From a virus: a DNA stretch of 58,673 nt. The stretch covers positions 1-58,673 of IMG/VR virus record IMGVR_UViG_3300021475_000016; one strand, written 5' to 3'. Below are positions 1-58,673 of the stretch, piece after piece; the stretch's first letter is position 1, and each line of letters starts with the position of its first letter. The notes beneath the pieces were generated by a model. The model worked only from the letters and a program-made list of their open reading frames with translations, did no database searches and had not been told where the DNA came from. The translations under genes were made by a program, and so were the position numbers.

Positions 1-580
1 CCAGCCAATCGGCGTGGGTGAACTCCGGCACACTGGGATCTTCGGACAGAGCCTTGAGCCTGTCCAGGTTTATATCCGGCTCACGTCTGGAGGTCTCCCA
101 GGAGAAGACCCGGTCCGAATCCGGAACCGGAATAATGTCCTTGTCAGCCGCGAAGTAATGCCCATCCTTATCGGTCGGAGCATCGAGGGGCTTACCCCCG
201 TTATTGGACTCTTTGGTCACGTCGTTGTGATTGAGGACGGAGGTGCGGATCCCGTCCTTGCGGGACTCGACCATGTTGCCCACCACGTCGAGGGTCTGGC
301 GCTCCTCCATGATGGCGGCCCGCTCTTTGGGCTCCAGCGCCCGGCGCACGGTGGGGACCACCGAGCCGAAGATCTTGAGCAGCTTGGTCAGGGCCTCGAT
401 CTGCTCGTCGGAGATCTTGGCCGCCAGCGGCAGCTTGGGTGGGGTGACAGGGGCCTCGGCCGGACGCCGCCGGACCAGGGCCTTGGCCAGGTCACTCCAG
501 GTGATGGATCCCGAGTTGACGGCCGCGACGACCTCGTCCGGAACGACTTCGAGAGCTTGAGAGGTGGATTGATCAGTCAT
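1..580 (-). CDS. Hypothetical protein, 3' end outside the window
   Basis: Open frame from an ATG at 580 (MTDQSTSQALEVVPDEVV) to the left edge without a stop, so at least 193 residues. The N-terminal part is Ala/Val-rich. A Lys/Leu-rich helical stretch follows around residues 55-75 (SDEQIEALTKLLKIFG), then a charged C-terminal half. No catalytic motif or membrane segment is seen, and I do not recognise the family. It is the most downstream gene of the leftward run. It follows the proline-rich gene after a 38-bp gap, and the ribosome binding site is weak. No function is proposed. Confidence 0.7.
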   Translation of the reverse strand, partial: MTDQSTSQALEVVPDEVVAAVNSGSITWSDLAKALVRRRPAEAPVTPPKLPLAAKISDEQIEALTKLLKIFGSVVPTVRRALEPKERAAIMEERQTLDVVGNMVESRKDGIRTSVLNHNDVTKESNNGGKPLDAPTDKDGHYFAADKDIIPVPDSDRVFSWETSRREPDINLDRLKALSEDPSVPEFTHADWL

Positions 581-618
581 GTACGCGCATCATACCCGAT
601 TCTCAAGCATCCTTCTAG

Positions 619-921
619 TCAGGACGGCGGCGGGCGGCGCGGAGACTTAGAGGAGCGAGTGGACGAAGGAGGGGGCTGGGGAGCCTCCGGAGGGGCCTGA
701 GTGCCCTCAGGAGGCGCTGTAGCAGCCGGTGGCAACCCGGATGGCTCCGGGGGCGGAGGGGGCTCAGGAGCGGGCTCAGGCGTAGGGGCGGGAGTCCCTG
801 GTACCGGCTCGGGCATGGCGGCGGGCTCGACGGGCTCCTTCAGTTCCGCGATCCACTCTTCGGACTCGGTGTCAGGGGCCGGTGCAGACTTGCCCCACGG
901 CCACCACTTCGGGCGTTTCAT
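619..921 (-). CDS. Proline-rich small protein
   Basis: 100 residues starting MKRPKWWPWGKS, preceded by a purine-rich site (GAGAAAGGACC) about 10 bases before the ATG. After an acidic stretch (DTESEEWIAELKE) the chain becomes almost pure Pro/Ala/Glu with PEP and PPP repeats, so it is probably extended or disordered. It has no Cys, no transmembrane segment and no recognisable domain. It lies directly downstream of copy A of the 36-bp repeated element. A linker or adaptor role is possible but unproven. Confidence 0.6.
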   Translation of the reverse strand: MKRPKWWPWGKSAPAPDTESEEWIAELKEPVEPAAMPEPVPGTPAPTPEPAPEPPPPPEPSGLPPAATAPPEGTQAPPEAPQPPPSSTRSSKSPRRPPPS

Positions 922-940
922 CGAGAAGGGGTCCTTTCTC

Positions 941-976
941 TCACCCCTTCAGGGCTCTGGGCTACGACCGGGCAGG
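941..976 (-). promoter_or_regulatory. 36-bp repeated element, copy A
   Basis: Minus-strand copy: CCTGCC, 11 bases, CAGAGC, then CCTGAAGGGGTGA. It sits between the stop of the Cys-rich gene at 979 and the proline-rich gene starting at 921. Spacing between the two halves matches the other seven copies. Unlike the others it lies in the accessory block, so the element is not confined to structural genes. Confidence 0.7.
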
Positions 977-978
977 AG

Positions 979-1170
979 CTACCAGCCGATCTCGTCCTGC
1001 TCCTCCCCGCTGAGCGACCGCTCATGGCACCGGCACCAGCACTGGCCCTGGCACAGGTCATGCTGGTCCTGCTGGCAGGCCACGGTGGCCGTGCGCCCGA
1101 TGGCCCCACCAAGGCGGGGCACCGGAGGGAACGCCTCCATGTTCTCAGGCACGTCGGGCACGTCACTCAT
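979..1170 (-). CDS. Small Cys-rich protein
   Basis: 63 residues (MSDVPDVPENMEAFPPVPRL start). The ATG overlaps the end of the upstream gene at 1163, which argues for this start. The C-terminal half holds a dense Cys/His cluster (ACQQDQHDLCQGQCWCRCHE, residues about 31-50) able to bind a metal ion. It belongs to a chain of tiny overlapping genes, several with zinc-like motifs. Family unknown. Confidence 0.65.
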   Translation of the reverse strand: MSDVPDVPENMEAFPPVPRLGGAIGRTATVACQQDQHDLCQGQCWCRCHERSLSGEEQDEIGW

Positions 1171-1336
1171 GGGGAACCTCAGCCATCTGAGCCTCCCAGC
1201 CCTCCTCCGGCGGCGGCCACTTCTTGGAGCCGTGGCACAGGTGGCAGACCACCATGCCGTAGATGACGTTCTCGATCTCACCCGCCCCGCAACAGTATGG
1301 GCAGATGCCCTTCTGGAGGGCCTCAGACGGCTTCAT
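1163..1336 (-). CDS. Small zinc-knuckle protein
   Basis: 57 residues starting MKPSEALQKGICPYCCGAGE. It has two CxxC-type pairs, CPYC near residue 12 and CHLC near residue 32, with Gly between as in DnaJ-type zinc fingers (CxxCxGxG). Its ATG lies 13 bp inside the end of the upstream gene. Probably a single structural zinc site. Function unknown; nucleic-acid or protein binding is the usual role of such folds. Confidence 0.65.
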   Translation of the reverse strand: MKPSEALQKGICPYCCGAGEIENVIYGMVVCHLCHGSKKWPPPEEGWEAQMAEVPHE

Positions 1337-1595
1337 GGCTGGGCTCGTCGTCAGATGGGTGAGTGGCCGCCACCCAGGCCGCCAGCGCCTCTCTGGCCCG
1401 CTTACCGGGCCTCTGATCGCCCTCAGGGTATAAACGGTCCCCGTGCTCGGAGAAGTCCTCCATGAGGTCCCCACAAGGTGGGTCTGGGAAGAACCCGATG
1501 GCGTGGTAGGTGTCAGCGTCGGCGTAGAAAGCCAGGGCGGAGAGGACCTGCTCGAAGGCGGCTAGCTGGCGCACCATCTCGACGTCGATGCTCAC
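1323..1595 (-). CDS. Hypothetical protein, GTG start
   Basis: 90 residues, starting at a GTG at 1595 that forms a GTGA overlap with the upstream stop; this junction decides the start. The sequence (SIDVEMVRQLAAFEQVLSAL, then FPDPPCGDLMEDFSEHGDRL) is soluble and helical with an acidic middle. I do not recognise a family. It is part of the coupled block 979-3414. Confidence 0.65.
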   Translation of the reverse strand: MSIDVEMVRQLAAFEQVLSALAFYADADTYHAIGFFPDPPCGDLMEDFSEHGDRLYPEGDQRPGKRAREALAAWVAATHPSDDEPSHEAV

Positions 1596-1777
1596 GGTTG
1601 AGGATGATCGGTAGGGGACCACTCCATGGCGTCAGGCAGCACTTCGTAGCCACGCTCGGCCTCGTCGGCCAGGTCCTCGATGTCCTCGTCGGTCAGCACC
1701 CTGCCGGTCTTGGTCACCAGGGGCTCGTCCACCTCTTCCCAGGTGCCGTCATCGTGGCGAACATGGTGTCGGGTCAT
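1592..1777 (-). CDS. RHH/CopG-like small protein
   Basis: 61 residues. The segment VTKTGRVLTDEDIEDLADEA followed by ERGYEV resembles N-terminal segments of actinobacterial ribbon-helix-helix (CopG-type) antitoxin-like proteins, which bind DNA as dimers. The resemblance is from memory, not a search. The start is fixed by an ATGA overlap with the upstream gene at 1774. No partner toxin is recognised next to it, so a DNA-binding role in regulation is only a suggestion. Confidence 0.55.
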   Translation of the reverse strand: MTRHHVRHDDGTWEEVDEPLVTKTGRVLTDEDIEDLADEAERGYEVLPDAMEWSPTDHPQP

Positions 1778-2094
1778 GGCTCCAGCGCCCGCGGGTAGGG
1801 CCGCACCAGGCGCACCTCCTCGTCCTCGATCGCGCCGGGATAGCCCAGTTCGATCACGGTTTGAGCGCCGACGATGTGCTTGCGCCACCACTGGTGCCCG
1901 GCGCGGGCCTGATCCTCGGTGGCGTAGCGGGCCACCGGATGAGCGGCCTCGGCGTCCAGGACGGCCGTCTCGTAGCCCAGGTCGCCGGTCATGGCGGTGT
2001 TGATCACCACACCATCGATATAGGTCCGGGCCAGTTGGGTGGTGCGCTCCGGGTGGAAGACGGCCTCGATCATGCGGTACTCGGGGTCGGTCAT
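1774..2094 (-). CDS. Hypothetical protein
   Basis: 106 residues (MTDPEYRMIEAVFHPERTTQ). The middle, ETAVLDAEAAHPVARYATED followed by QARAGHQWWRKHIV, resembles small actinophage proteins that describe an alpha/beta fold without known activity. No Cys cluster or membrane segment. Coupled by ATGA to the MazG-like gene upstream. Confidence 0.65.
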   Translation of the reverse strand: MTDPEYRMIEAVFHPERTTQLARTYIDGVVINTAMTGDLGYETAVLDAEAAHPVARYATEDQARAGHQWWRKHIVGAQTVIELGYPGAIEDEEVRLVRPYPRALEP

Positions 2095-2354
2095 GTCAGT
2101 CCCTCCAGCCAGGCCACCGCCACCGCCGCCACCTGGATCAGTTCAGTGCGAAGGTCGCGTTTGCCGTTGCCGTCCTCAGGGCGACCCATGGCCTCGGCCA
2201 CCTCCCCGAACTCCTCGGCCAGGACCCGCAGCCGGACGTAGTTGGAGGTGGTCGGGTTCTCGATGCCGTCCCCGTCGCGGCCACCCCACTTGGCGATCTG
2301 GCGGCCGCGCTCGATGGCGACCTCCTCCAGGACGGCCTCGGTGGCGTCAGTCAT
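2091..2354 (-). CDS. MazG-like nucleotide pyrophosphohydrolase-type protein
   Basis: 87 residues. The pattern ERGRQIAKWGG, then LAEEFGEVAEAMGRPE, then LRTELIQVAAVAVAWLEGL matches the helical MazG/all-alpha NTP pyrophosphatase group of phages. The EExxE motif (EEFGE) is the usual Mg-binding part. Family members hydrolyse (d)NTPs to monophosphates, and phages use them to alter nucleotide pools or to counter alarmone-type signals. At 87 residues it is a minimal version. Substrate cannot be told from the sequence. Overlaps both neighbours. Confidence 0.7.
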   Translation of the reverse strand: MTDATEAVLEEVAIERGRQIAKWGGRDGDGIENPTTSNYVRLRVLAEEFGEVAEAMGRPEDGNGKRDLRTELIQVAAVAVAWLEGLT

Positions 2355-2571
2355 AGGTCACCGCCTGGGGCGGGACGTGGTCGCGGAAGGCCTTGGCCCA
2401 GAGTTCCTCCAGACGGGTCTCCTGGGCCGCTGAGCGCCTCCGTAGGGCCTCCAGGTCCTCTAGCTCCTGCTGCTCCTCCGGGGGCAGCGCAGAGCGGATC
2501 TGGGCCTCCTTGACCATGCCGTAGGCCCCGATGCGGGCGGTCCGGCGCTGCCGCTCCTCCTGGAGGCTCAT
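2347..2571 (-). CDS. Hypothetical charged helical protein
   Basis: 74 residues. The Glu/Arg-rich stretch PPEEQQELEDLEALRRRSAA followed by QETRLEELW predicts a long amphipathic helix, possibly a coiled coil. It overlaps the MazG-like gene by 8 bp and is coupled to the gene upstream. No family recognised. Confidence 0.6.
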   Translation of the reverse strand: MSLQEERQRRTARIGAYGMVKEAQIRSALPPEEQQELEDLEALRRRSAAQETRLEELWAKAFRDHVPPQAVTYD

Positions 2572-2939
2572 GGGCAGACCCAGCCCCGAGCACTGGAAGG
2601 AGTGCCGTTGCGGATGTAGTCATCGTTGCAGAGGAAGTGCCCGTTCTCGGGGTTCAGGGTGCCCTCGTTCTCAATGCAGGCCAGGCGGCGCTTCTCCTCC
2701 AGGGTGAAGGTTCGCAGGTTGCCGTCATCATCGAAGTGCTCGCCCTCGTAGTCCTCCAGGTAGGGGTCGTACTCGTCCATCTCGGCCGGGCGGCGGGCGC
2801 AACCCACGCAGATGGGGTCCTCGGGGTCATCGCGGTGGGCCTGGACCACCTCGTAGCGGCGGCGGGCCTCGGTCATGTCGATGCCGTAGAAGGCCGCCGT
2901 GCGGGCCATCTGCTCGTCGGTCAGGGGCATGGGGCTCAT
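2568..2939 (-). CDS. Putative zinc-binding protein
   Basis: 123 residues. It has a CVGC pair near residue 45 and further Cys/His (RRLACIENE, then NGHFLCNDDYI) that could complete a metal site, on a very acidic middle (DEYDPYLEDYEGEHFDDDGN). The start is set by an ATGA overlap with the gene upstream, which ends at 2936. Family unknown. Confidence 0.65.
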   Translation of the reverse strand: MSPMPLTDEQMARTAAFYGIDMTEARRRYEVVQAHRDDPEDPICVGCARRPAEMDEYDPYLEDYEGEHFDDDGNLRTFTLEEKRRLACIENEGTLNPENGHFLCNDDYIRNGTPSSARGWVCP

Positions 2940-3235
2940 GCGCTCTTACTGGCACGCTGGCGGGCCAGGTACTGGCCCATCTTGGAGTTGTCCCACCGGG
3001 CTCGGGTGGCCTCCTGGTCCTCCCGGTGCTTGCGCTGGGCGTCGCGCAGAGTGGGCCAGGCCACCTTGTCGTACAGCCAGCCGCCGGTCGCTGGGCTGGC
3101 CTCGTTGCCGTCGTAGTCGAGGCTCCAGTAGGCGTCGTAGTCCAGACCCTCACGGGTGAGGTGCCCCACCCCGTGACAAGTGGGGCACTCCCGCTCGTAG
3201 TCCCGCATCAGCAGGCGACCGTTGATCTGGGTCAT
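2936..3235 (-). CDS. Small zinc-knuckle protein
   Basis: 99 residues with one CPTCHGVGHL motif near residue 17, a DnaJ-like half site, followed by a Tyr/Asp-rich segment and a basic C-terminus (RWDNSKMGQYLARQRASKSA). With only two Cys it would need a second ligand pair or a dimer to hold zinc. Overlaps both neighbours. Function unknown. Confidence 0.6.
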   Translation of the reverse strand: MTQINGRLLMRDYERECPTCHGVGHLTREGLDYDAYWSLDYDGNEASPATGGWLYDKVAWPTLRDAQRKHREDQEATRARWDNSKMGQYLARQRASKSA

Positions 3236-3414
3236 GACTGGGCACTCCTGACCGGGCTGAAGGGCTGCAGGGCCTCGTAGAGCCTGTCGGCCATGTCTCG
3301 GTCACCGTCGCCCTGCTTGCTCTTGTAAGGGCTCCCACGCAGCCAGTCCTGGGCCTCCCTGGCCACCTCGACCAGGGTCGCCAACTCGGCTTTGGTGACC
3401 TCCTGGGGGCTCAT
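3232..3414 (-). CDS. Hypothetical small protein
   Basis: 60 residues from the ATG at 3414 (MSPQEVTKAELATLVEVARE), chosen because it makes an ATGA overlap with the helicase stop at 3411. A longer in-frame extension to 3654 would lie entirely inside the helicase gene and is low-complexity, so it is rejected. Helical, soluble, no motif. Confidence 0.6.
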   Translation of the reverse strand: MSPQEVTKAELATLVEVAREAQDWLRGSPYKSKQGDGDRDMADRLYEALQPFSPVRSAQS

Positions 3415-5444
3415 GACCGAGCCCCGTCGAAGAAGGCCTTGACCGCCCCCAGGTCCCGCACCAGGGGAGCCGGGGGGAGGGTCTTCAGGATGCGCTTGCC
3501 GTACCCCTTGGAGCAGAGGCGAGGGTCGAGGCAGGCGATGACGCCCCGGTCTGAGCGGTGGCGGATGAGCCGCCCGGCGGCCTGGCTCATGACCAGGCTC
3601 ATCATGGGGATGGACAGATCGTTGAAGCTGTTGCCACCCCGGCGCTCCAGCCACTCGGCCTCGGCCTCGAAGAGGGGCTCGGTGGGCACCGGGAAGGGCA
3701 GCTTGTCGATGATGACCAGGCTGAGCGTCTCGCCCTGGAAGTCCACCCCGGTCATGAAGCTGCGGGTGGCGAAGAGCACCGAGTGGGTGTCGGCGGCGAA
3801 CTGGGCGGCCAGGACCTTGTTGGGGGCCTGACCCTGCATCAGGCAGGTGTAGGGCAGCAGGTCGGCCAGGGCATCGTAGGCGTTCCGCATGGCCTTGATC
3901 GAGGTGAACAGCACCAGCGCCCGGCCGTTCGAAGCGGAGAGCAGGCTGCGGATCTCGTTGATGACGGCGTTGTCGAAGGCCACCCGCTCCTTGGAGGGAT
4001 CCGGCAGGCTAGGCACGAAGGTGATGGCCTGGGTGGTGAAGTCGAACGGGGTGCCCACGTTCAGTTCCCGGTAGGTGTCGAGGCCCAGTTGGCGGGCCAC
4101 GAAGTCGAAGCGGCCCGAGACCTGCAGGGTGGCCGAGGTCAGGATGGCCGTGACCTGGCTGAAGAGGTTCTCGCGCAGCCAGGGGGCCACGTCGATGGGG
4201 CAGGAGTTGATGACCCGCTTGCGGTCGGTCCCGCGCCCGGTCACCTCGACCCAGCGCACCAGTTCATCGAAGTCGGCCGTGACCAGTTCGAGGACCTTGG
4301 CGGCCAGGTTGGCGGAGCGCTTCTTCAGGATCTGCAGGCGGCGCTCGTAGGGCAGCATGTCCTTGGACTTCATGGTGTCAAGCTCGGGGGCGATGCGGGC
4401 CAGGACCCCGGCGTAGACCTGGATGGCCAGGATGTAGTCGGCCCAGGCGTCCTGGTTGAGCACGATGTCGGCCTGGCCCAGGCGGGCGGTGGTCTGGCCG
4501 CTCTTGACCGCGGGCAGGTCATCCAGGGAGTTGAAGAGGACCGTCTGAGCACCCACGGCGTCGCGCTGGGCCTCCAGGAGGGCCTGGGCGTGGTTGTCGT
4601 ACTCCCGGTTGACCAGATTGCGGGCCTCGGCCAGCAGACCCCGCAGGGAGCCCTCGGTGAACTCGTTGCCGAGCGCCGAGCGGGCGTACTCGCGGGCCTC
4701 ATGGGCCTCATCGAAGATGACCACGTCGTAGCGGCCGATCAGGCTGTTGAAGAACAGCAGATCCGCGAAGAGGACGGCATGGTTGACCACCACGATGTGG
4801 GCGTCGGCGGCCCGTAGGCGAGCCTGGGTGGCGTAGCACTCCTTGTTGGTGGAGCAACCATGGACCGAGCAGTTGTCGCTGTCGGCCCGGACCTTGGCCC
4901 ACTCTGCGAAGGGGATCTCCCGGCCCAGGATGGCCTCGAAGTCGCCCTTCTCGCCGGAGAAGCTCTGGTCGGCCAGGTGCTCGTTGGCCAGGCGGATGAT
5001 GTCGCCCAGGCCAGACACCTCGGAGGGATCGACGGCCCGAGCCCGGTTGGCGCACAGATAGTTCGAGCGGCCCTTGAGCATGGCCCAGCGGAAGTTGATC
5101 CCGAACTGGTCAGCGAAGAAGCTCTGCAGGTTGGGCAGGTCCCGCTCGGTGATCTGGTCCTGGAGGGCCTTGGTGGCCGTGGCGTAGACCACCCGGCGGG
5201 GCTCGCCATCCGCGGAGCGCCCGGAGGTGGTCCACAGGATGGAGGGGATGAGGTTGGCGAAGGACTTGCCGGTGCCGCAGCCCGCCTCGGCCAGGAGGTG
5301 GAAGCCCTGGTCCAGAGCCTGGGAGTTGAGTTCAGCCAGGGCCACCTGGGGGAGGCGGCGCTCGTAGCCAGGGATCAGTTCGGCCATCTTGGCCTCCACA
5401 TCGGCGTTGGTCACGCCGTGCGGTGCGGGAGTGGTGGTCTGCAT
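3411..5444 (-). CDS. DinG/XPD-like Fe-S superfamily 2 helicase
   Basis: 677 residues from the ATG at 5444 (MQTTTPAPHG), preceded by AGGG eight bases upstream; an ATG at 5480 would add 12 residues. Walker A is AGCGTGKS (about 54-61). Four cysteines (about 131, 192, 197, 203) lie between motifs I and II, as in the 4Fe-4S domain of XPD/DinG enzymes. The DEAH box is near 245-248 and motif VI (QAAGRLIRHRSDRG) near 621. The family unwinds DNA 5' to 3' and resolves forks, R-loops or G4. It probably acts in phage replication or repair. It heads the block of small overlapping genes down to 979. Confidence 0.9.
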   Translation of the reverse strand: MQTTTPAPHGVTNADVEAKMAELIPGYERRLPQVALAELNSQALDQGFHLLAEAGCGTGKSFANLIPSILWTTSGRSADGEPRRVVYATATKALQDQITERDLPNLQSFFADQFGINFRWAMLKGRSNYLCANRARAVDPSEVSGLGDIIRLANEHLADQSFSGEKGDFEAILGREIPFAEWAKVRADSDNCSVHGCSTNKECYATQARLRAADAHIVVVNHAVLFADLLFFNSLIGRYDVVIFDEAHEAREYARSALGNEFTEGSLRGLLAEARNLVNREYDNHAQALLEAQRDAVGAQTVLFNSLDDLPAVKSGQTTARLGQADIVLNQDAWADYILAIQVYAGVLARIAPELDTMKSKDMLPYERRLQILKKRSANLAAKVLELVTADFDELVRWVEVTGRGTDRKRVINSCPIDVAPWLRENLFSQVTAILTSATLQVSGRFDFVARQLGLDTYRELNVGTPFDFTTQAITFVPSLPDPSKERVAFDNAVINEIRSLLSASNGRALVLFTSIKAMRNAYDALADLLPYTCLMQGQAPNKVLAAQFAADTHSVLFATRSFMTGVDFQGETLSLVIIDKLPFPVPTEPLFEAEAEWLERRGGNSFNDLSIPMMSLVMSQAAGRLIRHRSDRGVIACLDPRLCSKGYGKRILKTLPPAPLVRDLGAVKAFFDGARS

Positions 5445-5471
5445 GGTTATAACCCTAGCAGGTGGGTAGGA

Positions 5472-5493
5472 CATTAGCAAGTCACCTTAGAGA
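5472..5493 (-). repeat. ATTAGCAAGTC repeat, copy 1
   Basis: Plus-strand ATTAGCAAGTCACCTTAGA (5473-5491) matches 7350-7368 with one mismatch, and both are followed by a CACTGG/TGCTGG-like stretch. Both copies lie upstream of genes at the start of leftward transcription units. Likely an operator or promoter component. Confidence 0.6.
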
Positions 5494-5606
5494 AGTGCTG
5501 GAGGTGGAGGATCGAACTCTCAGGGGCTCCCGCTGTACGTGGCCTTTTCCGTCGCCAAGTGACCCCTCCAGCCGAGCCCCAGTGTCTACATGCGCGACCG
5601 GGGCTC

Positions 5607-5620
5607 TTCCCTGCAGGGAA
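5607..5620. terminator. 14-bp palindrome after the VWA gene
   Basis: TTCCCTGCAGGGAA is a perfect palindrome starting two bases after the VWA stop codon on the minus strand. It can form a stem at the mRNA 3' end, but no U-tract follows. It may be a transcript-end hairpin or simply a protein-binding palindrome. Confidence 0.35.
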
Positions 5621-5622
5621 AG

Positions 5623-6285
5623 CTACCCGATCATGGCCACCAGGCCGTCTGCGATGACGTTGGGGTCGGTCTCGCCCCCGAAGGTCAGCACCCGGACGTG
5701 GTCGTTGCCCGCGGCCACGTTCTGGAAGCTGGCCAGGGCCGAGTCATGCTCCGCTCCGTAGCCCACGATGGCGATGGCCACGTAGGTGCCGCCCTTGGCC
5801 TGGGCCATGGTGGCGGCGAACTCGGCCGCGTCATCAGCCTCCCCATCGGTGATGACCAGGGCCATGAGGGCGGGCCGATCGGTCTTGGGCTGATCCCCGA
5901 ACTCCTCCATGTAGGTGTCCACCAGCAGGTTCCAGCCCGGCATGATCTGGGTGCCGCCACCCCACTGGATGGAGTTCCACTTCTCCACCAGATTGCGGGT
6001 GGAGATGTCGTCCAGGTTCTTGGCGCTGCCCCCGGCGAAGGTGACGGTCATGACGCCGCCCTTGTCCTCCCCGGCCGCCTGCTCCTTGGCCTCCTGGGAG
6101 TCCTTGGCCTCCAGCACCTCGATGATGCGCCCGATGGCCTCATGCACCACCTCACGGCGCTCCACCTTGCTGCCATCCGCGGCCGGGAAGCTCATGGACC
6201 CGGTGGTGTCGAGCAGGAGCATGGGCTCCGTCTCGGTCTTGGTCAGCGGAGAGAGGTCGTTGACAGAGGGTTCGGAAGCCGTCAT
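5623..6285 (-). CDS. von Willebrand factor A (VWA) domain protein
   Basis: 220 residues. A MIDAS-like motif LLLDTTGSMS (about 23-32) follows a short N-terminal tail, and VITDGEADD near residue 150 is the typical second VWA strand. The whole protein is essentially one VWA domain, which binds Mg and mediates protein contact. In phages such proteins are found but their partners are poorly known; in bacteria they pair with MoxR-type AAA ATPases, none of which is seen here. The start ATG at 6285 has a GAAAGGG site. A T-rich repeat lies just upstream (6304-6322). Confidence 0.85.
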   Translation of the reverse strand: MTASEPSVNDLSPLTKTETEPMLLLDTTGSMSFPAADGSKVERREVVHEAIGRIIEVLEAKDSQEAKEQAAGEDKGGVMTVTFAGGSAKNLDDISTRNLVEKWNSIQWGGGTQIMPGWNLLVDTYMEEFGDQPKTDRPALMALVITDGEADDAAEFAATMAQAKGGTYVAIAIVGYGAEHDSALASFQNVAAGNDHVRVLTFGGETDPNVIADGLVAMIG

Positions 6286-6303
6286 GGTTTGTGCCCTTTC
6301 GCT

Positions 6304-6322
6304 AGTTCAAAAAAACTGCTGG
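6304..6322 (-). repeat. AGTT-A5-AACTGCTG repeat, copy 1
   Basis: Plus strand AGTTCAAAAAAACTGCTGG. The minus strand reads CAGCAGTTTTTTTGAACT followed by a GAAAGGG ribosome site and the VWA start at 6285. A near-identical element (AGTTAAAAAGAACTGCTGA) lies at 56552-56570, again before a GAAAGGAG site and an ATG. Probably a shared expression signal. Confidence 0.5.
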
Positions 6323-6428
6323 TTGGGTGGAGAGGGAGGGATCCTCCGGTGGCGGGTTCCCGAGGACCAGCCTCCCCCTCCGGCGGTCCGCTGGCGAGGG
6401 GCGGTACCCCATCAGCGGTGCCATTCCC

Positions 6429-6442
6429 AGATCACTTTAGCT
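6429..6442 (-). repeat. TCACTTTAGC repeat, copy 1
   Basis: AGATCACTTTAGCT in the 182-base gap between the VWA gene and the gene ending at 6468. It matches CATCACTTTAGC at 7325-7336 and resembles the TCACCTTAG/TCGCCTTAG cores at 5482 and 7359. It is a candidate binding site common to the left block. Confidence 0.45.
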
Positions 6443-6467
6443 GGTCGCGGTCATCCAAAGCTAGTTG

Positions 6468-6929
6468 CTAACCCTCCTTTTTCAACTCAGGCAAAATATC
6501 GGTTCCATCCCGCAGATCCTGGACGTAGACAAGGGCGCAATCCCAGCAGTAAAACCTCGGTCCCGGTGCGGCGTCCACCTCGGATTCGATGGCCACGTTA
6601 GCCCCGTTCTGGCAGGGTCCTTCCGGCTGGTAGCCGAGGGGCAGGTTGCCCCAGGAGATGAGCCGGACCTGCTGCTCGGCGCTGAGCCCGTTGAAGCAGG
6701 GCAGGCCGTACCAGCCCCGCCGATCGGGCAGCGGGGGAGCCAGGCGGGCGAAGATCTCCTCGTCGGTCTCGCCGGTCAGGCTGGCGATGGCGATGACCAG
6801 CCCGTCCGCGGTGCCCGAGGGATGGTAGGTGGTGGCATCGATCCGCAGGGACGGCTTGGTCACGTCCTTGGCCAACTGAGCGGCCAGCTTGGCCTCCAGG
6901 GCCGGGAGGCTGGATTGCTTGGGGCTCAT
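6468..6929 (-). CDS. Hypothetical protein with a C-terminal Cys pair
   Basis: 153 residues (MSPKQSSLPALEAKLAAQLA). The middle is rich in Gly/Pro/Leu (RRGWYGLPCFNGLSAEQQ), and the end has PGPRFYCWDCALVYVQDLRD, a CWDC pair like one half of a zinc ribbon; earlier Cys (LPCF, GPCQ) could supply the rest. Coupled by ATGA to the gene upstream (6926). Family not recognised. Confidence 0.65.
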   Translation of the reverse strand: MSPKQSSLPALEAKLAAQLAKDVTKPSLRIDATTYHPSGTADGLVIAIASLTGETDEEIFARLAPPLPDRRGWYGLPCFNGLSAEQQVRLISWGNLPLGYQPEGPCQNGANVAIESEVDAAPGPRFYCWDCALVYVQDLRDGTDILPELKKEG

Positions 6930-7276
6930 GATCGAGTCCGGGCGATGCGGTCGAGGGCCAGAAGGTAGGTGCCCCCGTTACGGGGGTCGGCCACCTGGAC
7001 GAAGGTCTGGTCGTTCTCGGTGGTGATGGCCCGCACCGTGGTGCGGAACTTGCGGCCGCCCTTCTTGTGCTGGGCCAGGACGGTGTCGCCCACCTTGAGG
7101 GTCCAGCGAGGCGAGACCTTGACAGAGGAGTTGTGCAGGGTGGCCTTGATGGGCTTGGGGGTGTAGCTGGCCCGCTTGGGCACGGTCGCCCCGGTCACCC
7201 GGTCGATGCTGACGACGGTGCCGTCCTCAGCCTTGATGGTTATCAAGCCATCGGTGATGTGGATGTTGATCGGCAA
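6926..7276 (-). CDS. Hypothetical beta-rich protein, probable TTG start
   Basis: 116 residues if started at the TTG at 7276, which has an AGGAG site five bases upstream (minus-strand AGGAGATCCCTTG). An ATG at 7357 is in frame but would include the TCACTTTAGC repeat and has no good site. The sequence alternates beta strands (INIHITDGLITIKAEDGTVV, then LKVGDTVLAQHKKGGRKFRT), with a segment like an SH3/KOW fold. Function unknown. Confidence 0.55.
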   Translation of the reverse strand: MPINIHITDGLITIKAEDGTVVSIDRVTGATVPKRASYTPKPIKATLHNSSVKVSPRWTLKVGDTVLAQHKKGGRKFRTTVRAITTENDQTFVQVADPRNGGTYLLALDRIARTRS

Positions 7277-7324
7277 GGGATCTCCTGTGTGGTGGATTTG
7301 TAGAGAGGGTCTGATCCCCTCTGC

Positions 7325-7336
7325 CATCACTTTAGC
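7325..7336 (-). repeat. TCACTTTAGC repeat, copy 2
   Basis: CATCACTTTAGC, 14 bases from the second ATTAGCAAGTC repeat, upstream of the gene starting at 7276. The core equals that at 6432-6441. Two related motifs side by side suggest a composite operator. Confidence 0.45.
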
Positions 7337-7349
7337 AGATACCGTTTCG

Positions 7350-7368
7350 ATTAGCAAGTCGCCTTAGA
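7350..7368 (-). repeat. ATTAGCAAGTC repeat, copy 2
   Basis: ATTAGCAAGTCGCCTTAGA, 18 of 19 identical to 5473-5491. Located upstream of the gene starting at 7276. The same repeat precedes the DinG-like helicase. Confidence 0.6.
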
Positions 7369-7491
7369 TAGCACTGGCGCTTCGCATCCCGCCTTATACG
7401 GCCTCATTCGCATCATTATCTATACTGTTATACAGACGCTCGCGAACTTATCGCTTCTTAAAAAGACTGTTTAACAGCCTACTTGGAAGAG

Positions 7492-7508
7492 GCGGCCCTT
7501 CGGGCCGC
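7492..7508 (-). terminator. Probable hairpin terminator
   Basis: GCGGCCC and GGGCCGC form a perfect 7-bp GC stem closing a 3-base loop. On the minus strand it is followed by CTCTTCC, and a T-rich run comes about 35 bases later. It lies downstream of the gene ending at 7797 and upstream of the left block, a sensible place to end transcription. Confidence 0.5.
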
Positions 7509-7796
7509 ATCGACAAGCGGTGTGGTCGAGGCCTCGGGCCATGTCCGATTTGTCTTTCACAGGTGGGGCGCGCACCGCTGGCTCCTGGTCGGAGCGCCCT
7601 CCATGCCAGAAGGGCTCGAACGGTCACCCCCCATCCGGAACAGAGGTGCCGTCCCTGCACCTAGTGGTCGGACAGTCCGTTCCGACATGGCCGGGCCGGG
7701 CTGGGTCGAGTGACCCGGAAGCGTGGCAATCGGCGTCCAGGGCTGCCAACCGGTGCAGTATGCGAGCCGTCAGGGTAAACCGCTTGAAGTGGTCTG

Positions 7797-8153
7797 TCAA
7801 TCCTCGGATTCGAGGTGCTGATGGTCCTGATGGGCCTCGCAGAGGTCATCCTCCAGGCTGGAGATCCGGTAACCATCGATCAAGTTCCTGGTCGCCTCCC
7901 GGATATCCGCAGGCGAAAGCACGGTGGGAAAATAACCGTTAACCTCAGCCAATCTCCTGGAGTTACGATCGAAGATATCGAGGTGGATCTTCGCTGCTGA
8001 TTTGATGACCGGATCACCGCAAGCCTCACAGGGACCGAAGTCCATCTCATCCAGGGTCACCCACCAGGCCACGTCTTCTTCTCCCTGGCCGAAGCTCTCC
8101 CCGACGACTCTGCCCACGGCAAGCTCGTAGCGCTTCCTCAGGTTGACGATCAC
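7797..8153 (-). CDS. Hypothetical protein with a CxxC motif
   Basis: 118 residues from a GTG at 8153 that overlaps the upstream stop (GTGA). It includes DFGPCEACGDPVIKSAAKIH, a CEAC zinc-ribbon half near residue 48, and a late Cys/His pair (LCEAHQDHQH) that could complete the site. Last gene before the non-coding tract. Family unknown. Confidence 0.6.
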   Translation of the reverse strand: MIVNLRKRYELAVGRVVGESFGQGEEDVAWWVTLDEMDFGPCEACGDPVIKSAAKIHLDIFDRNSRRLAEVNGYFPTVLSPADIREATRNLIDGYRISSLEDDLCEAHQDHQHLESED

Positions 8154-8506
8154 TGCGAATGGTTCCCGTTGGGCGGCAGGTATATGCCCCCTGGGCCGGG
8201 TGGAGCTTGAGGGTTGGCTAGCATCTGGGAGCGCTGCATGATCAGGTTCTCCCACATGGCCCGCAGGTGCTGCACCATGGCGTCATCCTGTTGGGCCATG
8301 CCCAGCGGCATCACGGCCGCCCCCACGATCTCCTGGCCCAACAGGCCGGAGGGGATGATCAGGATCACCCCCACCGTGGGCACCATGCCCTGCGGGGTGG
8401 GCTGTAGCTGCACGTTGCATTCCCACTGCACGTCCTCCCCGAAGGTCACGCTCTCCAGCAGCCGGGGGATGCGCTCCTTGATGGGATCGGACAGAGAGGT
8501 GATCAT
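8150..8506 (-). CDS. Hypothetical protein
   Basis: 118 residues (MITSLSDPIKERIPRLLESV) with a GAGGAG site six bases before the ATG. The centre is hydrophobic beta (MVPTVGVILIIPSGLLGQEI), followed by a Met/Gln-rich helix and a Pro/Gly tail (PQAPPGPGGIYLPP). The fold resembles small actinophage proteins of unknown role. It follows the SNF2-like helicase. Confidence 0.65.
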   Translation of the reverse strand: MITSLSDPIKERIPRLLESVTFGEDVQWECNVQLQPTPQGMVPTVGVILIIPSGLLGQEIVGAAVMPLGMAQQDDAMVQHLRAMWENLIMQRSQMLANPQAPPGPGGIYLPPNGNHSQ

Positions 8507-8515
8507 CGGTGCTCC

Positions 8516-10105
8516 TCAGACGGTTTGCTTGCGGCTGACCCTCATCAGCCGCCGTCGAACATCGGCAGAGAGATAGTTCGAGCCATCCTCTGAGTCATCG
8601 GTGAGTTCATCGGACCAGCCGTGTCGTTTGAGCCCGAGCCCCACGATGCCGTCCTCGATGGTGTTCCGCACGACGAGATCATTCACCATGGTCACCGGCC
8701 ACTTGGAGTCGAGCCTATTCGCTCGATTGATGCGTTGCCACCACTTCGAATGGGTCAACGGCATCTCGTAGTTGACCACCCACAGGGCCTCGGGCAGGTT
8801 GATGCCCCGACACCCGGCGTCACTGGAGAGGAAGACCTGAGCCCCGTCCCTAAAGTCAGACATGGCCCGGCGTCTTTGTGCATAGGAGAGCGCGCCGTGG
8901 TTGACCACCACCTCGAAGCCCTCCTTGATCAGGCGCTCCTCGATCAGCGGCAACATCGATTGCCCGTAGAAGGTGAAGACGAGCCCCTGACCGCCTTGGG
9001 TAGCCTGGCGCAACCGGGTGACCAGATGGTCCAGCTTGGCCGCCCCCAGGGCCTCCAGGCCCGCCACACCCACCTCTCGGACGATCACCGAGGCCACCTG
9101 GGGGATGTCGCGCTTCTCGGCCTTGGCCATCTCCACACTGCGGACCAGGGACAAGGGATGACCGGCGATCTGGCGCAGCACCCCGAATAGCTGGCGGTTC
9201 CACTGCCAGTCGCCTTTGTGGTCGTCGTCGGTCTGGGCGATGACCTCGTAGAACTCCTGATGGCGCTCGCCCAGGTCCACGTAGTCCGATTGCACCTTGA
9301 CGGTGGGGAACAGCCCGGCGATGTCGGGGTCCATCTTGGACTTGAAGACGGCCAGGTGCCCGATCTTCTCCTGCAAGCTCACGATCCCCGGCGGGCAGTC
9401 CTCCGGGGTCAGGCATTTGAACACGATGGCCTTGCCGTAACGGTCCCGGCCAACGTGGTAGCTCTCGAAGTCCTCGACGCGCCCGGCAGCGGTGGGGTCC
9501 ATGAGCCGGGCCAGGTTGAACCAGCCCTCAGGGTCTCGATCGACCACCGTGGCGGTGGTGGGCAGGATCCGCACCGAGCCCGTCTTCCGCAGGTTCTTGA
9601 GCATTAGCTCATGGTGCTTGTACATGGCCGAGCCCCGGTTGGCCCCGAGCTTGGCCGAGGCCTCGTCCCAGATGAGCAGGACCCGCTTACCGGCCAGGGC
9701 CTGGGTCAGCGGACCCGGTGCCAGCCGGGTGCGCTCGCGCCCACCGGTCCAGAACTTCTCAGGATGGGCGATCTCTCCCCGGACCGACTCGTAGACCCCC
9801 AGGATGATCTGGGGTGGGTTGGCGATGATCCGCTTACGTTGCTGCGGACCCCCACTCAGCACCCCGACTGTTGCTCGGGTGAAGGTCCGCAGGTCGTATT
9901 CCCACTCAGACAGCTTGCCTTTCTCGCATTCGAGCAGGACGTGGTCGATCTGGTGGTCGTCTAAGAGCATGCTGGCCACGCACAGGGCGATGACGGTCTT
10001 CCCAGCCCCGCAATCGGCTCCGATGCACAGCGAATCCTGGGCTAACCCCTGGGCCACCAGATCGACCTGAAAGGGCTTCAGATCGAAGGGAGCAACGTAG
10101 GTCAT
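8516..10105 (-). CDS. SNF2-like DNA-dependent ATPase/helicase
   Basis: 529 residues. Walker A GADCGAGKT (29-37), motif II IWDEAS (145-150; DEAS instead of DEAH), motif III-like PTTATVVDRD, and in the second RecA lobe FLSSDAGCRGINLPEA and WQRINRANR (motifs V and VI). This order and spacing are those of SNF2/RapA-type remodelling ATPases, also common in phages. It probably translocates on double-stranded DNA during replication or recombination. An ATGA overlap couples it to the gene upstream. The second helicase-type enzyme of the left part. Confidence 0.85.
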   Translation of the reverse strand: MTYVAPFDLKPFQVDLVAQGLAQDSLCIGADCGAGKTVIALCVASMLLDDHQIDHVLLECEKGKLSEWEYDLRTFTRATVGVLSGGPQQRKRIIANPPQIILGVYESVRGEIAHPEKFWTGGRERTRLAPGPLTQALAGKRVLLIWDEASAKLGANRGSAMYKHHELMLKNLRKTGSVRILPTTATVVDRDPEGWFNLARLMDPTAAGRVEDFESYHVGRDRYGKAIVFKCLTPEDCPPGIVSLQEKIGHLAVFKSKMDPDIAGLFPTVKVQSDYVDLGERHQEFYEVIAQTDDDHKGDWQWNRQLFGVLRQIAGHPLSLVRSVEMAKAEKRDIPQVASVIVREVGVAGLEALGAAKLDHLVTRLRQATQGGQGLVFTFYGQSMLPLIEERLIKEGFEVVVNHGALSYAQRRRAMSDFRDGAQVFLSSDAGCRGINLPEALWVVNYEMPLTHSKWWQRINRANRLDSKWPVTMVNDLVVRNTIEDGIVGLGLKRHGWSDELTDDSEDGSNYLSADVRRRLMRVSRKQTV

Positions 10106-10413
10106 CCCACCGCCAGCGGGCTCTCCACCTTCAAATCCCAGATGAACACGTAGGCATGATCACGATTACAAGCATCGAGCATCTGAACCGATTCGCCATC
10201 CATCAGTAGCTCGATCATGACATGGGGAACGCGGGCCGGGACCATGGCCACGAACTGTACCCCGTCCTCCAGGATTCGCACATCGACGGGGATAGTCAAA
10301 CCATGACCGGTGCCCACGAAGCGCAGGCACCAGAAGTGCTGCCCGTGCAGAGCCTCCTCAATGACTCGGAGCCGAGCCAGGCTCATGTTCAACCGACTCT
10401 CCAGCACCGACAT
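10102..10413 (-). CDS. Hypothetical protein with an optimal ribosome site
   Basis: 103 residues from ATG 10413 (MSVLESRLNMSLARLRVIEE). The start is preceded by AAGGAGGTGATCC, a complete match to the anti-Shine-Dalgarno end of 16S rRNA with good spacing, so I choose it over the ATG at 10431. The sequence has a helical N-terminus and beta strands later (HFWCLRFVGTGHGLTIPVDV). Family unknown. First gene of the accessory block after the baseplate genes. Confidence 0.65.
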   Translation of the reverse strand: MSVLESRLNMSLARLRVIEEALHGQHFWCLRFVGTGHGLTIPVDVRILEDGVQFVAMVPARVPHVMIELLMDGESVQMLDACNRDHAYVFIWDLKVESPLAVG

Positions 10414-10486
10414 CCGGATCACCTCCTTCACTGACCTACCCTGCTGATACGGATACTACACCAGGACGAAGGATCCGGCTATCGAG

Positions 10487-13400
10487 TTAGGTGATGAGCT
10501 TGGTAATGGTCGGGGAGATGATGTTGTCGTACTCGGCCGGAGTCACCACGAAGAAGGAGGCCGAATCCCCGAAGGTGCCCGAGACATCCTCGATCGCGGG
10601 CCGGTGGAACAGACCACTCACCCATGTCCCGGCATCTGTTACCGGGCCGAAGAACTCGAATGCACTGGGCTCCGCAGTGACGATACGAGTAGCCGTATCC
10701 ACCAATGTGGTGGAGAGATCATCCGTCGTAGTACGGTTGTAGAAGTTCGAGAAGACGTTGATGATAGGCACGCCGTCAGGGAACAGATTCGGATACTGCT
10801 TGAAGGCTAGATACCACCATCGTGGCACTGGGTTGTTCCACTGCGTGAACATCGGATCGTTATAGACATCAGGAGTGGTGTCGAAAGTGGAGAGATTCGG
10901 CCCTCGCATAAAAGGTTGGGTATCCACGTTCAACTGACCCTCGTAGATGGGCCGGATCTGCAGCGAGGAGATGTGCATGGACTCCCGGTAGCAGGTGGTC
11001 CGCCATACCAGTTGCTGAGAGGCGACCGGAAAGCGCAGCACCCCGTTGGGGTTGTTGCGGCTGTCGATGGCCTGCCAGAAGGTGGTGCCGCCGTCCACCG
11101 AGAACTCCCACACGATGGACTCATCGAAGACCGACAAGGTGTCGATGGAGATGGCGTCGTTGGACTTGCCCTGCTGGACCAGTTGCACGTACAACGAGTC
11201 GGCCACGTTCACCCCTGGTACCGAGCCGATGTCGTAAGGGGCGGTGAACTCGGTGACTGCTCCGGCTGAGCCGGAGGTCTCGGCCTGCCACACCAGTCGC
11301 CCGGTGGCCACGTCCACCAGTTGCACCCACAACGGATTGGTCAACGGGGTGATGGGGGTGTAGCGCACCGCCACCCAGGCCCGGCCCCGAGCCGACAGCA
11401 ACAGCGGCGCGGAGCAGATGCCGCCGAAGGGGATGTTGGCCGTGGCCGCATGTGATTGGGCCAGGTTCTCGGTCTTGAGCGGGGGCTCGATGGGTGGGTT
11501 CATCATGCCGTGGACCGCGCCGGTCACGTTCTGGGCCGGAGGCGGAGGATTCGACTGGCGGGAGAAGACGATGGCGTTGGACCCGGCCAGGTAGGTGACC
11601 TGGATGGGGGCCACGTCGCCTACCACATGCCAGGTGCCGGTGTCATTCCAGGTGGTCGAGGCCAGGGCGGTGTTCCGCATGTCGTCGTCGTAGACCACCT
11701 GAACGGCATCGGACTGGCTGGTGGCGAACTGCAGGCTGGTCACGTCATGGGTGGAGATGAAGCTCACCGACTGAGCGGTGCAGGGCAGCAAACCGCTATC
11801 GGCCGGGTTGGTGGGGGTGGCCAGGTCGCCGGGGTTCTGGTTGAAGGTGTTGGACTCGATGAATACCTCATCCAGGAAGGCCTCGTAGTACACCGGGGCG
11901 TCGTTCTGGGCCAAGGGGGAGGTGCGGACGGCCTGGATGGTCTTGAACCCGCAGAAGAAGGCCAGCTTCGAGGTGAAGGGCACGTCGGAGGTCTGGTAGT
12001 TATGAAAGCCCGGAGTTGCGAAACGCGGCGCTTGCATGCCCTGGTGGAAGTTGGTGAAGTTGTACAGCCAGGAGGCCGCCCCGATCTGCTGGGCCGTGCC
12101 GGGGTCCTTGGAGATCATGACCTGAGTGGGGCTCATCAGCAGGTTGGAGGCCCCGGTGGGCGTCGGGGTGCCGATGGTCCCGGTGTAGGGGTAGGTGTTC
12201 TCACCCTGGCCCAGGGCGATCAAGGTGGGCAGACCCACGTCCATCGGCCCCTCGTAGCCGGGGGTGGCCGTGCCCGGCATCGAGGCGTTCATGACCGTGG
12301 CCGGGAAGGTCTTGACCGTGCTCTGCACCGGCAGGAAGCCCTCGTAGGGCTCGGGGGCCAGGTTGGTTAGCTCGATCTTCCAGAACTTGGCCAAGGTGGG
12401 TGGTAAGGAGATATACCCGGTGGTGAGCAGGTAGTCCCCGGCGATGGGGGTCCAGAACAAGTCCGGGTAGAAGGTGGGGGCTCCGCCGACCATTCCCGAG
12501 GGATTGGCCTCGGAGATGAAGGTGTCATCAAAGCGGAGATAGGCGTTACGGGTGAACCCTTGGTCCTGTGAGTTGAATGACCCTTTCACCGAGTATGACT
12601 CCGGATCGGTCAGGTAACTGGCGATGGTGGCACTGGTCAAGGTCTCACCTTTGAGGACCAGATTCTGCAGCAACATCCCCGAGGTGGCCGGTATGGAGTT
12701 GTCGTTATAGCCACCGACGCGCACATTGGGATAACTGGTGACGATCATCCCGGCCGGTTGGAGACCAGTGACGGTGACCGGCACGTTGAGTTCGGGATCA
12801 CCAGCAGCATTGATCTGATAAGAGAAGCTCCAGGTATTGGTGGCATGCGTGAAGCCCACTACCAGATAGATGAGGCTGTTCAAGGGAATGGGAACCACGG
12901 TCCTGAGTGACGATCCAATAATCGAAAAGGCATCCCAATCGAAAGTGTCACCTACGGACTGGTTGAGCATGTTGGGGAAAAGCTGTACAAAGGCGGCCCC
13001 GGTGGGCGCAGTAGCCGTCACGTTTACCTGCGTCCAGATGGAGGGCGTAATAGAAACGGCCGGACCACTCACCTGACTCATATAGGTATGGTTACGGTCG
13101 TACCAGGCATAACCCAAGATGGCATAATCAGCGGCATTCGAGCCGGTGACCCATCCAGTCGCGGCGTAAGAGACACCGGGGGTGACCGGAAGGAACACGT
13201 TATTGGTGAAATAAGGCTCACCAACCGCCGTGGTGGTGGCTCGCAAAGAATGCGTACCGGTGACGGCATGGGCGGTGGTGTTGCTCAAGGTGCAGGCGTA
13301 GGCCCCACCCCAGTCGCCTATGGTGCCGTCCTCGAAACCAGCGTCCACCGTCGATAGCAACGTGGTGGGGTTGATGTAGAAGGCTCCGGCGGCATAGCCG

Positions 13401-15712
13401 ATCTTGACGCCGCGCACATCGATGAACGGCAGAGATCCATGGGTTGGGGCCATGGCGGCGAAGAAGCTGAGCCCCACCCACCAGTCCTGGGTGGGATCGA
13501 ACTGCAGCCCGGTATTGGACACGTCAATGTCCCCGGTGGTGCCCCCGGCGTTGGGGAACTGCACTCCGTTGGCAGCCGGAACAATGTTGCCGTTGATGAT
13601 CGAGGCCGGGTAGATCAGCGGGATGTCCCGAGCGGTGTGAGTGTTGGCCGGGCTGGGCGTGGAGTTCGACCAGTACAGGGTGGCGTGAACGCCCAGGTGG
13701 GTGGGATCGATCAAAAACCGGTCCACCACCTGGGCGGTCCCGGCCGGGGTCCGCACGTCCATGTAGAAGCTGACCACCGAGGAGGCCAGAGGCTGCGGCG
13801 AGCAGCGCCACTGCACCGGCTGGGCCGTCCCCATGACCCCCAGCAGGCCTGAGGCTCCCTCCCGGTACATCGAGTACTGCACCGGGCTGCCCATGATGTC
13901 GGTGGCCGCGTCGATGACCCCACCGTTGGGCAGGTACGGGATCGGCAGGTCGGCGGTGCCCTCGACGGAGTAGCCGATCTTCAGTCGTCGCACTGCCAGG
14001 GAGTAGGCCGCCGCCACCTGGATGGTGGCGAAGCCGCCTGACGGTCCGGGCTGGGTGGTGATCCGGTTGTAAGCCGGGGCCTTGCCGGTGCGCCTGGTCA
14101 AGACCACCCGGACCCGCTGGGTGTTGGTGGGCAGGATCCGAGTGGAGAGCGAGTACCAGTGATCCTCACCGTAATGCTGAGGGTGAATCTTGGTCAGGAG
14201 ATAGTCGTCGTTGTTGACCAGCACTCCCGGCACTGAATCCACGATGTCATGCTGCAGCATCGAGTACCAAGTACCAGCCGCATCATCGTAGTACTCCACT
14301 GAGATATGAGACGGAAAATGAGCCACATCCAGCGACACCGCATTGACCGTATGCTCTGATCCGAAGCGCACTTCAAGAATGTCACGCGACGGATCGGTTT
14401 GAGCCCGATTATCGGTACACCAGAAGCTGGTCGAATCCGATGACAACTGGAAGTTGTTGTTGGTGGTGTTCTGTTGGCTGATGGTCTGCAACAGGGTGTC
14501 CATGTCCACCCCGTCGAAGGTGATGTCCGACAACGAGGCTGAGGCATTGTTGGCCAGGGAGCCCCGCCCGCTGAGCGGGTTGATGGCCATGACCCCGTCC
14601 TGGGCGTAGCGCCCGAGCAGGGCCATCCACCAGGGCAGCGGGGCGTTGGTGGGCAGGAAGTCGGTGTAGGTCCCGTCTGACCAGAAGATGCGCTGGGTGT
14701 CGGTGGAGGACAGCACGTTCTGCATGGGGTCCTGCAGGTAGCTGATGGCCCCCACGATGTCCTTGTTGTAGAACCACTGCTCGCCCTGGTAGCTGTTGAA
14801 CGGCGGCACCGCCGGGCTGATGGTGGTGCCGGGCTGGGCCTGGCCGTAAGGGACGGTGGCCCCCGTGGTGGTGACGGTGACCGCCGGACGGATCTCCCAG
14901 TAGACCGAGTCGGCCCACACCGCGATGGCCTTCACCGGCTGGTACACGTCCGGTCCCTGGGCCGCGATGGTGGCCACCGCGTCGGCGGGCTTGAGTTGTT
15001 CGATGACCTGCAGCACGTCGTTGGCCTCGACCTGAGTGATGGGCCGGTGCGGGGCGATGACGAACTGCTTGCGCTGCAAGGAGTTGGGGACGGTGCCGGT
15101 GACCCCCTCAAGCTGGGCGTAGGTGAACTGCTGCAACCCGGCATAGGTGTAGGCCTGCAACCCGCCGTAGGTCAAGGCCAACTGATCGGCGTAAATGTAG
15201 CTCTCGTAGATGTCGCAGGTGACCGACAGGATGGCCTCGGCCACCAGCTTCATGCCCACCGGGGACGGCCCGTACTCCAGGGCTCGGCCGAACTGGAACA
15301 GCCGGTTGCGATAGCTGGCATCGGCGGTGGCCGCGCTGGTCCAATCGTCGGGCGAGGCGGTGTCGCTGTAGGGGTCCATGGACAGGGCCTCGGCCGGAGC
15401 ACGCTGCATGCCGAAGAGCGCCCCGTAGAAGCTGTCCAGGTCATAAAAGTACGACGAGGACATGATCTGGCCCAGGCGAGAGAGCACCAGCCGCTTGCGT
15501 AGTTGCCCGGCTCCGGCGTCACCCAGGAGCACCCGCAGGAAGCGGACCAGATTGGAGTGCGGGGTGAGGGTGTAGATCTCGCTCGGAAAGTGCCGGAAGC
15601 GCTGGTCGGTCTGGACCGGCACCAGGAGGCCCTGGGTGACCGTGTCCAGGCTGGCAGGCCCTGGAGTGCCCGGAACTAGCTGCAGAGCCCCAGGGGGCGT
15701 CAGATCGCTCAT
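10487..15712 (-). CDS. Very large baseplate/tail protein (gpI-like N-terminus, LamG-like modules)
   Basis: 1741 residues. The N-terminal 250 residues (VRFLRVLLGDAGAGQLRKRL and following) resemble the tail-wedge partner of J in phage P2-type baseplates, and it directly follows the J-like gene with a 1-bp overlap. The rest is beta-rich with discoidin- or LamG-like segments (SFFAAMAPTHGSLPFIDVRG; DWGGAYACTLSNTTAHAVTG then THSLRATT). It probably carries sugar- or surface-binding modules on the outer baseplate. Base composition is patchy along the gene, with less GC-rich stretches near 12540-13270 and 14170-14460. No frameshift seen. Confidence 0.75.
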   Translation of the reverse strand: MSDLTPPGALQLVPGTPGPASLDTVTQGLLVPVQTDQRFRHFPSEIYTLTPHSNLVRFLRVLLGDAGAGQLRKRLVLSRLGQIMSSSYFYDLDSFYGALFGMQRAPAEALSMDPYSDTASPDDWTSAATADASYRNRLFQFGRALEYGPSPVGMKLVAEAILSVTCDIYESYIYADQLALTYGGLQAYTYAGLQQFTYAQLEGVTGTVPNSLQRKQFVIAPHRPITQVEANDVLQVIEQLKPADAVATIAAQGPDVYQPVKAIAVWADSVYWEIRPAVTVTTTGATVPYGQAQPGTTISPAVPPFNSYQGEQWFYNKDIVGAISYLQDPMQNVLSSTDTQRIFWSDGTYTDFLPTNAPLPWWMALLGRYAQDGVMAINPLSGRGSLANNASASLSDITFDGVDMDTLLQTISQQNTTNNNFQLSSDSTSFWCTDNRAQTDPSRDILEVRFGSEHTVNAVSLDVAHFPSHISVEYYDDAAGTWYSMLQHDIVDSVPGVLVNNDDYLLTKIHPQHYGEDHWYSLSTRILPTNTQRVRVVLTRRTGKAPAYNRITTQPGPSGGFATIQVAAAYSLAVRRLKIGYSVEGTADLPIPYLPNGGVIDAATDIMGSPVQYSMYREGASGLLGVMGTAQPVQWRCSPQPLASSVVSFYMDVRTPAGTAQVVDRFLIDPTHLGVHATLYWSNSTPSPANTHTARDIPLIYPASIINGNIVPAANGVQFPNAGGTTGDIDVSNTGLQFDPTQDWWVGLSFFAAMAPTHGSLPFIDVRGVKIGYAAGAFYINPTTLLSTVDAGFEDGTIGDWGGAYACTLSNTTAHAVTGTHSLRATTTAVGEPYFTNNVFLPVTPGVSYAATGWVTGSNAADYAILGYAWYDRNHTYMSQVSGPAVSITPSIWTQVNVTATAPTGAAFVQLFPNMLNQSVGDTFDWDAFSIIGSSLRTVVPIPLNSLIYLVVGFTHATNTWSFSYQINAAGDPELNVPVTVTGLQPAGMIVTSYPNVRVGGYNDNSIPATSGMLLQNLVLKGETLTSATIASYLTDPESYSVKGSFNSQDQGFTRNAYLRFDDTFISEANPSGMVGGAPTFYPDLFWTPIAGDYLLTTGYISLPPTLAKFWKIELTNLAPEPYEGFLPVQSTVKTFPATVMNASMPGTATPGYEGPMDVGLPTLIALGQGENTYPYTGTIGTPTPTGASNLLMSPTQVMISKDPGTAQQIGAASWLYNFTNFHQGMQAPRFATPGFHNYQTSDVPFTSKLAFFCGFKTIQAVRTSPLAQNDAPVYYEAFLDEVFIESNTFNQNPGDLATPTNPADSGLLPCTAQSVSFISTHDVTSLQFATSQSDAVQVVYDDDMRNTALASTTWNDTGTWHVVGDVAPIQVTYLAGSNAIVFSRQSNPPPPAQNVTGAVHGMMNPPIEPPLKTENLAQSHAATANIPFGGICSAPLLLSARGRAWVAVRYTPITPLTNPLWVQLVDVATGRLVWQAETSGSAGAVTEFTAPYDIGSVPGVNVADSLYVQLVQQGKSNDAISIDTLSVFDESIVWEFSVDGGTTFWQAIDSRNNPNGVLRFPVASQQLVWRTTCYRESMHISSLQIRPIYEGQLNVDTQPFMRGPNLSTFDTTPDVYNDPMFTQWNNPVPRWWYLAFKQYPNLFPDGVPIINVFSNFYNRTTTDDLSTTLVDTATRIVTAEPSAFEFFGPVTDAGTWVSGLFHRPAIEDVSGTFGDSASFFVVTPAEYDNIISPTITKLIT

Positions 15713-17937
15713 CAGGCCCCCGTCATGTAAGTGTTGAAGGCCCTCACGTAGAGGTTGGCGTTGTTGAAGACCGGCACCGTGTCATCGGGGAAGTACACGT
15801 CGGTAGCCCGGCCCCCGTAGGAGAAGGTCTGGATCAGCCCAGCCGCCGAGTTAATCTGCTGGATGGCCCAGTTGGTCGAGCCCGCCGCGGTGGCGTCGGC
15901 TTGGGTGGCGAAGCGCACCGCCAGGATCCCGGCCACCTGGCCTACCGCGGTGAGAAGCTCAGAGGTGGACAAGATGCCGTCGAAGCCCACCCCGGAGAAG
16001 GCCGTCTGCATGGCGCTCTGGACATCCCCGAGCACCGAGGAGGCGGTGTAGCCCGAGGCCAGGACCACCACGAAGGTGGTGTTGAGGAACATCTGCTTGG
16101 ACTGGTGGACCCACACGTCGGTGGTCACCAGCCGCCAACGCTGGATGGCGGTCTCGATCTCGCGGGGCACGGCGTTGTAGCTGTAAGTGACCGGTAGCTG
16201 AGCGTTAGCCGGGGGCAGGGGATTGCCGCCGTTGGCCACCGAGCGCCACTCGATGCCCGAGTTGGAGTGTGGACTGCCGCCGATCGAGGTGATGTTGTTG
16301 ACCAGGAAGTAGTCGATCCCGTAGTAGTAGGTGATGGCTCCCACGTCGGTGCCGGTCCCGGCGTCAGCGGCGTAGATGACCGAGCCCACCGTGTTGGTCG
16401 AGCCCGACACCGCCACCCCACCCAGGGCCGAGACGGTGATGGTGGACGGCAGCCCCACCACGGGCTGGAAGGTCAGGGGCAGGAAGTAGTTGCCGGGCGT
16501 GGGCCGGGTCAGGTCCGGATGGGCGTAGCTGGTGTAGTTGAGCGGATCCCCGGCGTTGGAGTTGAACACCTGGCCGGTGGACCAGATGACGGTGTCGGTG
16601 GCGCTCTGGTCGTCGGCCCCCTGGACGTAGATGTCGATCTTGTTGGTGACCCCGTTGACCGGATCGTTGCGGCTGGCCATCGGCACGTACTGGAACTGGA
16701 AGTCGTAGACCCCGTCCGGGCAGTTGACGGCGTCGATGGAGGTGATGGTGGGCGAGTACCCGGCCGTGTTGGTGGTGGGGTAGGCCTGGGTACCGGTGGC
16801 CCCGGTGGTGTCGGTCCAGGTGGTGATCGAGGCAGCCACGATGGCCAGGAGGGTCTCGGTGTTGGTGGTGTTCGATCCGTAGACATAGATCCACTGGGCC
16901 TGGATGGGCACCGGGGTGGGGAAGGTCAACCGGACGCTGGAAGCGGCCGTGGTGGTGGCCGCGGCAGCTACTTCGGCCCCGGCCGGGGTGGTGCCAGCCG
17001 CGGTGGCATAAGCAATGCGATAGAAACGGGTCCGACCGCTGGGAATGGTCCCGCCTGTGGTCAGAGTGGCCGCGGTCAAGGCGGTCTGAGGGGCCGTCCC
17101 CGGAGCCGCTAATGCATAGGTGTTCGCATTGAAGGTGTAATGGATGTTGGGATTGAGGAGGCTCTGGTCCGCGATACTCGGTCCAAAGACGTAGTTCATG
17201 GGGTAGATGTACTTGGCCGCCTGAATGGTGGACTGACCGGTGCCACCCGTGATCTGAATCTGCTCCAGATGGGTCTTGGCCGCCCCGATGACATTGGCCA
17301 TAACCGTGGCCGGGTTCTCCTGGGCTGTGCCCAGGAACATCTGCTCGGTCCCCGCCATGTTGCGAAAGACGGTGTTCTCGAAGCGGTTCCGCAAAGCATC
17401 GTCGGACTCGGCGTCTGCTCCTCCGGTGGTGGCCGTGGTGTTGGCCAGGGTGGAGAATCCTGACAACGGGGTGGAGAACCCGACGATGGAGTTGGGCGGC
17501 ACGTTGCCGTTCGAGCCGCCCACCTGGGCAATGATGGGGATGTCGATGGAGATGGCCCCGATGGGCATGACCCCGGTGATGAGGGTGACGAAGGTGACGG
17601 GCGGACTGTCGTAGGTGGACACCGCCGTCCCGGCCGGTACCGAGGTGGCCTGGGTGGCCGCGGCAGGAGCGGCGAAGGTGACCACTCCCGTGGCCCGGCG
17701 CGCCGTCAGGCGGGTCATGCCGAACAGGTTGACGAAGTCGTCCAGCGACGAGCCTGACAGGCTGGTGATGTCGTAGTTGTAACCGAGGAAGAACTGGTCC
17801 ACGTAGGCCTCGGCCACCACCTCGGCCACGGCGTCGAGGATCTTGCGGGTGGGCGTGCCGATGGAGGTGTCCAGGTCGGGGATGGTCACTCCCAGGGCCG
17901 AGACCATCTGGCTGGCGATTTCTGGCTGACTCGGCAT
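15712..17937 (-). CDS. Baseplate J-like protein
   Basis: 741 residues. The N-terminus (PEIASQMVSALGVTIPDLDT) and the core with GFSTPLSGFSTLANTTATTG then GADAESDDALRNRFENTVFR match the J family, in which GGxDxExDxxLRxR is diagnostic. J proteins form the wedge that ties the baseplate centre to its periphery. An extra beta-sandwich-like insert (about 275-385, Thr/Ala-rich) makes it longer than the usual 300-400 residues. Overlaps both neighbours by one base. Confidence 0.9.
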   Translation of the reverse strand: MPSQPEIASQMVSALGVTIPDLDTSIGTPTRKILDAVAEVVAEAYVDQFFLGYNYDITSLSGSSLDDFVNLFGMTRLTARRATGVVTFAAPAAATQATSVPAGTAVSTYDSPPVTFVTLITGVMPIGAISIDIPIIAQVGGSNGNVPPNSIVGFSTPLSGFSTLANTTATTGGADAESDDALRNRFENTVFRNMAGTEQMFLGTAQENPATVMANVIGAAKTHLEQIQITGGTGQSTIQAAKYIYPMNYVFGPSIADQSLLNPNIHYTFNANTYALAAPGTAPQTALTAATLTTGGTIPSGRTRFYRIAYATAAGTTPAGAEVAAAATTTAASSVRLTFPTPVPIQAQWIYVYGSNTTNTETLLAIVAASITTWTDTTGATGTQAYPTTNTAGYSPTITSIDAVNCPDGVYDFQFQYVPMASRNDPVNGVTNKIDIYVQGADDQSATDTVIWSTGQVFNSNAGDPLNYTSYAHPDLTRPTPGNYFLPLTFQPVVGLPSTITVSALGGVAVSGSTNTVGSVIYAADAGTGTDVGAITYYYGIDYFLVNNITSIGGSPHSNSGIEWRSVANGGNPLPPANAQLPVTYSYNAVPREIETAIQRWRLVTTDVWVHQSKQMFLNTTFVVVLASGYTASSVLGDVQSAMQTAFSGVGFDGILSTSELLTAVGQVAGILAVRFATQADATAAGSTNWAIQQINSAAGLIQTFSYGGRATDVYFPDDTVPVFNNANLYVRAFNTYMTGA

Positions 17938-18368
17938 CAGGCGTTGCTCACGGTGCTCTGGAGGGTCACCTGTTCTCCTGAGATGGTCTGGACCAAGACG
18001 TTCACACTGAGATAGTCCTGGTTTTGGATAACGTCGATACTCTCAACCGAGCCCACCACTTCATTGCTGGAATACTGGCTCTGCAAGCCGAGAGAGGCCT
18101 CACTGGCGATGTTGTCCTGCTGCACCAGGATGTAGTTGTTCACCAACCGGGAGATCTCCGCCTCGATCATCGACTCTTCCACCGCGGTGATGGCGTCACC
18201 GATGTAGGTGTAGAGCATGGATCCCCACCGGGGGTGGAAGCGATCACATCCGAGCGGTTCCAGGCTGGCGATGGTGAGATCCTGATAGACCTTCTGGGAG
18301 CCGTTGAGGGCGGCGAAGCCATTGGCCCCGATCTGAAGGTCTCCGTTCTGGATCAGCAGAGTGAACAT
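17937..18368 (-). CDS. gp25-like baseplate wedge protein
   Basis: 143 residues. LTIASLEPLGCDRFHPRWGS is the hallmark of the T4 gp25/W family (LLxxLGxxxFxPxxGS), with the family's short beta start (IQNGDLQIGANGFAAL). gp25-like proteins begin sheath assembly at the baseplate. Position next to J supports the call. Confidence 0.88.
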   Translation of the reverse strand: MFTLLIQNGDLQIGANGFAALNGSQKVYQDLTIASLEPLGCDRFHPRWGSMLYTYIGDAITAVEESMIEAEISRLVNNYILVQQDNIASEASLGLQSQYSSNEVVGSVESIDVIQNQDYLSVNVLVQTISGEQVTLQSTVSNA

Positions 18369-18386
18369 TCGAATGCTTTCTCTTAT

Positions 18387-19178
18387 CTAGACATTGAGAG
18401 TGAACCCAACTGGCAACAGCAAAAGCGGGATGAAGCTGAAGGCCAGATCACTGATGGTGCAAGCCTGACCGGAATGTTGCACTTCAAATCGATTCGATCC
18501 AGGGTTGACTACGGCCCATACCACCTGATTGATACTGGAGCCGATAGGTGATTTGGCCAACACATGAAGACGATCCTCGGTGCGACTACCCGCCGGAATG
18601 TTAGTGCCACCGCTCACGTTCATAGCTAGAGCCACTTCGGTATTGTTGGAGGTGGTGTTGATGTAAACGGTGATCACAAACAAGCACAGCCAGTTGCCTG
18701 CTGTCACAACAACATTGCTGACCATGGGCGTTGGAAGCGGAGCGTAGGTGGTGATATTGGCCGTCGCCGCCAGGTTCTGAGCGACGGTATTCACGTTCTT
18801 GAACGGAACCGGCGGCGCAGCCGGACCCTGATAGTCGATCAGCCCCAGGTCCTCCAGGCCCTCGGCCAGGGAGTAGAAGGAGTACACGATCGGGGTGTCG
18901 GGGACCTGGCGCGACAGGAAGGTCCAGGAGCCGAGCGCCTGGTTGATGATCCAGGTCTCACCCACCTGCGGGATGGCCCCCGAGCCGACGACCATGGACA
19001 TCCCGATCTGACGCAAGTGGCCGAAGGTGTCCACGGTATTGGCCATGCCCTTCGGATCATTGTTGGGCTGCCCCACCTTGGTCATGTCGATGCCGGTGAC
19101 GATGACCCGGTAGACCCCTAGCTGGCCCGAGCGGTTGGCCACCGCGGCCTGAGGGTTGCGCTCCTGGATCGGGCTCAT
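18387..19178 (-). CDS. Baseplate protein with an OB-fold-like N-terminus
   Basis: 263 residues from ATG 19178, which forms an ATGA overlap with the hub stop at 19175. Residues 20-90 (GVYRVIVTGIDMTKVGQPNN; SMVVGSGAIPQVGETWIINQ) read as a small beta barrel like the OB domain of gp5/VgrG-type spike proteins. The second half is beta-rich and Thr-rich with lower GC. Candidate for the central spike or its adaptor. The call is structural inference. Confidence 0.6.
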   Translation of the reverse strand: MSPIQERNPQAAVANRSGQLGVYRVIVTGIDMTKVGQPNNDPKGMANTVDTFGHLRQIGMSMVVGSGAIPQVGETWIINQALGSWTFLSRQVPDTPIVYSFYSLAEGLEDLGLIDYQGPAAPPVPFKNVNTVAQNLAATANITTYAPLPTPMVSNVVVTAGNWLCLFVITVYINTTSNNTEVALAMNVSGGTNIPAGSRTEDRLHVLAKSPIGSSINQVVWAVVNPGSNRFEVQHSGQACTISDLAFSFIPLLLLPVGFTLNV

Positions 19179-21643
19179 ACCAAGGCCTCGAATCCGCCCT
19201 TGGCCAGACCCAGGAGCCCGCCTCCTGAGGTCGAGGAGGGAGCCATCACGTACACCTGGGTGGTGAACCCTCCGCCCTGGGTCAGGTTGAAGTTGTGGGT
19301 CACTCCGGTGACGTAACACTGGAAGCCGAACTGGGGCAGCTTGATGAGCATGCCGGGGTAAAGCTCGGGCATGAAGGTGATGGGGATCACCGTGTTGAAC
19401 TGCTGCGCCCAGTTCAACTGGAAGAGGAAGAGGGCGTACCAGAACTCAGCCATGTGCCCCACCAGCGTGGACATGGGCGTGAAGTTGGGTCGCACCCCGA
19501 AACGGTTCAGGAGGACCTTGGTGATCTTGGTGCCCTTGCCGTCCGGCCCCATGTCCTTGGGGCTGAGTTGGAGAAGGGCCTGAAGGATGGCAGGCGACTC
19601 CACGGTGGCGATGCCCATGGTCTGAGCCATGTTGCCCATGGCGGTCGGACCACCGGGCTGAGAGCCGAACAAGGAGGGCACGTAGGTTCCGGCCGTGAAC
19701 TGGTGGGTGACCAGATTCTCATCGCTCCAGACCACGGTGAAGTCCTGTAGCTCTATCGGCTGCACCTCCATGACCGCGGCGGTGCCATAGGCCCCGAAGT
19801 AGTCCGGGAACCAGGCGATGAAGTCGCCGTTGGGGGCCGAGCACCACGATCGCAACGAGGTGTTCACCAGCATGCTAATGAAGGGCAGCAGGGGCGTGTC
19901 GTTCATCAGGGAGCGGACCCCGGACAGGATCATGGTCAGCGGATCAGGTCCCTGGCCGAACCAGTCCCACTCGGTGAGCAGGGTGCTGCCGGTGGTGGTC
20001 TGACCGGCGGTGGCGGATCCGGCCGTGCTCCCGGCCGGGATGGTGGTGGTCCCGGCCACCACGTCGGCGTTGGAGGGCCGCCCGAAGCCCACCGAGTCGG
20101 TCCGGTAGGTGGTCACATGCAGGTTGGTGCCGGTGTGAGGGGCCTCGGCCATCTGACCCCCGCCCAGCCACATGGTGACGTGCCCCGGCGGCACTCCCTC
20201 GTAGAAGATCAGATCGCCGGGCTCCAGTTGGGCTTCGGTGAGATTCGGCACATGCAAAGCCGCGTATTGATCTTGAGAAGTACGAGGGATGGTGACCTTG
20301 CCACCATTGAGCCAAGCCTGACCGGTAAGCCCAGAACAATCGTAGCCATTAGGCCCAGTACCACCGTAGACATAGGGAACAGGAGGCTGAGCCGTACACT
20401 TGGCATAAGCCCAGTTGGCGGCGTTCACTCCAGCCACTGAAACCGTCTGCACCTGGGCGTTGGCCGCCGAGGAGTAGGTGTTGTCGGCCGAGTAGGTCGT
20501 CTCCGTCTTAGCCTGCGCCGCGGTGATGATGCCAAACGGAGTAGTGGCCAGATGGGCGGGCGCGACCCAAGCCACCTCGGCGTCGGCACCTTCACTCAGC
20601 CCCAGCTTCTTCATCAGGTTCTTGCTGAGGCACATACTGGCCGGGTTGGGTACCGCCGCCACCGGGTCCGGTGATTCACCTTTGCCAGGATGACCAGGGA
20701 TGGAGGTGGAGACCGGATTAGCGGCCGGATAGGAGGGTCCCCAGCCGGTGACATAGACCACGGCTGAGACGTTGTTGTCGCCATTGGTGACAATGAGCTT
20801 CTGCTTGGCTAGCCAGTTCCCGGCTTTGACCTTGTCGATGCCAGGGGTGTTGTAGTTGCCATCAGGAGGCATACGGAAGCCCCATTGCATGGCGATCCAG
20901 TTGTCATCGCGCTCAGGCTGGACCCCGGTGGTGAGCGGCGGCTTGGAGGTCACTCCCCCCATGGTGGTAGGAAGCTCGGCTCCTGGAGGGGTGTCAGGGA
21001 GGGTGGTCACGCCCAGGACCCCGCCCGCATTGGTCGAGGGCGTGGTCTTGGTGCTGCCGTTGGTATTGGAGCCACCCAGGGTGGCCCATAGGTTGCCCAC
21101 CTGGCTCTCGACGGCGTTGTAGAGAGTGGTGATCTTCCGCACCCAGTTGGTGGGGATCTGACCGATGTGGATCTCGGCAGGATTCATCCCGGCCACCTGG
21201 ATGAGGACTTGATTGAGCTTCTCCGAGATCCCACCATCGGCGGCGGTGACCTGATCCCCCAGATTGCCGTTGGCCGACAACAGATTCAAGGCGGCCTGGG
21301 TGCCAGGATCCCAGTAGTGGTACAGGAGCTTCTTGTTGGCGCAGGACCCAGTCAGGGTGATGGTCCGCTGCCAGGCGGTGACGTAAGGCACCACGTTGAG
21401 ATAGCCAGTCATGACCAGCATCTCCTGGATGCGCTTCATGTAGATCACGAAGCGATCGTTGGGTGAGAAGGCCCGGTCGTACTTACGCCGTTTGTTGAGC
21501 AAGCCAATGCTCATGGTGTGCAGCCCGTTCTCGCGAAGCTGCACCTGTCCGGCCGTGATGTCCTCGGAGACATCGATGGTGGTGTTGGTGGAAGAGGCCT
21601 CGATCAGCATGCGGATGCTTGGTGAATAGACGAAGATACCCAT
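19175..21643 (-). CDS. Baseplate hub with an NlpC/P60 peptidoglycan peptidase domain
   Basis: 822 residues. The N-terminal 200 residues are beta-rich as in gpD/gp27-type hubs. An RlpA-like segment (about 300-370, ending MCLSKNLMKKLGLSEG) may form a barrel. An NlpC/P60 domain follows: YDCSGLTGQAW with Cys near 437, GHVTMWLGGG with His near 486 and EAPH near 501, the catalytic Cys-His-His set. Members cleave D-Glu to diamino acid bonds. The final 250 residues return to hub-like beta structure. It probably cuts the cell wall during injection. Confidence 0.82.
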   Translation of the reverse strand: MGIFVYSPSIRMLIEASSTNTTIDVSEDITAGQVQLRENGLHTMSIGLLNKRRKYDRAFSPNDRFVIYMKRIQEMLVMTGYLNVVPYVTAWQRTITLTGSCANKKLLYHYWDPGTQAALNLLSANGNLGDQVTAADGGISEKLNQVLIQVAGMNPAEIHIGQIPTNWVRKITTLYNAVESQVGNLWATLGGSNTNGSTKTTPSTNAGGVLGVTTLPDTPPGAELPTTMGGVTSKPPLTTGVQPERDDNWIAMQWGFRMPPDGNYNTPGIDKVKAGNWLAKQKLIVTNGDNNVSAVVYVTGWGPSYPAANPVSTSIPGHPGKGESPDPVAAVPNPASMCLSKNLMKKLGLSEGADAEVAWVAPAHLATTPFGIITAAQAKTETTYSADNTYSSAANAQVQTVSVAGVNAANWAYAKCTAQPPVPYVYGGTGPNGYDCSGLTGQAWLNGGKVTIPRTSQDQYAALHVPNLTEAQLEPGDLIFYEGVPPGHVTMWLGGGQMAEAPHTGTNLHVTTYRTDSVGFGRPSNADVVAGTTTIPAGSTAGSATAGQTTTGSTLLTEWDWFGQGPDPLTMILSGVRSLMNDTPLLPFISMLVNTSLRSWCSAPNGDFIAWFPDYFGAYGTAAVMEVQPIELQDFTVVWSDENLVTHQFTAGTYVPSLFGSQPGGPTAMGNMAQTMGIATVESPAILQALLQLSPKDMGPDGKGTKITKVLLNRFGVRPNFTPMSTLVGHMAEFWYALFLFQLNWAQQFNTVIPITFMPELYPGMLIKLPQFGFQCYVTGVTHNFNLTQGGGFTTQVYVMAPSSTSGGGLLGLAKGGFEALV

Positions 21644-22320
21644 TAGTCGTTCACCGCCCCCTTGCCGGGATGACCCGGTATCGAGGTGTTCAGGACGGAG
21701 TTGTTTTGGCTGGACGGGTTGTTCACATTGGGAGGCAGGGTGGCGGAGAAGCCCCCGCTGTCGTTGAGAGGAGCGTTGTAGAGCGCCGCTTCAGCGGTAG
21801 GCGGACCGGCGGGCAGGATCTCAAAGGGATAAAACTTGCTATTGGCTCCGCCCAGACTGGCCGGAGGATTAGGGACCGCAGATCCGCCGCCGAAGATCGG
21901 CTTCCCTCCTACCGTGGGTTGGCTGCCCCGGAAGGTGAGATTCATCGTATAAGCTAGATCTGTGACCGCATTAGAGCGACCAAATCCCTCAGTTAAGACC
22001 CCGTAATAGTCGAACTTTCTGGGTCCCTGAATCCGCATAGGAATGGGAATACCGGTCTGAGAGGAGATGTATTTGCCGTAGGAGATGCACCAGTTGACGA
22101 AGGCTTCCCGGTCCTCCCAGGTGGAGTGGATCACGGTGACGCCCACCGTTGACATGAAGTACTGACGGACGTAGATGGCCTTGGCCGCGTAGCCGCCGTA
22201 GTGGATGCCACCCTGACCAGAGTCCTGGGTGGAGATGATGTTGGGGCCGTAGAGGATGCGGGTGCATTTGAGCCTCCAGGTATTCCTGCCCCAGGACAGG
22301 ATGAGGTTCTCACCCGCCAT
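21643..22320 (-). CDS. Tail/baseplate protein
   Basis: 225 residues (MAGENLILSWGRNTWRLKCT). The N-terminal 130 residues look like a tail-tube-like or LysM-adaptor beta domain; the rest is Pro/Gly/Ser-rich. The C-terminal tail contains NTSIPGHPGKG, a peptide nearly repeated in the hub (VSTSIPGHPGKG). It sits between the hub and the paralogous hydrolase pair, so a baseplate adaptor is likely. Confidence 0.55.
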   Translation of the reverse strand: MAGENLILSWGRNTWRLKCTRILYGPNIISTQDSGQGGIHYGGYAAKAIYVRQYFMSTVGVTVIHSTWEDREAFVNWCISYGKYISSQTGIPIPMRIQGPRKFDYYGVLTEGFGRSNAVTDLAYTMNLTFRGSQPTVGGKPIFGGGSAVPNPPASLGGANSKFYPFEILPAGPPTAEAALYNAPLNDSGGFSATLPPNVNNPSSQNNSVLNTSIPGHPGKGAVND

Positions 22321-22553
22321 CAGGTCGGTCCTTGCACCGGGACATCACCGGTCCCCGTGATAGCCGTGCCAGGAGGCCCGAAGAAGCCCGACAGCATCTC
22401 GTCCCGATCGGCGTCGGAGAGAGCCACGGTGAGACCGTAGGTGGTAAGCCCGAAGCCGGTGCCCTCAAAGACATGCACCACCGGTCGTTGCACGGTCGGT
22501 GGACGAGGCATGGAAATGGGGGTATCAGCGATCCAGTATTTGCTTGCAGTCAT
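22320..22553 (-). CDS. Small tail protein
   Basis: 77 residues (MTASKYWIADTPISMPRPPT). Its stop overlaps the next start (TGATG) and its own start overlaps the upstream gene (ATGA). Contains VALSDADRDEMLSGFFGPPG. No family recognised. Placement suggests a tail assembly or baseplate part. Confidence 0.55.
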   Translation of the reverse strand: MTASKYWIADTPISMPRPPTVQRPVVHVFEGTGFGLTTYGLTVALSDADRDEMLSGFFGPPGTAITGTGDVPVQGPT

Positions 22554-23767
22554 GACTTACTCGCAGACAGTATTTTGGAATAGATGCTCATGATGTCAGC
22601 CGGATAAGTGGTGTCGGCAGCCCAGTTGCCGCCCAGGCCCTCCCAGGTGGAGACGTTCTTGCCGCCCCAGGTGGGGGCGACCACCGGGTTGGCCAGGGGA
22701 GCGGAGTTGCCCTTGACCACCCGGTACAGAAGCTGGATCTGGGCGCGCACGCCCATCTGGGGGCTGGAGAAGTCCAGCCCCGATGGAGCCGAGACGGGGT
22801 GGCCGATCCCGGCGTAGTTGTTGAGCTTGGTGTCGTTGTTGGTGAAGTAGCCGGTCTCCCAGCAGGCCTGGGCGAAGGCCACGTCGCCTCGCACGTTCTG
22901 GGCCGTGCCCTCGGAGAGGTACCAGCCCATGACATCGAGGATGGGGGCCTGCAGGTTGCCGGGCTGGCCTCGACCACCCCAGAACTGGTTCATCTGGTTG
23001 GCGGTGGCGGTGCTGGGGCCGAGGATGGTCATGTTCGGATCGGCCGAGGTGGCCGGGCTGCCACCGCCCGCCGGAGCAGCCCCACTCCCAGCATCGGGGG
23101 TGGTGGTGGTGGTCTGCTGTTGGGCTCCTCCGAAGGCCGCGTTCAGATAGCCCTGAGGATTGTTAGCGAAGCCTTGATCGGCCAGGAAGCCAGCGATGTC
23201 GTTGGCCGAGATCTGGCCGTTGTAAACGGAGATGGCATAGCCCAGGCCATTGGAGAGACGCTGGATGTAAGCATCGGCCGCTACCTTGGCCAATCCTCCA
23301 CCCAGGTTGTCGTTGTCCACGAACAAGGTGAGTTGCCAGTCCGGAGCGATGTTGGTGTTTTCGTAGTCGATGGCCATGCCGCTGGCCGAGGTGTAATCCT
23401 TGAGATAGACCTGGAAGTCGAACCCCCGGTTGGGATAGACGAAGCGCACCGGCTGCGATGGTGATGGCGTCTGGATGGTCTGGTTGGATTGCATGCTGGC
23501 GATGGCCAGCATGCGGTTGAGGAAGGCCAGTTGCTCCTGATAGCCACCTGTCCCGAAGGTGCCGGTCACGGTGAGGTCGCTCATCTCGATCCCGAAGATC
23601 TGCACCACCATGCCGCCCAATGTCGGGGTCTCGGAGGTCTTGACCGTGTAGTCAAGCTGCACGCTCATGGGGTTGAGCCGCATGGGCACCCCATTGAGCG
23701 AGGCGTTCATGGTCCCGGCCAGCTTCCGATTCAAGAAGCTCTGCTTGGCGTAGGGGACGAAGGTCAT
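22550..23767 (-). CDS. Tail protein with a C-terminal glucosaminidase-like (GH73) domain
   Basis: 405 residues. Residues 1-215 are close to those of the next gene upstream (LNRKLAGTMNASLNGVPMRL; FLADQGFANNPQGYLNAAFG). After a Thr/Pro/Gly linker (about 216-250) comes a glucosaminidase-type domain: ILDVMGWYLSEGTAQNVRGD, FAQACWETGYF with the likely catalytic Glu, LNNYAGIG and SPQMGVRAQIQLLYRV. GH73 enzymes cut the glycan strand. A tail-borne hydrolase acting at infection is the simplest reading. Confidence 0.8.
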   Translation of the reverse strand: MTFVPYAKQSFLNRKLAGTMNASLNGVPMRLNPMSVQLDYTVKTSETPTLGGMVVQIFGIEMSDLTVTGTFGTGGYQEQLAFLNRMLAIASMQSNQTIQTPSPSQPVRFVYPNRGFDFQVYLKDYTSASGMAIDYENTNIAPDWQLTLFVDNDNLGGGLAKVAADAYIQRLSNGLGYAISVYNGQISANDIAGFLADQGFANNPQGYLNAAFGGAQQQTTTTTPDAGSGAAPAGGGSPATSADPNMTILGPSTATANQMNQFWGGRGQPGNLQAPILDVMGWYLSEGTAQNVRGDVAFAQACWETGYFTNNDTKLNNYAGIGHPVSAPSGLDFSSPQMGVRAQIQLLYRVVKGNSAPLANPVVAPTWGGKNVSTWEGLGGNWAADTTYPADIMSIYSKILSASKS

Positions 23768-23768
23768 C

Positions 23769-24965
23769 TCACACCAGCTTCAAGATGTCGGCGCGCTGAG
23801 CTTTGCGCGGATCACCGGGGCAGTAGATATGCCCGCCCCAGGCCTGGCCGCCGAGGCCGTGCCAGGCGAACCCGGAGCCGCCCACGGTGTCACAGAGTTG
23901 CTTGGGCCAGCCATAGGAGGCCATGCCCCACTTGTAGATCCCGGCCAGGGCGGTGATCTGCTGGGGGGTGAGCGGGTCGGTGTTGAAGCCCTCGGTCTCC
24001 ACCCCGTTGTAGGTGCCATTGGCGGCCATGGCGTGGTTGGCGGCGGTGTTGCCGTCCACGTACTGCTCGACGTGGCCGTCCTTGCCCACCCAGAAGTGAG
24101 CCGAAACCCCACTAGCCGGGTTGTTGAACCAGCCATACTGACTGCCGTCGCCCTGGCAGACGTGCAGGACCAGGCCCAGGTGGCCGGTCATGGTCCCACC
24201 GTGGTTAGCGGCCCCTACCGGCATCCAGGAGGCCCCGGAGTACCTTCCGGCCCCTGTGCCCCCGGTGGCGGCCGCGGAGCCGTCTGAGGAGGTCCCAGAG
24301 GCCGCTGTGGTCTGCGTGGTGGTCTGCTGGCGAGGAGAGCCGAAGGCCGCGTTCAGGTACCCCTGCGGGTTGTTGGCGAAGCCCTGGTCGGCCAGGAACC
24401 CGGCGATGTCCTGGGAGGAGATCTGCCCGTTGAAGGCGGAGATCTTGTAGCCGAGCCCATCGGAGAGGCGTGAGATGTAGGCATCGGCGGCCACCTTGGA
24501 GAACCCACCGCCTGTGTTGTCGTTGTCCACAAAGAGTGTCAACTCCCAATCCGGGGCGATGTTGGTGTTCTCGTAGTCGATAGCCATGCCCCCAAGCGAG
24601 GTGTAACTCTTGAGATAAACCTGGAAGTTGTAGCCTCGGTTGGGATAGATAAAGCTGACCGGTCCACCGGCTGTGGCAAAGGATTGGTTGGCCTGGTACC
24701 CGGCGATGTTGAGCATCCTCTGCAGGAACTCAAGTTGCTCGGCGTAACCGCCTCGACCGAAGGTCCCGGTGACGGTGAGATCAGCCATCTCCATGCCGTA
24801 CACCTGGACCACCATGCCCCCGAGGGTGGGCGTCTCCGAGGTCTTGACCGTGTAGGAGATGTCCACCTCGGTGGGGTTCAGGCGCATGGGGATGCCGTTG
24901 AGGTTGGCGTTCATGGTCCCCGGCAGTTGCCGGTTCAGGAAGCTCTCGCGGGCGTAACTCGACAT
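23769..24965 (-). CDS. Tail protein with a C-terminal amidase-like (PGRP/Amidase_2) domain
   Basis: 398 residues. The N-terminal 215 residues are paralogous to the glucosaminidase gene (LNRQLPGTMNANLNGIPMRL). A Ser/Gly/Thr linker precedes a PGRP-type domain: GLVLHVCQGDG (first metal His), SAHFWVGKDGHVEQYV, NGTYNGVETEGF and GGHIYCPGDP (third ligand pair His/Cys). Amidases split the peptide stem from muramic acid. Duplication followed by exchange of the enzymatic end is evident. Confidence 0.8.
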   Translation of the reverse strand: MSSYARESFLNRQLPGTMNANLNGIPMRLNPTEVDISYTVKTSETPTLGGMVVQVYGMEMADLTVTGTFGRGGYAEQLEFLQRMLNIAGYQANQSFATAGGPVSFIYPNRGYNFQVYLKSYTSLGGMAIDYENTNIAPDWELTLFVDNDNTGGGFSKVAADAYISRLSDGLGYKISAFNGQISSQDIAGFLADQGFANNPQGYLNAAFGSPRQQTTTQTTAASGTSSDGSAAATGGTGAGRYSGASWMPVGAANHGGTMTGHLGLVLHVCQGDGSQYGWFNNPASGVSAHFWVGKDGHVEQYVDGNTAANHAMAANGTYNGVETEGFNTDPLTPQQITALAGIYKWGMASYGWPKQLCDTVGGSGFAWHGLGGQAWGGHIYCPGDPRKAQRADILKLV

Positions 24966-27433
24966 CAGGAGGACCCGTAGGTGGCCGGGGAGCTACCGGC
25001 CAGGTTCTCGCTGTTGACGTTGCCGGTGACCGGGGTCAGGGAGGTGGACGTGGAGGCGGTGATGCTCTGGCCGTTCAGGGCGAAGCCGAAGAGTTGCTGT
25101 AGCTGCGGGGTGGCCGAGATGGTGATGTTGTTGCCCTTGGTGGACTTGCCCTGCTGCTTGGTCTCCCAGTCCTGGGCCTGCTTCGAGAGGTCCTTGCCCT
25201 TGAGGGCCTGCTGAGCCGAGGCCGCCTTGCCCGCCTGGGCGTAGGCCGCATCGTCACTGGGACCGCCGTACTTGGAGGCCACCGAGGTCCCGGCCAGGCT
25301 CTGTCCAGAGGCGTCTTTGCCGGTGGCGAAGGTCACCCCACCGGAAGCGGCCTGATCGGAGTAGTTGGTGATCAGGTCCTGGAAGCTGACCGTGGCCTGG
25401 CCGCCGTTGGCCGTCTGGACGGTGTAGAGCTTGCCCCAGTTGGACTTGTCGCGCAGCAACTGATCGATGATGGTGGAGTTCGAGCCGGTCTGACCCACCT
25501 GCTTGAGGTAGGCCTCGCGCAGCTTGCCCTGGCTGCCGCTCAGGCTGCCCACGCTGATCCCGGCCTTCTTGGCCGCTGCTCCGATGGCCTGGGTGGTGTA
25601 TGTCGCCGCCGTGAGGGCTCCTCCCCCTGCGGCCGAGGTGGCCGCCGACTGAGCCGCCTGAGCCGGGCTGAAGGCCTGCTGCAGGGCTGCTCGTCCGGCT
25701 CCGGTGACCGCTTGAGGACCAGCCGGGTTCTGGCCTTGAAGTTGCGTGTTACCGACCAGATAGTTGGTGTACATCTGCAGCACGGCCTCGGGGCTCATGC
25801 TGGAGGTGTCCACGCCCAAGGCTTGCTGCAGGATAGCGGCGATCTCAGGCTCGGGGGCGTACTGGCTCTGCACCCGCTCGGTCAAGGAGGCGATCTGAGC
25901 CGGTCCCAACTTGCCGTTAGCGCCCGGCTTATATCCAGTCTTCAAAGCATTTGCTACCGCTTGCTGACCACCCAAGTTACCGAGGAACTGATTCTGTAGT
26001 CGGTTGATGCCACTGGTCAAAACATTTGGATTGGTAGTGGCATTCGCCAAAAACTGGTTGATACCCTGACCGGCGTTCGAAGCCATCATGTACAGCCGGT
26101 TTTGATCGGTTAGACCACTGAAGTTCACGTTGGCGAACTGACGACCGAGACCAGCTTGCATGGTGGAGATGGCCGCCGCCGCGGTATTGGTTCCGGCTCC
26201 CCCACCGACATTCTGGGTGACCGCCCCCAGGGTGTTGATAAAGCTCTGCCGCACGGCGTCGGCGTTCTGAGAGGTCTCCTTGGCCGCCGCGGTCACTCCC
26301 TTGAGCGACTGCTCCAGGGCGGTGAAGTTCTCGTAGCCGGACTGAGCCTGGATGTTCATGGCGGCCAGGGACTGGGACACGCTCATGCCCATGCTGTTGA
26401 AGGCCGAGACCGCCATGTTCAGGGCGTTGTTGCGCTCGTTGCCGCGCATACCCATCTGGGTGGCCCCCATAAAGGCCTCCTGGGCTTGACCGCTGCCCAG
26501 GGTGAAGGCATTGCGAATCCCGAACATGGTGCTCTGGATGCGTTGTCCGAACCCGGCGAAGTTGGAGCCACCCATGATCGACTGGTATTGAGCATTCTTG
26601 GCTCGCTGGTTGGCCACTAGATGGGCGGCCTGCAGACCGACCTCTCCGGCCACCGTGGCCCCTCCTATGGCCCATCCGACTGGACCGGCGGCGGCGTCGG
26701 GGATGAGGGCTCCGGCGATGTCGGTGACCCCCTTGAGCCCTTCTCCGGTGATAGCCCTACCCATGGCGGTCTGCACCGCTGACTCCACCCGCTCCCGCTT
26801 CTGCAATCGGGGCACATCGGCAGGGTTCACCTTCTCGTACTTGGGGGTCCCATCGGTGTCTTCCCCGGTGTGACGGTAGGTCTCGATCTCCCCGGTGTCG
26901 GGATTGGCGAAGCTCTCCAAGCGGGTGCCGAAGACCGAAGTGTTGGTGGAGATGGCTCGGGCCGCTCGCGCCCGGATCCCGGTCACCGATCCCCGCATCG
27001 GCATCGAGCCCGGCCGACCGGTGCCCCGCATGCTCATGGGGTTGTCCATAGACCGGTAGGAGCCCAGGTTGCCGGGGTCCGGGAAGTAGGCCCGCACGTT
27101 GGGCACAGTGGCGTTGCCCTGCTGATGGGGAGAGCCGAAGCCGGGGAATCCGCCGGGGAACATCGCTCCGCCGAACATGGCTTGGCCCTGCATGCTCTTG
27201 CCCATCATCATGGCCATGAACTGGCTCATCTGCTGGTTCTGACCGGCACTGGTGTTGATGACCCCCTTCAGGGAGTCGATAGCCGAGACCAGGGTCTTGA
27301 TGGAGTCAGGCAGGTCCGAGGCGGCTCCGGGGCCTCCACCGGGCGGAGCATTGGTGGTGCCACGGGTGCCCCTGACATCCTCATAGCCACCTTGGCCGCC
27401 CCATTCCCATCCTCGGGGACCGGGATCGCTCAT
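24965..27433 (-). CDS. Tail tape measure protein
   Basis: 822 residues, the gene after the chaperone pair, overlapping it by four bases. Long Ala/Gln/Met-rich helical regions (SLAAMNIQAQSGYENFTALE; MGRAITGEGLKGVTDIAGAL) and a Gly/Pro-rich N-terminus fit tape measure proteins, which set tail length and thread through the tube. A small hydrophobic patch near 255-275 (AAAGPVGWAIGGATVAGEVG) is typical. Part of the gene (about 25900-26150) is less GC-rich than its flanks. Confidence 0.82.
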   Translation of the reverse strand: MSDPGPRGWEWGGQGGYEDVRGTRGTTNAPPGGGPGAASDLPDSIKTLVSAIDSLKGVINTSAGQNQQMSQFMAMMMGKSMQGQAMFGGAMFPGGFPGFGSPHQQGNATVPNVRAYFPDPGNLGSYRSMDNPMSMRGTGRPGSMPMRGSVTGIRARAARAISTNTSVFGTRLESFANPDTGEIETYRHTGEDTDGTPKYEKVNPADVPRLQKRERVESAVQTAMGRAITGEGLKGVTDIAGALIPDAAAGPVGWAIGGATVAGEVGLQAAHLVANQRAKNAQYQSIMGGSNFAGFGQRIQSTMFGIRNAFTLGSGQAQEAFMGATQMGMRGNERNNALNMAVSAFNSMGMSVSQSLAAMNIQAQSGYENFTALEQSLKGVTAAAKETSQNADAVRQSFINTLGAVTQNVGGGAGTNTAAAAISTMQAGLGRQFANVNFSGLTDQNRLYMMASNAGQGINQFLANATTNPNVLTSGINRLQNQFLGNLGGQQAVANALKTGYKPGANGKLGPAQIASLTERVQSQYAPEPEIAAILQQALGVDTSSMSPEAVLQMYTNYLVGNTQLQGQNPAGPQAVTGAGRAALQQAFSPAQAAQSAATSAAGGGALTAATYTTQAIGAAAKKAGISVGSLSGSQGKLREAYLKQVGQTGSNSTIIDQLLRDKSNWGKLYTVQTANGGQATVSFQDLITNYSDQAASGGVTFATGKDASGQSLAGTSVASKYGGPSDDAAYAQAGKAASAQQALKGKDLSKQAQDWETKQQGKSTKGNNITISATPQLQQLFGFALNGQSITASTSTSLTPVTGNVNSENLAGSSPATYGSS

Positions 27434-28400
27434 GGCTCTACCGTCACAGTCTTGTTGTTCAACAGTCGGGAGATGATGTCAGCGGCTTCATCGCCCGATG
27501 GTGGCGTGAGTTGGAAGTCGATGATGGGAGTCTCCTCGTCGTCAATGGTGTCGGCTATCTCATCCACGTTGCTACTCATCATTGGAGGGGGTGCGATCTC
27601 GGGATAGAACTGAGGAATGTAATAAGCGGGATCAGCAGAGATCAGAGCCAGTTTCAGCGACTGGATCTCCTGGCGCACCTTCTCGTTGTCCTCCATGGCC
27701 ATGACGACTTCGAGCGCTGCGCTCTGCACCTGCGAGAGGTGCTTGCCTCGTAAGAGGCCCTGTCGTTCAGCCAGGCGACACTGAGAGGCTAGCCAGGGAT
27801 CAACTCCACTGATCCCGACGCTTTTCCCATTGCTGCAATGACCTTCTGTACCCGGACTTCAAGGAGGAGGTATTGCTCGTACACCGCATCGATGGTCCAG
27901 GGATACCAGTGGTTCTTGATGTACTCGAACCTTGCTTCCACCAGATCCACATCATTGGTGATGGGCACCGGTAGTTGTTTACCGTCGACGGCCTCTAAGC
28001 AAGCGGCTACAACCAGAGTCTGATAAGCCTTGACATCAGACAGGGTATTCTGGAACTTCGCATGGACTAAACCGATCTGGATCAACTCGTCTGTCATCAA
28101 CGTTTTGATCTTGAAGCGATGTCCCATCCATTCAAAGTCCCAACTGAGCTTGCCGACGAAGGTGAGCCCAATGAAATCCTGTCTGTACTGCTCATCGAAA
28201 GCGGGGAGTTCCTCTTCCTCTGGTTCCGGTACTCCACTCACCGTTCCTTCAGTCACCGGATGTGAGTCGTGGGATGGCTCGGAGTTGCTCTCTTGATCTG
28301 ATTCGCTAGACCAGAACGCGCCTGACTCGGGAGATGTGGTGCCAAAGTCCATGAAGTTGTCCGAAACAGGAGGGTCGAATGACTCTCCTTCACCCTGCAT
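27430..28400 (-). CDS. Tail assembly chaperone, -1 frameshift fusion (G-T)
   Basis: Fusion made by a -1 slip at G GGA AAA (27822-27828). Zero frame contributes about 193 residues from the start at 28400; the -1 frame then reads SVGISGVDPWLASQCRLAER without a stop to 27430, giving about 323 residues. The -1 frame is open from the slip site across the zero-frame stop at 27789, exactly as in lambda G/GT and other long-tailed phages. The fusion recruits the tape measure protein during tail assembly. The tape measure start overlaps the end of this frame. Confidence 0.85.
27789..28400 (-). CDS. Tail assembly chaperone, zero-frame product (G)
   Basis: 203 residues, ending ASGSVELIPG. An acidic N-terminus (DQESNSEPSHDSHPVTEGTV) is followed by a helical domain (FIGLTFVGKLSWDFEWMGHR; MTDELIQIGLVHAKFQNTLS) of chaperone type. 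It lies between tube and tape measure genes, the invariable place of this gene. The start has an AGGAGAAA site (minus strand of TTTCTCCT at 28404-28411). Confidence 0.85.
   Translation of the reverse strand: MQGEGESFDPPVSDNFMDFGTTSPESGAFWSSESDQESNSEPSHDSHPVTEGTVSGVPEPEEEELPAFDEQYRQDFIGLTFVGKLSWDFEWMGHRFKIKTLMTDELIQIGLVHAKFQNTLSDVKAYQTLVVAACLEAVDGKQLPVPITNDVDLVEARFEYIKNHWYPWTIDAVYEQYLLLEVRVQKVIAAMGKASGSVELIPG
27822..27828 (-). other. -1 programmed frameshift slippery site
   Basis: Minus strand GGGAAAA, in phase as G GGA AAA within codons ATG GGA AAA GCG. This is a canonical X XXY YYZ heptamer. It lies 33 bases before the zero-frame stop, with the -1 frame open on both sides. Confidence 0.85.
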
Positions 28401-28425
28401 ATTTTCTCCTAACTAGGACGAATGA

Positions 28426-28620
28426 TCAAACGAGGAAAGCGAGCATAAAGAAAGCCAGCCCGACCGCCAGTAGACCGAGGATCAAGTGCATGACATAGGG
28501 CCATGCTCTGAGGGGGAAGCTCAGGATGGCCGCGAAAACAAAGCACACGATGGCGACGACCAGGCAGATAAGGACTCCACCGGTCGGCTTGGTGGCCAGG
28601 TAGTGGGTGACGGCGAGCAC
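28426..28620 (-). CDS. Small two-span membrane protein
   Basis: 64 residues from a GTG at 28620 with a GGGAGG site eight bases upstream. Two hydrophobic spans (GGVLICLVVAIVCFVFAAIL about 14-33; LILGLLAVGLAFFMLAFLV about 46-64) joined by SFPLRAWPYVMH. It could be a holin-like protein, but it sits between tube and chaperone genes rather than beside an endolysin. The location is unusual for lysis genes. No partner recognised. Confidence 0.65.
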   Translation of the reverse strand: MLAVTHYLATKPTGGVLICLVVAIVCFVFAAILSFPLRAWPYVMHLILGLLAVGLAFFMLAFLV

Positions 28621-28629
28621 AGTCCCTCC

Positions 28630-29121
28630 CTACAGTTGTCCTTGAAGCCCGGTCTTGTAGGCGTAGATGAGGCTCAGGTTGCGCGGGAAGGTCAAGGTGC
28701 CGATTTGCACCGCCTCCCGATCATCGATGGCCGTGACCACGCAGTTGTGGTAGGTCCAGCCCCGCCACACGTTGGCGTTGGCGGTGGGCGAGCGAATGAC
28801 CGTGGTGGCCAGGATAGGGGTCTTGGTGTTGGCCATCATGTTGTACACGTCCACGATGTTCCAGGACCCGGTGAGGCCGTTCAGCGCCCACCAGACGGGC
28901 TGGTTCCACAGTTCCCTCACCACTAGCTGCAAGGTGCCCTCGGCCCGCACACGGGGCAGGGCGAACTCCACCGGGTAGGGCGCGTCGAGCGGGGTGACCG
29001 CCTCGTACTGGCGGATGGGCTGCTGGCCGGAGTCATGGACCTCGTCCAGGAAGGCGATGGCCTTGCCGTTGAAGGTGAAGCTGGTGAACCCCGAGCCGAC
29101 CAGTCTGGTTTGTGTCTGCAT
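28630..29121 (-). CDS. Tail tube protein
   Basis: 163 residues, one gene downstream of the sheath. Beta-rich with LVGSGFTSFTFNGKAIAFLD, QYEAVTPLDAPYPVEFALPR and VVTAIDDREAVQIGTLTFPR, a pattern fitting contractile tail tube proteins that stack as hexameric rings. Size is normal for the family. Confidence 0.8.
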   Translation of the reverse strand: MQTQTRLVGSGFTSFTFNGKAIAFLDEVHDSGQQPIRQYEAVTPLDAPYPVEFALPRVRAEGTLQLVVRELWNQPVWWALNGLTGSWNIVDVYNMMANTKTPILATTVIRSPTANANVWRGWTYHNCVVTAIDDREAVQIGTLTFPRNLSLIYAYKTGLQGQL

Positions 29122-29136
29122 GTCAGGCGTCCTTCA

Positions 29137-30612
29137 CTAGGTGCCGGTGTTGCCGGTCGAGCCGCCCGTGGGATCGGGGGCGGTGGTGACCGTCGAGACC
29201 GAGCCGGTGGTGACATCGATGGCGTACTGGACCACGATGTAGTTGAGGGGGTAGGCAGGCTGGTATTGGAACTGCACCAGGACGACGAGAGGGTTGGTGT
29301 TCTGCTGCTGGACCCCCAGGTTGACGTAGCCCACGATGGTGTTCTGGGCCACCAGGGCCTCCAGCGCCCCCTGGACCAGGCTCTTGACCGTGGCCACGGT
29401 ATTGGGGGTGAAGGCGCTCCCGATGAGCCCGGAGTTCTCCAGGGTGTTCTGGATCATCTCGATCATGCCGTCACCGGCCCGGATGATCGATAGCTCCCGA
29501 GTGGTCACCGCGGTGGTCTGGGTGGTGACCGAGTGGCGCATCTGCAGGCCCCCGCCGGTCACCTGCTCGGTCACCGCCACTCCCGAGGAGGAAAGCTGGT
29601 TCTTGTAGGCCACCGACATGGTGGTGAAGACGCTGTTGGGGATGCCACTGAGCCCGGACACGTTCTTCTTGGTCAGGGGGATCTGGCGCTGCAGAGAGGC
29701 CAAGACCCCGGCCCAGGCCGCCGCCAGGTAGTAGCCGGAGATGATGAACGAGGCGTTGTTGCTGCCGTTGAAGTAGTTCATCTGATTGGGCCAGTGTTCC
29801 TGGATGCGGTAGTTGGAGATGCCATTGGCGATGACATCGGGGGCCACCTGATTGGCGGCGTCGTAGCCCACCAGGCCCACGCCGAAGATGCCCACCTGAG
29901 CCTGGCTGTTCAGGAAGGTGGCCAGGTCGAGGCCGATGTTGATGACATCGCCGGGCAGCGCCGGGGTGCCGGTGATGCCCACCGGGAGAGGGACGATGAT
30001 GTCCAGGGCCTCCACCGCGGCCAGGTTTTGGTAGGCGTCGGCCAGCCCGGACCTGCTGGCCACGCCCCCGGTGTCCTGGGTGGGGCAGATGAGGATGGTG
30101 TTGGCTCCGTTGGTGAAGGCCAACTGAGCGGCCAGGGACAGCGGGGAGAGGATCTGGTTGGTGGACAGGTCGAGCGGGGCTCCCCAGTCGCTCTTCACCG
30201 AGGTGTAGTCGGTGTAGGTGACCGGCAGAAAGTAGTTCTGATCGGTGTACTGGTAGGTGACGTAGACCGCCGAGCCAGGGTTGATGTTCGACGGCGTGGC
30301 CATCATCAGTTGGACCTGATTCTGTGACACCGTGGGACCCTCGATCACCGTGACGATGTAGTCGGTGAGAAGGTACGGGACTCCGGATTGATTGGTGACG
30401 CTTACCGAGGCGGGATTAGCCCCGTACTGGTTGAGCGTTGTCGGAGTCTCAGCGTTGAGCACATAGCTCTCGGTTACGGTGCGGTACCCCTGCGACGGCC
30501 CCACGATGCCAACGATGTCAGGGGCGATGCCAGTGACCCCGACAAGGGGTACGGCCAACTGCTCGATATAGACACCTGGAGGCTGATACTGAGTGAAGTC
30601 AATGATGGACAC
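29137..30612 (-). CDS. Contractile tail sheath protein
   Basis: 491 residues from GTG 30612 (SIIDFTQYQPPGVYIEQLAV). The PPGVYIEQ start is the sheath family signature, and the C-terminal region (GDGMIEMIQNTLENSGLIGS; QYQPAYPLNYIVVQYAIDVT) matches the conserved inner domain that contacts the tube. Its presence proves a contractile tail. The GTG is preceded by AAGGGGG. A 36-bp element lies 88 bases upstream, so this gene probably begins a transcription unit. Confidence 0.93.
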   Translation of the reverse strand: MSIIDFTQYQPPGVYIEQLAVPLVGVTGIAPDIVGIVGPSQGYRTVTESYVLNAETPTTLNQYGANPASVSVTNQSGVPYLLTDYIVTVIEGPTVSQNQVQLMMATPSNINPGSAVYVTYQYTDQNYFLPVTYTDYTSVKSDWGAPLDLSTNQILSPLSLAAQLAFTNGANTILICPTQDTGGVASRSGLADAYQNLAAVEALDIIVPLPVGITGTPALPGDVINIGLDLATFLNSQAQVGIFGVGLVGYDAANQVAPDVIANGISNYRIQEHWPNQMNYFNGSNNASFIISGYYLAAAWAGVLASLQRQIPLTKKNVSGLSGIPNSVFTTMSVAYKNQLSSSGVAVTEQVTGGGLQMRHSVTTQTTAVTTRELSIIRAGDGMIEMIQNTLENSGLIGSAFTPNTVATVKSLVQGALEALVAQNTIVGYVNLGVQQQNTNPLVVLVQFQYQPAYPLNYIVVQYAIDVTTGSVSTVTTAPDPTGGSTGNTGT

Positions 30613-30699
30613 GATGTATCACGCCCCCTTGTTATGGGTCTCGATTGCGTCATGCATTAGGGCAGATGACACAGGACAGCGTCTCCCTCGTCGGCCTTC

Positions 30700-30735
30700 T
30701 CACTCCTTCGTCGCTCTGATCGGTCTAGAGACAGG
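30700..30735 (-). promoter_or_regulatory. 36-bp repeated element, copy B
   Basis: CCTGTC, 11 bases, CAGAGC, GACGAAGGAGTGA on the minus strand, upstream of the sheath gene in a 130-base gap. This is the copy with the longest distance to its gene, so it must act as a transcription or RNA signal rather than only as a ribosome site. Confidence 0.75.
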
Positions 30736-30742
30736 CCCAGCA

Positions 30743-31405
30743 CTACTGCCACCCATCTGACGGGGGTGTGCCGGGGCCGATTACGACCCCGTTCTTATCC
30801 AGAGTCATCTCAGTCCAGGTATTCGTATTCTCAGCACTACCGTAAATCTGGATGGCATCAAGGGGAAAGAGTTGGTCCTTGTTAGCAGTCGAGTAGAACT
30901 CGATCACGCATTGCATGGCCAATGTCACCTCGTAGATGATCTCTTCCGATCCCCAGGGCGTGCCGGGAGTAGCCGCCGATCCTCGCTCCGCGATGCGATC
31001 GAAGTCCATGTTCATAGCCAGGTAGTTGTTGTTCTCGATGGTGTCCCGGAAAGCAGCCACGGTCGGATCGGAGCCGAAGGCGAATACCCGCACGATCTCA
31101 TCGTGCAGGCGGGCGCGCTGCAGGGAGGACAGGGCGGCCAGGGTATAGGTGGCCCAGCCCTGGGCTCGCCACAGGTACAACGGGGTCAGGGTGTTGTTGC
31201 CGTTGGTGAGGTAGCTGTTGATGTCATCGATGCCGCCCCTGGAGAGTTCGCCCTCGGGCTCGAAGTCCACCCACACACCGGGGTAGTCCTGGGGGTCGAT
31301 GGGGTACTCGATGGAGCAATGCAGCCCGGCGAAGTCTGGCTGGCCGTCCATGGAGACGTACTCGGGGGTGAAGACGCTCTTGAGACCGGTGGTGATGACG
31401 TGCAT
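30743..31405 (-). CDS. Tail completion/terminator-type protein
   Basis: 220 residues (MHVITTGLKSVFTPEYVSMD) immediately before the sheath unit. A mixed alpha/beta sequence with QRARLHDEIVRVFAFG and EEIIYEVTLAMQCVIEFY. Tail terminator proteins occupy this slot in contractile phages. The family was not recognised directly, so the role is by position. The start overlaps the upstream stop by one base. Confidence 0.5.
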   Translation of the reverse strand: MHVITTGLKSVFTPEYVSMDGQPDFAGLHCSIEYPIDPQDYPGVWVDFEPEGELSRGGIDDINSYLTNGNNTLTPLYLWRAQGWATYTLAALSSLQRARLHDEIVRVFAFGSDPTVAAFRDTIENNNYLAMNMDFDRIAERGSAATPGTPWGSEEIIYEVTLAMQCVIEFYSTANKDQLFPLDAIQIYGSAENTNTWTEMTLDKNGVVIGPGTPPSDGWQ

Positions 31406-32214
31406 CAGTTGGACGAGATACGTGACGCACCTCTCTTCCTGGCCATCGCGTTCATCCTTTCAGCCATCGGTTGACCGGTATAGTCAGGGATCTTGTCACC
31501 AACTGAAGCAAGAGTTGGAATATATCCATATCCAGTATGGATTGCCCCTGGAGTAACACCAAACCTATCACAAGCCTCCACTAATCCCATTTGAAGGAAG
31601 TTACGAGGAGTTAATCCAGGAAAATACCAACGTACACCTATATTACCCCTACCGATCTTACCAGTAGCAGTACGAAGTCTCTCATCAATGCGGCCTGGTG
31701 CGCCAGGATAGCTTCTAGGTACTGTGACCGTCCTGTTACCACGTATGACCTGTTTGGTATTCTTAACCATTACCAGTTTGCCATCCTTAAAAACTGGTCT
31801 AGTAGGTTTGGCCGCCTTACGAAAGATGAGTACCTGCTTACGACCAGTCTCAGGGAAAACACGCTTCCTGTTAGCAGGAAGTGTCTTACCGCGACCGAGA
31901 CTTTCTTGCTCTTGACGCTCTACATCACCATTAGGATCATCGATCCACATAGGAACAGTCTTACCTGCCAGTTTACTCATCAAGAATGGTCTTACTCCGG
32001 TGTTCTGAAACCAGATTTGTTCATGAAACCATTGCATCCCGAAGTTACCGTTGCCATACAACGGCCTGATCCAAGCGGATGAGACTCCGGTCAACTTAGG
32101 AGCGTGAGTACGGGCGTAGGACACCGCCAGCAAAGCCATCACCTTGGCGTCGCGGCGACGGAGCCCTGGAATGACCATGATCACTCGGTCTGGCGCTTTG
32201 GTCCCTGAAGGCAT
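31405..32214 (-). CDS. Neck protein, central part AT-rich
   Basis: 269 residues (MPSGTKAPDRVIMVIPGLRR). Basic, with VSYARTHAPKLTGVSSAWIR, which resembles HK97 gp10-like connector proteins. A stretch from about 31460 to 32100 is near 42 percent GC, against about 62 percent in the flank, with many A/T-ending codons, while both ends of the gene are GC-rich. The reading frame is intact throughout. Head-tail connection is inferred from position. Confidence 0.55.
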   Translation of the reverse strand: MPSGTKAPDRVIMVIPGLRRRDAKVMALLAVSYARTHAPKLTGVSSAWIRPLYGNGNFGMQWFHEQIWFQNTGVRPFLMSKLAGKTVPMWIDDPNGDVERQEQESLGRGKTLPANRKRVFPETGRKQVLIFRKAAKPTRPVFKDGKLVMVKNTKQVIRGNRTVTVPRSYPGAPGRIDERLRTATGKIGRGNIGVRWYFPGLTPRNFLQMGLVEACDRFGVTPGAIHTGYGYIPTLASVGDKIPDYTGQPMAERMNAMARKRGASRISSN

Positions 32215-33308
32215 CAGAAGTCCGCCACCGGCTCACGGGAATAGTACTGCGGGATGGTCTCCTGGATGTAGCTCTCGGTGATGGGCAAAAGGTAGATGGG
32301 CGAGGACTCGTCCTCTCGGGTGACGTTGGTGTAGATGAAGGCGGTAGCGTTCCAGATGCCGGACTGGGTACCGAAGCCGGTGTCGAGATGGTCACCGGTC
32401 ACGGCCTGGGACTGCCAGCGCGACCCGTCACCCCGGATGATGTAGTCCTTGGGCTGAAGCCGGAAGTCCGAGGTGGTCTGGACGGTGGCCACGTTGGTGT
32501 TGATGACACCACGCTGCTGCTGTTGCAGGGTGGGCTCATCCCAGGACCACAGGCTGGGCCGGACCAGGATGGCCTTGTAGCCGCCCTGAAAGCTGGTGCC
32601 CAGGCAATCCGGGCACTTGAAGTAAGCCGGTTGCTTCCAGGTGTTCTCCAGGCCTCCCTGGGGCACGTAGCAGGTGGGACAGCGGGCCACTAACCCAGCG
32701 GTGAAGTCCTGCATGGTCCACATGGTCACGAAGATGGCGTACTCGCCGTAGCGGTACAGGGCCTGATCATGGCGGAAGCGCTCGTTCTCCAGTTCCCAGT
32801 GCTTGGCATCGGGCACCACGTAGTGGTCCAGGTAGTGGCTGAGCAGAGCGGCCTTGATGTCGGGGATGGACTGAGCTTCGACGCTGGTGCCAACATCCCT
32901 GTCAGGCGGGATCTCCAGGTCCAAGGTCAGTACGGCCTGGGCATCGGTGACCGAGGTGGAGGTCGCGGCGGTGATAGCCATCGTCCTGGTCAAGCGGGCC
33001 TCAGCCTCGGTGGTGGACAAGGACGGGGCGTAGGTGATGTCCAGGGGAGTGTGAAGGGCTGCCATCTCCACCGGGCCGATGACCACCTGGCCGCTGCCCA
33101 TCACCGTCACGATGCCGGTGGCTACTACCCGGACTCCACCAAGATGAACATTGACAGCGGAACGGATGGTGATATGCCCAATAGCAGCAACGTCGATGCC
33201 ACCGAGGACAATGTGACTTGTCCCCATGATATCAGATATGACTTCTCCGGTTACAACAACATTGACATTACCGATGGAGACATGAGCAGTACCGGTGAAA
33301 GTAGCCAT
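32214..33308 (-). CDS. Neck/connector protein with beta repeats and a zinc ribbon
   Basis: 364 residues. The first 85 residues are short alternating strands (GTAHVSIGNVNVVVTGEVIS; GHITIRSAVNVHLGGVRVVA) like the repeats of the giant protein at 36168. The middle is helical (LLSHYLDHYVVPDAKHWELE), and CPTCYVPQGGLENTWKQ followed by CPDC forms a zinc ribbon near 215-240. It may be a head-to-tail connector or a small whisker. Overlaps both neighbours. Confidence 0.6.
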   Translation of the reverse strand: MATFTGTAHVSIGNVNVVVTGEVISDIMGTSHIVLGGIDVAAIGHITIRSAVNVHLGGVRVVATGIVTVMGSGQVVIGPVEMAALHTPLDITYAPSLSTTEAEARLTRTMAITAATSTSVTDAQAVLTLDLEIPPDRDVGTSVEAQSIPDIKAALLSHYLDHYVVPDAKHWELENERFRHDQALYRYGEYAIFVTMWTMQDFTAGLVARCPTCYVPQGGLENTWKQPAYFKCPDCLGTSFQGGYKAILVRPSLWSWDEPTLQQQQRGVINTNVATVQTTSDFRLQPKDYIIRGDGSRWQSQAVTGDHLDTGFGTQSGIWNATAFIYTNVTREDESSPIYLLPITESYIQETIPQYYSREPVADF

Positions 33309-33311
33309 GGA

Positions 33312-33710
33312 TTAACTGGCGAGCGGTATGGAAATCGCCAGCCCTCCTGTAGGAATAGAGAAGTTGTTGCCGGGATTGATAGCTTGAGCCGTGATGGAGC
33401 CAGAGACTATGAACACACCCGCCGTGGCCGCATTCCACAGGCTGACAAAGGAGAAGGTCTCCGCCGCTATAACATTGCTCCAAAGAATCAGGTTGTTGTT
33501 CAGGCTTTGTCCGTTGGCCGGGACCGCGAAGGCCGGAGCCGCCCCACAGGACACCCGTGTGCTCTCCGCCGCCACGCTAAGCGTGCCATTAGGCCCAGGG
33601 GGACCGGTATGCAACTGGGCGAAGATGATGTTGTATCCGGCCCACACTGTTCCGTTCAACATCAGGGCCAACATGCTGTTGGCGATCGGTGCAGAAACAC
33701 CTGTGGGCAT
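33312..33710 (-). CDS. Small beta-rich surface protein
   Basis: 132 residues from ATG 33710, with AAGGAG six bases upstream; a longer frame to 33845 is rejected as it overlaps the upstream gene in low-complexity sequence. NGTVWAGYNIIFAQLHTGPP followed by GPNGTLSVAAESTRVSCGAA belongs to a group of short actinophage proteins (xQLHTGxPG) that decorate tails or fibres. The end (FSIPTGGLAISIPLAS) is typical. Confidence 0.6.
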   Translation of the reverse strand: MPTGVSAPIANSMLALMLNGTVWAGYNIIFAQLHTGPPGPNGTLSVAAESTRVSCGAAPAFAVPANGQSLNNNLILWSNVIAAETFSFVSLWNAATAGVFIVSGSITAQAINPGNNFSIPTGGLAISIPLAS

Positions 33711-33721
33711 ACCGACTCCTT

Positions 33722-34165
33722 CTAGTTGATGGTGGCCGTCAAGGCGTTCACGGCGATGGAAAGCGTGATATTGCCAGCCCCCACCGCCTGTGCCGGTTGA
33801 CAGTTCCCGAAGACCAGGAGATTCCCGCCGAGCAGGGCATCCCACAGCCCGAAGAAGGGCAGGTTGGCTCCGCCGATCCAGGCTCCGGAGGACTGCTGGT
33901 AGGTGATGGCCAGCTTGTTGGTCATGCTGTAGCCGGTGGGCGGCTGGGCTCCGAGCGGCACCCAGTGAGCCTGGTCGTTAGGGACGGCCACGCGGGCGTA
34001 GTTGTTCCCGGCCGGTTCGCTGAAATCCCAGGCCGGGGTGCCCTGCCGGATCTGGGATGGCGGGGTGGAGGACAGACCCACGTAGAAGGTAGCCGGAAGG
34101 GTGTAGGCCATCTGGCCGATGGCCCACAGGATGAGCTTCTGATCGAAGTAGGTGGTGAACGGCAT
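33722..34165 (-). CDS. Small beta-rich surface protein, related fold
   Basis: 147 residues with TFYVGLSSTPPSQIRQGTPA, FFGLWDALLGGNLLVFGNCQ and ITLSIAVNALTATIN. The pattern of a short first strand, LSSTPP or LHTGPP, a central FxxLWD(N)A and a final beta strand is shared with the genes at 33312 and 34166. Three tandem related genes suggest duplication. Probably virion surface parts. Confidence 0.6.
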   Translation of the reverse strand: MPFTTYFDQKLILWAIGQMAYTLPATFYVGLSSTPPSQIRQGTPAWDFSEPAGNNYARVAVPNDQAHWVPLGAQPPTGYSMTNKLAITYQQSSGAWIGGANLPFFGLWDALLGGNLLVFGNCQPAQAVGAGNITLSIAVNALTATIN

Positions 34166-34561
34166 CTACGTCTGGGTGATCGAGGCTTGGAAGGTCCAGG
34201 TGGTCCCGGTGGTCTTGGTCCCCATGGCCACTCCCTTGTGATTGAACAGTTGCGGCGGCACCTGAACCCCGGTGTTGCCGTTGTCGATGCACCACTCGTT
34301 CCAGGCGAAGTTGCCCTGGGAGGCCCCGGCTGTGCCCTGCCAGACCATGACCCCGTTGGCCACCTGGGGGTAGCCGGGGTTCATGGGCAGGAAGACGGTG
34401 TTGGTGGTGGCCTTGAGGGCGGTGTCAGCAGCCGAGACGGTCGGCACCGAGCCGTTGCCGTCCCCGAGGCCGATGCGAGCATGGACATTGTCGAAGGGGA
34501 CCGGGGAGCCGGTACCGGTCAGAAGCTGCTCCATGATGGAGATGCCCACGGTGGTCTCCAT
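34166..34561 (-). CDS. Small beta-rich surface protein, third of the set
   Basis: 131 residues from ATG 34561 (METTVGISIMEQLLTGTGSP). Contains RIGLGDGNGSVPTVSAADTA, QGNFAWNEWCIDNGN and a terminal TTWTFQASITQT. It appears to share the general plan of the two genes downstream of it. The alternate start at 34588 lies in the previous gene's end. Role by position only. Confidence 0.55.
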   Translation of the reverse strand: METTVGISIMEQLLTGTGSPVPFDNVHARIGLGDGNGSVPTVSAADTALKATTNTVFLPMNPGYPQVANGVMVWQGTAGASQGNFAWNEWCIDNGNTGVQVPPQLFNHKGVAMGTKTTGTTWTFQASITQT

Positions 34562-34563
34562 CC

Positions 34564-34821
34564 TCAGGATCCCTTCTCGGCGTTCCACTCATCGATGTGC
34601 AGGATCCGCTTCTGGCCCTGTTCATCGGTGTGGGTCACGATGCCTTGATCGTGATCGACCTCGATCGTCTCCTCCGGGATCCAGCCAAGCTCGACAAACT
34701 GATCATGGGTAAGCTCGTCGGGGGTGAGCCCGAAGTGCTCGGCCGCGGCCTGGGTCTGAGCCTCCGACCATTTGTTCACCTGGGTGACGTGGCGGAAGCT
34801 GCCGGACTCGGAGGTGCTCAT
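34564..34821 (-). CDS. Hypothetical small protein after a 36-bp element
   Basis: 85 residues from ATG 34821 (MSTSESGSFRHVTQVNKWSE). Helical with FGLTPDELTHDQFVELGWIP then acidic. The 36-bp element copy C ends right at the start codon, and its GAAGGGGTG acts as the ribosome site. Family unknown. Confidence 0.65.
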   Translation of the reverse strand: MSTSESGSFRHVTQVNKWSEAQTQAAAEHFGLTPDELTHDQFVELGWIPEETIEVDHDQGIVTHTDEQGQKRILHIDEWNAEKGS

Positions 34822-34856
34822 CACCCCTTCGTTGCTCTGGCCCAGCTAGGGACAGC
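34821..34856 (-). promoter_or_regulatory. 36-bp repeated element, copy C
   Basis: GCTGTC, 11 bases, CAGAGC, AACGAAGGGGTGA; its last bases overlap the start ATG of the gene at 34821, and its 5' end overlaps the stop of the preceding gene at 34846. It supplies both the candidate control sequence and the Shine-Dalgarno. Confidence 0.75.
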
Positions 34857-35070
34857 CCTCCGGGGGCTCCAGAGCGTTCGAGCCGGACCAGGAGGACGGT
34901 AGGGGCCTGCGGGGCTCCCGGACGCCTGCAGGGGGCGCTGAGGGGTCTGTGGGAGGCTGGTAGTAGGTCCAGGACACCGTAGTGACCTGGGCGTTGCTGC
35001 CGGTGAAGCTGATCGGCAGATTCGAGGAGTTGGTGGTGTAGGTGATCCAGTCGTCGTTCTCAGGTTCCAT
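34846..35070 (-). CDS. Hypothetical small protein
   Basis: 74 residues (MEPENDDWITYTTNSSNLPI). A beta-like first half (FTGSNAQVTTVSWTYYQPP) and a Pro/Ser-rich tail. It overlaps the end of the small zinc protein gene at 35060 by 11 bp in another frame. No known family. Confidence 0.55.
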   Translation of the reverse strand: MEPENDDWITYTTNSSNLPISFTGSNAQVTTVSWTYYQPPTDPSAPPAGVREPRRPLPSSWSGSNALEPPEGCP

Positions 35071-35221
35071 CTAGCGACCTCTGCAAGTCCGCGAACTGCC
35101 GGGTGATACGGGCTCGACGGCGCTCATCGCAGGGCAAGCACCAGATCGGTGTCCAGGGCGTACCGGCTTCGTTGGGACAATCGAAGCCCTTTCCATCCTC
35201 GTCGTAACCGATGCATTGCAT
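35060..35221 (-). CDS. Very small zinc-binding protein
   Basis: 53 residues from ATG 35221 (MQCIGYDEDGKGFDCPNEAG). Cys at 3 and 15 plus IWCLPCDERRRARIT give a four-Cys set that can hold zinc, with a basic tail. The start is fixed by a TGATG overlap with the connector gene. One of several tiny zinc proteins in the genome. Confidence 0.6.
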   Translation of the reverse strand: MQCIGYDEDGKGFDCPNEAGTPWTPIWCLPCDERRRARITRQFADLQRSLDGT

Positions 35222-36153
35222 CAGTACCACCTCGTCCAGTAGCGGGGCCGGGCCGCGGCGTTGCCCATCAATCGAGTGGGGCCAAAGTTGCCGAACACCC
35301 CGCCCGAGACCAGCACCCGTGGCTGCAAGGTGAACATCTGGCGAATCTTGAACACCTCCAGCATCTGGTTGTAGGCCTCCTGCTCGGTGCCCAGGATGGT
35401 GCCCCAGCGATCGAGGTAGTCCCGCCGGGTCATGCGGGCCGCGGTCACGTTCTCGCCCAGGGGCTCCTCCACGTAGGAGCGCATCAGGTGCTTGATGGTC
35501 TCGATGGACAGCCCGGCCACCAGCAGCCCGGACCATTGCTGGTAGGGGAACTCTGGCCCCATGGGCGGGGCGTTGGGATCGGAGAGAGGCCCGGCGATGG
35601 AGTAGCTGTTAACCGGCTGCATGGTGGTGTTGATCTGCAGGATGGTGATCTGCAGTAGCTGGGCCATGCGACCGCGGGAGAAGTGACTCTGGAAGTAGCT
35701 CTGCAGGTGAGGGCCGCCGAACTGGGAGTCGTAGATGTCCTCGAACTTGGCCCAGACCAGATTCACAATGGCCTTGGCCTCGGGCGGCAGCACGTCGTAG
35801 GCCGGGTTGTACGGGCCGACCTCGATGGGGGTCATGAAGGTGTCGGGGACGCCCTGGATCTGGTAGGTCCAGGCCAGGTGGTAATGGCCCGCGGTGGCGG
35901 TGTCGGTGGACAGGAAGGTGTAGGTGTAAGCCCCGGTGTACTGGCGCACAGCTTCGTTGCCGGAGAAGACCGGCCCGGCCCCGGCCGTGTCCGGGGTCAT
36001 GGCCACCAGGACCAGGCCGCCATCGGGGTCGGTGGGGACTCCGCCGATGTTGATGATGATGCCCACCTGATCGTTGCCGCCCTGGGAGACGTAGACGTAG
36101 TCCTCCAGGTTGGCCGGAGGAGGACCCGGTGCAGGGTTGGGCAGGACGGACAT
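35221..36153 (-). CDS. Head-tail connector protein with an Ig-like N-terminus
   Basis: 310 residues. Residues 1-120 look like a beta sandwich (AYTYTFLSTDTATAGHYHLA; TYQIQGVPDTFMTPIEVGPY). A helical domain follows (LVWAKFEDIYDSQFGGPHLQ; ILQINTTMQPVNSYSIAG; MTRRDYLDRWGTILGTEQEA), as in connector or adaptor proteins that bind below the portal. The order (neck genes before the sheath) supports this. Confidence 0.6.
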   Translation of the reverse strand: MSVLPNPAPGPPPANLEDYVYVSQGGNDQVGIIINIGGVPTDPDGGLVLVAMTPDTAGAGPVFSGNEAVRQYTGAYTYTFLSTDTATAGHYHLAWTYQIQGVPDTFMTPIEVGPYNPAYDVLPPEAKAIVNLVWAKFEDIYDSQFGGPHLQSYFQSHFSRGRMAQLLQITILQINTTMQPVNSYSIAGPLSDPNAPPMGPEFPYQQWSGLLVAGLSIETIKHLMRSYVEEPLGENVTAARMTRRDYLDRWGTILGTEQEAYNQMLEVFKIRQMFTLQPRVLVSGGVFGNFGPTRLMGNAAARPRYWTRWY

Positions 36154-36167
36154 GGGGGCCTCCAGAC

Positions 36168-39100
36168 TCAGCCCGAGGTCTCGGGCGTGGCACCTACTGC
36201 AGGATAAGGATAAAGCTGCGCCTGGGCTCGAACCAGATCCCTGAAAACGAAGACTATGGCGATGGCGCTACCGACGACGGTCATGCCGGTGATGGCCGAC
36301 AGGCGTACTGAGGCGAACTCCTCGACAGTGCCACTGAAGAGGGTGGCGGTGGCCGTCAAGAAGGCGATGGCTGCGATCTCGGTGGTCACGCCGGTCAGGA
36401 CCAGACCGGCCTGAGCGGTCATGGAGACAAAGGCGATCTCTACCGCGATGCCAACGGTGGTGAGACCAGCCTGAGCCGACAGGATGACCGAGGCGATCTC
36501 TTTGACGGTGGGACCCACGATGAGACCGGCCGTGGCCGACAGAGAGATGGTCCCAAACTGGACCAGGAATATCCCGATCACGCTGAGAGAGGCGCTGGCG
36601 GTCATGGCGACCAGACCGACCTGTTGGACCACCACCGTCACGTTCAGGGCGGCAGAGGCCACCAGGGGCACCGCAGCTAGCTCGGTGACCTGCGCCCCCA
36701 CCGTTAGGGTGGTGGAGCCTGACCAGATGACAAACCCGATGATGGCGGTGGAGGTCACCATCCCGGTGGTGGCCGCCATGGCCACAGTGGCCTGCTCGGT
36801 GACCGCAGCCGCCACCGTCAATCCGGCGGTGGCCGTCAAGGAGACTGTGCCCAGCTTGGTGATGGTCCCAGCCGCGCTCAGGCTGCCCGTGGCCGCCATG
36901 GGCACCGCAGCCACCTCGGTGACCAGGGCCGAGACATTGAGGGTGGCCCCACCGGCCAAAACCACGTTGGCAAGCTGGGTGATCGAGGCCCCGATGGTCA
37001 TCCCAGCGCTGGCCGCCAGGGGGACCGAGGCCGTCCTGGAGATGGTGGCGGTCCCCGTGGTCATGGCCGCGCTGGCGGACATCACCACGGCGGCCGCGCT
37101 GACCACCGGGAGGGTGTTGTAGTTGTCCCAGATGACGGTGGTGGTCGAGGCCTCGGCCCCGGTGTTCACCAGCATGGAGGGATAGACATTGGTCATGTCC
37201 AGGTCGGTGGGAGCAGGAGTGGCCTGACTCCAGGCGTTCGTCCAGGCCAAGCCGTCCGGTGAGTAGTCCCAATAGAGCGTGCCACTCGTTTCTCGCACCC
37301 GAAACCACTTATGGACAGCCGGATTGTAAGCACCAGTCCAACGAGGACCGTAAGGCGGATTACCAACTTCGGTTACATTGCCCAGATAAGCCGTAAGAGT
37401 ATTGTTCTGCAGGAACCATCCTGCTCCGGCATCGATGATCCACACTTGCAATGAGGCCAGGTTCTGATTACCGGCGCTGGCCAGTTCAAGCGTGATATTC
37501 GACTCGGTGAGATCGTAACCACCCATGGCCTCCAGGTCAGGATACGAGGCGGTGAGATCAGTGGAGATGTTGACCTGTCCATTGACGATCTGGACCTTGC
37601 CGCCATAGCCGTCGCTTACGTCATCAAACCACCACTTGTTTGGATCAAGCACTCCGCTGTTGAAGTTGTCCTGGAGAGTATTGGCCTTGAACTTGACGTT
37701 CAGGTAGGCATCGGCCTCCAGATCCATCGAGGCCAAGAAGGTGCTCTGAACGGTCATGCTCAGGCCCGAGGTAGCCGACTGCTGTACTCCACCGAGAACT
37801 GGAGGTGGATTATTGACGTTGTCAAAGGCGACAACCGCGTTATGGGTTGAGGGATAGCTCCAGGTACCGGCTTGGAGAAGTAGGTTGAGTTGGGCTACCT
37901 CAGGTATGTCAGGAGTGCTGGCGAAGTTGGTCCAGACAAGCCCATCCGCCGAGGTGTCAAAGTAGATCGTGCCGCCCGTCTCCCGAAACCGTAACCAGGC
38001 ATGCGCCACCGGATCGAAGGTGACGCCTCCTGGTGGACCGCAGGGTACTTGGTTGTTGTTGACATAGACGCTGGAGTAGATCTTCCCTTCGTTGATGTAC
38101 CAGTTAATCTCGTTGTAGAGGGTCGGATTGTGTACCCGGTTGGTCATCATCAAATAGAGTTCCAAGTCACTGCTAACACTTTGGTCTCCAGCGTTGACCA
38201 GATTGAAGAGTATGTGACTCTCGATCAAGGTGTATGGTTGGGCCGAAGCTAATCCCGTGTAATAACCACCGGTCGTCCACTGCACTTGCTGGTTGACCAC
38301 GGTGGGAATATCAGCGCCACCAGCCGCGGGATCCGGACCAGACGGGGCATACATGACCCACTTGGTCGGATCTGGTGGGCCATTCACATTGAAGGCATCC
38401 CTCAGCACCTCCACCTTCGGCCATACGGGTATGACCGTGAGGGCTGCGCTCCCGACCAGAGGGACGGATGCAACCTCGGAGACCTTGCCTCCAATGGCCA
38501 TGCCCGTGGTGGCGGCCAGAGGGACGGAGGCGGTCCTGGAGATGACCGGGGTGCCGATGCTGAGTCCGGCCACCGCCCCGAAGTTCTGCTTCAGGACGAC
38601 GAGGTCGATGTAGTGAACCTCGCCTATGGCGCTCACGCCCGTGTTGTTGCGCCAGTAGACCGCCATCCAGACCGAGCCCGCTGGAGCCACTCCCTGGGCG
38701 GAGGCGATGGTCCAGGTAGAGCCGGTCTGATTGGTGGCGGGTACCCCGTTGAGTGAGCCCACCACGTTCGATCCAGCGTCGAAGAAAACGATCTGGACCA
38801 TGAAGCTGCGGGGCGTGGTGGCCGCCAGCGAGCCCAGGTTGGCGGCGTAGGTATTGCCCGCGATAGCCGGGTAGAGGTTCCAGGCCGTGGAGGCCGAGCC
38901 CCCCGAGGTGGTGGTGGCGGTGATGGCCAGGGAGTGGGTGCCGCTCTGGGCCACGGCAGTGGTGTTGGCCACGGTGGTGTTCTGGCCTTGCCAGGTGCCG
39001 GTGCTGCCGCTCTCGAAGGAGGAGTCGTCGCCCACCAGCACGTTGAGGGCCAAGCCCAGGATGGGGGTGCCGGTGATGGTCTTGGAGGCGACGGTGACGA

Positions 39101-41819
39101 CCATGCTGGCGTTGGCCGCCTCGGCCACGCTGGCGGTCTCGGTCAAGAGGCCACTGATGTTGAGCGTTGCGCCTCCGGCCAGGGTGATGCTGGCCACCTG
39201 CAGGCCGGTGGTGGCCACGAACATGCCTGCCGAAGCGGCCAATGGAGCCGCGGCCACTTCGGTGACCTGAGCACCACTCACCGCCAGACTGGCATTGGCG
39301 CTCAGAGGAGCCGTAGCCACTTCGGTGACCGAGGTATCGATGCTCAACCCCGCCGTGCCCGACTGAGCAACAGTGGCGACCTCTTTGACCGTTGGCGTTA
39401 TGCTCAGTTTGGCTAGCGCACCAGCCGTCTGATAAAGGCTGACATTGTCGATGTAATGGACTTCGCCATTGACACTGACATTGTTGTTATTATTCCAACC
39501 TACTCCCACATAGGCAGTATTCGCCAGAGCAACACCCGATACGGTTACCCTGACCCAGGTATTATCTGGGAGTTGCGGACTGGTATAAGAACCTAGAAAA
39601 CCTCCCGCATTGTTGTAGAAGTTCAATATACAAGAAACAACCCGAGGAATCGTCGCCGCCTGAGAATCCAAACTGGCCGTGTAACTAACCCCAGCAATGG
39701 CTGGATAAAGCGTATGTGATGTCGAAATCTGGCCACCCCCGGTACCGGTGGCGGTGATAGCAAGAGCATGAGTACCACTTGAGGCCACCGCGGTAGTATT
39801 AGCCACGGTGGTACCGGACACATTGATCCAGGATCCAGCGGTGCCGCCCTCGAAGGTCGAGTCGTCGGTGGCCAGCACATTGACTGCGCCCATGCTGACC
39901 AGTACCGAGGCGAAGCTAAAGTCATCCCAGTAAATCGGTAGATTGGCGGATGTGACCGGCCAGTTGATCTGTATTTGAGCATAGGCCGCGGTAGGTGGAG
40001 CGACATCACTAACGGTCAGATATGCCCATGCCGAGGTCGAGATCGGCGTGGATACTCCGTTGGTCGTACTGATCGGAGCCTGAGCCGCCGTCAGCCAAGA
40101 GATCTGTAAAAAGGCGGATGTGAGCGAAGCCGAACCGGCCATGGCCCAGCCGCTGAAGACATAGGCCGAGCCAGGGGTCACCGGGATGGTTGTGGACTGC
40201 TTGGCCTGGACCGTCCCGACAGGCTGAGTGGCGGAGATCTGCAGGGCGTGAGTGCCCGAATGGGCCTGCGAGGTGATGTTGGTGAGCGTCAGCCCCCCGG
40301 TGCCACTCCAGTTACCGGTGGTGCCGCCCTCGAACCCAGACGACTCCGCCGATAGCAGATCGGGAGAACCCGTGATGTCGATGGCCCCGACCGTCAGAGC
40401 GGCCACACCCCCCGGTTGCTGATCAAGGGTGACGGTGTCGATGTAGTGGACTTCGTTGACGGGAATCGCCCCGAAGCCAACAAACAGCACCGCGGCATAG
40501 ACCGCGTTGGGTGGAGCGACCGCTATCGGTGGAGCCCCGAACTGATTCCAGGAGCCCACCTGATCGCCCATGGTGGCGGTGCCGCCCGAGCCTGCGATCA
40601 CCGCCAGACTGGCGTCGTAGAAGACCAGTTGGCATTGCACGTTGCGGGCGTTGGTGGCGGCCATGGCCCAGAAGCTGGCCTTGTAGATCTGGCCGGGGGT
40701 AACGGCGTAGCGCGTCGGCCAAGCGGTGAGCCCCGAGGTGGCCGTTGTCGAGGTGATGGCCAGCGCTCCCGAGCCGGTATGGGCCACGGCCGTGGTCTGG
40801 GCCACATTGCAGTATTGGAGGGGAGCCCAGGAGCCCACGCCGGTCTCGAAGTCCGCATCGGCGGCGGTCAGCAGATGGGTGGGAGCAAAGACGGAGGCCG
40901 TTACGGTCGCCGTCGCCGGGGTTACGGTCATCCCGGCAGTAGCGGCCAAGGAGGTCGCCGCCACCTTGGTGACGGCCCCACCGATGGTCATCCCGGCGGT
41001 CCCTGACATAGGCACGGCCGCGGCCGGAGGCAGGTTGAAGTTGTCGAAGGTGGCGCTCTGGGCCACCAGCCCCGAGCCCGCCTGCGAGTCGAACTGAAAG
41101 GTGGGCTGCAGGTACCGGGGTGGATAGATCCAGGTGCTGTCCGGGACGGCGGCGAAGTTCGACCAGATGTTGCCGTTCGCGCTGTAGTCGAAATAGGTGG
41201 TCCCGGCGTGCTCGCGGATCCGCAACCACTGATAGGTGGCGGCGTTGTAGGGCTGGGGATTCTGATGGACGCCGTCCTGGTCCAGCCAGAAGATCTGGTT
41301 GCCCTGGACGGCCCAGCCAAAGTCGTTGCCGTCCTGGTCGTAGAGCATGAAGGTGACCAGGGCCTGATGGGTGGTGTCAGCCTGGTTCCCGGCGCTGGTC
41401 ATCTGGAACAGGGCGTAGCTCTCGGTCAGGTCGTAGTAGCTCCCGTTGGGCTGGGCCGCGGTGCCGGAGTAGATCCCCCCGCCGACGCCTATGGCGGCAT
41501 TGGCGGGCAGGCTGACGCTCAACGCTCCGCCCGAGTTGGCCACCGTGACCCCGGCACTGGCGTAGGGCAACCACTTGGTGGAATCGGGGGCTCCGGCCGT
41601 GGTGAAGGCGTCGGTGAGCGTGGCCATCTTGCTGCCTGCGACCAGCGTGGTACTGGCCACCTGCAGGGCCGCCGAACCCGCCATGGCCACCGCTGCGATC
41701 TCGGTGACGGTGGCCCCGATGGTCATCCCGGCCGAGGCCGCTAAAGGGGCTATCCCAACGTCTACCGGCGGGCCGTAGTTACGATTGAAGGTGAGGCTGT
41801 AAACACGGCCGCCAGGCAT
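36168..41819 (-). CDS. Giant modular surface protein (1883 residues)
   Basis: Built from three kinds of unit. (a) Short beta repeats of about 30 residues, e.g. PLAASAGMTIGATVTEIAAV, many copies, dense in the last 400 residues. (b) LamG-like units with HKWFRVRETSGTLYWDYSPD or close variants (three seen). (c) Carbohydrate-binding-like units with FEGGTAGSWINVSGTTVANT, THALAITA and GEVHYIDNVSLYQ (four seen). The C-terminus has one hydrophobic run (SAIAIVFVFRDLV). No enzyme motif. It is probably a neck or head fibre that binds host or environmental glycans. The frame is unbroken over 5.6 kb. Confidence 0.7.
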   Translation of the reverse strand: MPGGRVYSLTFNRNYGPPVDVGIAPLAASAGMTIGATVTEIAAVAMAGSAALQVASTTLVAGSKMATLTDAFTTAGAPDSTKWLPYASAGVTVANSGGALSVSLPANAAIGVGGGIYSGTAAQPNGSYYDLTESYALFQMTSAGNQADTTHQALVTFMLYDQDGNDFGWAVQGNQIFWLDQDGVHQNPQPYNAATYQWLRIREHAGTTYFDYSANGNIWSNFAAVPDSTWIYPPRYLQPTFQFDSQAGSGLVAQSATFDNFNLPPAAAVPMSGTAGMTIGGAVTKVAATSLAATAGMTVTPATATVTASVFAPTHLLTAADADFETGVGSWAPLQYCNVAQTTAVAHTGSGALAITSTTATSGLTAWPTRYAVTPGQIYKASFWAMAATNARNVQCQLVFYDASLAVIAGSGGTATMGDQVGSWNQFGAPPIAVAPPNAVYAAVLFVGFGAIPVNEVHYIDTVTLDQQPGGVAALTVGAIDITGSPDLLSAESSGFEGGTTGNWSGTGGLTLTNITSQAHSGTHALQISATQPVGTVQAKQSTTIPVTPGSAYVFSGWAMAGSASLTSAFLQISWLTAAQAPISTTNGVSTPISTSAWAYLTVSDVAPPTAAYAQIQINWPVTSANLPIYWDDFSFASVLVSMGAVNVLATDDSTFEGGTAGSWINVSGTTVANTTAVASSGTHALAITATGTGGGQISTSHTLYPAIAGVSYTASLDSQAATIPRVVSCILNFYNNAGGFLGSYTSPQLPDNTWVRVTVSGVALANTAYVGVGWNNNNNVSVNGEVHYIDNVSLYQTAGALAKLSITPTVKEVATVAQSGTAGLSIDTSVTEVATAPLSANASLAVSGAQVTEVAAAPLAASAGMFVATTGLQVASITLAGGATLNISGLLTETASVAEAANASMVVTVASKTITGTPILGLALNVLVGDDSSFESGSTGTWQGQNTTVANTTAVAQSGTHSLAITATTTSGGSASTAWNLYPAIAGNTYAANLGSLAATTPRSFMVQIVFFDAGSNVVGSLNGVPATNQTGSTWTIASAQGVAPAGSVWMAVYWRNNTGVSAIGEVHYIDLVVLKQNFGAVAGLSIGTPVISRTASVPLAATTGMAIGGKVSEVASVPLVGSAALTVIPVWPKVEVLRDAFNVNGPPDPTKWVMYAPSGPDPAAGGADIPTVVNQQVQWTTGGYYTGLASAQPYTLIESHILFNLVNAGDQSVSSDLELYLMMTNRVHNPTLYNEINWYINEGKIYSSVYVNNNQVPCGPPGGVTFDPVAHAWLRFRETGGTIYFDTSADGLVWTNFASTPDIPEVAQLNLLLQAGTWSYPSTHNAVVAFDNVNNPPPVLGGVQQSATSGLSMTVQSTFLASMDLEADAYLNVKFKANTLQDNFNSGVLDPNKWWFDDVSDGYGGKVQIVNGQVNISTDLTASYPDLEAMGGYDLTESNITLELASAGNQNLASLQVWIIDAGAGWFLQNNTLTAYLGNVTEVGNPPYGPRWTGAYNPAVHKWFRVRETSGTLYWDYSPDGLAWTNAWSQATPAPTDLDMTNVYPSMLVNTGAEASTTTVIWDNYNTLPVVSAAAVVMSASAAMTTGTATISRTASVPLAASAGMTIGASITQLANVVLAGGATLNVSALVTEVAAVPMAATGSLSAAGTITKLGTVSLTATAGLTVAAAVTEQATVAMAATTGMVTSTAIIGFVIWSGSTTLTVGAQVTELAAVPLVASAALNVTVVVQQVGLVAMTASASLSVIGIFLVQFGTISLSATAGLIVGPTVKEIASVILSAQAGLTTVGIAVEIAFVSMTAQAGLVLTGVTTEIAAIAFLTATATLFSGTVEEFASVRLSAITGMTVVGSAIAIVFVFRDLVRAQAQLYPYPAVGATPETSG

Positions 41820-41844
41820 GAGCTAAATCACCACCTACATTCGA

Positions 41845-42186
41845 TCAGACCGGAGTGCCATCGCTGGTGAAGAACAACGTGGCGATGACGGGATAAAGCT
41901 CGGTCACCGCGGCCAGGAGATCCTCGTCGGAGATCTTGGACTGGTCGATGGTGCCATCCCCGTTGTCCACCATGTCGGCAAATCCCGGAGCGGCACAAAT
42001 GGCCCGCAGGAAGGCGCTCAGAGGAGCCGGGTCGTCCTTCAGCAAGGCGCTGGACAGGGCCTGGACATCGGAGGCCGATCCGGCCTCCTGATAGACCTCC
42101 GACGCCTTCTGAAACAGGCAGGAGCGACAACGCCGCCCGGTGAAATCCGAGTCCTCGTTGAGCAGGGCTTGGGTCTGGTAGCTCAT
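41845..42186 (-). CDS. Hypothetical protein with a short Cys motif
   Basis: 113 residues from ATG 42186 with TAGGAG seven bases upstream (MSYQTQALLNEDSDFTGRRC). After RRCRSCLFQKAS the chain is helical and acidic (SSALLKDDPAPLSAFLRAIC; NGDGTIDQSKISDEDLL, which resembles an EF-hand-like loop). It lies between the fibre array and the giant protein. Family unknown. Confidence 0.6.
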   Translation of the reverse strand: MSYQTQALLNEDSDFTGRRCRSCLFQKASEVYQEAGSASDVQALSSALLKDDPAPLSAFLRAICAAPGFADMVDNGDGTIDQSKISDEDLLAAVTELYPVIATLFFTSDGTPV

Positions 42187-42194
42187 GGGCTCTC

Positions 42195-42755
42195 CTAGCC
42201 AGTACCGATGTATGAGATCTCTAGTCGAGTATTCGACTGACCCACCTGGGCCGCCAATCCAGTGGGGTTGTAAGCCTGCGCGTTGATCTTGTCCCCGGCT
42301 GCACAAAACACATCATTCCAGGTGCGCCAGGACAACCCGCCGCCAGTAAGAGAAGTGATGCTGTTCTCATTGGTGATACCGGTGCTGTTTTGAAAGATAC
42401 TGCCCTGGATGTACTGCCCGGTGGCATTGCAGTTGCCATTACAGGTGGCCTGGACCCAATACCAGCCTGCTATCGGAACGGTGAAACCGTAAGTGGGAGA
42501 GACAGTGTACAGACCAAAGTTGTCAGCCAGTTGAGTGTCATAGGGAATAACGGTCTGTGACGTGGGCATGGTGTAAGCGGCGTTGCGATATATGACAGCG
42601 TGTAGCCAATCACGCGCTCTGCCCCACTGGCCACCGGCCACACTGCTTCTAGCCACCCATACTTCGCCCCATGGATCGACGTAAGACTGAACAACGTTCG
42701 AGGCCGTCCAAGGAGGAGGGAAACCATTGACGGGAACACCCGTGTTAATGCTCAT
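42195..42755 (-). CDS. Fibre-tip paralogue 7 (last of the array)
   Basis: 186 residues. N-terminal signature VVQSYVDPWGEVWVARSSVA then GGQWGRARDWLHAVIYRNAA (about 20-60) is shared by the whole array. The C-terminal part is a jelly-roll-like strand series (YGFTVPIAGWYWVQATCNGN; DKINAQAYN) ending RLEISYIGTG. The GWYxV pattern recalls C1q/TNF-like tips of fibres. It is the least conserved copy in the anchor. Coupled by ATGA. Confidence 0.7.
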   Translation of the reverse strand: MSINTGVPVNGFPPPWTASNVVQSYVDPWGEVWVARSSVAGGQWGRARDWLHAVIYRNAAYTMPTSQTVIPYDTQLADNFGLYTVSPTYGFTVPIAGWYWVQATCNGNCNATGQYIQGSIFQNSTGITNENSITSLTGGGLSWRTWNDVFCAAGDKINAQAYNPTGLAAQVGQSNTRLEISYIGTG

Positions 42756-43357
42756 CCGAAGAACAATCCCATGAAGGCGCAGGAGAAGGTATTTATAGAC
42801 GGACCAGTATAGACATTCAAGCTGGCAACACTGGACGAATAATACGCTTGAAACGTGTCATTAGCCGAGCCAAGACCCATGTACTGCGTCCGGGCCGAAC
42901 AGTTACCGGCTGAGGTTTGATTCATGATCATGTTGTCCTGGGTGACGCCCGAACCGTTCTGGAAGATCTGGCAGCCGACATAGTTGGGGCTGGTCGCTGA
43001 TTGCAAGACCCAGTGGAAGGCGAAGCGCCACCAACTGGCCGGGTATACCGCACCTGAAACACTGCCCGCCACTGGCAACACAAACGCGTAGGTGGGGCTG
43101 CCAACCCAGATGCCATACGGGTCACGAATAACGGTGTCAGCCGGAAAAACGGAGTTAGCCGTGGGAGCAACAAGAGCCGCATTACGGTACACCGAGGCGT
43201 GGAGGACATCGCGAGCCTTCCTCCAGTTGCCTCCGTTAACGCCAGGTTTTGCTATCCAAAGCTCTCTGTAGAGGTCCAGGAAGCTCTGGATGCCACCCGT
43301 GGTCACCGGGGGTGGCAGGATGTTGAGTTCAGCGCCGGTATAAGCCTGGATGGTCAT
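42752..43357 (-). CDS. Fibre-tip paralogue 6
   Basis: 201 residues. Anchor PPPVTTGGIQSFLDLYRELW then GGNWRKARDVLHASVYRNAA; tip with YAFVLPVAGSVSGAVYPASW, an insertion before the second strand compared with its sisters. It ends CAFMGLFFG rather than the usual GTG end, so it may have diverged in the last strand. Coupled by ATGA to the next copy. Confidence 0.7.
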   Translation of the reverse strand: MTIQAYTGAELNILPPPVTTGGIQSFLDLYRELWIAKPGVNGGNWRKARDVLHASVYRNAALVAPTANSVFPADTVIRDPYGIWVGSPTYAFVLPVAGSVSGAVYPASWWRFAFHWVLQSATSPNYVGCQIFQNGSGVTQDNMIMNQTSAGNCSARTQYMGLGSANDTFQAYYSSSVASLNVYTGPSINTFSCAFMGLFFG

Positions 43358-43923
43358 CCGGTACCCAGATAACTGACTTCAAGATGACAGGGAGGAGGAC
43401 TCCCACTGACGATGCATGGGTAACCCTGTGGCTGGTAAGCATGGAGGTTGACAAGATCTCCTATGCTTAAATACATAAGCGCTTGAGTCCGGGCACACAG
43501 ACCACCGGAGGCACGGCTGGTGAAATAGTTGTCGCTGGACCAGTTGGTGGCGTTGTTCTGCATGAGGTTCATCTGGATATAAGTACCCGCTGCCGCTACC
43601 GAGACTTCCAGGTAGGAAAAGACACGATAAAAGCCTGGGATCCAGGCCGTAAACTGGTAGTTAGATCCAGCAGAAAATCCCCAGGTGTCATGCCAAGGGG
43701 TATCGAAAACGATAACAGCCGACGCGGTGGGCAAGTTGTAGGCAGCAGCACGGTAGGTATGGAAATGCACCACATCTCGGGCCTTGCGCCAAGCTCCACC
43801 GTAGACACCGTTCTTGGCGATCCAAACCTCGCCGGTCATGGCGTCGGTAAAGCTCTGGATGCCCGATCCCGAGGTGACCGGCGGCGGCAGGTTATCGATG
43901 AGGGCGTAGGTCTGGATGGTCAT
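43354..43923 (-). CDS. Fibre-tip paralogue 5
   Basis: 189 residues from ATG 43923, where TGATG links it to copy 4; the longer frame to 43980 is rejected. Anchor LPPPVTSGSGIQSFTDAMTG then GGAWRKARDVVHFHTYRAAA, with tip FTAWIPGFYRVFSYLEVSVA and end HLEVSYLGTG. The tip differs almost entirely from copies 4 and 6 while the anchor is close. Confidence 0.72.
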   Translation of the reverse strand: MTIQTYALIDNLPPPVTSGSGIQSFTDAMTGEVWIAKNGVYGGAWRKARDVVHFHTYRAAAYNLPTASAVIVFDTPWHDTWGFSAGSNYQFTAWIPGFYRVFSYLEVSVAAAGTYIQMNLMQNNATNWSSDNYFTSRASGGLCARTQALMYLSIGDLVNLHAYQPQGYPCIVSGSPPPCHLEVSYLGTG

Positions 43924-44471
43924 CAGCCCGTCCCCCGATACTGCAAGGTGGCGTAGGTCCAGTAAACCAACGGCGTACAAGCCAATGAAACGCTGGCCTC
44001 AGCCACCGCGTTCACGGTGTCTCCAGCGTTGAAAGCAAGCTGCTGGATGCAGGTGGCCGAGATGGCGGCCGCCGCACCAGAATGCGCTCGCATAATCCCT
44101 TGCAAGGCCGCGTTGACGTTGATGCGAGCCGAACACCATTGTCCCGTAGCGGTGGCCGTGACGGCTAGCTGAAAGACGACATCGTACCAGCCTGCTACCG
44201 GTACGGTGAACGCCGCCGCAGAGTAGAGGCCATAGTCGTCCTTGGTCATAGTATCCAGCGTAAGAACAGCGGCACCAGCAATGGAAATGGCCGCATTACG
44301 AAACCACTTGGCGTAGATGGCGTCGCGTGCCCGTTTCCATCTCCCACCATTGACACCGTTCTTGGCCACCCATACGTCACCCCAAACATCGGTGAACGAT
44401 TGGATGGTGGCACCCGAGGTAACGGGAGCCGGAAGATTATCAGGAATGGCATAGGCAGGAACAAGGCTCAT
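43923..44471 (-). CDS. Fibre-tip paralogue 4
   Basis: 182 residues (MSLVPAYAIPDNLPAPVTSG). Anchor IQSFTDVWGDVWVAKNGVNG then RWKRARDAIYAKWFRNAA; tip FTVPVAGWYDVVFQLAVTAT, GDTVNAVAEASVSL and YWTYATLQYRGTG. The anchor is nearly the same as in copy 3, also at DNA level, so these two are the youngest pair. Confidence 0.75.
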   Translation of the reverse strand: MSLVPAYAIPDNLPAPVTSGATIQSFTDVWGDVWVAKNGVNGGRWKRARDAIYAKWFRNAAISIAGAAVLTLDTMTKDDYGLYSAAAFTVPVAGWYDVVFQLAVTATATGQWCSARINVNAALQGIMRAHSGAAAAISATCIQQLAFNAGDTVNAVAEASVSLACTPLVYWTYATLQYRGTG

Positions 44472-44475
44472 GACA

Positions 44476-45042
44476 TCACCCCGTTCCGTAGTACTCGACG
44501 GTGGCGTAAGTCCAGTAACCCGGAGCGCCTACTCCTGCTGCCAACGCAGTACTAGCGTTGTCGTAGAACTGTATGTAATCTCCCACATGGAGAACAAACT
44601 GCTGGCTTATGACACTGCTAAAGGCGTTAACCGAAGAGGCATAAGACTGAGAAACACCCATCAGCATACCATTGATGAAAAACCGAGGTTGTACCCACTG
44701 ACCGCTAGCAGTAGCATTAGCCGTAACCTGCCAGAGAATGTCATACAGACCTGAAATAGGCGGATACGCAGCACTACCGGCAGGATTGGTGTACATGCTG
44801 TAGGGATCTCGGGTAGTGCTATCAAGTGGGACCGCGGCCTGCCCCGCTGGCAACGTGAAGGCAGCATTGCGATACCACTTGCCGTAGAGGGTGTCCCGCG
44901 CCCGTTTCCAAGCTCCTCCATAGACCCCGTTCTTGGCTATCCACACATCGCCCCACACGTCGGTGAATGACTGCACGGTGGTACCAGAGATAACCGGAGG
45001 CGGAAGACTGTCGGGGATAGCGTAAGTGGGGATTAGGCTCAT
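44476..45042 (-). CDS. Fibre-tip paralogue 3
   Basis: 188 residues from ATG 45042 (MSLIPTYAIPDSLPPPVISG), with TGATG overlap to copy 2. Anchor VQSFTDVWGDVWIAKNGVYG then AWKRARDTLYGKWYRNAA; tip YPPISGLYDILWQVTANATA, GDYIQFYDNASTAL and GYWTYATVEYYGTG. Four bases separate it from copy 4. Confidence 0.75.
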   Translation of the reverse strand: MSLIPTYAIPDSLPPPVISGTTVQSFTDVWGDVWIAKNGVYGGAWKRARDTLYGKWYRNAAFTLPAGQAAVPLDSTTRDPYSMYTNPAGSAAYPPISGLYDILWQVTANATASGQWVQPRFFINGMLMGVSQSYASSVNAFSSVISQQFVLHVGDYIQFYDNASTALAAGVGAPGYWTYATVEYYGTG

Positions 45043-45635
45043 CAGCCCGTCCCCCGGTATCGAAGGATGGAATAGGTCCAGTACCCTGGACCGAAGCTCG
45101 GCGGGGTACCCGAGCCCACAATGGCCGCTATGGTGGCGCTGCAGTAGTCCCAAGGCTGCACGTAGTCATTGACATTGCAGAGGCCCAAGTACGTTGTTAT
45201 GGCTGAGAAACTGGTGGCCAGCGTGGTATGCACCCTGGCCACGCTCATCAAAACACCGTTGTTATAGATGCGAGCATCCATCTGCTGACCGACCGCAGTG
45301 GCAGTGCCTCCCACTTGATGGACAGCTTCGTACCAGCCTGCTACCGGGATGATGTAGGCACCCACTCCGCTTTGGAAGCCGGGATTGTACAGACTATAGT
45401 TGTCCGAGATCGTGCCATCCATAAGCGTGGTGGCACCGCCAGCCGTCAAGTTCAGAGCAGCGACGCGATAGACGTGGCTGAAGAGGACATCCTTGGCTCG
45501 TCTCCAGGCTCCTCCATTGACCCCGACCAGGGCCACCCACACGTCGCCGTAGATGTCGGTGTACGACTGGATGCCGCCGTATGTGAGCGGAGCCGGAAGG
45601 TTGTCCGGAGGGGCGTAGGTGGGAATGAGCGACAT
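45042..45635 (-). CDS. Fibre-tip paralogue 2
   Basis: 197 residues from ATG 45635 (MSLIPTYAPPDNLPAPLTYG). Anchor IQSYTDIYGDVWVALVGVNG then AWRRAKDVLFSHVYRVAA; tip YIIPVAGWYEAVHQVGGTAT, NDYVQPWDYCSATI and YWTYSILRYRGTG. It starts inside the stop of the full-length fibre gene (TGATG), so its translation is likely coupled to it. Confidence 0.75.
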   Translation of the reverse strand: MSLIPTYAPPDNLPAPLTYGGIQSYTDIYGDVWVALVGVNGGAWRRAKDVLFSHVYRVAALNLTAGGATTLMDGTISDNYSLYNPGFQSGVGAYIIPVAGWYEAVHQVGGTATAVGQQMDARIYNNGVLMSVARVHTTLATSFSAITTYLGLCNVNDYVQPWDYCSATIAAIVGSGTPPSFGPGYWTYSILRYRGTG

Positions 45636-47248
45636 CAGCCCGATCCCATATAGTGAAAGCGGCCACAAGTAGACTGGTTACCAGTGCTTCCTGTGTAGGC
45701 CGCCGTGGTTTGAAGGACAACTTGACCCTGTCCACCCGCGGCCAAGTAGAGAGAGGCATGAGTTCGAGCCGCCGTGGTCTCGACTGCCCTCGCAAACGTA
45801 GACTGATATGCGGATACGCCCGCACCAATGAAGATGTTAAACAAGTTACCAGCAGCCGCAGGCGTGGCCTCATACTGACCATAAATGTCGTACCACCCCG
45901 CTACAGGCGCAGTCCAGCTAGGAGAAACCCAGAGGCCGTAGTCGTCCTTAATAACAGTGTCAAAGGCTATTGGAGTATTAGCATTGGAAGTAGTCCAGGC
46001 AGCATTGCGATAAACGGCGGAGTGCAAGACATCACGGGCTCGCCTCCAGTTCCCACCGTTAACACCGTTGAGAGCCACCCACACATCGCCCAACGAATCG
46101 GTGAAGCTCTGAATGGTGGCACCAGTGGTAACCGCAGCCGGAAGAGTGGGCGTCTTAGAATCGACATACTGCTTGGTGGCGGTGTTAGAGGGGTTGAGTG
46201 GCAGAGGGGCATTACCCACGCCCATGACCACCACGTTGATGGAGTTGGGCATGTTCTGAGCCACTGTGATCGAGATGTGATTGACATCCACGATGTTGAT
46301 CTGAGTCATCACAAGCTGGTTGGTGACGGCGTCCCAGATCTCGACAAAGACGTTGGTGGTATTGAGGTTGTGGGCGATGCTGTAAGGCGAGCCCGCGGCC
46401 GTGGGCGAAGCAATGGTCTGCATGAAGGCGAAGTTGTACGCCTGGGTCAGTTGCTGCTGGACGTACTGGACGGTGGCCAGGTTCGAGGGCAACACCATGG
46501 TGGGGGCCACCGAGGTGCCCATGATGACCACGTTGACCGGGTTGGGGGCGTTCTGGGTCACCGACACCGAGATGTTGTTGGCGTCCACGATGGCCACGTT
46601 GGCCATGATGCGCTGATTGGTCACCGTGTCCCAGATATCCACGATCAGGCTGGTGGTGTTCAGGTTGTGGTTGACCGTGTAAGGCGACCCCGCCGTGATC
46701 AGAGAGGCCAGGGGACGGCTGACCAGTAGCTGGGTGTTCGCGGCACGGGCATAAGGCCGCACGTCGGTGATGAAGGAGTTGAGGATGGCCGGAACATTGG
46801 ATCCGACCAGGATCTGGGCCAAGACCAAGGTGCTAGATGGAACGGCCGGAGCTACCTGCGAACCAGTGACAGCGGCGGTGCCCTGGATGGGGACGATGAC
46901 GAAGTCGCTGCGGCCTCCACCGATGACGAAGTCGTCGCGAACCTGAGCCACGATCAGATCGATACGGGCGGTGCCCACCCCCGGCGCGACGGCGATGGGC
47001 ACGTTGACCACGGTGTCGGACCAGATGGTGTAGGCCCCCTGGTTGGCGATGTCGGTGCCGGGGATCAAAGCTCGCCCTGCAGCCACGTCCACCGACATAT
47101 TGGTCCCGGCGGCCCGTTGGGTCACCTGGAGGGCTCCAGAGCCACTCAGAAGGGCTGGGCCGGGTCCCAGGGCGTCCTGGATGAAGAACCGGTCCAGGTT
47201 GGCCGGATAGGTGCCCTCCTGCATCCACAGCGGCGGATACAGCGCCAT
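45635..47248 (-). CDS. Full-length fibre with array-type tip (copy 1)
   Basis: 537 residues. The N-terminus (MALYPPLWMQEGTYPANLDR) and the domain to about 150 are typical of actinophage minor tail or fibre proteins. Two internal repeats of about 80 residues follow (SPYTVNHNLNTTSLIVDIWD; SPYSIAHNLNTTNVFVEIWD), then the array module (about 365-537): IQSFTDSLGDVWVALNGVNG, NWRRARDVLHSAVYRNAA, WTAPVAGWYDIYGQYEATPA and end FHYMGSG. Likely the main receptor-binding fibre, and the template from which the six shorter copies arose. Confidence 0.78.
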   Translation of the reverse strand: MALYPPLWMQEGTYPANLDRFFIQDALGPGPALLSGSGALQVTQRAAGTNMSVDVAAGRALIPGTDIANQGAYTIWSDTVVNVPIAVAPGVGTARIDLIVAQVRDDFVIGGGRSDFVIVPIQGTAAVTGSQVAPAVPSSTLVLAQILVGSNVPAILNSFITDVRPYARAANTQLLVSRPLASLITAGSPYTVNHNLNTTSLIVDIWDTVTNQRIMANVAIVDANNISVSVTQNAPNPVNVVIMGTSVAPTMVLPSNLATVQYVQQQLTQAYNFAFMQTIASPTAAGSPYSIAHNLNTTNVFVEIWDAVTNQLVMTQINIVDVNHISITVAQNMPNSINVVVMGVGNAPLPLNPSNTATKQYVDSKTPTLPAAVTTGATIQSFTDSLGDVWVALNGVNGGNWRRARDVLHSAVYRNAAWTTSNANTPIAFDTVIKDDYGLWVSPSWTAPVAGWYDIYGQYEATPAAAGNLFNIFIGAGVSAYQSTFARAVETTAARTHASLYLAAGGQGQVVLQTTAAYTGSTGNQSTCGRFHYMGSG

Positions 47249-47251
47249 GGG

Positions 47252-47635
47252 CTAGCTCAGGGTCTTTGTATAGCTACCCGACGCAATCGAGAACGTATCA
47301 CCTGCATTCACCGTTTTTGATGCACTTAGAGCGCCAAACCAGCGTCTCACGGGTGTGGCTGTACTATCGTACTCATCCACTCCGGTGACGGTGCAGGCGG
47401 GCATGTTGGTGTAGGTGAGGGCCACGTTGGAGGCGATCGAGCCACCCGAGGGAGCCGCGAAGGTGATGGTCTGCCGGGCGTAGGAGCCGCCGGTCACCTC
47501 GGTACCGGGAGCAGCCGCGGTGCCGGTGGCGGTCACCAGGGCGACCTTGACCGGGGCGGTGACCGCCGGGTATGCCGCTTGCCCCGAGGAGGCCGCCAGC
47601 AGGGCATTGGCTTCGACGGTAACGAGGTTGGCCAT
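47252..47635 (-). CDS. Small beta-rich surface protein
   Basis: 127 residues (MANLVTVEANALLAASSGQA). GGSYARQTITFAAPSGGSIA, ALTYTNMPACTVTGVDEYDS and a final FSIASGSYTKTLS mark a short fibre- or capsid-associated family common in actinophages. It is next to the fibre gene with a 3-base gap. Confidence 0.65.
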   Translation of the reverse strand: MANLVTVEANALLAASSGQAAYPAVTAPVKVALVTATGTAAAPGTEVTGGSYARQTITFAAPSGGSIASNVALTYTNMPACTVTGVDEYDSTATPVRRWFGALSASKTVNAGDTFSIASGSYTKTLS

Positions 47636-47959
47636 TTATGCCTCCTGGGTCCCTGGGATGGAAAACTCCGGCGTCTCGATGCTGTGCTGCTCGAACAGGG
47701 CCTGCAGGTTGGCCTCGGGCCGGTTCTGGACGAACTCCGGGATGGAGAGCCCGGCCTGGGTGGCCGCAGCCACGTCAGTAGCGCAAATCTCGCAACCATC
47801 AGTGGAGCAGCAATCAAGGTGTCGGCTAATCGAGAGATCAGTCGGCTCCCCGGTCACCGGATGGTTGAAAGCGACGTACTGAACATGATGTGGATCAGAG
47901 TCCGTCTGACCACAAATATCACACGTTCTGGTTTCTGGATCTGGAGGGGTATCAGTCAT
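47636..47959 (-). CDS. Zinc-finger protein
   Basis: 107 residues. CDICGQTDSDPHHVQYVAF and HLDCCSTDGCEICATD together offer Cys4-His sets for one or two zinc sites in the first 60 residues; the rest is helical. The arrangement resembles small phage proteins that carry HNH-like finger pairs but no HNH residues are seen. Function unknown. Confidence 0.65.
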   Translation of the reverse strand: MTDTPPDPETRTCDICGQTDSDPHHVQYVAFNHPVTGEPTDLSISRHLDCCSTDGCEICATDVAAATQAGLSIPEFVQNRPEANLQALFEQHSIETPEFSIPGTQEA

Positions 47960-47978
47960 GATCTCAATCCTGTTCTGG

Positions 47979-48176
47979 TCAATACTCTCGGCCTGGTTGT
48001 CCGGTTATGATGATGCTTCCTACCGTGTTCTCCACCACTGGACTATCGGCGGTAGGAAGGGCGTATAAGACACTCCCTTGCCGTATGAGATCAGGATCGA
48101 TGGTGGTGTCTACGACCGGTGCTCCCACTTCGGGATAGGGATAGAAAGGGGCTCCCGGACGGACCGTCTCGATCAT
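47979..48176 (-). CDS. Hypothetical small protein
   Basis: 65 residues (MIETVRPGAPFYPYPEVGAP). Pro/Tyr-rich N-terminus and a beta-like end (VVENTVGSIIITGQPGREY). The start overlaps the end of the next gene upstream (ATGT/TGA). The motif FYPYPEVGAP is similar to AQLYPYPAVGATPETSG at the end of the giant protein. No known family. Confidence 0.55.
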   Translation of the reverse strand: MIETVRPGAPFYPYPEVGAPVVDTTIDPDLIRQGSVLYALPTADSPVVENTVGSIIITGQPGREY

Positions 48177-48850
48177 GTCTCGATCACCGTCAAACTGATG
48201 GGCCGGGTGGGGGCGGCGACCAGGGTGGTGGTCCCACCCGAGACGGTGGCCGCGGCGAAGGCCAGGGTGTAGACGGCCGAGGCCTCGCCAGGCACGTCGA
48301 AGGTGACGAAGTTCCCCGGCGACCCGGCCTTACCGGAGTTGCCCGAGCCGGTCTGCTGGGCGGTCCACACCGGGTAGGAGTTCAAGATGGTGGCGTCGCG
48401 CTGGATCACGATGTAGGACAGCCCACTGGGATTGCCGACCTCGGGGACCTCGGCCACGATCATGAGCAGTCGTCCCCCGTTGGGGGGATGCACGGTCTGG
48501 GTCACCGCCGTGGTCAAGGTGCCGGTGCCGGGCGGGGTCCAGGTGGTGGTGGTGCCGATGTTCGAGGTCCTGGTCACCCGAGCCTGCGCCCCCGAAGCTC
48601 CCAGCGCCGAGCCCGCGGCGATGTTGCGGACCCAACCCGTCCCCGTCCACATCCAGGTCAGCCCGGTGTCGGTTTCGGTGATCCGCATGCCGTACTGGTT
48701 GGCTCCCCACACCGGGCGGGTGGTGGACGTGCAGATGTAGAACCCCGGAAAGCCGTCCAGGATCTGCCAGTTGTTGTTGTAGGCAGCCGTGGAGAACTGA
48801 TCGGCGGTGCTGAAGATGTTGATCCCCAGCTTGGTGGACGGGGTGGGCAT
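48173..48850 (-). CDS. Fibre-like structural protein
   Basis: 225 residues. The opening (KLGINIFSTADQFSTAAYNN then NWQILDGFPG) with WMWTGTGWVRN is typical of fibre N-terminal regions in actinophages; the rest is a beta jelly roll (GRLLMIVAEVPEVGNPSGLS; YIVIQRDATILNSYPVWTAQ). It may be a second fibre or capsid spike. Confidence 0.65.
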   Translation of the reverse strand: MPTPSTKLGINIFSTADQFSTAAYNNNWQILDGFPGFYICTSTTRPVWGANQYGMRITETDTGLTWMWTGTGWVRNIAAGSALGASGAQARVTRTSNIGTTTTWTPPGTGTLTTAVTQTVHPPNGGRLLMIVAEVPEVGNPSGLSYIVIQRDATILNSYPVWTAQQTGSGNSGKAGSPGNFVTFDVPGEASAVYTLAFAAATVSGGTTTLVAAPTRPISLTVIET

Positions 48851-48853
48851 CGG

Positions 48854-49684
48854 TTACTTCTTGGGGTCCGCCTCCAGGGCGGTGTCCTTGGTCCCCGCTG
48901 GAGAGGCCGGAGCGGCCGCCTTGGCGGCCTTCCTGGCCCCCTGAGCCTTGTCAGCCCCCTGAGCCTCATCAACGGCGGCCACGGTCCCCTCGGCGGCCTC
49001 TACGGTCTCCTCCGCCTTGGCCCTGGCCTCGGCCAGCTTGGGGTCCTGATCACCCGAGGTCCCCTCAGGCGTGGCTGACTTGTCGGCCTCAGACCGGGCG
49101 GACTCCTCCACATGGGTACCGCTGGGCGCGATGCCACCGGGCGTAGAGGGGTCGTACTCGCTGGCTCCAGAAGGGGCGGTCCGAATGGCCGCCTCCTGCA
49201 TGGCCACCATGGACTCGTTGTGGGCCTTGACCGCCTCCTCGGTGGGGACACCAGGAGCCAGGGTGGGGTCGTAGTCGGTGGCTCCCATTTGTGGGGGCGG
49301 CTCGGGGCTCTCGGGCACCTCGACCCCTTCGAAGGGATCGGCTCCGGCGTTGGCGATGGCCCCGGAGTAGGAGGCCACGTCGTAGCTGGACACCCCGTGG
49401 TACTCGGTGGTGATGACGGTGCCCACGTCCAGGGGGTTGGGCCGGTGGTTCTCGTCCACGAAGTAGCCGGGCGGAGCATCGGGGTCCCCGGTGATGCCCA
49501 TGTCGCGGGCCTTGGCCATCTGAGCCGCCACCTCCGGGTCTGCGATGGGCCGCAGATCCTCCTCTTCCTCCTCGGCGGCGCGGCCTTCCACCCGAGGCTC
49601 ATCATCCGACTTTCGCTCGTCTACCACCGGCTCGTCAGAGGTTTCCTCTTCAGCAGGGGCCTTCTCTTCGGTCTTGTCAGGCAT
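48854..49684 (-). CDS. Acidic disordered protein
   Basis: 276 residues. N-terminal 45 residues are Glu/Asp/Pro-rich (EEKAPAEEETSDEPVVDERK), followed by repeated YDPT/YDPS-Pro-Gly units (MGATDYDPTLAPGVP; SGASEYDPSTPGGIAPSG) and an Ala/Lys/Glu C-terminus. Such proteins often act as capsid-associated linkers. No enzymatic domain. Family unknown. Confidence 0.65.
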   Translation of the reverse strand: MPDKTEEKAPAEEETSDEPVVDERKSDDEPRVEGRAAEEEEEDLRPIADPEVAAQMAKARDMGITGDPDAPPGYFVDENHRPNPLDVGTVITTEYHGVSSYDVASYSGAIANAGADPFEGVEVPESPEPPPQMGATDYDPTLAPGVPTEEAVKAHNESMVAMQEAAIRTAPSGASEYDPSTPGGIAPSGTHVEESARSEADKSATPEGTSGDQDPKLAEARAKAEETVEAAEGTVAAVDEAQGADKAQGARKAAKAAAPASPAGTKDTALEADPKK

Positions 49685-49693
49685 GGGGATCTC

Positions 49694-50239
49694 CTATCCG
49701 GGGATTTCGTTGCGGGCCGTCTTGGAGGCTTCGACCCAGATCATCACGGCCTTGCCATTGCGGATCTCATCCGTCTCCACCTGGACGAAGTTGGTCGAGA
49801 GATGCTGGTGGGCTGAGCACAGTGGGGGCTTGGCCCCCTTGGTGGCCTCGCGCTCGAACACGCTGGCCCCACAGAGGGATCCTCTGGGGCCAGGAGCCTG
49901 GCAAGGGATGACCACCATGGAGCGATCCTCCTGGCGGTCCATCTGGGCCTCGATCTCGTTGCGCCTTTGTAGCTGGCGCTCCTGCCACCTCATCCCAGCC
50001 CGATTCACCGAGGCGATCACGTCCTCGTCACCCTCCTCGACCTTGAGGATGCCCCGCGCCACCGCCTTGCGAAAGTGGGGGCTCATGGCCATGGACTCAG
50101 GCACTTCGAGGATGTCGCGCTCGTCTATGTCTCCGGCTCCGAACCATTCGTAGGGAGTCTTCATCCCATCATGTTCATGAAGGAAAGTGGTTGGACCCCC
50201 ATGCATGTTACGAACGATGAGAACACCGGAACCAGACAT
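49694..50239 (-). CDS. Hypothetical protein with a Cys4-like site
   Basis: 181 residues from ATG 50239 (MSGSGVLIVRNMHGGPTTFL), with GGAGG nine bases upstream. A helical middle (RWQERQLQRRNEIEAQMDRQ) is followed by PCQAPGPRGSLCGASVF and PPLCSAHQHL, a Cys/His set near 110-145. It follows terminator and 36-bp element copy D. Role unknown. Confidence 0.65.
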   Translation of the reverse strand: MSGSGVLIVRNMHGGPTTFLHEHDGMKTPYEWFGAGDIDERDILEVPESMAMSPHFRKAVARGILKVEEGDEDVIASVNRAGMRWQERQLQRRNEIEAQMDRQEDRSMVVIPCQAPGPRGSLCGASVFEREATKGAKPPLCSAHQHLSTNFVQVETDEIRNGKAVMIWVEASKTARNEIPG

Positions 50240-50274
50240 GATGATTACCTCCATGAGATGAACTTGAATGGTCT

Positions 50275-50310
50275 TCATCCCTTCGTAGGCCTGGTCGAAC
50301 CGGTGACAGG
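50275..50310 (-). promoter_or_regulatory. 36-bp repeated element, copy D
   Basis: CCTGTC, 11 bases, CAGGCC, TACGAAGGGATGA, followed 35 bases later by the start at 50239. It lies directly below a strong hairpin (50321-50355), giving a terminator-then-control-element unit. Confidence 0.75.
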
Positions 50311-50320
50311 ACGCGACGAA

Positions 50321-50355
50321 GGCCACACCCCGAACAGGACGAAGGGGGTGTGGCC
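50321..50355 (-). terminator. Strong hairpin terminator
   Basis: GGCCACACCCC and GGGGTGTGGCC pair perfectly (11 bp) around a 13-base loop. It lies between the gene ending at 50387 and the control element at 50275-50310. No U-run follows, as is usual in GC-rich genomes. Confidence 0.65.
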
Positions 50356-50386
50356 TCGCGCCGAAGATCAGGCGACGGGCGTCAGG

Positions 50387-50701
50387 TCAGGCCATGGCCT
50401 TTCCGGCCCCCGAGAGGGAGGCCACGATGGCCGCCACATCGGCCTGGAGGGCGTTGTAGTTGGCCTGGGTGGGAGCAGCGGCGATCTGCGAAGAGGTCAG
50501 GGCGACGTGCGCGCCCTGGGTGGTAACCTGCTGCCCGGCGACACCTTGCTGGCCCAAGTCGGTGAGGGTGCCCGAGGAGAACACGTCGAAGGCCAGCCGG
50601 GCAAACTCATCGTCGCTGAGCACCACGTTGGCGTTGACCGGGTAGTAGAACCCGTTCGGCAAGTTGGTATTGGCTTTGTTGACTCTGACACCACGCGCCA
50701 T
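50387..50701 (-). CDS. Small structural protein
   Basis: 104 residues (MARGVRVNKANTNLPNGFYY). VNANVVLSDDEFARLAFDVF and an Ala-rich helix at the end (NALQADVAAIVASLSGAGKA). It has its own control element (copy E) and a terminator after it, so it is probably transcribed at a high level as a separate unit. This fits a decoration or scaffold-like protein. Confidence 0.6.
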   Translation of the reverse strand: MARGVRVNKANTNLPNGFYYPVNANVVLSDDEFARLAFDVFSSGTLTDLGQQGVAGQQVTTQGAHVALTSSQIAAAPTQANYNALQADVAAIVASLSGAGKAMA

Positions 50702-50728
50702 TTGGAGATCTCCCTCGATGATGGGGCT

Positions 50729-50764
50729 TCACCACTTCAGCGGTCTGGACCCCGGCGCGACAGG
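50729..50764 (-). promoter_or_regulatory. 36-bp repeated element, copy E
   Basis: CCTGTC, 11 bases, CAGACC, GCTGAAGTGGTGA; 27 bases before the start at 50701, which has its own GAGGGAG site. The element therefore is not needed as the ribosome site here, supporting a transcriptional role. Confidence 0.7.
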
Positions 50765-50766
50765 CT

Positions 50767-51084
50767 CTAGGGCTCGATGTCGGTCTCGTCCACTCCTACC
50801 ACCGAATAGGTCGGGGTCCCGCTGGAGATCAGCTTGACCACGCAGGTGTTCTGCGGAGCCTGGAAGTTGGCCCGAGTGTCGGAGCCCCCCACCACCGAGG
50901 CGACCACGTAGCAGTCGTCCCCGCCCACGGTGGGGTTGGTGTTATTGGTGGTCCAGTAGATCTCGCTGGCCCCGCCCCGGTTGATGACCTGGACCCGAGC
51001 GTAGGACCGGCTCAGGGTGACGGTGTCCACCGTGGCGGCGGTCAGGGTGCCGTGGTAGGCCCGGTTCTTGTTGACGGTAGCCAT
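50767..51084 (-). CDS. Small beta-rich capsid-associated protein
   Basis: 105 residues (MATVNKNRAYHGTLTAATVD). Alternating strands (TVTLSRSYARVQVINRGGAS; YWTTNNTNPTVGGDDCYVVA) in the style of actinophage decoration proteins. Copy F of the 36-bp element touches the start codon and provides GAAGGGG. Confidence 0.6.
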   Translation of the reverse strand: MATVNKNRAYHGTLTAATVDTVTLSRSYARVQVINRGGASEIYWTTNNTNPTVGGDDCYVVASVVGGSDTRANFQAPQNTCVVKLISSGTPTYSVVGVDETDIEP

Positions 51085-51085
51085 C

Positions 51086-51121
51086 TCACCCCTTCGGCGC
51101 TCTGAGGCGGCCAGGGACAGT
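51086..51121 (-). promoter_or_regulatory. 36-bp repeated element, copy F
   Basis: ACTGTC, 11 bases, CAGAGC, GCCGAAGGGGTGA, followed by one base and the ATG at 51084. Its 5' end meets the stop of the gene at 51121. Confidence 0.75.
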
Positions 51122-51903
51122 CAGGAAGTGGGCGTGGTGATGGGCCGGGGGTCGCGGCCGTTGGGGAGCCAGGGCGGCAGGCAGATGTAGCCGAAGTACT
51201 GCGAGTAGTGGTGGTTGAGCTTGGGGATGTACTGGCCGCAGTTGATGCAGGTGCCAGGACCGGGATCCTTGATGCCCGCCAGCGGGTCGAGCCCGTCCTG
51301 GACCAGGATGCCGTTGCGCTCGGTGTAGTGAAGTTTGCCCGGAGGCGGGACGTTGATGTTGTCGAAGATGACGGTGGTGGTCTGGGTCGAGTCCGGATCG
51401 TCAACGCCCGCCACCCACGATGGCATCACCGAAGTCCAGTCAAATACGTCTGGCTCGCTATACGCCAGGTTCCAGGTCAGGCCATCAGGGGAGTACTCCC
51501 AATATGTCACGCCTCCAGTCTCACGAATCCGAAACCACTTATGAACAGCCGGATCATAGATGGTAGTCAAATGGATGCCGTCAGCAGAAGGACTGGAGTA
51601 GACATACAGGGTGCCATCGGCTATCTGCCAGGACACCCCGTTGTTACCGTTCTCTGCATCCGCCAGGAAGCACACGATGGTCAAGGCCGGGATGGACAGG
51701 TCACCGGGGCTCACCAACTCATAGAGCAAGGACGACTCGGTCAGATCGTAGGCAAGCTGAGTGGTCAGCGCCCCAAAGCTCTGATCAGCCGGGATATCGA
51801 GTTGCCCCTTGATGACGCTAATCCCCGCAGCCACCACCCATACCGTGAGGTCGAGCTTGTCGCTGTCGAAGTTGTCGATCAGCGTGTCGAGCTTGGCCGT
51901 CAT
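51121..51903 (-). CDS. LamG-like protein with a zinc-ribbon tail
   Basis: 260 residues. Residues 1-190 repeat the concanavalin-like unit of the giant protein (YDLTESSLLYELVSPGDLSI; VHKWFRIRETGGVTYWEYSP then DGLTW). The tail (DGLDPLAGIKDPGPGTCINC then HHYSQYFGYICL) is almost the same as the whole next gene. It probably decorates the capsid and binds polysaccharide. Coupled to the next gene upstream by ATGA. Confidence 0.68.
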   Translation of the reverse strand: MTAKLDTLIDNFDSDKLDLTVWVVAAGISVIKGQLDIPADQSFGALTTQLAYDLTESSLLYELVSPGDLSIPALTIVCFLADAENGNNGVSWQIADGTLYVYSSPSADGIHLTTIYDPAVHKWFRIRETGGVTYWEYSPDGLTWNLAYSEPDVFDWTSVMPSWVAGVDDPDSTQTTTVIFDNINVPPPGKLHYTERNGILVQDGLDPLAGIKDPGPGTCINCGQYIPKLNHHYSQYFGYICLPPWLPNGRDPRPITTPTS

Positions 51904-52157
51904 CGGTGCTTGGAGGCAGCCGCGCCCTTCTGGTTGGCGGGTAGCACCGACTGGTTGGGATCGATAAAGGGGATCTGAGCGGCGGACAGGCAGCTATAAC
52001 GCACGTTCTCACTGCGGTGGTAGTGCGTGCCAAGCTGGACATTGGTCTGCCCACAGTTGATGCAGGTGCCGATCGGATCCTTGGATGACAGGGTGGGATC
52101 GAGACCGACCTGAACCATCTGCCCGTTGATGACAGCGAAGGTTGCTCCAGTGGCCAT
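51900..52157 (-). CDS. Small zinc-binding protein, paralogue of the previous tail
   Basis: 85 residues (MATGATFAVINGQMVQVGLD). LSSKDPIGTCINCGQTNVQL, HYHRSENVRYSCL: a CxxC pair plus His and Cys that match the end of the 51121 protein. It starts just after a strong hairpin and lacks a clear ribosome site. The pair arose by duplication or module capture. Confidence 0.65.
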   Translation of the reverse strand: MATGATFAVINGQMVQVGLDPTLSSKDPIGTCINCGQTNVQLGTHYHRSENVRYSCLSAAQIPFIDPNQSVLPANQKGAAASKHR

Positions 52158-52173
52158 GACCGAGTGTAGACGC

Positions 52174-52207
52174 GACGATGCCCACCCCGGAAGAGGTGGG
52201 CATCGTC
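52174..52207 (-). terminator. Strong 13-bp hairpin
   Basis: GACGATGCCCACC and GGTGGGCATCGTC pair perfectly around an 8-base loop, downstream of the exported-protein gene. This is the most stable stem seen in the window and ends that gene's transcript, or limits read-through. Confidence 0.7.
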
Positions 52208-52220
52208 AGTGAATAGCTGG

Positions 52221-52691
52221 TTACGGGGTCGAGAACACGTAGGTGTTGCTGGCCACGTTGGGAGCGATGTTGAGAGACCGGAAGACGCCACGGGCACCGG
52301 TCCAACCCCTGGTACCTCCGGTGATGGCACCGGCCTGACCGAAACCGATACGGGGGATGACAGCGTTGCCGCGCAGTTGCTGCTGAAGCAGCGGCGGGGC
52401 GTTGGTGGTCAGACGCCAGTTGCACCGGGCGTTGCCGAGAGGACCGACCAAGCAGAGTTCGCTGACGCTGGCAAAGAGACGGAAGCCAGGCGGGACCACG
52501 CTGGGCTGATACAGGTTGAAGGTCAGGGCCTCAAGACCAGGGGCCAGGAAGGTGGCCGAGGTCTCCACGCTGGTGGCGGTGATGACGGTGGGAGGGGCAG
52601 CCGAAGCCGCCTGAGCCGTGACCAAACCGGCGGTAGTTCCGGCCATGGCGAGAGCGGCGAGCGCGATAGCCCCCCGTTTGAAGATGTTCAT
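52221..52691 (-). CDS. Exported protein with a signal peptide
   Basis: 156 residues. MNIFKRGAIALAALAMAGTT followed by AGLVTAQAASAAPP is a textbook Sec signal: basic start, hydrophobic core, and A-x-A near 30-32. The mature part is beta-like with one Cys pair (ELCLVGPLGNARCNWRL). It resembles actinobacterial secreted proteins more than virion parts. It is set between a tandem repeat with a long leader and a strong hairpin, so it looks like an independently controlled cargo gene. Confidence 0.75.
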   Translation of the reverse strand: MNIFKRGAIALAALAMAGTTAGLVTAQAASAAPPTVITATSVETSATFLAPGLEALTFNLYQPSVVPPGFRLFASVSELCLVGPLGNARCNWRLTTNAPPLLQQQLRGNAVIPRIGFGQAGAITGGTRGWTGARGVFRSLNIAPNVASNTYVFSTP

Positions 52692-52839
52692 TCAGCTTGC
52701 TCCTTCTGTCTGAGTGATGATGCCCCACCCTCAAATGAGGGCAGCAGATTCGAACCATAGCTCAGCTAAGAGCAACCTGAAAGCCCCCTAAGAAACTTTT
52801 TTAGATTTCTCTGACACATCAAGTGGTTCCCCCGCCACC

Positions 52840-52858
52840 CTCTAACCGGCGCAAGCAA
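52840..52858 (-). repeat. 19-bp tandem direct repeat, copy 1
   Basis: CTCTAACCGGCGCAAGCAA, identical to the copy at 52861-52879; period 21 bp, two helical turns, so both sites face the same side of DNA. Confidence 0.8.
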
Positions 52859-52860
52859 AT

Positions 52861-52879
52861 CTCTAACCGGCGCAAGCAA
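52861..52879 (-). repeat. 19-bp tandem direct repeat, copy 2
   Basis: Identical to 52840-52858. It lies 7 bases after the stop of the membrane-protein gene and about 170 bases before the exported-protein start. Confidence 0.8.
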
Positions 52880-52886
52880 TGACGTA

Positions 52887-53150
52887 TCACGTCTCCCGAT
52901 CCTCACGGTCATTGTCACCCGTTGCGTCATCGTCGTGTTTACGTTTCATGCTGTAGCCCACGTAGCTGCCCAACACGCCAATAATGCCAGTCACGGCTGA
53001 GTCGATCACCTGGCTGGGAGCCGCACTCAGCACCGGGTTGTTGGAGGCTACGAAGATCTGGATAATGACGGCAGCGATGATCAATATCACAGAAAGACCC
53101 AATGTCAGCGCCAGTATGAAGGCGATCAGATCGACAGATGGCTTCCGCAT
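52887..53150 (-). CDS. Small membrane protein
   Basis: 87 residues. One long or two short hydrophobic spans (LIAFILALTLGLSVILIIAA then VIIQIFVA about 8-34; VTGIIGVLGSYVGYS about 53-67) and a charged C-terminus (KRKHDDDATGDNDREDRET). Size and plan are compatible with a holin or a membrane anchor. It pairs with the next membrane gene by a 3-base gap. Confidence 0.6.
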   Translation of the reverse strand: MRKPSVDLIAFILALTLGLSVILIIAAVIIQIFVASNNPVLSAAPSQVIDSAVTGIIGVLGSYVGYSMKRKHDDDATGDNDREDRET

Positions 53151-53153
53151 TCC

Positions 53154-53411
53154 TCATCGCCGTCGTCTGATCGCAACCAGAAAATCGTCAATGGGAAGCA
53201 CCCCGACCAGAAATGTTCCGATGATTAACTGGGCAACGACATGGTGACTTTGAAAAAAGGCATCGATGATTACCAGCACGCCCAAGAGGAAGACCACCGC
53301 CCGTCTGGTGGCCGCGAAATGCGCCCTGGACGAGAGCTTATTGGCCGGAGTGACGGGTTCTTCGACAGGTAGTGGATTCTGGTACTGATAGTCCTCAGGT
53401 TCAGTCACCAT
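53154..53411 (-). CDS. Small membrane protein
   Basis: 85 residues. Soluble acidic N-terminus, then AVVFLLGVLVIIDAFFQ and VVAQLIIGTFLVGVLPI (two spans, about 38-55 and 58-75) and a basic end IRRRR. Two adjacent small membrane genes directly after the capsid gene are candidates for holin and antiholin or for superinfection exclusion. Confidence 0.6.
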   Translation of the reverse strand: MVTEPEDYQYQNPLPVEEPVTPANKLSSRAHFAATRRAVVFLLGVLVIIDAFFQSHHVVAQLIIGTFLVGVLPIDDFLVAIRRRR

Positions 53412-53440
53412 GCACCACTACCCCATCGGGGGCCGAAGTA

Positions 53441-54433
53441 TTAGCCCTTGAGAACGGTGGTGATACCCCGAGGGTTGAGGATGGCCATCGACACCATCTC
53501 ATCGAACACCCAGCCCTTCCAGAAGGCCTCGACGTTGTGGTTCTCCTCCACATCGAGCGAGTACAGGACCGGGAACACACCCAGGAAGTCAGGGTTGGGA
53601 AGCAGGAACATCTGGCCCGAGGGGACCATGATGGAACGCTGGAACTGGAACTCACCGAAGCTCTGGATCTGCTCCCCGGCCACGATACGGTCCTTGAAGG
53701 CCCAGCCGGTGGTGTTGATGTCCCAGCGGAAGAAGTCCCGGTAGTCAAAGGGGTTGACCAACATGCGCCCGGCAGGCAGTTCGTGCATGTCGGACTGGGC
53801 CACCGCGGTGTACATGGACTGCGGGGTGAAGTACCCCGAAGCCTCGTACACGGTGTGGTTGGGGGTGACCACATGGTCCGGCCGGGAGGCGTAGTCGGTG
53901 AGGGCGGCCTGGATGATCACCATCATCCGGCTGTCCTCTTGCTTCATGATGGCCTGCTTGGTCTCGTCCTGGGCCTGCTCGACTGCATTGATGCGGAGGT
54001 AGAACAGGTCCTCCTTGCGGATGGCCGGACGGGAGGCGATACGCCAGAACCGGATGGGCAGGCGCTTGCCTTCGAAGGGAGTGACCCGGACCTCGCCTTC
54101 GGTGCCACTCATGAGGTAGGCCTGGCCGAGGTCGTCCCACACGTCGTACTCCACCGGGGTGCCCGGCGTGACCGGGTCCTCGATCAGCACGTTGCGGACG
54201 ATGCCCTGGTAGCGCAGCTTTAGCTGGATAGGGCCGACCATGCCCACGCCCAGGCGGCGGATGCCGTTGACCTCGTCCTGGAGGATCAACGAGAGCTTGC
54301 GGACCTTGGCCTCATGGGTCAGGGAGGGAACGTTGCCGTCCCCACCGCGGCGCTTGAGGATCTCCTGGACGTAATCGTCCGACTTCTTGGCTCGCTTCGG
54401 CGCTAGCCCCGCTGCGGTGGCAACCATGCTCAT
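53441..54433 (-). CDS. Major capsid protein
   Basis: 330 residues (MSMVATAAGLAPKRAKKSDD). The sequence shows long helices with basic N-terminus, an acidic E-loop-like stretch (EYDVWDDLGQAYLMSGTEGE) and the conserved tail PNPDFLGVFPVLYSLDVEEN then AFWKGWVFDEMVSMAILNPR, consistent with HK97-fold capsid proteins of actinophages (the family resemblance is from memory). The start has AAGGAG. Size is typical. The place after the scaffold-type gene supports it. Confidence 0.78.
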   Translation of the reverse strand: MSMVATAAGLAPKRAKKSDDYVQEILKRRGGDGNVPSLTHEAKVRKLSLILQDEVNGIRRLGVGMVGPIQLKLRYQGIVRNVLIEDPVTPGTPVEYDVWDDLGQAYLMSGTEGEVRVTPFEGKRLPIRFWRIASRPAIRKEDLFYLRINAVEQAQDETKQAIMKQEDSRMMVIIQAALTDYASRPDHVVTPNHTVYEASGYFTPQSMYTAVAQSDMHELPAGRMLVNPFDYRDFFRWDINTTGWAFKDRIVAGEQIQSFGEFQFQRSIMVPSGQMFLLPNPDFLGVFPVLYSLDVEENHNVEAFWKGWVFDEMVSMAILNPRGITTVLKG

Positions 54434-54473
54434 GTTGATGGACTCCTTGTGTGACGAGGTAGGGCTAGGACGA

Positions 54474-55109
54474 TCAGAAGCCGGAGCGGACCATCAGGCC
54501 GCCGACAGTGATGGAGATGTTCGAGTTCACGGCGATGAGCCGGGCCACCGGCTGGGTGGACTTGTTGGCGTCCGCGGCGGTCACAAGCTGACCCTGCAGG
54601 CCGTAGGTGCCGGTGTAGCTGCCTCCTGCGATGGCTCCACCGAGACCGTTGAGACCTACCGCTCCACCCAGGTTGGCGGTGCGGGCGTAGACCAGGGCGT
54701 CAGTGCCGTTGCCAGGGTCGGTCCAGGTCAGGTTGGCGTCGAAGGCCGGGGCCAGGATCTCGAACTCGGCGTCAGGGTCGAGGACCCACACGGCCAAGGC
54801 CGACACACCGGTATCGAGAAGCTCATCGATGCCCTCGCCGCCGATGTAGTTACCGACCAGACCAGCCGGGACGCCAGTGGCGTTGAGAAGGCTGTAGTTG
54901 GGACCACCTGAAGTGGCTCCGAAGGTCTGATACGGGCCGGTGTAACCGGACGCGCCCGTGGTCCGCATGAAGGCCATGCCGGGCCAGATGGGAACGGAGC
55001 GGTTCCAAGCCGGATCCAGATACCCGGACTTGGGCGTGGCTTGCGTCCACCCATAGTTGGGCCGGATCGTCCGCTTGATGTACGACCTGGAGATGGGAAC
55101 ACGAATCAC
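54474..55109 (-). CDS. Capsid decoration or second capsid protein
   Basis: 211 residues from a GTG at 55109 with AGGAGG upstream (IRVPISRSYIKRTIRPNYGW). Gly/Ala-rich beta protein, e.g. ANLGGAVGLNGLGGAIAGGS and VARLIAVNSNISITVGGLMV. It sits between scaffold and capsid genes, the usual slot for a decoration protein, though the role is by position. Confidence 0.6.
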   Translation of the reverse strand: MIRVPISRSYIKRTIRPNYGWTQATPKSGYLDPAWNRSVPIWPGMAFMRTTGASGYTGPYQTFGATSGGPNYSLLNATGVPAGLVGNYIGGEGIDELLDTGVSALAVWVLDPDAEFEILAPAFDANLTWTDPGNGTDALVYARTANLGGAVGLNGLGGAIAGGSYTGTYGLQGQLVTAADANKSTQPVARLIAVNSNISITVGGLMVRSGF

Positions 55110-55136
55110 GGGCGCTCAGCCTCCTATGAGTGGCTT

Positions 55137-55172
55137 TCACCACTTCGTCGCTCTGGTGGTCGGGAGGACAGG
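55137..55172 (-). promoter_or_regulatory. 36-bp repeated element, copy G
   Basis: CCTGTC, 11 bases, CAGAGC, GACGAAGTGGTGA, 27 bases before the GTG start at 55109, which has a separate AGGAGG site. Confidence 0.75.
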
Positions 55173-55194
55173 CTTTTCTCTGCCGAGCGTGAAC

Positions 55195-55220
55195 GAACCC
55201 CGGCCCGAAGACCGGAGTTC
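55195..55220. terminator. Hairpin between scaffold and decoration genes
   Basis: GAACCCCGG and CCGGAGTTC (8 of 9 pairs) around an 8-base loop. It can end leftward transcripts of the 55410 gene before control element G; the plus-strand gene starting at 55242 lies beyond it. Confidence 0.5.
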
Positions 55221-55229
55221 GTGGGTATC

Positions 55230-55235
55230 TACAAT
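55230..55235 (+). promoter_or_regulatory. -10-like TACAAT in front of the plus-strand gene
   Basis: TACAAT ends six bases before the ATG at 55242, so transcription would begin at the start codon. There is no clear -35 hexamer. Confidence 0.35.
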
Positions 55236-55241
55236 CTCGAC

Positions 55242-55409
55242 ATGACTTCACTGCCACCTATTACCGGCCCGGATCCTGAGCTACCGAATCCAGATCAACA
55301 GGCTCGTATTACCGTGCGTATGCGTCGAAGCGAACTACGAATGTTCCTGTTGATGCTCCCGGAGACGGTGGACTATCTCGAAGTCCAGTTCCTGAGTGGA
55401 GATCAATAG
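55242..55409 (+). CDS. Possible leaderless gene on the opposite strand
   Basis: 55 residues (MTSLPPITGPDPELPNPDQQ, then ARITVRMRRSELRMFLLMLP). It is the only credible plus-strand gene. It lacks a ribosome site, but the TACAAT box six bases upstream fits a leaderless mRNA, common in actinobacteria. Its TAG ends at 55409, and the convergent 55410 gene stops at the next base, so the two fit together without overlap. Amphipathic helix plus beta strand; no known family. Confidence 0.5.
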   Translation: MTSLPPITGPDPELPNPDQQARITVRMRRSELRMFLLMLPETVDYLEVQFLSGDQ

Positions 55410-57593
55410 CTACTCGAAGAGCATCTCATCCGCGGTTACTTGCCCGGTGGAGGCATGGGCGCGGATGGGGCCTTCCATCTCGGTGGGAGCCAGGGATGGA
55501 GCCGGGCTCTGGGTGGTAGCCGAGCGAGGGACCAGGCGACGGTTGGCCGAGGCCACCCGGCCGTTGGGGACCTGGACCGAGAGCACCTGGGTCAGGGTCT
55601 TGATCTCGGTGTTGACGGCCTCGACGGTCATATCCGGGTTGTCCTGGATGCTCGCGGCGATGGACAGGTCGTCCTGGTTGGCCGGGGCAATACCAGCCTG
55701 GATGCGAAGACGAGCCAGGCGCAGCGCACCCAGGGACACCTGGCCGTCGTTACGGGATGCCCTGGTGCCCGGCATGACCCCCGGAGGCGAGCCCGGCGCG
55801 CCTGCAGTGGGCTGCCCGGATCCCACCGACCCTCCGGTCTGGCCGGACGGATTGCCACCATCAAGGGTCCAGCCGTAGGAGGGCTGGGGATCGTCGGGGT
55901 CACCGACACGCACCTCGACGGGGATGATGGTTTGCTCAGGCGGCAGGTGCCCCTGGGTGTTCTGTACGGGTGCGGTCACGTCCACCTCGTTGAGGTTCAT
56001 GGGCTCGAAGGCCTCGGTGCCGTAGGGCTGGTCCACGGCGATGGTGGCGTCGGCCGACACATCGGTCACCGGGGTGGCTCCAAGCTGGGTCACGTCGGTG
56101 CGCGCCGCGGGCTCGGCCGCCTGCTGCTCGGTGACGATGGGGGCCTCGGGTGCGCCCTCGGGCACCGGCTGGGCTGGATCCCTCTGGTCGGCGGTGTGCA
56201 AGGAGGCGGCGCGAGCCATCAAGGAGGCATGGACCCGATAGCCCTCCTCGTTGATGCCTCGAAGCTCGGGGTCAGCGTCGGCTCCGGCCAAGGTGGCGAA
56301 GCGGAACATCTGCCGCTCCAGGGTAAAGATGCGGGCCTCGGCGGCCAGGCGCAGGAGACGCTCCTGCTGGCAGGCGGCGGTCATACGGCGCAGGACGTTG
56401 GCCTGGGCGTTGAGCGAGGCGTGCAGGGCGGTACGGACCGAGCTACGCGGCGTCGGCTCGGGCTGGGTCTGAGTGGTAGCTTGGCGCTGCACTGGGCGGC
56501 GGGGGCGGGTAGGCATCGTACTGAGGCTCCTTTCGATGCTGCTGGTTTGGTAGTTAAAAAGAACTGCTGATTTCTTCTTGTTCAGCCAGGGAGGCTGGTC
56601 CCCGTCTTCGTCCTCTTCGTCTTCGTCGTCTTCCTGCTCGTCTTCGGCTTCGCCGCCCTCCTGGTCCGGAGCAGCCGCTGAGGGAGGACCCTCCTCCTCT
56701 TCGTCCTCGGGCTCGGGCTCGTCATCGCCGGGCACGCCGGGCGGGAAGGGTCGAGGACCGCCCTGGGGCATCTCGTCAGAGCCCTCGACCTCGGGCGGTT
56801 GACCCGGCTCCGGCACGGCGTTCTCGGTGCCGAGGGGCTGGAGCAGGCCCTGGCCACAGTTGGGGCAGATGTCGCCCTCCTCGTAGCCGGTCTGCTGCAT
56901 GCCCTCCTGGTCGGCGGCGTACTGCTGCTCGGCCATGGCCTCGGGATCGACCTGCTCGACCTGGCCCTGCTCGGGAGACTCCTCCTCGGGGGCTCCACCG
57001 GGCTCAGGGGGTCCGGCTAGCTCAGCAGGTGGGCCACCCTCCTCCTCGGGCTCCTCCTCCGGCGGGACTGCGCCCTCAGGCGGAGGCTGCTCATCCTCAT
57101 CCTCCTCTTGGCCGGGCGGGACTTGCTCATCTTCGTTCTCAGGGGGCTCAGGAGGCCCCTCCTGGCCCGCTGGGGGCGGCGGGGCCATCTGGTTGTCGTC
57201 CGGGCTCTGGAGGGGCTCAGGCTCCTCCTCCGCCCCTTCTGGGACCTCCAGGTCCTGCTCGGCCGGGATGGTCTGGGCGGCGGGGGCCAGATGGGGATCC
57301 CCGGCCGCGTTCAGGGCCTCGGCGGAGGGGAAGGTCTCACCGCAGTTGGGGCACTGAAGCTCTCCGGCCCCATCGTCGTTCTGGTCCTCCTGGTCCTCCT
57401 GGCGCAGGTTGACGTTCTGAGCCAGAGAGGTGTCGGGGTCCATGAAGATCGACGGGGGCTTCTCGAAGCCGCACACCGAGCACTTGTCGCCCACGTAGGA
57501 GTCATCCGACCCGCAGACCGGGCAGATCTCCTCCCGCATGGTGTCCACCTCGGGCGGGACCGAGATCTGCTCCTTGGCGGTGAAGACCGACAT
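55410..57593 (-). CDS. Acidic zinc-ribbon protein, head scaffold/core candidate
   Basis: 727 residues from ATG 57593 (MSVFTAKEQISVPPEVDTMR), chosen because control element H ends there. The first 90 residues hold CPVCGSDDSYVGDKCSVCGF and CPNCG; another CPNCGQ lies near 240. Residues 90-350 are Glu/Asp/Pro-rich and disordered. After NKKKSAVLFNYQ a different, helical half begins (RTALHASLNAQANVLRRMTA). An internal ATG at 56516 with GAAAGGAG could start a separate product of about 368 residues. By position it is scaffold or core. Possibly a fusion. Confidence 0.65.
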   Translation of the reverse strand: MSVFTAKEQISVPPEVDTMREEICPVCGSDDSYVGDKCSVCGFEKPPSIFMDPDTSLAQNVNLRQEDQEDQNDDGAGELQCPNCGETFPSAEALNAAGDPHLAPAAQTIPAEQDLEVPEGAEEEPEPLQSPDDNQMAPPPPAGQEGPPEPPENEDEQVPPGQEEDEDEQPPPEGAVPPEEEPEEEGGPPAELAGPPEPGGAPEEESPEQGQVEQVDPEAMAEQQYAADQEGMQQTGYEEGDICPNCGQGLLQPLGTENAVPEPGQPPEVEGSDEMPQGGPRPFPPGVPGDDEPEPEDEEEEGPPSAAAPDQEGGEAEDEQEDDEDEEDEDGDQPPWLNKKKSAVLFNYQTSSIERSLSTMPTRPRRPVQRQATTQTQPEPTPRSSVRTALHASLNAQANVLRRMTAACQQERLLRLAAEARIFTLERQMFRFATLAGADADPELRGINEEGYRVHASLMARAASLHTADQRDPAQPVPEGAPEAPIVTEQQAAEPAARTDVTQLGATPVTDVSADATIAVDQPYGTEAFEPMNLNEVDVTAPVQNTQGHLPPEQTIIPVEVRVGDPDDPQPSYGWTLDGGNPSGQTGGSVGSGQPTAGAPGSPPGVMPGTRASRNDGQVSLGALRLARLRIQAGIAPANQDDLSIAASIQDNPDMTVEAVNTEIKTLTQVLSVQVPNGRVASANRRLVPRSATTQSPAPSLAPTEMEGPIRAHASTGQVTADEMLFE
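56552..56570 (-). repeat. AGTT-A5-AACTGCTG repeat, copy 2
   Basis: AGTTAAAAAGAACTGCTGA inside the 55410-57593 frame, before an internal GAAAGGAG site and ATG 56516. Its partner at 6304-6322 lies in front of a gene, so an internal start signal is plausible here. Confidence 0.5.
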
Positions 57594-57594
57594 C

Positions 57595-57630
57595 TCATCC
57601 CTTCGTCGCCCTGACCCGGTCACCGACAGG
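57595..57630 (-). promoter_or_regulatory. 36-bp repeated element, copy H
   Basis: CCTGTC, 11 bases (GGTGACCGGGT, part of a TGACC/GGTCA hairpin), CAGGGC, GACGAAGGGATGA, followed by one base and the ATG at 57593. Confidence 0.75.
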
Positions 57631-57671
57631 CCCGCGCCCACATCCCCCGGCCCGAGATGCTATTGTCAGTT

Positions 57672-57825
57672 GTGGTTAGAGCAACCCGTCAACGACCTCC
57701 TAGAGGCTCCGGGGAATGCATTTGGCCTGAGCACCGTCCAATGGGGACTGACACCCTTCGGGGTCCCTCCTCCCTGGGGCACCGCAATATGGCACAACCC
57801 TTCCCAGTAGGGTTGTTCTAACCAC
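57672..57825. repeat. Long inverted repeat with a competing hairpin
   Basis: 57672-57687 and 57810-57825 are complementary in 15 of 16 positions. Bases 57810-57816 also pair with 57794-57800 (ACAACCC / GGGTTGT), so the two structures exclude each other. Between them ACCC-TTCG-GGGT forms another small stem. The whole lies between the GNAT-like gene and control element H. Confidence 0.6.
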
Positions 57826-58673
57826 TAGGGGAGATGAACCCCGAGTTGAGCCAGGGCTGCCTGCCAGGAGGCTTCCTTCTGCTCGGGCGTCATGTGGACC
57901 CAGTCCTGGCCGCCCTCAGCGTCAAGCTCAGCTTCGGTCTGGGCCTTGAACGCGGCCACCGCCGCCGGGTCGTCCCAGTCCACGTCGGAAAGACTGATCA
58001 CGTCAGCCGGGAGCGCGGCCGTCTTCTGCTGGGGATCGTTCGGTCTCATGATGTGGTAATCAGGGTGGTTGTGCTGCTCGTAATCCCAGTCCGGATGGGC
58101 CTGGGAGGGATCGAACGGATACTTCTCGGTGGTATGGAACCCGAGCTTCTCGTACATCTTCGGCAGTTGCGGGCCGTAACACTCAAAGTAGTTCGCCCCG
58201 TGATGCTCAACGGCATGCTTGAGAAGATCCTATACCGGCACCCTTCACTCCTTTCTCCCGATCGTTGTACAGTCCTGTCGGCTCTATCCTACCATCCCCG
58301 TGATCATGGATCAGGACACCACTCGTACCATGGTTGATAGTAAGCGGCTTCATACCCTCGGAGCGGATCTCCTCCGGGGTGTGGTTGGTGACATGACGCT
58401 CGAAGGGGCTACCGGCGATGGACCGGGAGAAGTTGCGGTGGAACTCCTCCGGTGAGGTCTCAGAGATCTCGGAGGGGTCCAGGGCAGCCACGAAGGCGGC
58501 CAGGGATTGCACCCGGCGAGGCAGCCGGTCGCCAGTCGAGCGTGCCCAGGCCTCCCCGGCGTCGGTGCGCTGATTGGAGTGCTTCGGGGGCTTGACCCCT
58601 CGGGTGGTGGCGGAGATCTGGCGGGCCTGGTCCAGCATCTCGGTGGCCAGCCCTCGACGCTGATGCTCGGGCA
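57825..58673 (-). pseudogene. GNAT-like protein, 5' end outside the window, apparent frameshift
   Basis: From the right edge the frame reads EHQRRGLATEMLDQARQISA, a GNAT acetyl-CoA loop (QRRGLA), then PKHSNQRTDAGEAWARS, to a stop at 58207 (end GVKGAGIGSSQACR). In the +1 frame DLLKHAVEHHGANYFECYGP, QLPKMYEKLGF and RPDYHIM-like HPDYHIM continue to 57825. The two parts clearly form one protein: skipping one base near GGTATAGGATC joins GAGI to DLLKH. Phage proteins with this domain are linked to portal or head genes. Either a real break, a programmed +1 shift, or a sequence error. Confidence 0.65.

Follow-up and report, generated by a model that had tools for sequence, protein, structure and literature searches.

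The window analysed here is the IMG/VR virus record IMGVR_UViG_3300021475_000016, positions 1 to 58,673, from a contractile-tailed phage distantly related to Ceeclamvirinae. On its minus strand lies a row of seven genes, one encoding a fibre of 537 amino acid residues (45635–47248) and six coupled genes encoding 182–201 residues. The fibre consists of an N-terminal domain (residues 1–175; 46724–47248), two mid repeats (residues ~176–365), an anchor (residues ~369–417) and then a C1q-like head. The six free genes follow in the order g1 (P0006, 197 residues; 45042–45635), g2 (P0005, 188 residues; 44476–45042), g3 (P0004, 182 residues; 43923–44471), g4 (P0003, 189 residues; 43354–43923), g5 (P0002, 201 residues; 42752–43357) and g6 (P0001, 186 residues; 42195–42755); g6 ends the row and is uncoupled to the next gene. 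Each free product has a lead of 11–13 residues, then the conserved anchor of 48–50 residues and then a divergent tip, with an extra 10-residue insert in g5; none has an N-terminal attachment domain. A search with g3 retrieved the other six copies at E values from 6.8e-58 to 7.6e-20, in agreement with the original prediction of a tandem array of seven tip paralogues.

The row sits between the major capsid gene (53441–54433) and the sheath gene (29137–30612), away from the baseplate genes (15712–18368); these positions place it, as had been proposed, in the head–neck interval. Immediately downstream of g6 is a gene for 112 residues (the MSYQ gene; 41845–42183, minus strand), whose product gave no match in Pfam and PHROG searches. 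The last module leads directly to the MSYQ gene in 16 of 48 distinct contigs (44 with at least 350 nt downstream). Both the row and the MSYQ gene are contained in an island (36168–48172, minus strand), together with a 1883-residue protein with a CBM_4_9 match. The island site is nearly empty in eight capsid-related loci.

Mean identity over the 21 pairs of copies was 61% for anchors and 31% for tips. The anchors had been described as similar at the DNA level, and they are: a 45-nt block repeats in all seven copies, and g2 and g3 share 183 nt at 77% identity. Five of the seven tips end in YxGTG, which agrees with the claim that most do; the fibre ends in YMGSG and g5 in LFFG. The ratio dN/dS, a check that had been suggested, was below 1 for all pairs that allowed its computation, and synonymous divergence between paralogues was near saturation in anchor and head alike; by this computation the module is under purifying selection. 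Reading frames, start codons and couplings are maintained as well. Homogenisation of the anchors was set aside as a hint limited to the six pairs among the fibre and g1–g3, in which synonymous difference was 0.40–0.60 for anchors and 0.61–0.79 for tips.

We modelled g3 as a single chain (pLDDT 95.3). Its C1q-like fold covers residues ~50–182 and aligned with C1q heads over 120–132 residues at Z scores of 16–19, and the family profile matched C1q at E 2.3e-9. A Pfam C1q match at E 0.01 or better was obtained for 14 of 78 members, and none of the seven copies reached Pfam's own cut-off for C1q. Judged by model and profile for g3, and by sequence for the other copies, the module is a C1q/TNF-like jelly roll. 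The tips had been expected to be different beta-rich structures. Their sequences do differ, but the profile and the one confident model (that of g3, the copy folded individually) point to a single C1q fold and speak against distinct folds. By analogy, the heads probably trimerise as C1q heads do.

The joints fall into the pattern originally described, ATGA or TGATG except for one four-base gap. The fibre/g1, g1/g2 and g3/g4 joints are TGATG, the g4/g5 and g5/g6 joints are ATGA, and g2 and g3 are separated by 4 nt. Across the contig set, 28 of the 32 joints at which one module gene follows another overlap as TGATG or ATGA. We then compared coupled with uncoupled ends, counting TAATG joints as coupled and g2, with its 4-nt gap, as uncoupled. 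The glycine codon of YxG was GGG or GGA at 37 of 41 coupled ends versus 9 of 25 uncoupled ends (p = 5e-6), and at 16 of 18 versus 9 of 24 with one module per contig (p = 0.001). Pairing with the anti-Shine–Dalgarno sequence was stronger at coupled ends than in synonymous controls (−6.26 versus −4.40 kcal/mol; p = 3e-10), whereas uncoupled ends did not differ from theirs (−3.44 versus −3.60 kcal/mol; p = 0.29). The excess was absent for g4, which is coupled by ATGA. As a protein motif, the end was not significantly commoner in coupled genes (G[TS][GS] in 36 of 44 versus 24 of 34; p = 0.29). Thus, the two classes of ends differ in codons only and not in protein motif. Six further contigs (L181, a duplicate of L180, was left out) had GGG or GGA at all four coupled and at three of five uncoupled glycine-bearing ends, with one additional uncoupled end lacking the glycine, a sample too small to test.

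A joint signature, GGR[AT]CNGGCTGATG, combines the end of the coding sequence and its stop codon with the overlapping start codon and the ribosome-binding site; it is found at 25 of the 44 coupled ends and at none of the 34 uncoupled ones. It occurs three times in the entire window, each time at a joint (fibre/g1, 45633–45646; g1/g2, 45040–45053; g3/g4, 43921–43934; all on the minus strand). A ribosome-binding site within the end of the upstream gene is common for overlapping genes. What is new is that synonymous codons of the YxGTG end form the ribosome-binding site of a coupled next gene, and that this codon signal is absent where the next gene has a ribosome-binding site of its own. Among the literature matches listed, as far as titles and abstract starts tell and with subscription journals mostly outside the scope, none concerned a dual-use end motif or tandem free C1q heads.

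In 54 distinct contigs, the window included, the module is either free or the C-terminal part of proteins whose stems are of several types. The free copies (29 in 13 contigs) have 11–14 residues ahead of the anchor and number from 1 to 6 among contigs; most distinct contigs have a single module only, and many single-module fibres are not accompanied by a free copy at the locus. Four modules in another arrangement are found in the closest phage, whose capsid is 96% identical. Array size and content are therefore variable, as had been foreseen, and the order is not identical in all relatives; more distant relatives lack the island. The nearest tip to that of g4 is on a stemmed fibre of this closest phage, and across different phages closest tips are found in free genes as well as in genes with a stem. 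Among 40 pattern matches in the genome collection, none was confirmed as a relative. In the phage collection, a single module as query (L039) gave no match at E 0.01, and the whole fibre matched through its N-terminus only.

For 39 of the 46 modules of multi-module contigs, the nearest neighbour of the tip lay in another contig. Best matches within the same contig, found for 7 of 46 tips (shuffled mean 1.7) and 5 of 46 anchors (shuffled mean 1.8), exceed the shuffled means, indicating that some heads arose by local duplication (g1–g3, L037). Rapid switching was not borne out, since the array is the same in a contig that, two patches aside, is 99.9% identical, and synonymous sites between paralogues are near saturation. 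Replacement of tips on the full-length gene had been suggested; nearest tips are free or stemmed in different phages, no breakpoint was seen there, and a search inside the anchors found no clear one. The pair L056/L057 (tips 98%, anchors 79% identical) was considered as a breakpoint, yet the similarity extends to the DNA ahead of the anchor, and the difference is just a small divergent patch. A diversity-generating retroelement (DGR) or an invertible switch was rejected: the reverse transcriptase and site-specific recombinase families PF00078, PF00239 and PF00589 were each found in 0 of 4 records, which may be incomplete, with positive controls, and inverted repeats were scattered and imperfect. 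A RecT-type recombinase was found in none of the four records and a RecA family gene in three.

The modelled N-terminal domain of the fibre (pLDDT 79) resembled the phi812 baseplate (Z 11.0) and the HFTV1 tail fibre (Z 9.5), with no Foldseek match at E <0.001, and its sequence matched a minor tail protein of Streptomyces phage OnionKnight. From this model and sequence likeness, the domain probably attaches the fibre to the tail. It is unlikely that the row belongs instead to a head or neck fibre: the genes do lie between the capsid and sheath genes, and three PHROG families matching the N-terminus carry the label 'head and packaging' or 'head protein', but both likenesses of the domain are to tail and baseplate proteins.

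We consider it fairly probable that the row is a set of expressed, exchangeable receptor-binding head cassettes of a polyvalent tail. This reading starts from what was computed directly, namely the module fold, the coupling, the codon signal, the purifying selection and the differing arrays in relatives. Each cassette would consist of the anchor (a short beta-hairpin and a helix) and a C1q-fold head. One head would be carried by the long fibre, probably on the tail, and the other six would be made as free proteins through translational coupling. The free heads would probably trimerise and use the common anchor to dock onto the fibre, onto the baseplate or onto one another, which would place several specificities on one virion; that the heads bind receptors is suggested by their likeness to phage C1q proteins. 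In most coupled cassettes the YxGTG codons would provide the ribosome-binding site of the next cassette, so that an inserted cassette would keep the row translated. On an evolutionary time scale, new heads would be acquired from other phages, probably through homologous recombination in the conserved anchor and joint blocks. A stronger version is possible but doubtful: any C1q head with an anchor and the dual-use YxGTG/TGATG end would be translated wherever it is placed in the row, the products would co-assemble via the anchor into a combinatorial mix of homo- and heterotrimers on the virion, and the range would be widened by adding cassettes rather than by replacing fibres.

The free copies might instead be a reservoir of alternative tips, relevant only once recombined onto the fibre. 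Variable heads flanked by conserved DNA blocks, the free and stemmed genes among closest tips and the RecA family gene would suit such a store, and standalone copies of the variable C-terminal module do lie beside the full-length gene, as excerpts of a report on polymorphic toxin loci describe for solo cassettes (PMC3482391). Compared with what those excerpts describe, the modules here are predicted binding heads rather than toxins, and each cassette retains a start of its own, its coupling and a constant lead. Start codons and joints would be superfluous in a silent store, yet the joints mostly overlap, the free leads are of fixed length and the ribosome-binding codons are kept; in addition, the near-saturated synonymous divergence indicates that exchange onto the fibre is not recent. 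We therefore regard a pure reservoir as quite unlikely.

C1q itself is a heterotrimer, and the free copies, instead of offering alternative specificities, could be chains that must pair with the fibre tip or with one another. A precedent, for this reading and for the display of free heads alike, is mycobacteriophage Mysterious, in which, according to excerpts of its description, adjacent small coupled genes encode gp35/36/37, hairpin-plus-sandwich proteins (hairpin arm at about residues 12–37, beta-sandwich core at 52–169) displayed as a heterotrimer on the baseplate (PMC13252515). The layout is much as anchor plus head here, and the three counterpart genes in Acadian overlap too. The comparison via these counterparts gave no sequence homology (hhalign probability 0.1%), and the gene number in that description is fixed at three, unlike in this row. 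Because the free copies vary in number and the majority of distinct contigs have a single module, there is no fixed partner set, which makes obligate partnership decidedly improbable. Very improbable indeed are soluble products released at lysis or active in assembly (decoys, adhesins, fibre chaperones): the free heads lack a stem and stand-alone C1q-domain proteins of similar length (156–235 residues) rank high among the matches from the viral structure library, but all free heads retain the anchor common to the virion fibre, and fibres without a free partner indicate that no free copy is needed as chaperone.

The reading as displayed, exchangeable heads can be set beside known systems. C1q-domain proteins of marine metaviromic islands have a C1q-like head with a proposed receptor-binding role and vary strongly in natural populations, as stated in excerpts of PMC3909814; a tandem row is not described and the word tandem is absent from that text, whereas the stemless copies of the present row have an anchor in common and are joined by coupling. 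The branched tailspike complexes of Ackermannviridae likewise provide several binders per phage and exchangeable host recognition, with recombination between neighbours observed by the authors, in the part of PMC11414711 available; the tailspikes there are complete proteins with conserved N-terminal domains, unlike the anchor and head here. The knob of the phi812 central spike (PDB 9eul; Z 17.0 over 128 residues) is also a jelly roll, borne by a protein of a contractile-tailed virion; it is part of one large spike protein, unlike the free cassettes.

In the known multi-binder phages compared, each binder has its own body and attachment domain, whereas the predicted extra binders here consist of an anchor and a head, and the joints would keep translation running whatever head is inserted. 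For phages that have no annotation, the joint signature and the fixed lead of 11–14 residues provide a simple key to rows of this kind. Addition or exchange of heads is probably possible, with a changed host range as the outcome. If the free heads are displayed, the row would be a natural and compact solution to polyvalent host recognition, and the number of free heads, which ranges from 1 to 6 in the contigs found, would be a testable dial of host range.

On the minus strand, a 537-aa full-length fibre gene (45635–47248) is followed by six free genes, g1–g6, which run to 42195; the joints along the row are TGATG, ATGA or, in one case, a 4-nt gap, in full agreement with the original prediction. 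Each free product has a lead of 11–13 residues, an anchor of 48–50 residues and a tip of 121–140 residues; the fibre tip has 120. Identity among the window copies is 49–78% in the anchors (mean 61) and 23–42% in the tips (mean 31), and the means for all pairs of 79 modules (anchor plus tip, from the window and other contigs) are 55 and 29, respectively. Since the tip means are similar within the row and across contigs, the heads of one row are about as unlike each other as those of different phages.

We modelled g3 by AlphaFold2 from an alignment that comprised 78 members of the family (pLDDT 95.3). Foldseek and VIA-align matched the model to the C1q heads of Caprin-2 (Z 18.7), C1QL3 (18.6) and C1q (16.8) and to the central-spike knob of phi812 (Z 17.0); its best match in a viral structure library was a C1q-domain protein from Synechococcus phage S-SRM01, ahead of many such proteins from uncultured phages. 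The family profile matched C1q by sequence (E 2.3e-9), and 14 of the 78 members individually matched Pfam C1q (E 0.01), although none of the seven window copies passed Pfam's own cut-off. From the structural matches of g3 together with the profile and Pfam matches, the module is predicted to have one fold. Thus, the idea that the tips differ in fold was not borne out; their differences would lie mostly in surface and loops. In the anchor, a short β-hairpin (strands 24–27 and 33–36) and a short helix (48–51) are predicted.

Residues 1–175 of the fibre (modelled, pLDDT 79) resemble tail-attachment parts, as judged from structural matches of this model to the phi812 baseplate (Z 11.0) and the tail fibres of Haloferax HFTV1 (9.5) and cyanophage A-1(L) (8.1). 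Matches to Bordetella phage MTD (7.5) and the lactococcal p2 RBP (7.1) were below the tool's warning level for common arrangements, and Foldseek alone gave no match at E < 0.001. At the sequence level, residues 5–190 align with a minor tail protein from Streptomyces phage OnionKnight (E 2e-9). However, all three PHROG families matching the N-terminal part are labelled head; the ten families matching the whole fibre are labelled head (4), tail (2) or unknown (4). The phage has tail sheath and baseplate wedge genes, and a 297-nt stretch of its capsid gene has 76% DNA identity to the capsid gene of Mycobacterium phage ScoobyDoobyDoo, a member of subfamily Ceeclamvirinae. PHROG 240 (head protein) is matched by three genes, at 33312–33845, 33722–34165 and 47252–47635, the last of which also matches Pfam Gp80, a fibre protein of podophage GP4. 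At 22550–24965, two adjacent genes of ~400 aa share PHROG 2786 and first parts ~75% identical in DNA, with differing endolysin-like C-termini.

IMG/VR was scanned with two alignments, A2 (53 loci) and A3 (51 loci). Counts from the first leave out one near-identical contig (L019) and five duplicate loci, giving 48 distinct contigs including the window; the second added six contigs, leaving out L181 as a duplicate. Searching with an anchor profile gave 89 modules from 53 sources, a count that includes duplicates and the window. The module is C-terminal in every complete case but L038, where one protein holds two, and it occurs on an adaptor domain, mid repeats, collagen-like repeats or a stem that we take to be LamG-like and that matches the 1883-aa protein of the window, or free. 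Free copies with 11–14 residues before the anchor number 29 in 13 contigs, leaving out the second copy of L066 (27 residues). Stemmed genes precede free copies except in L023, where the first module of the row is itself free and comes after a 556-aa protein. In this contig, the joint DNA is kept (7396–7440) although the upstream gene, whose product ends in FMG, now stops just before it, and the ribosome-binding stretch falls outside the coding region. L025 and L026 are near-identical contigs whose sample numbers differ. Their right ends, separated by 29 nt, fall immediately after a free head, at a place where L021 continues into a second fibre; this may reflect strain differences at the row or the assembly.

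Where one module gene follows another, the two overlap at 28 of 32 joints (21 TGATG, 7 ATGA). Leaving out 11 duplicate, truncated or internal modules, and calling an end coupled when an ATG in its stop region begins a reading frame of 60 codons or more, whatever the next gene, we counted 44 coupled ends among 78 complete modules (33 TGATG/TAATG, 9 ATGA, 2 at +6). The glycine codon of the C-terminal YxG motif was GGG or GGA in 37 of 41 coupled but 9 of 25 uncoupled ends, against 37% and 34% of all glycines in the same genes; with one module per contig, the counts were 16/18 and 9/24 (p 0.001). The amino-acid motif itself was about equally frequent in both classes. Anti-Shine-Dalgarno pairing at coupled ends was −6.26 kcal/mol versus −4.40 in synonymous controls, whereas uncoupled ends had no excess (−3.44 versus −3.60) and instead carried a strong site directly past the last codon (−7.36 versus −1.25). 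The joint signature (coding end, stop, overlapping start and ribosome-binding site) was present at 25 of the 44 coupled ends and at no uncoupled one; with both strands counted, the window has it three times, each at a joint. The rule is not obeyed by every joint, as ATGA-coupled g4 had no pairing excess.

Contig 3300036791_001038 is the closest phage, with a capsid protein 96% identical and alignable DNA 69–81% identical on both sides of the island (36168–48172). Its same gene interval encodes a 2127-aa protein, stemmed fibres of 299 and 389 aa, two free heads, two MSYQ genes and a 535-aa protein; g6 is nearest to its last head and g4 to the head on its 389-aa fibre. The MSYQ gene (window 41845–42183; 112 aa, no family match), duplicated there, is the next gene after the last module in 16 of the 48 distinct contigs; its product may partner the heads in assembly. 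Among 80 fetched capsid loci, 33 exceeded 15 kb, and 8 of these had both flanking genes (48173 and 35221; two of the loci, L110 and L111, resemble each other). The matched flanking stretches lie about 10–500 nt apart in these eight, so the 12-kb island is absent there. Sought in 27 of the 80 capsid-related records, the module was found in the closest phage alone.

The 157-kb contig 3300021478_000015 is at least 99.9% identical to window 8286–58673 outside two patches, at ~50739–52408 (88% or unalignable) and 36292–37197 (15 differences). The patch genes encode a 260-aa and the 1883-aa protein, which share PHROG 14065 and are perhaps the faster-changing adhesins of this phage. The array itself has no difference. 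At synonymous sites, paralogues differ on average by 0.68 in anchors and by 0.73 in tips, which is close to saturation; dN/dS, a comparison proposed in the original prediction, was below 1 in every computable case. The row is thus old and under selection, not fast-switching. Row content does differ in the closest phage, in line with the suggested change of the array, but rapid switching is not supported, as the near-identical contig has the same array; content differences are visible over longer times only. Overall, the array was confirmed as observed, and its interpretation only in part. Of 46 modules, 39 had the nearest relative of their tip in a different contig, and 7 had it in their own row (shuffled mean 1.7). 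Four records contained a phage RecA family gene in three cases and no detected reverse transcriptase, resolvase or integrase; exchange could proceed through this RecA family gene and the conserved blocks around the variable heads.

Coupled translation along the row would yield all heads, and a protein that shares the anchor of the fibre but has no stem would most simply be an additional virion head. The free copies could possibly be a fixed heterotrimer, soluble products or a silent store instead. For additional virion heads, the baseplate of mycobacteriophage Mysterious (PMC13252515) offers a parallel, in which adjacent small hairpin-plus-sandwich proteins are displayed as trimers held by hairpin arms; these are alike in plan to the modules but not homologous by profile, as compared through their Acadian counterparts. 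C1q heads, multiple receptor binders and cassette exchange are each of known kinds, and none of the titles and abstracts surveyed described them combined in this form. Overlapping genes ordinarily have a ribosome-binding site within the end of the upstream gene; the unusual point here is that this site is carried by a protein motif common to interchangeable cassettes.
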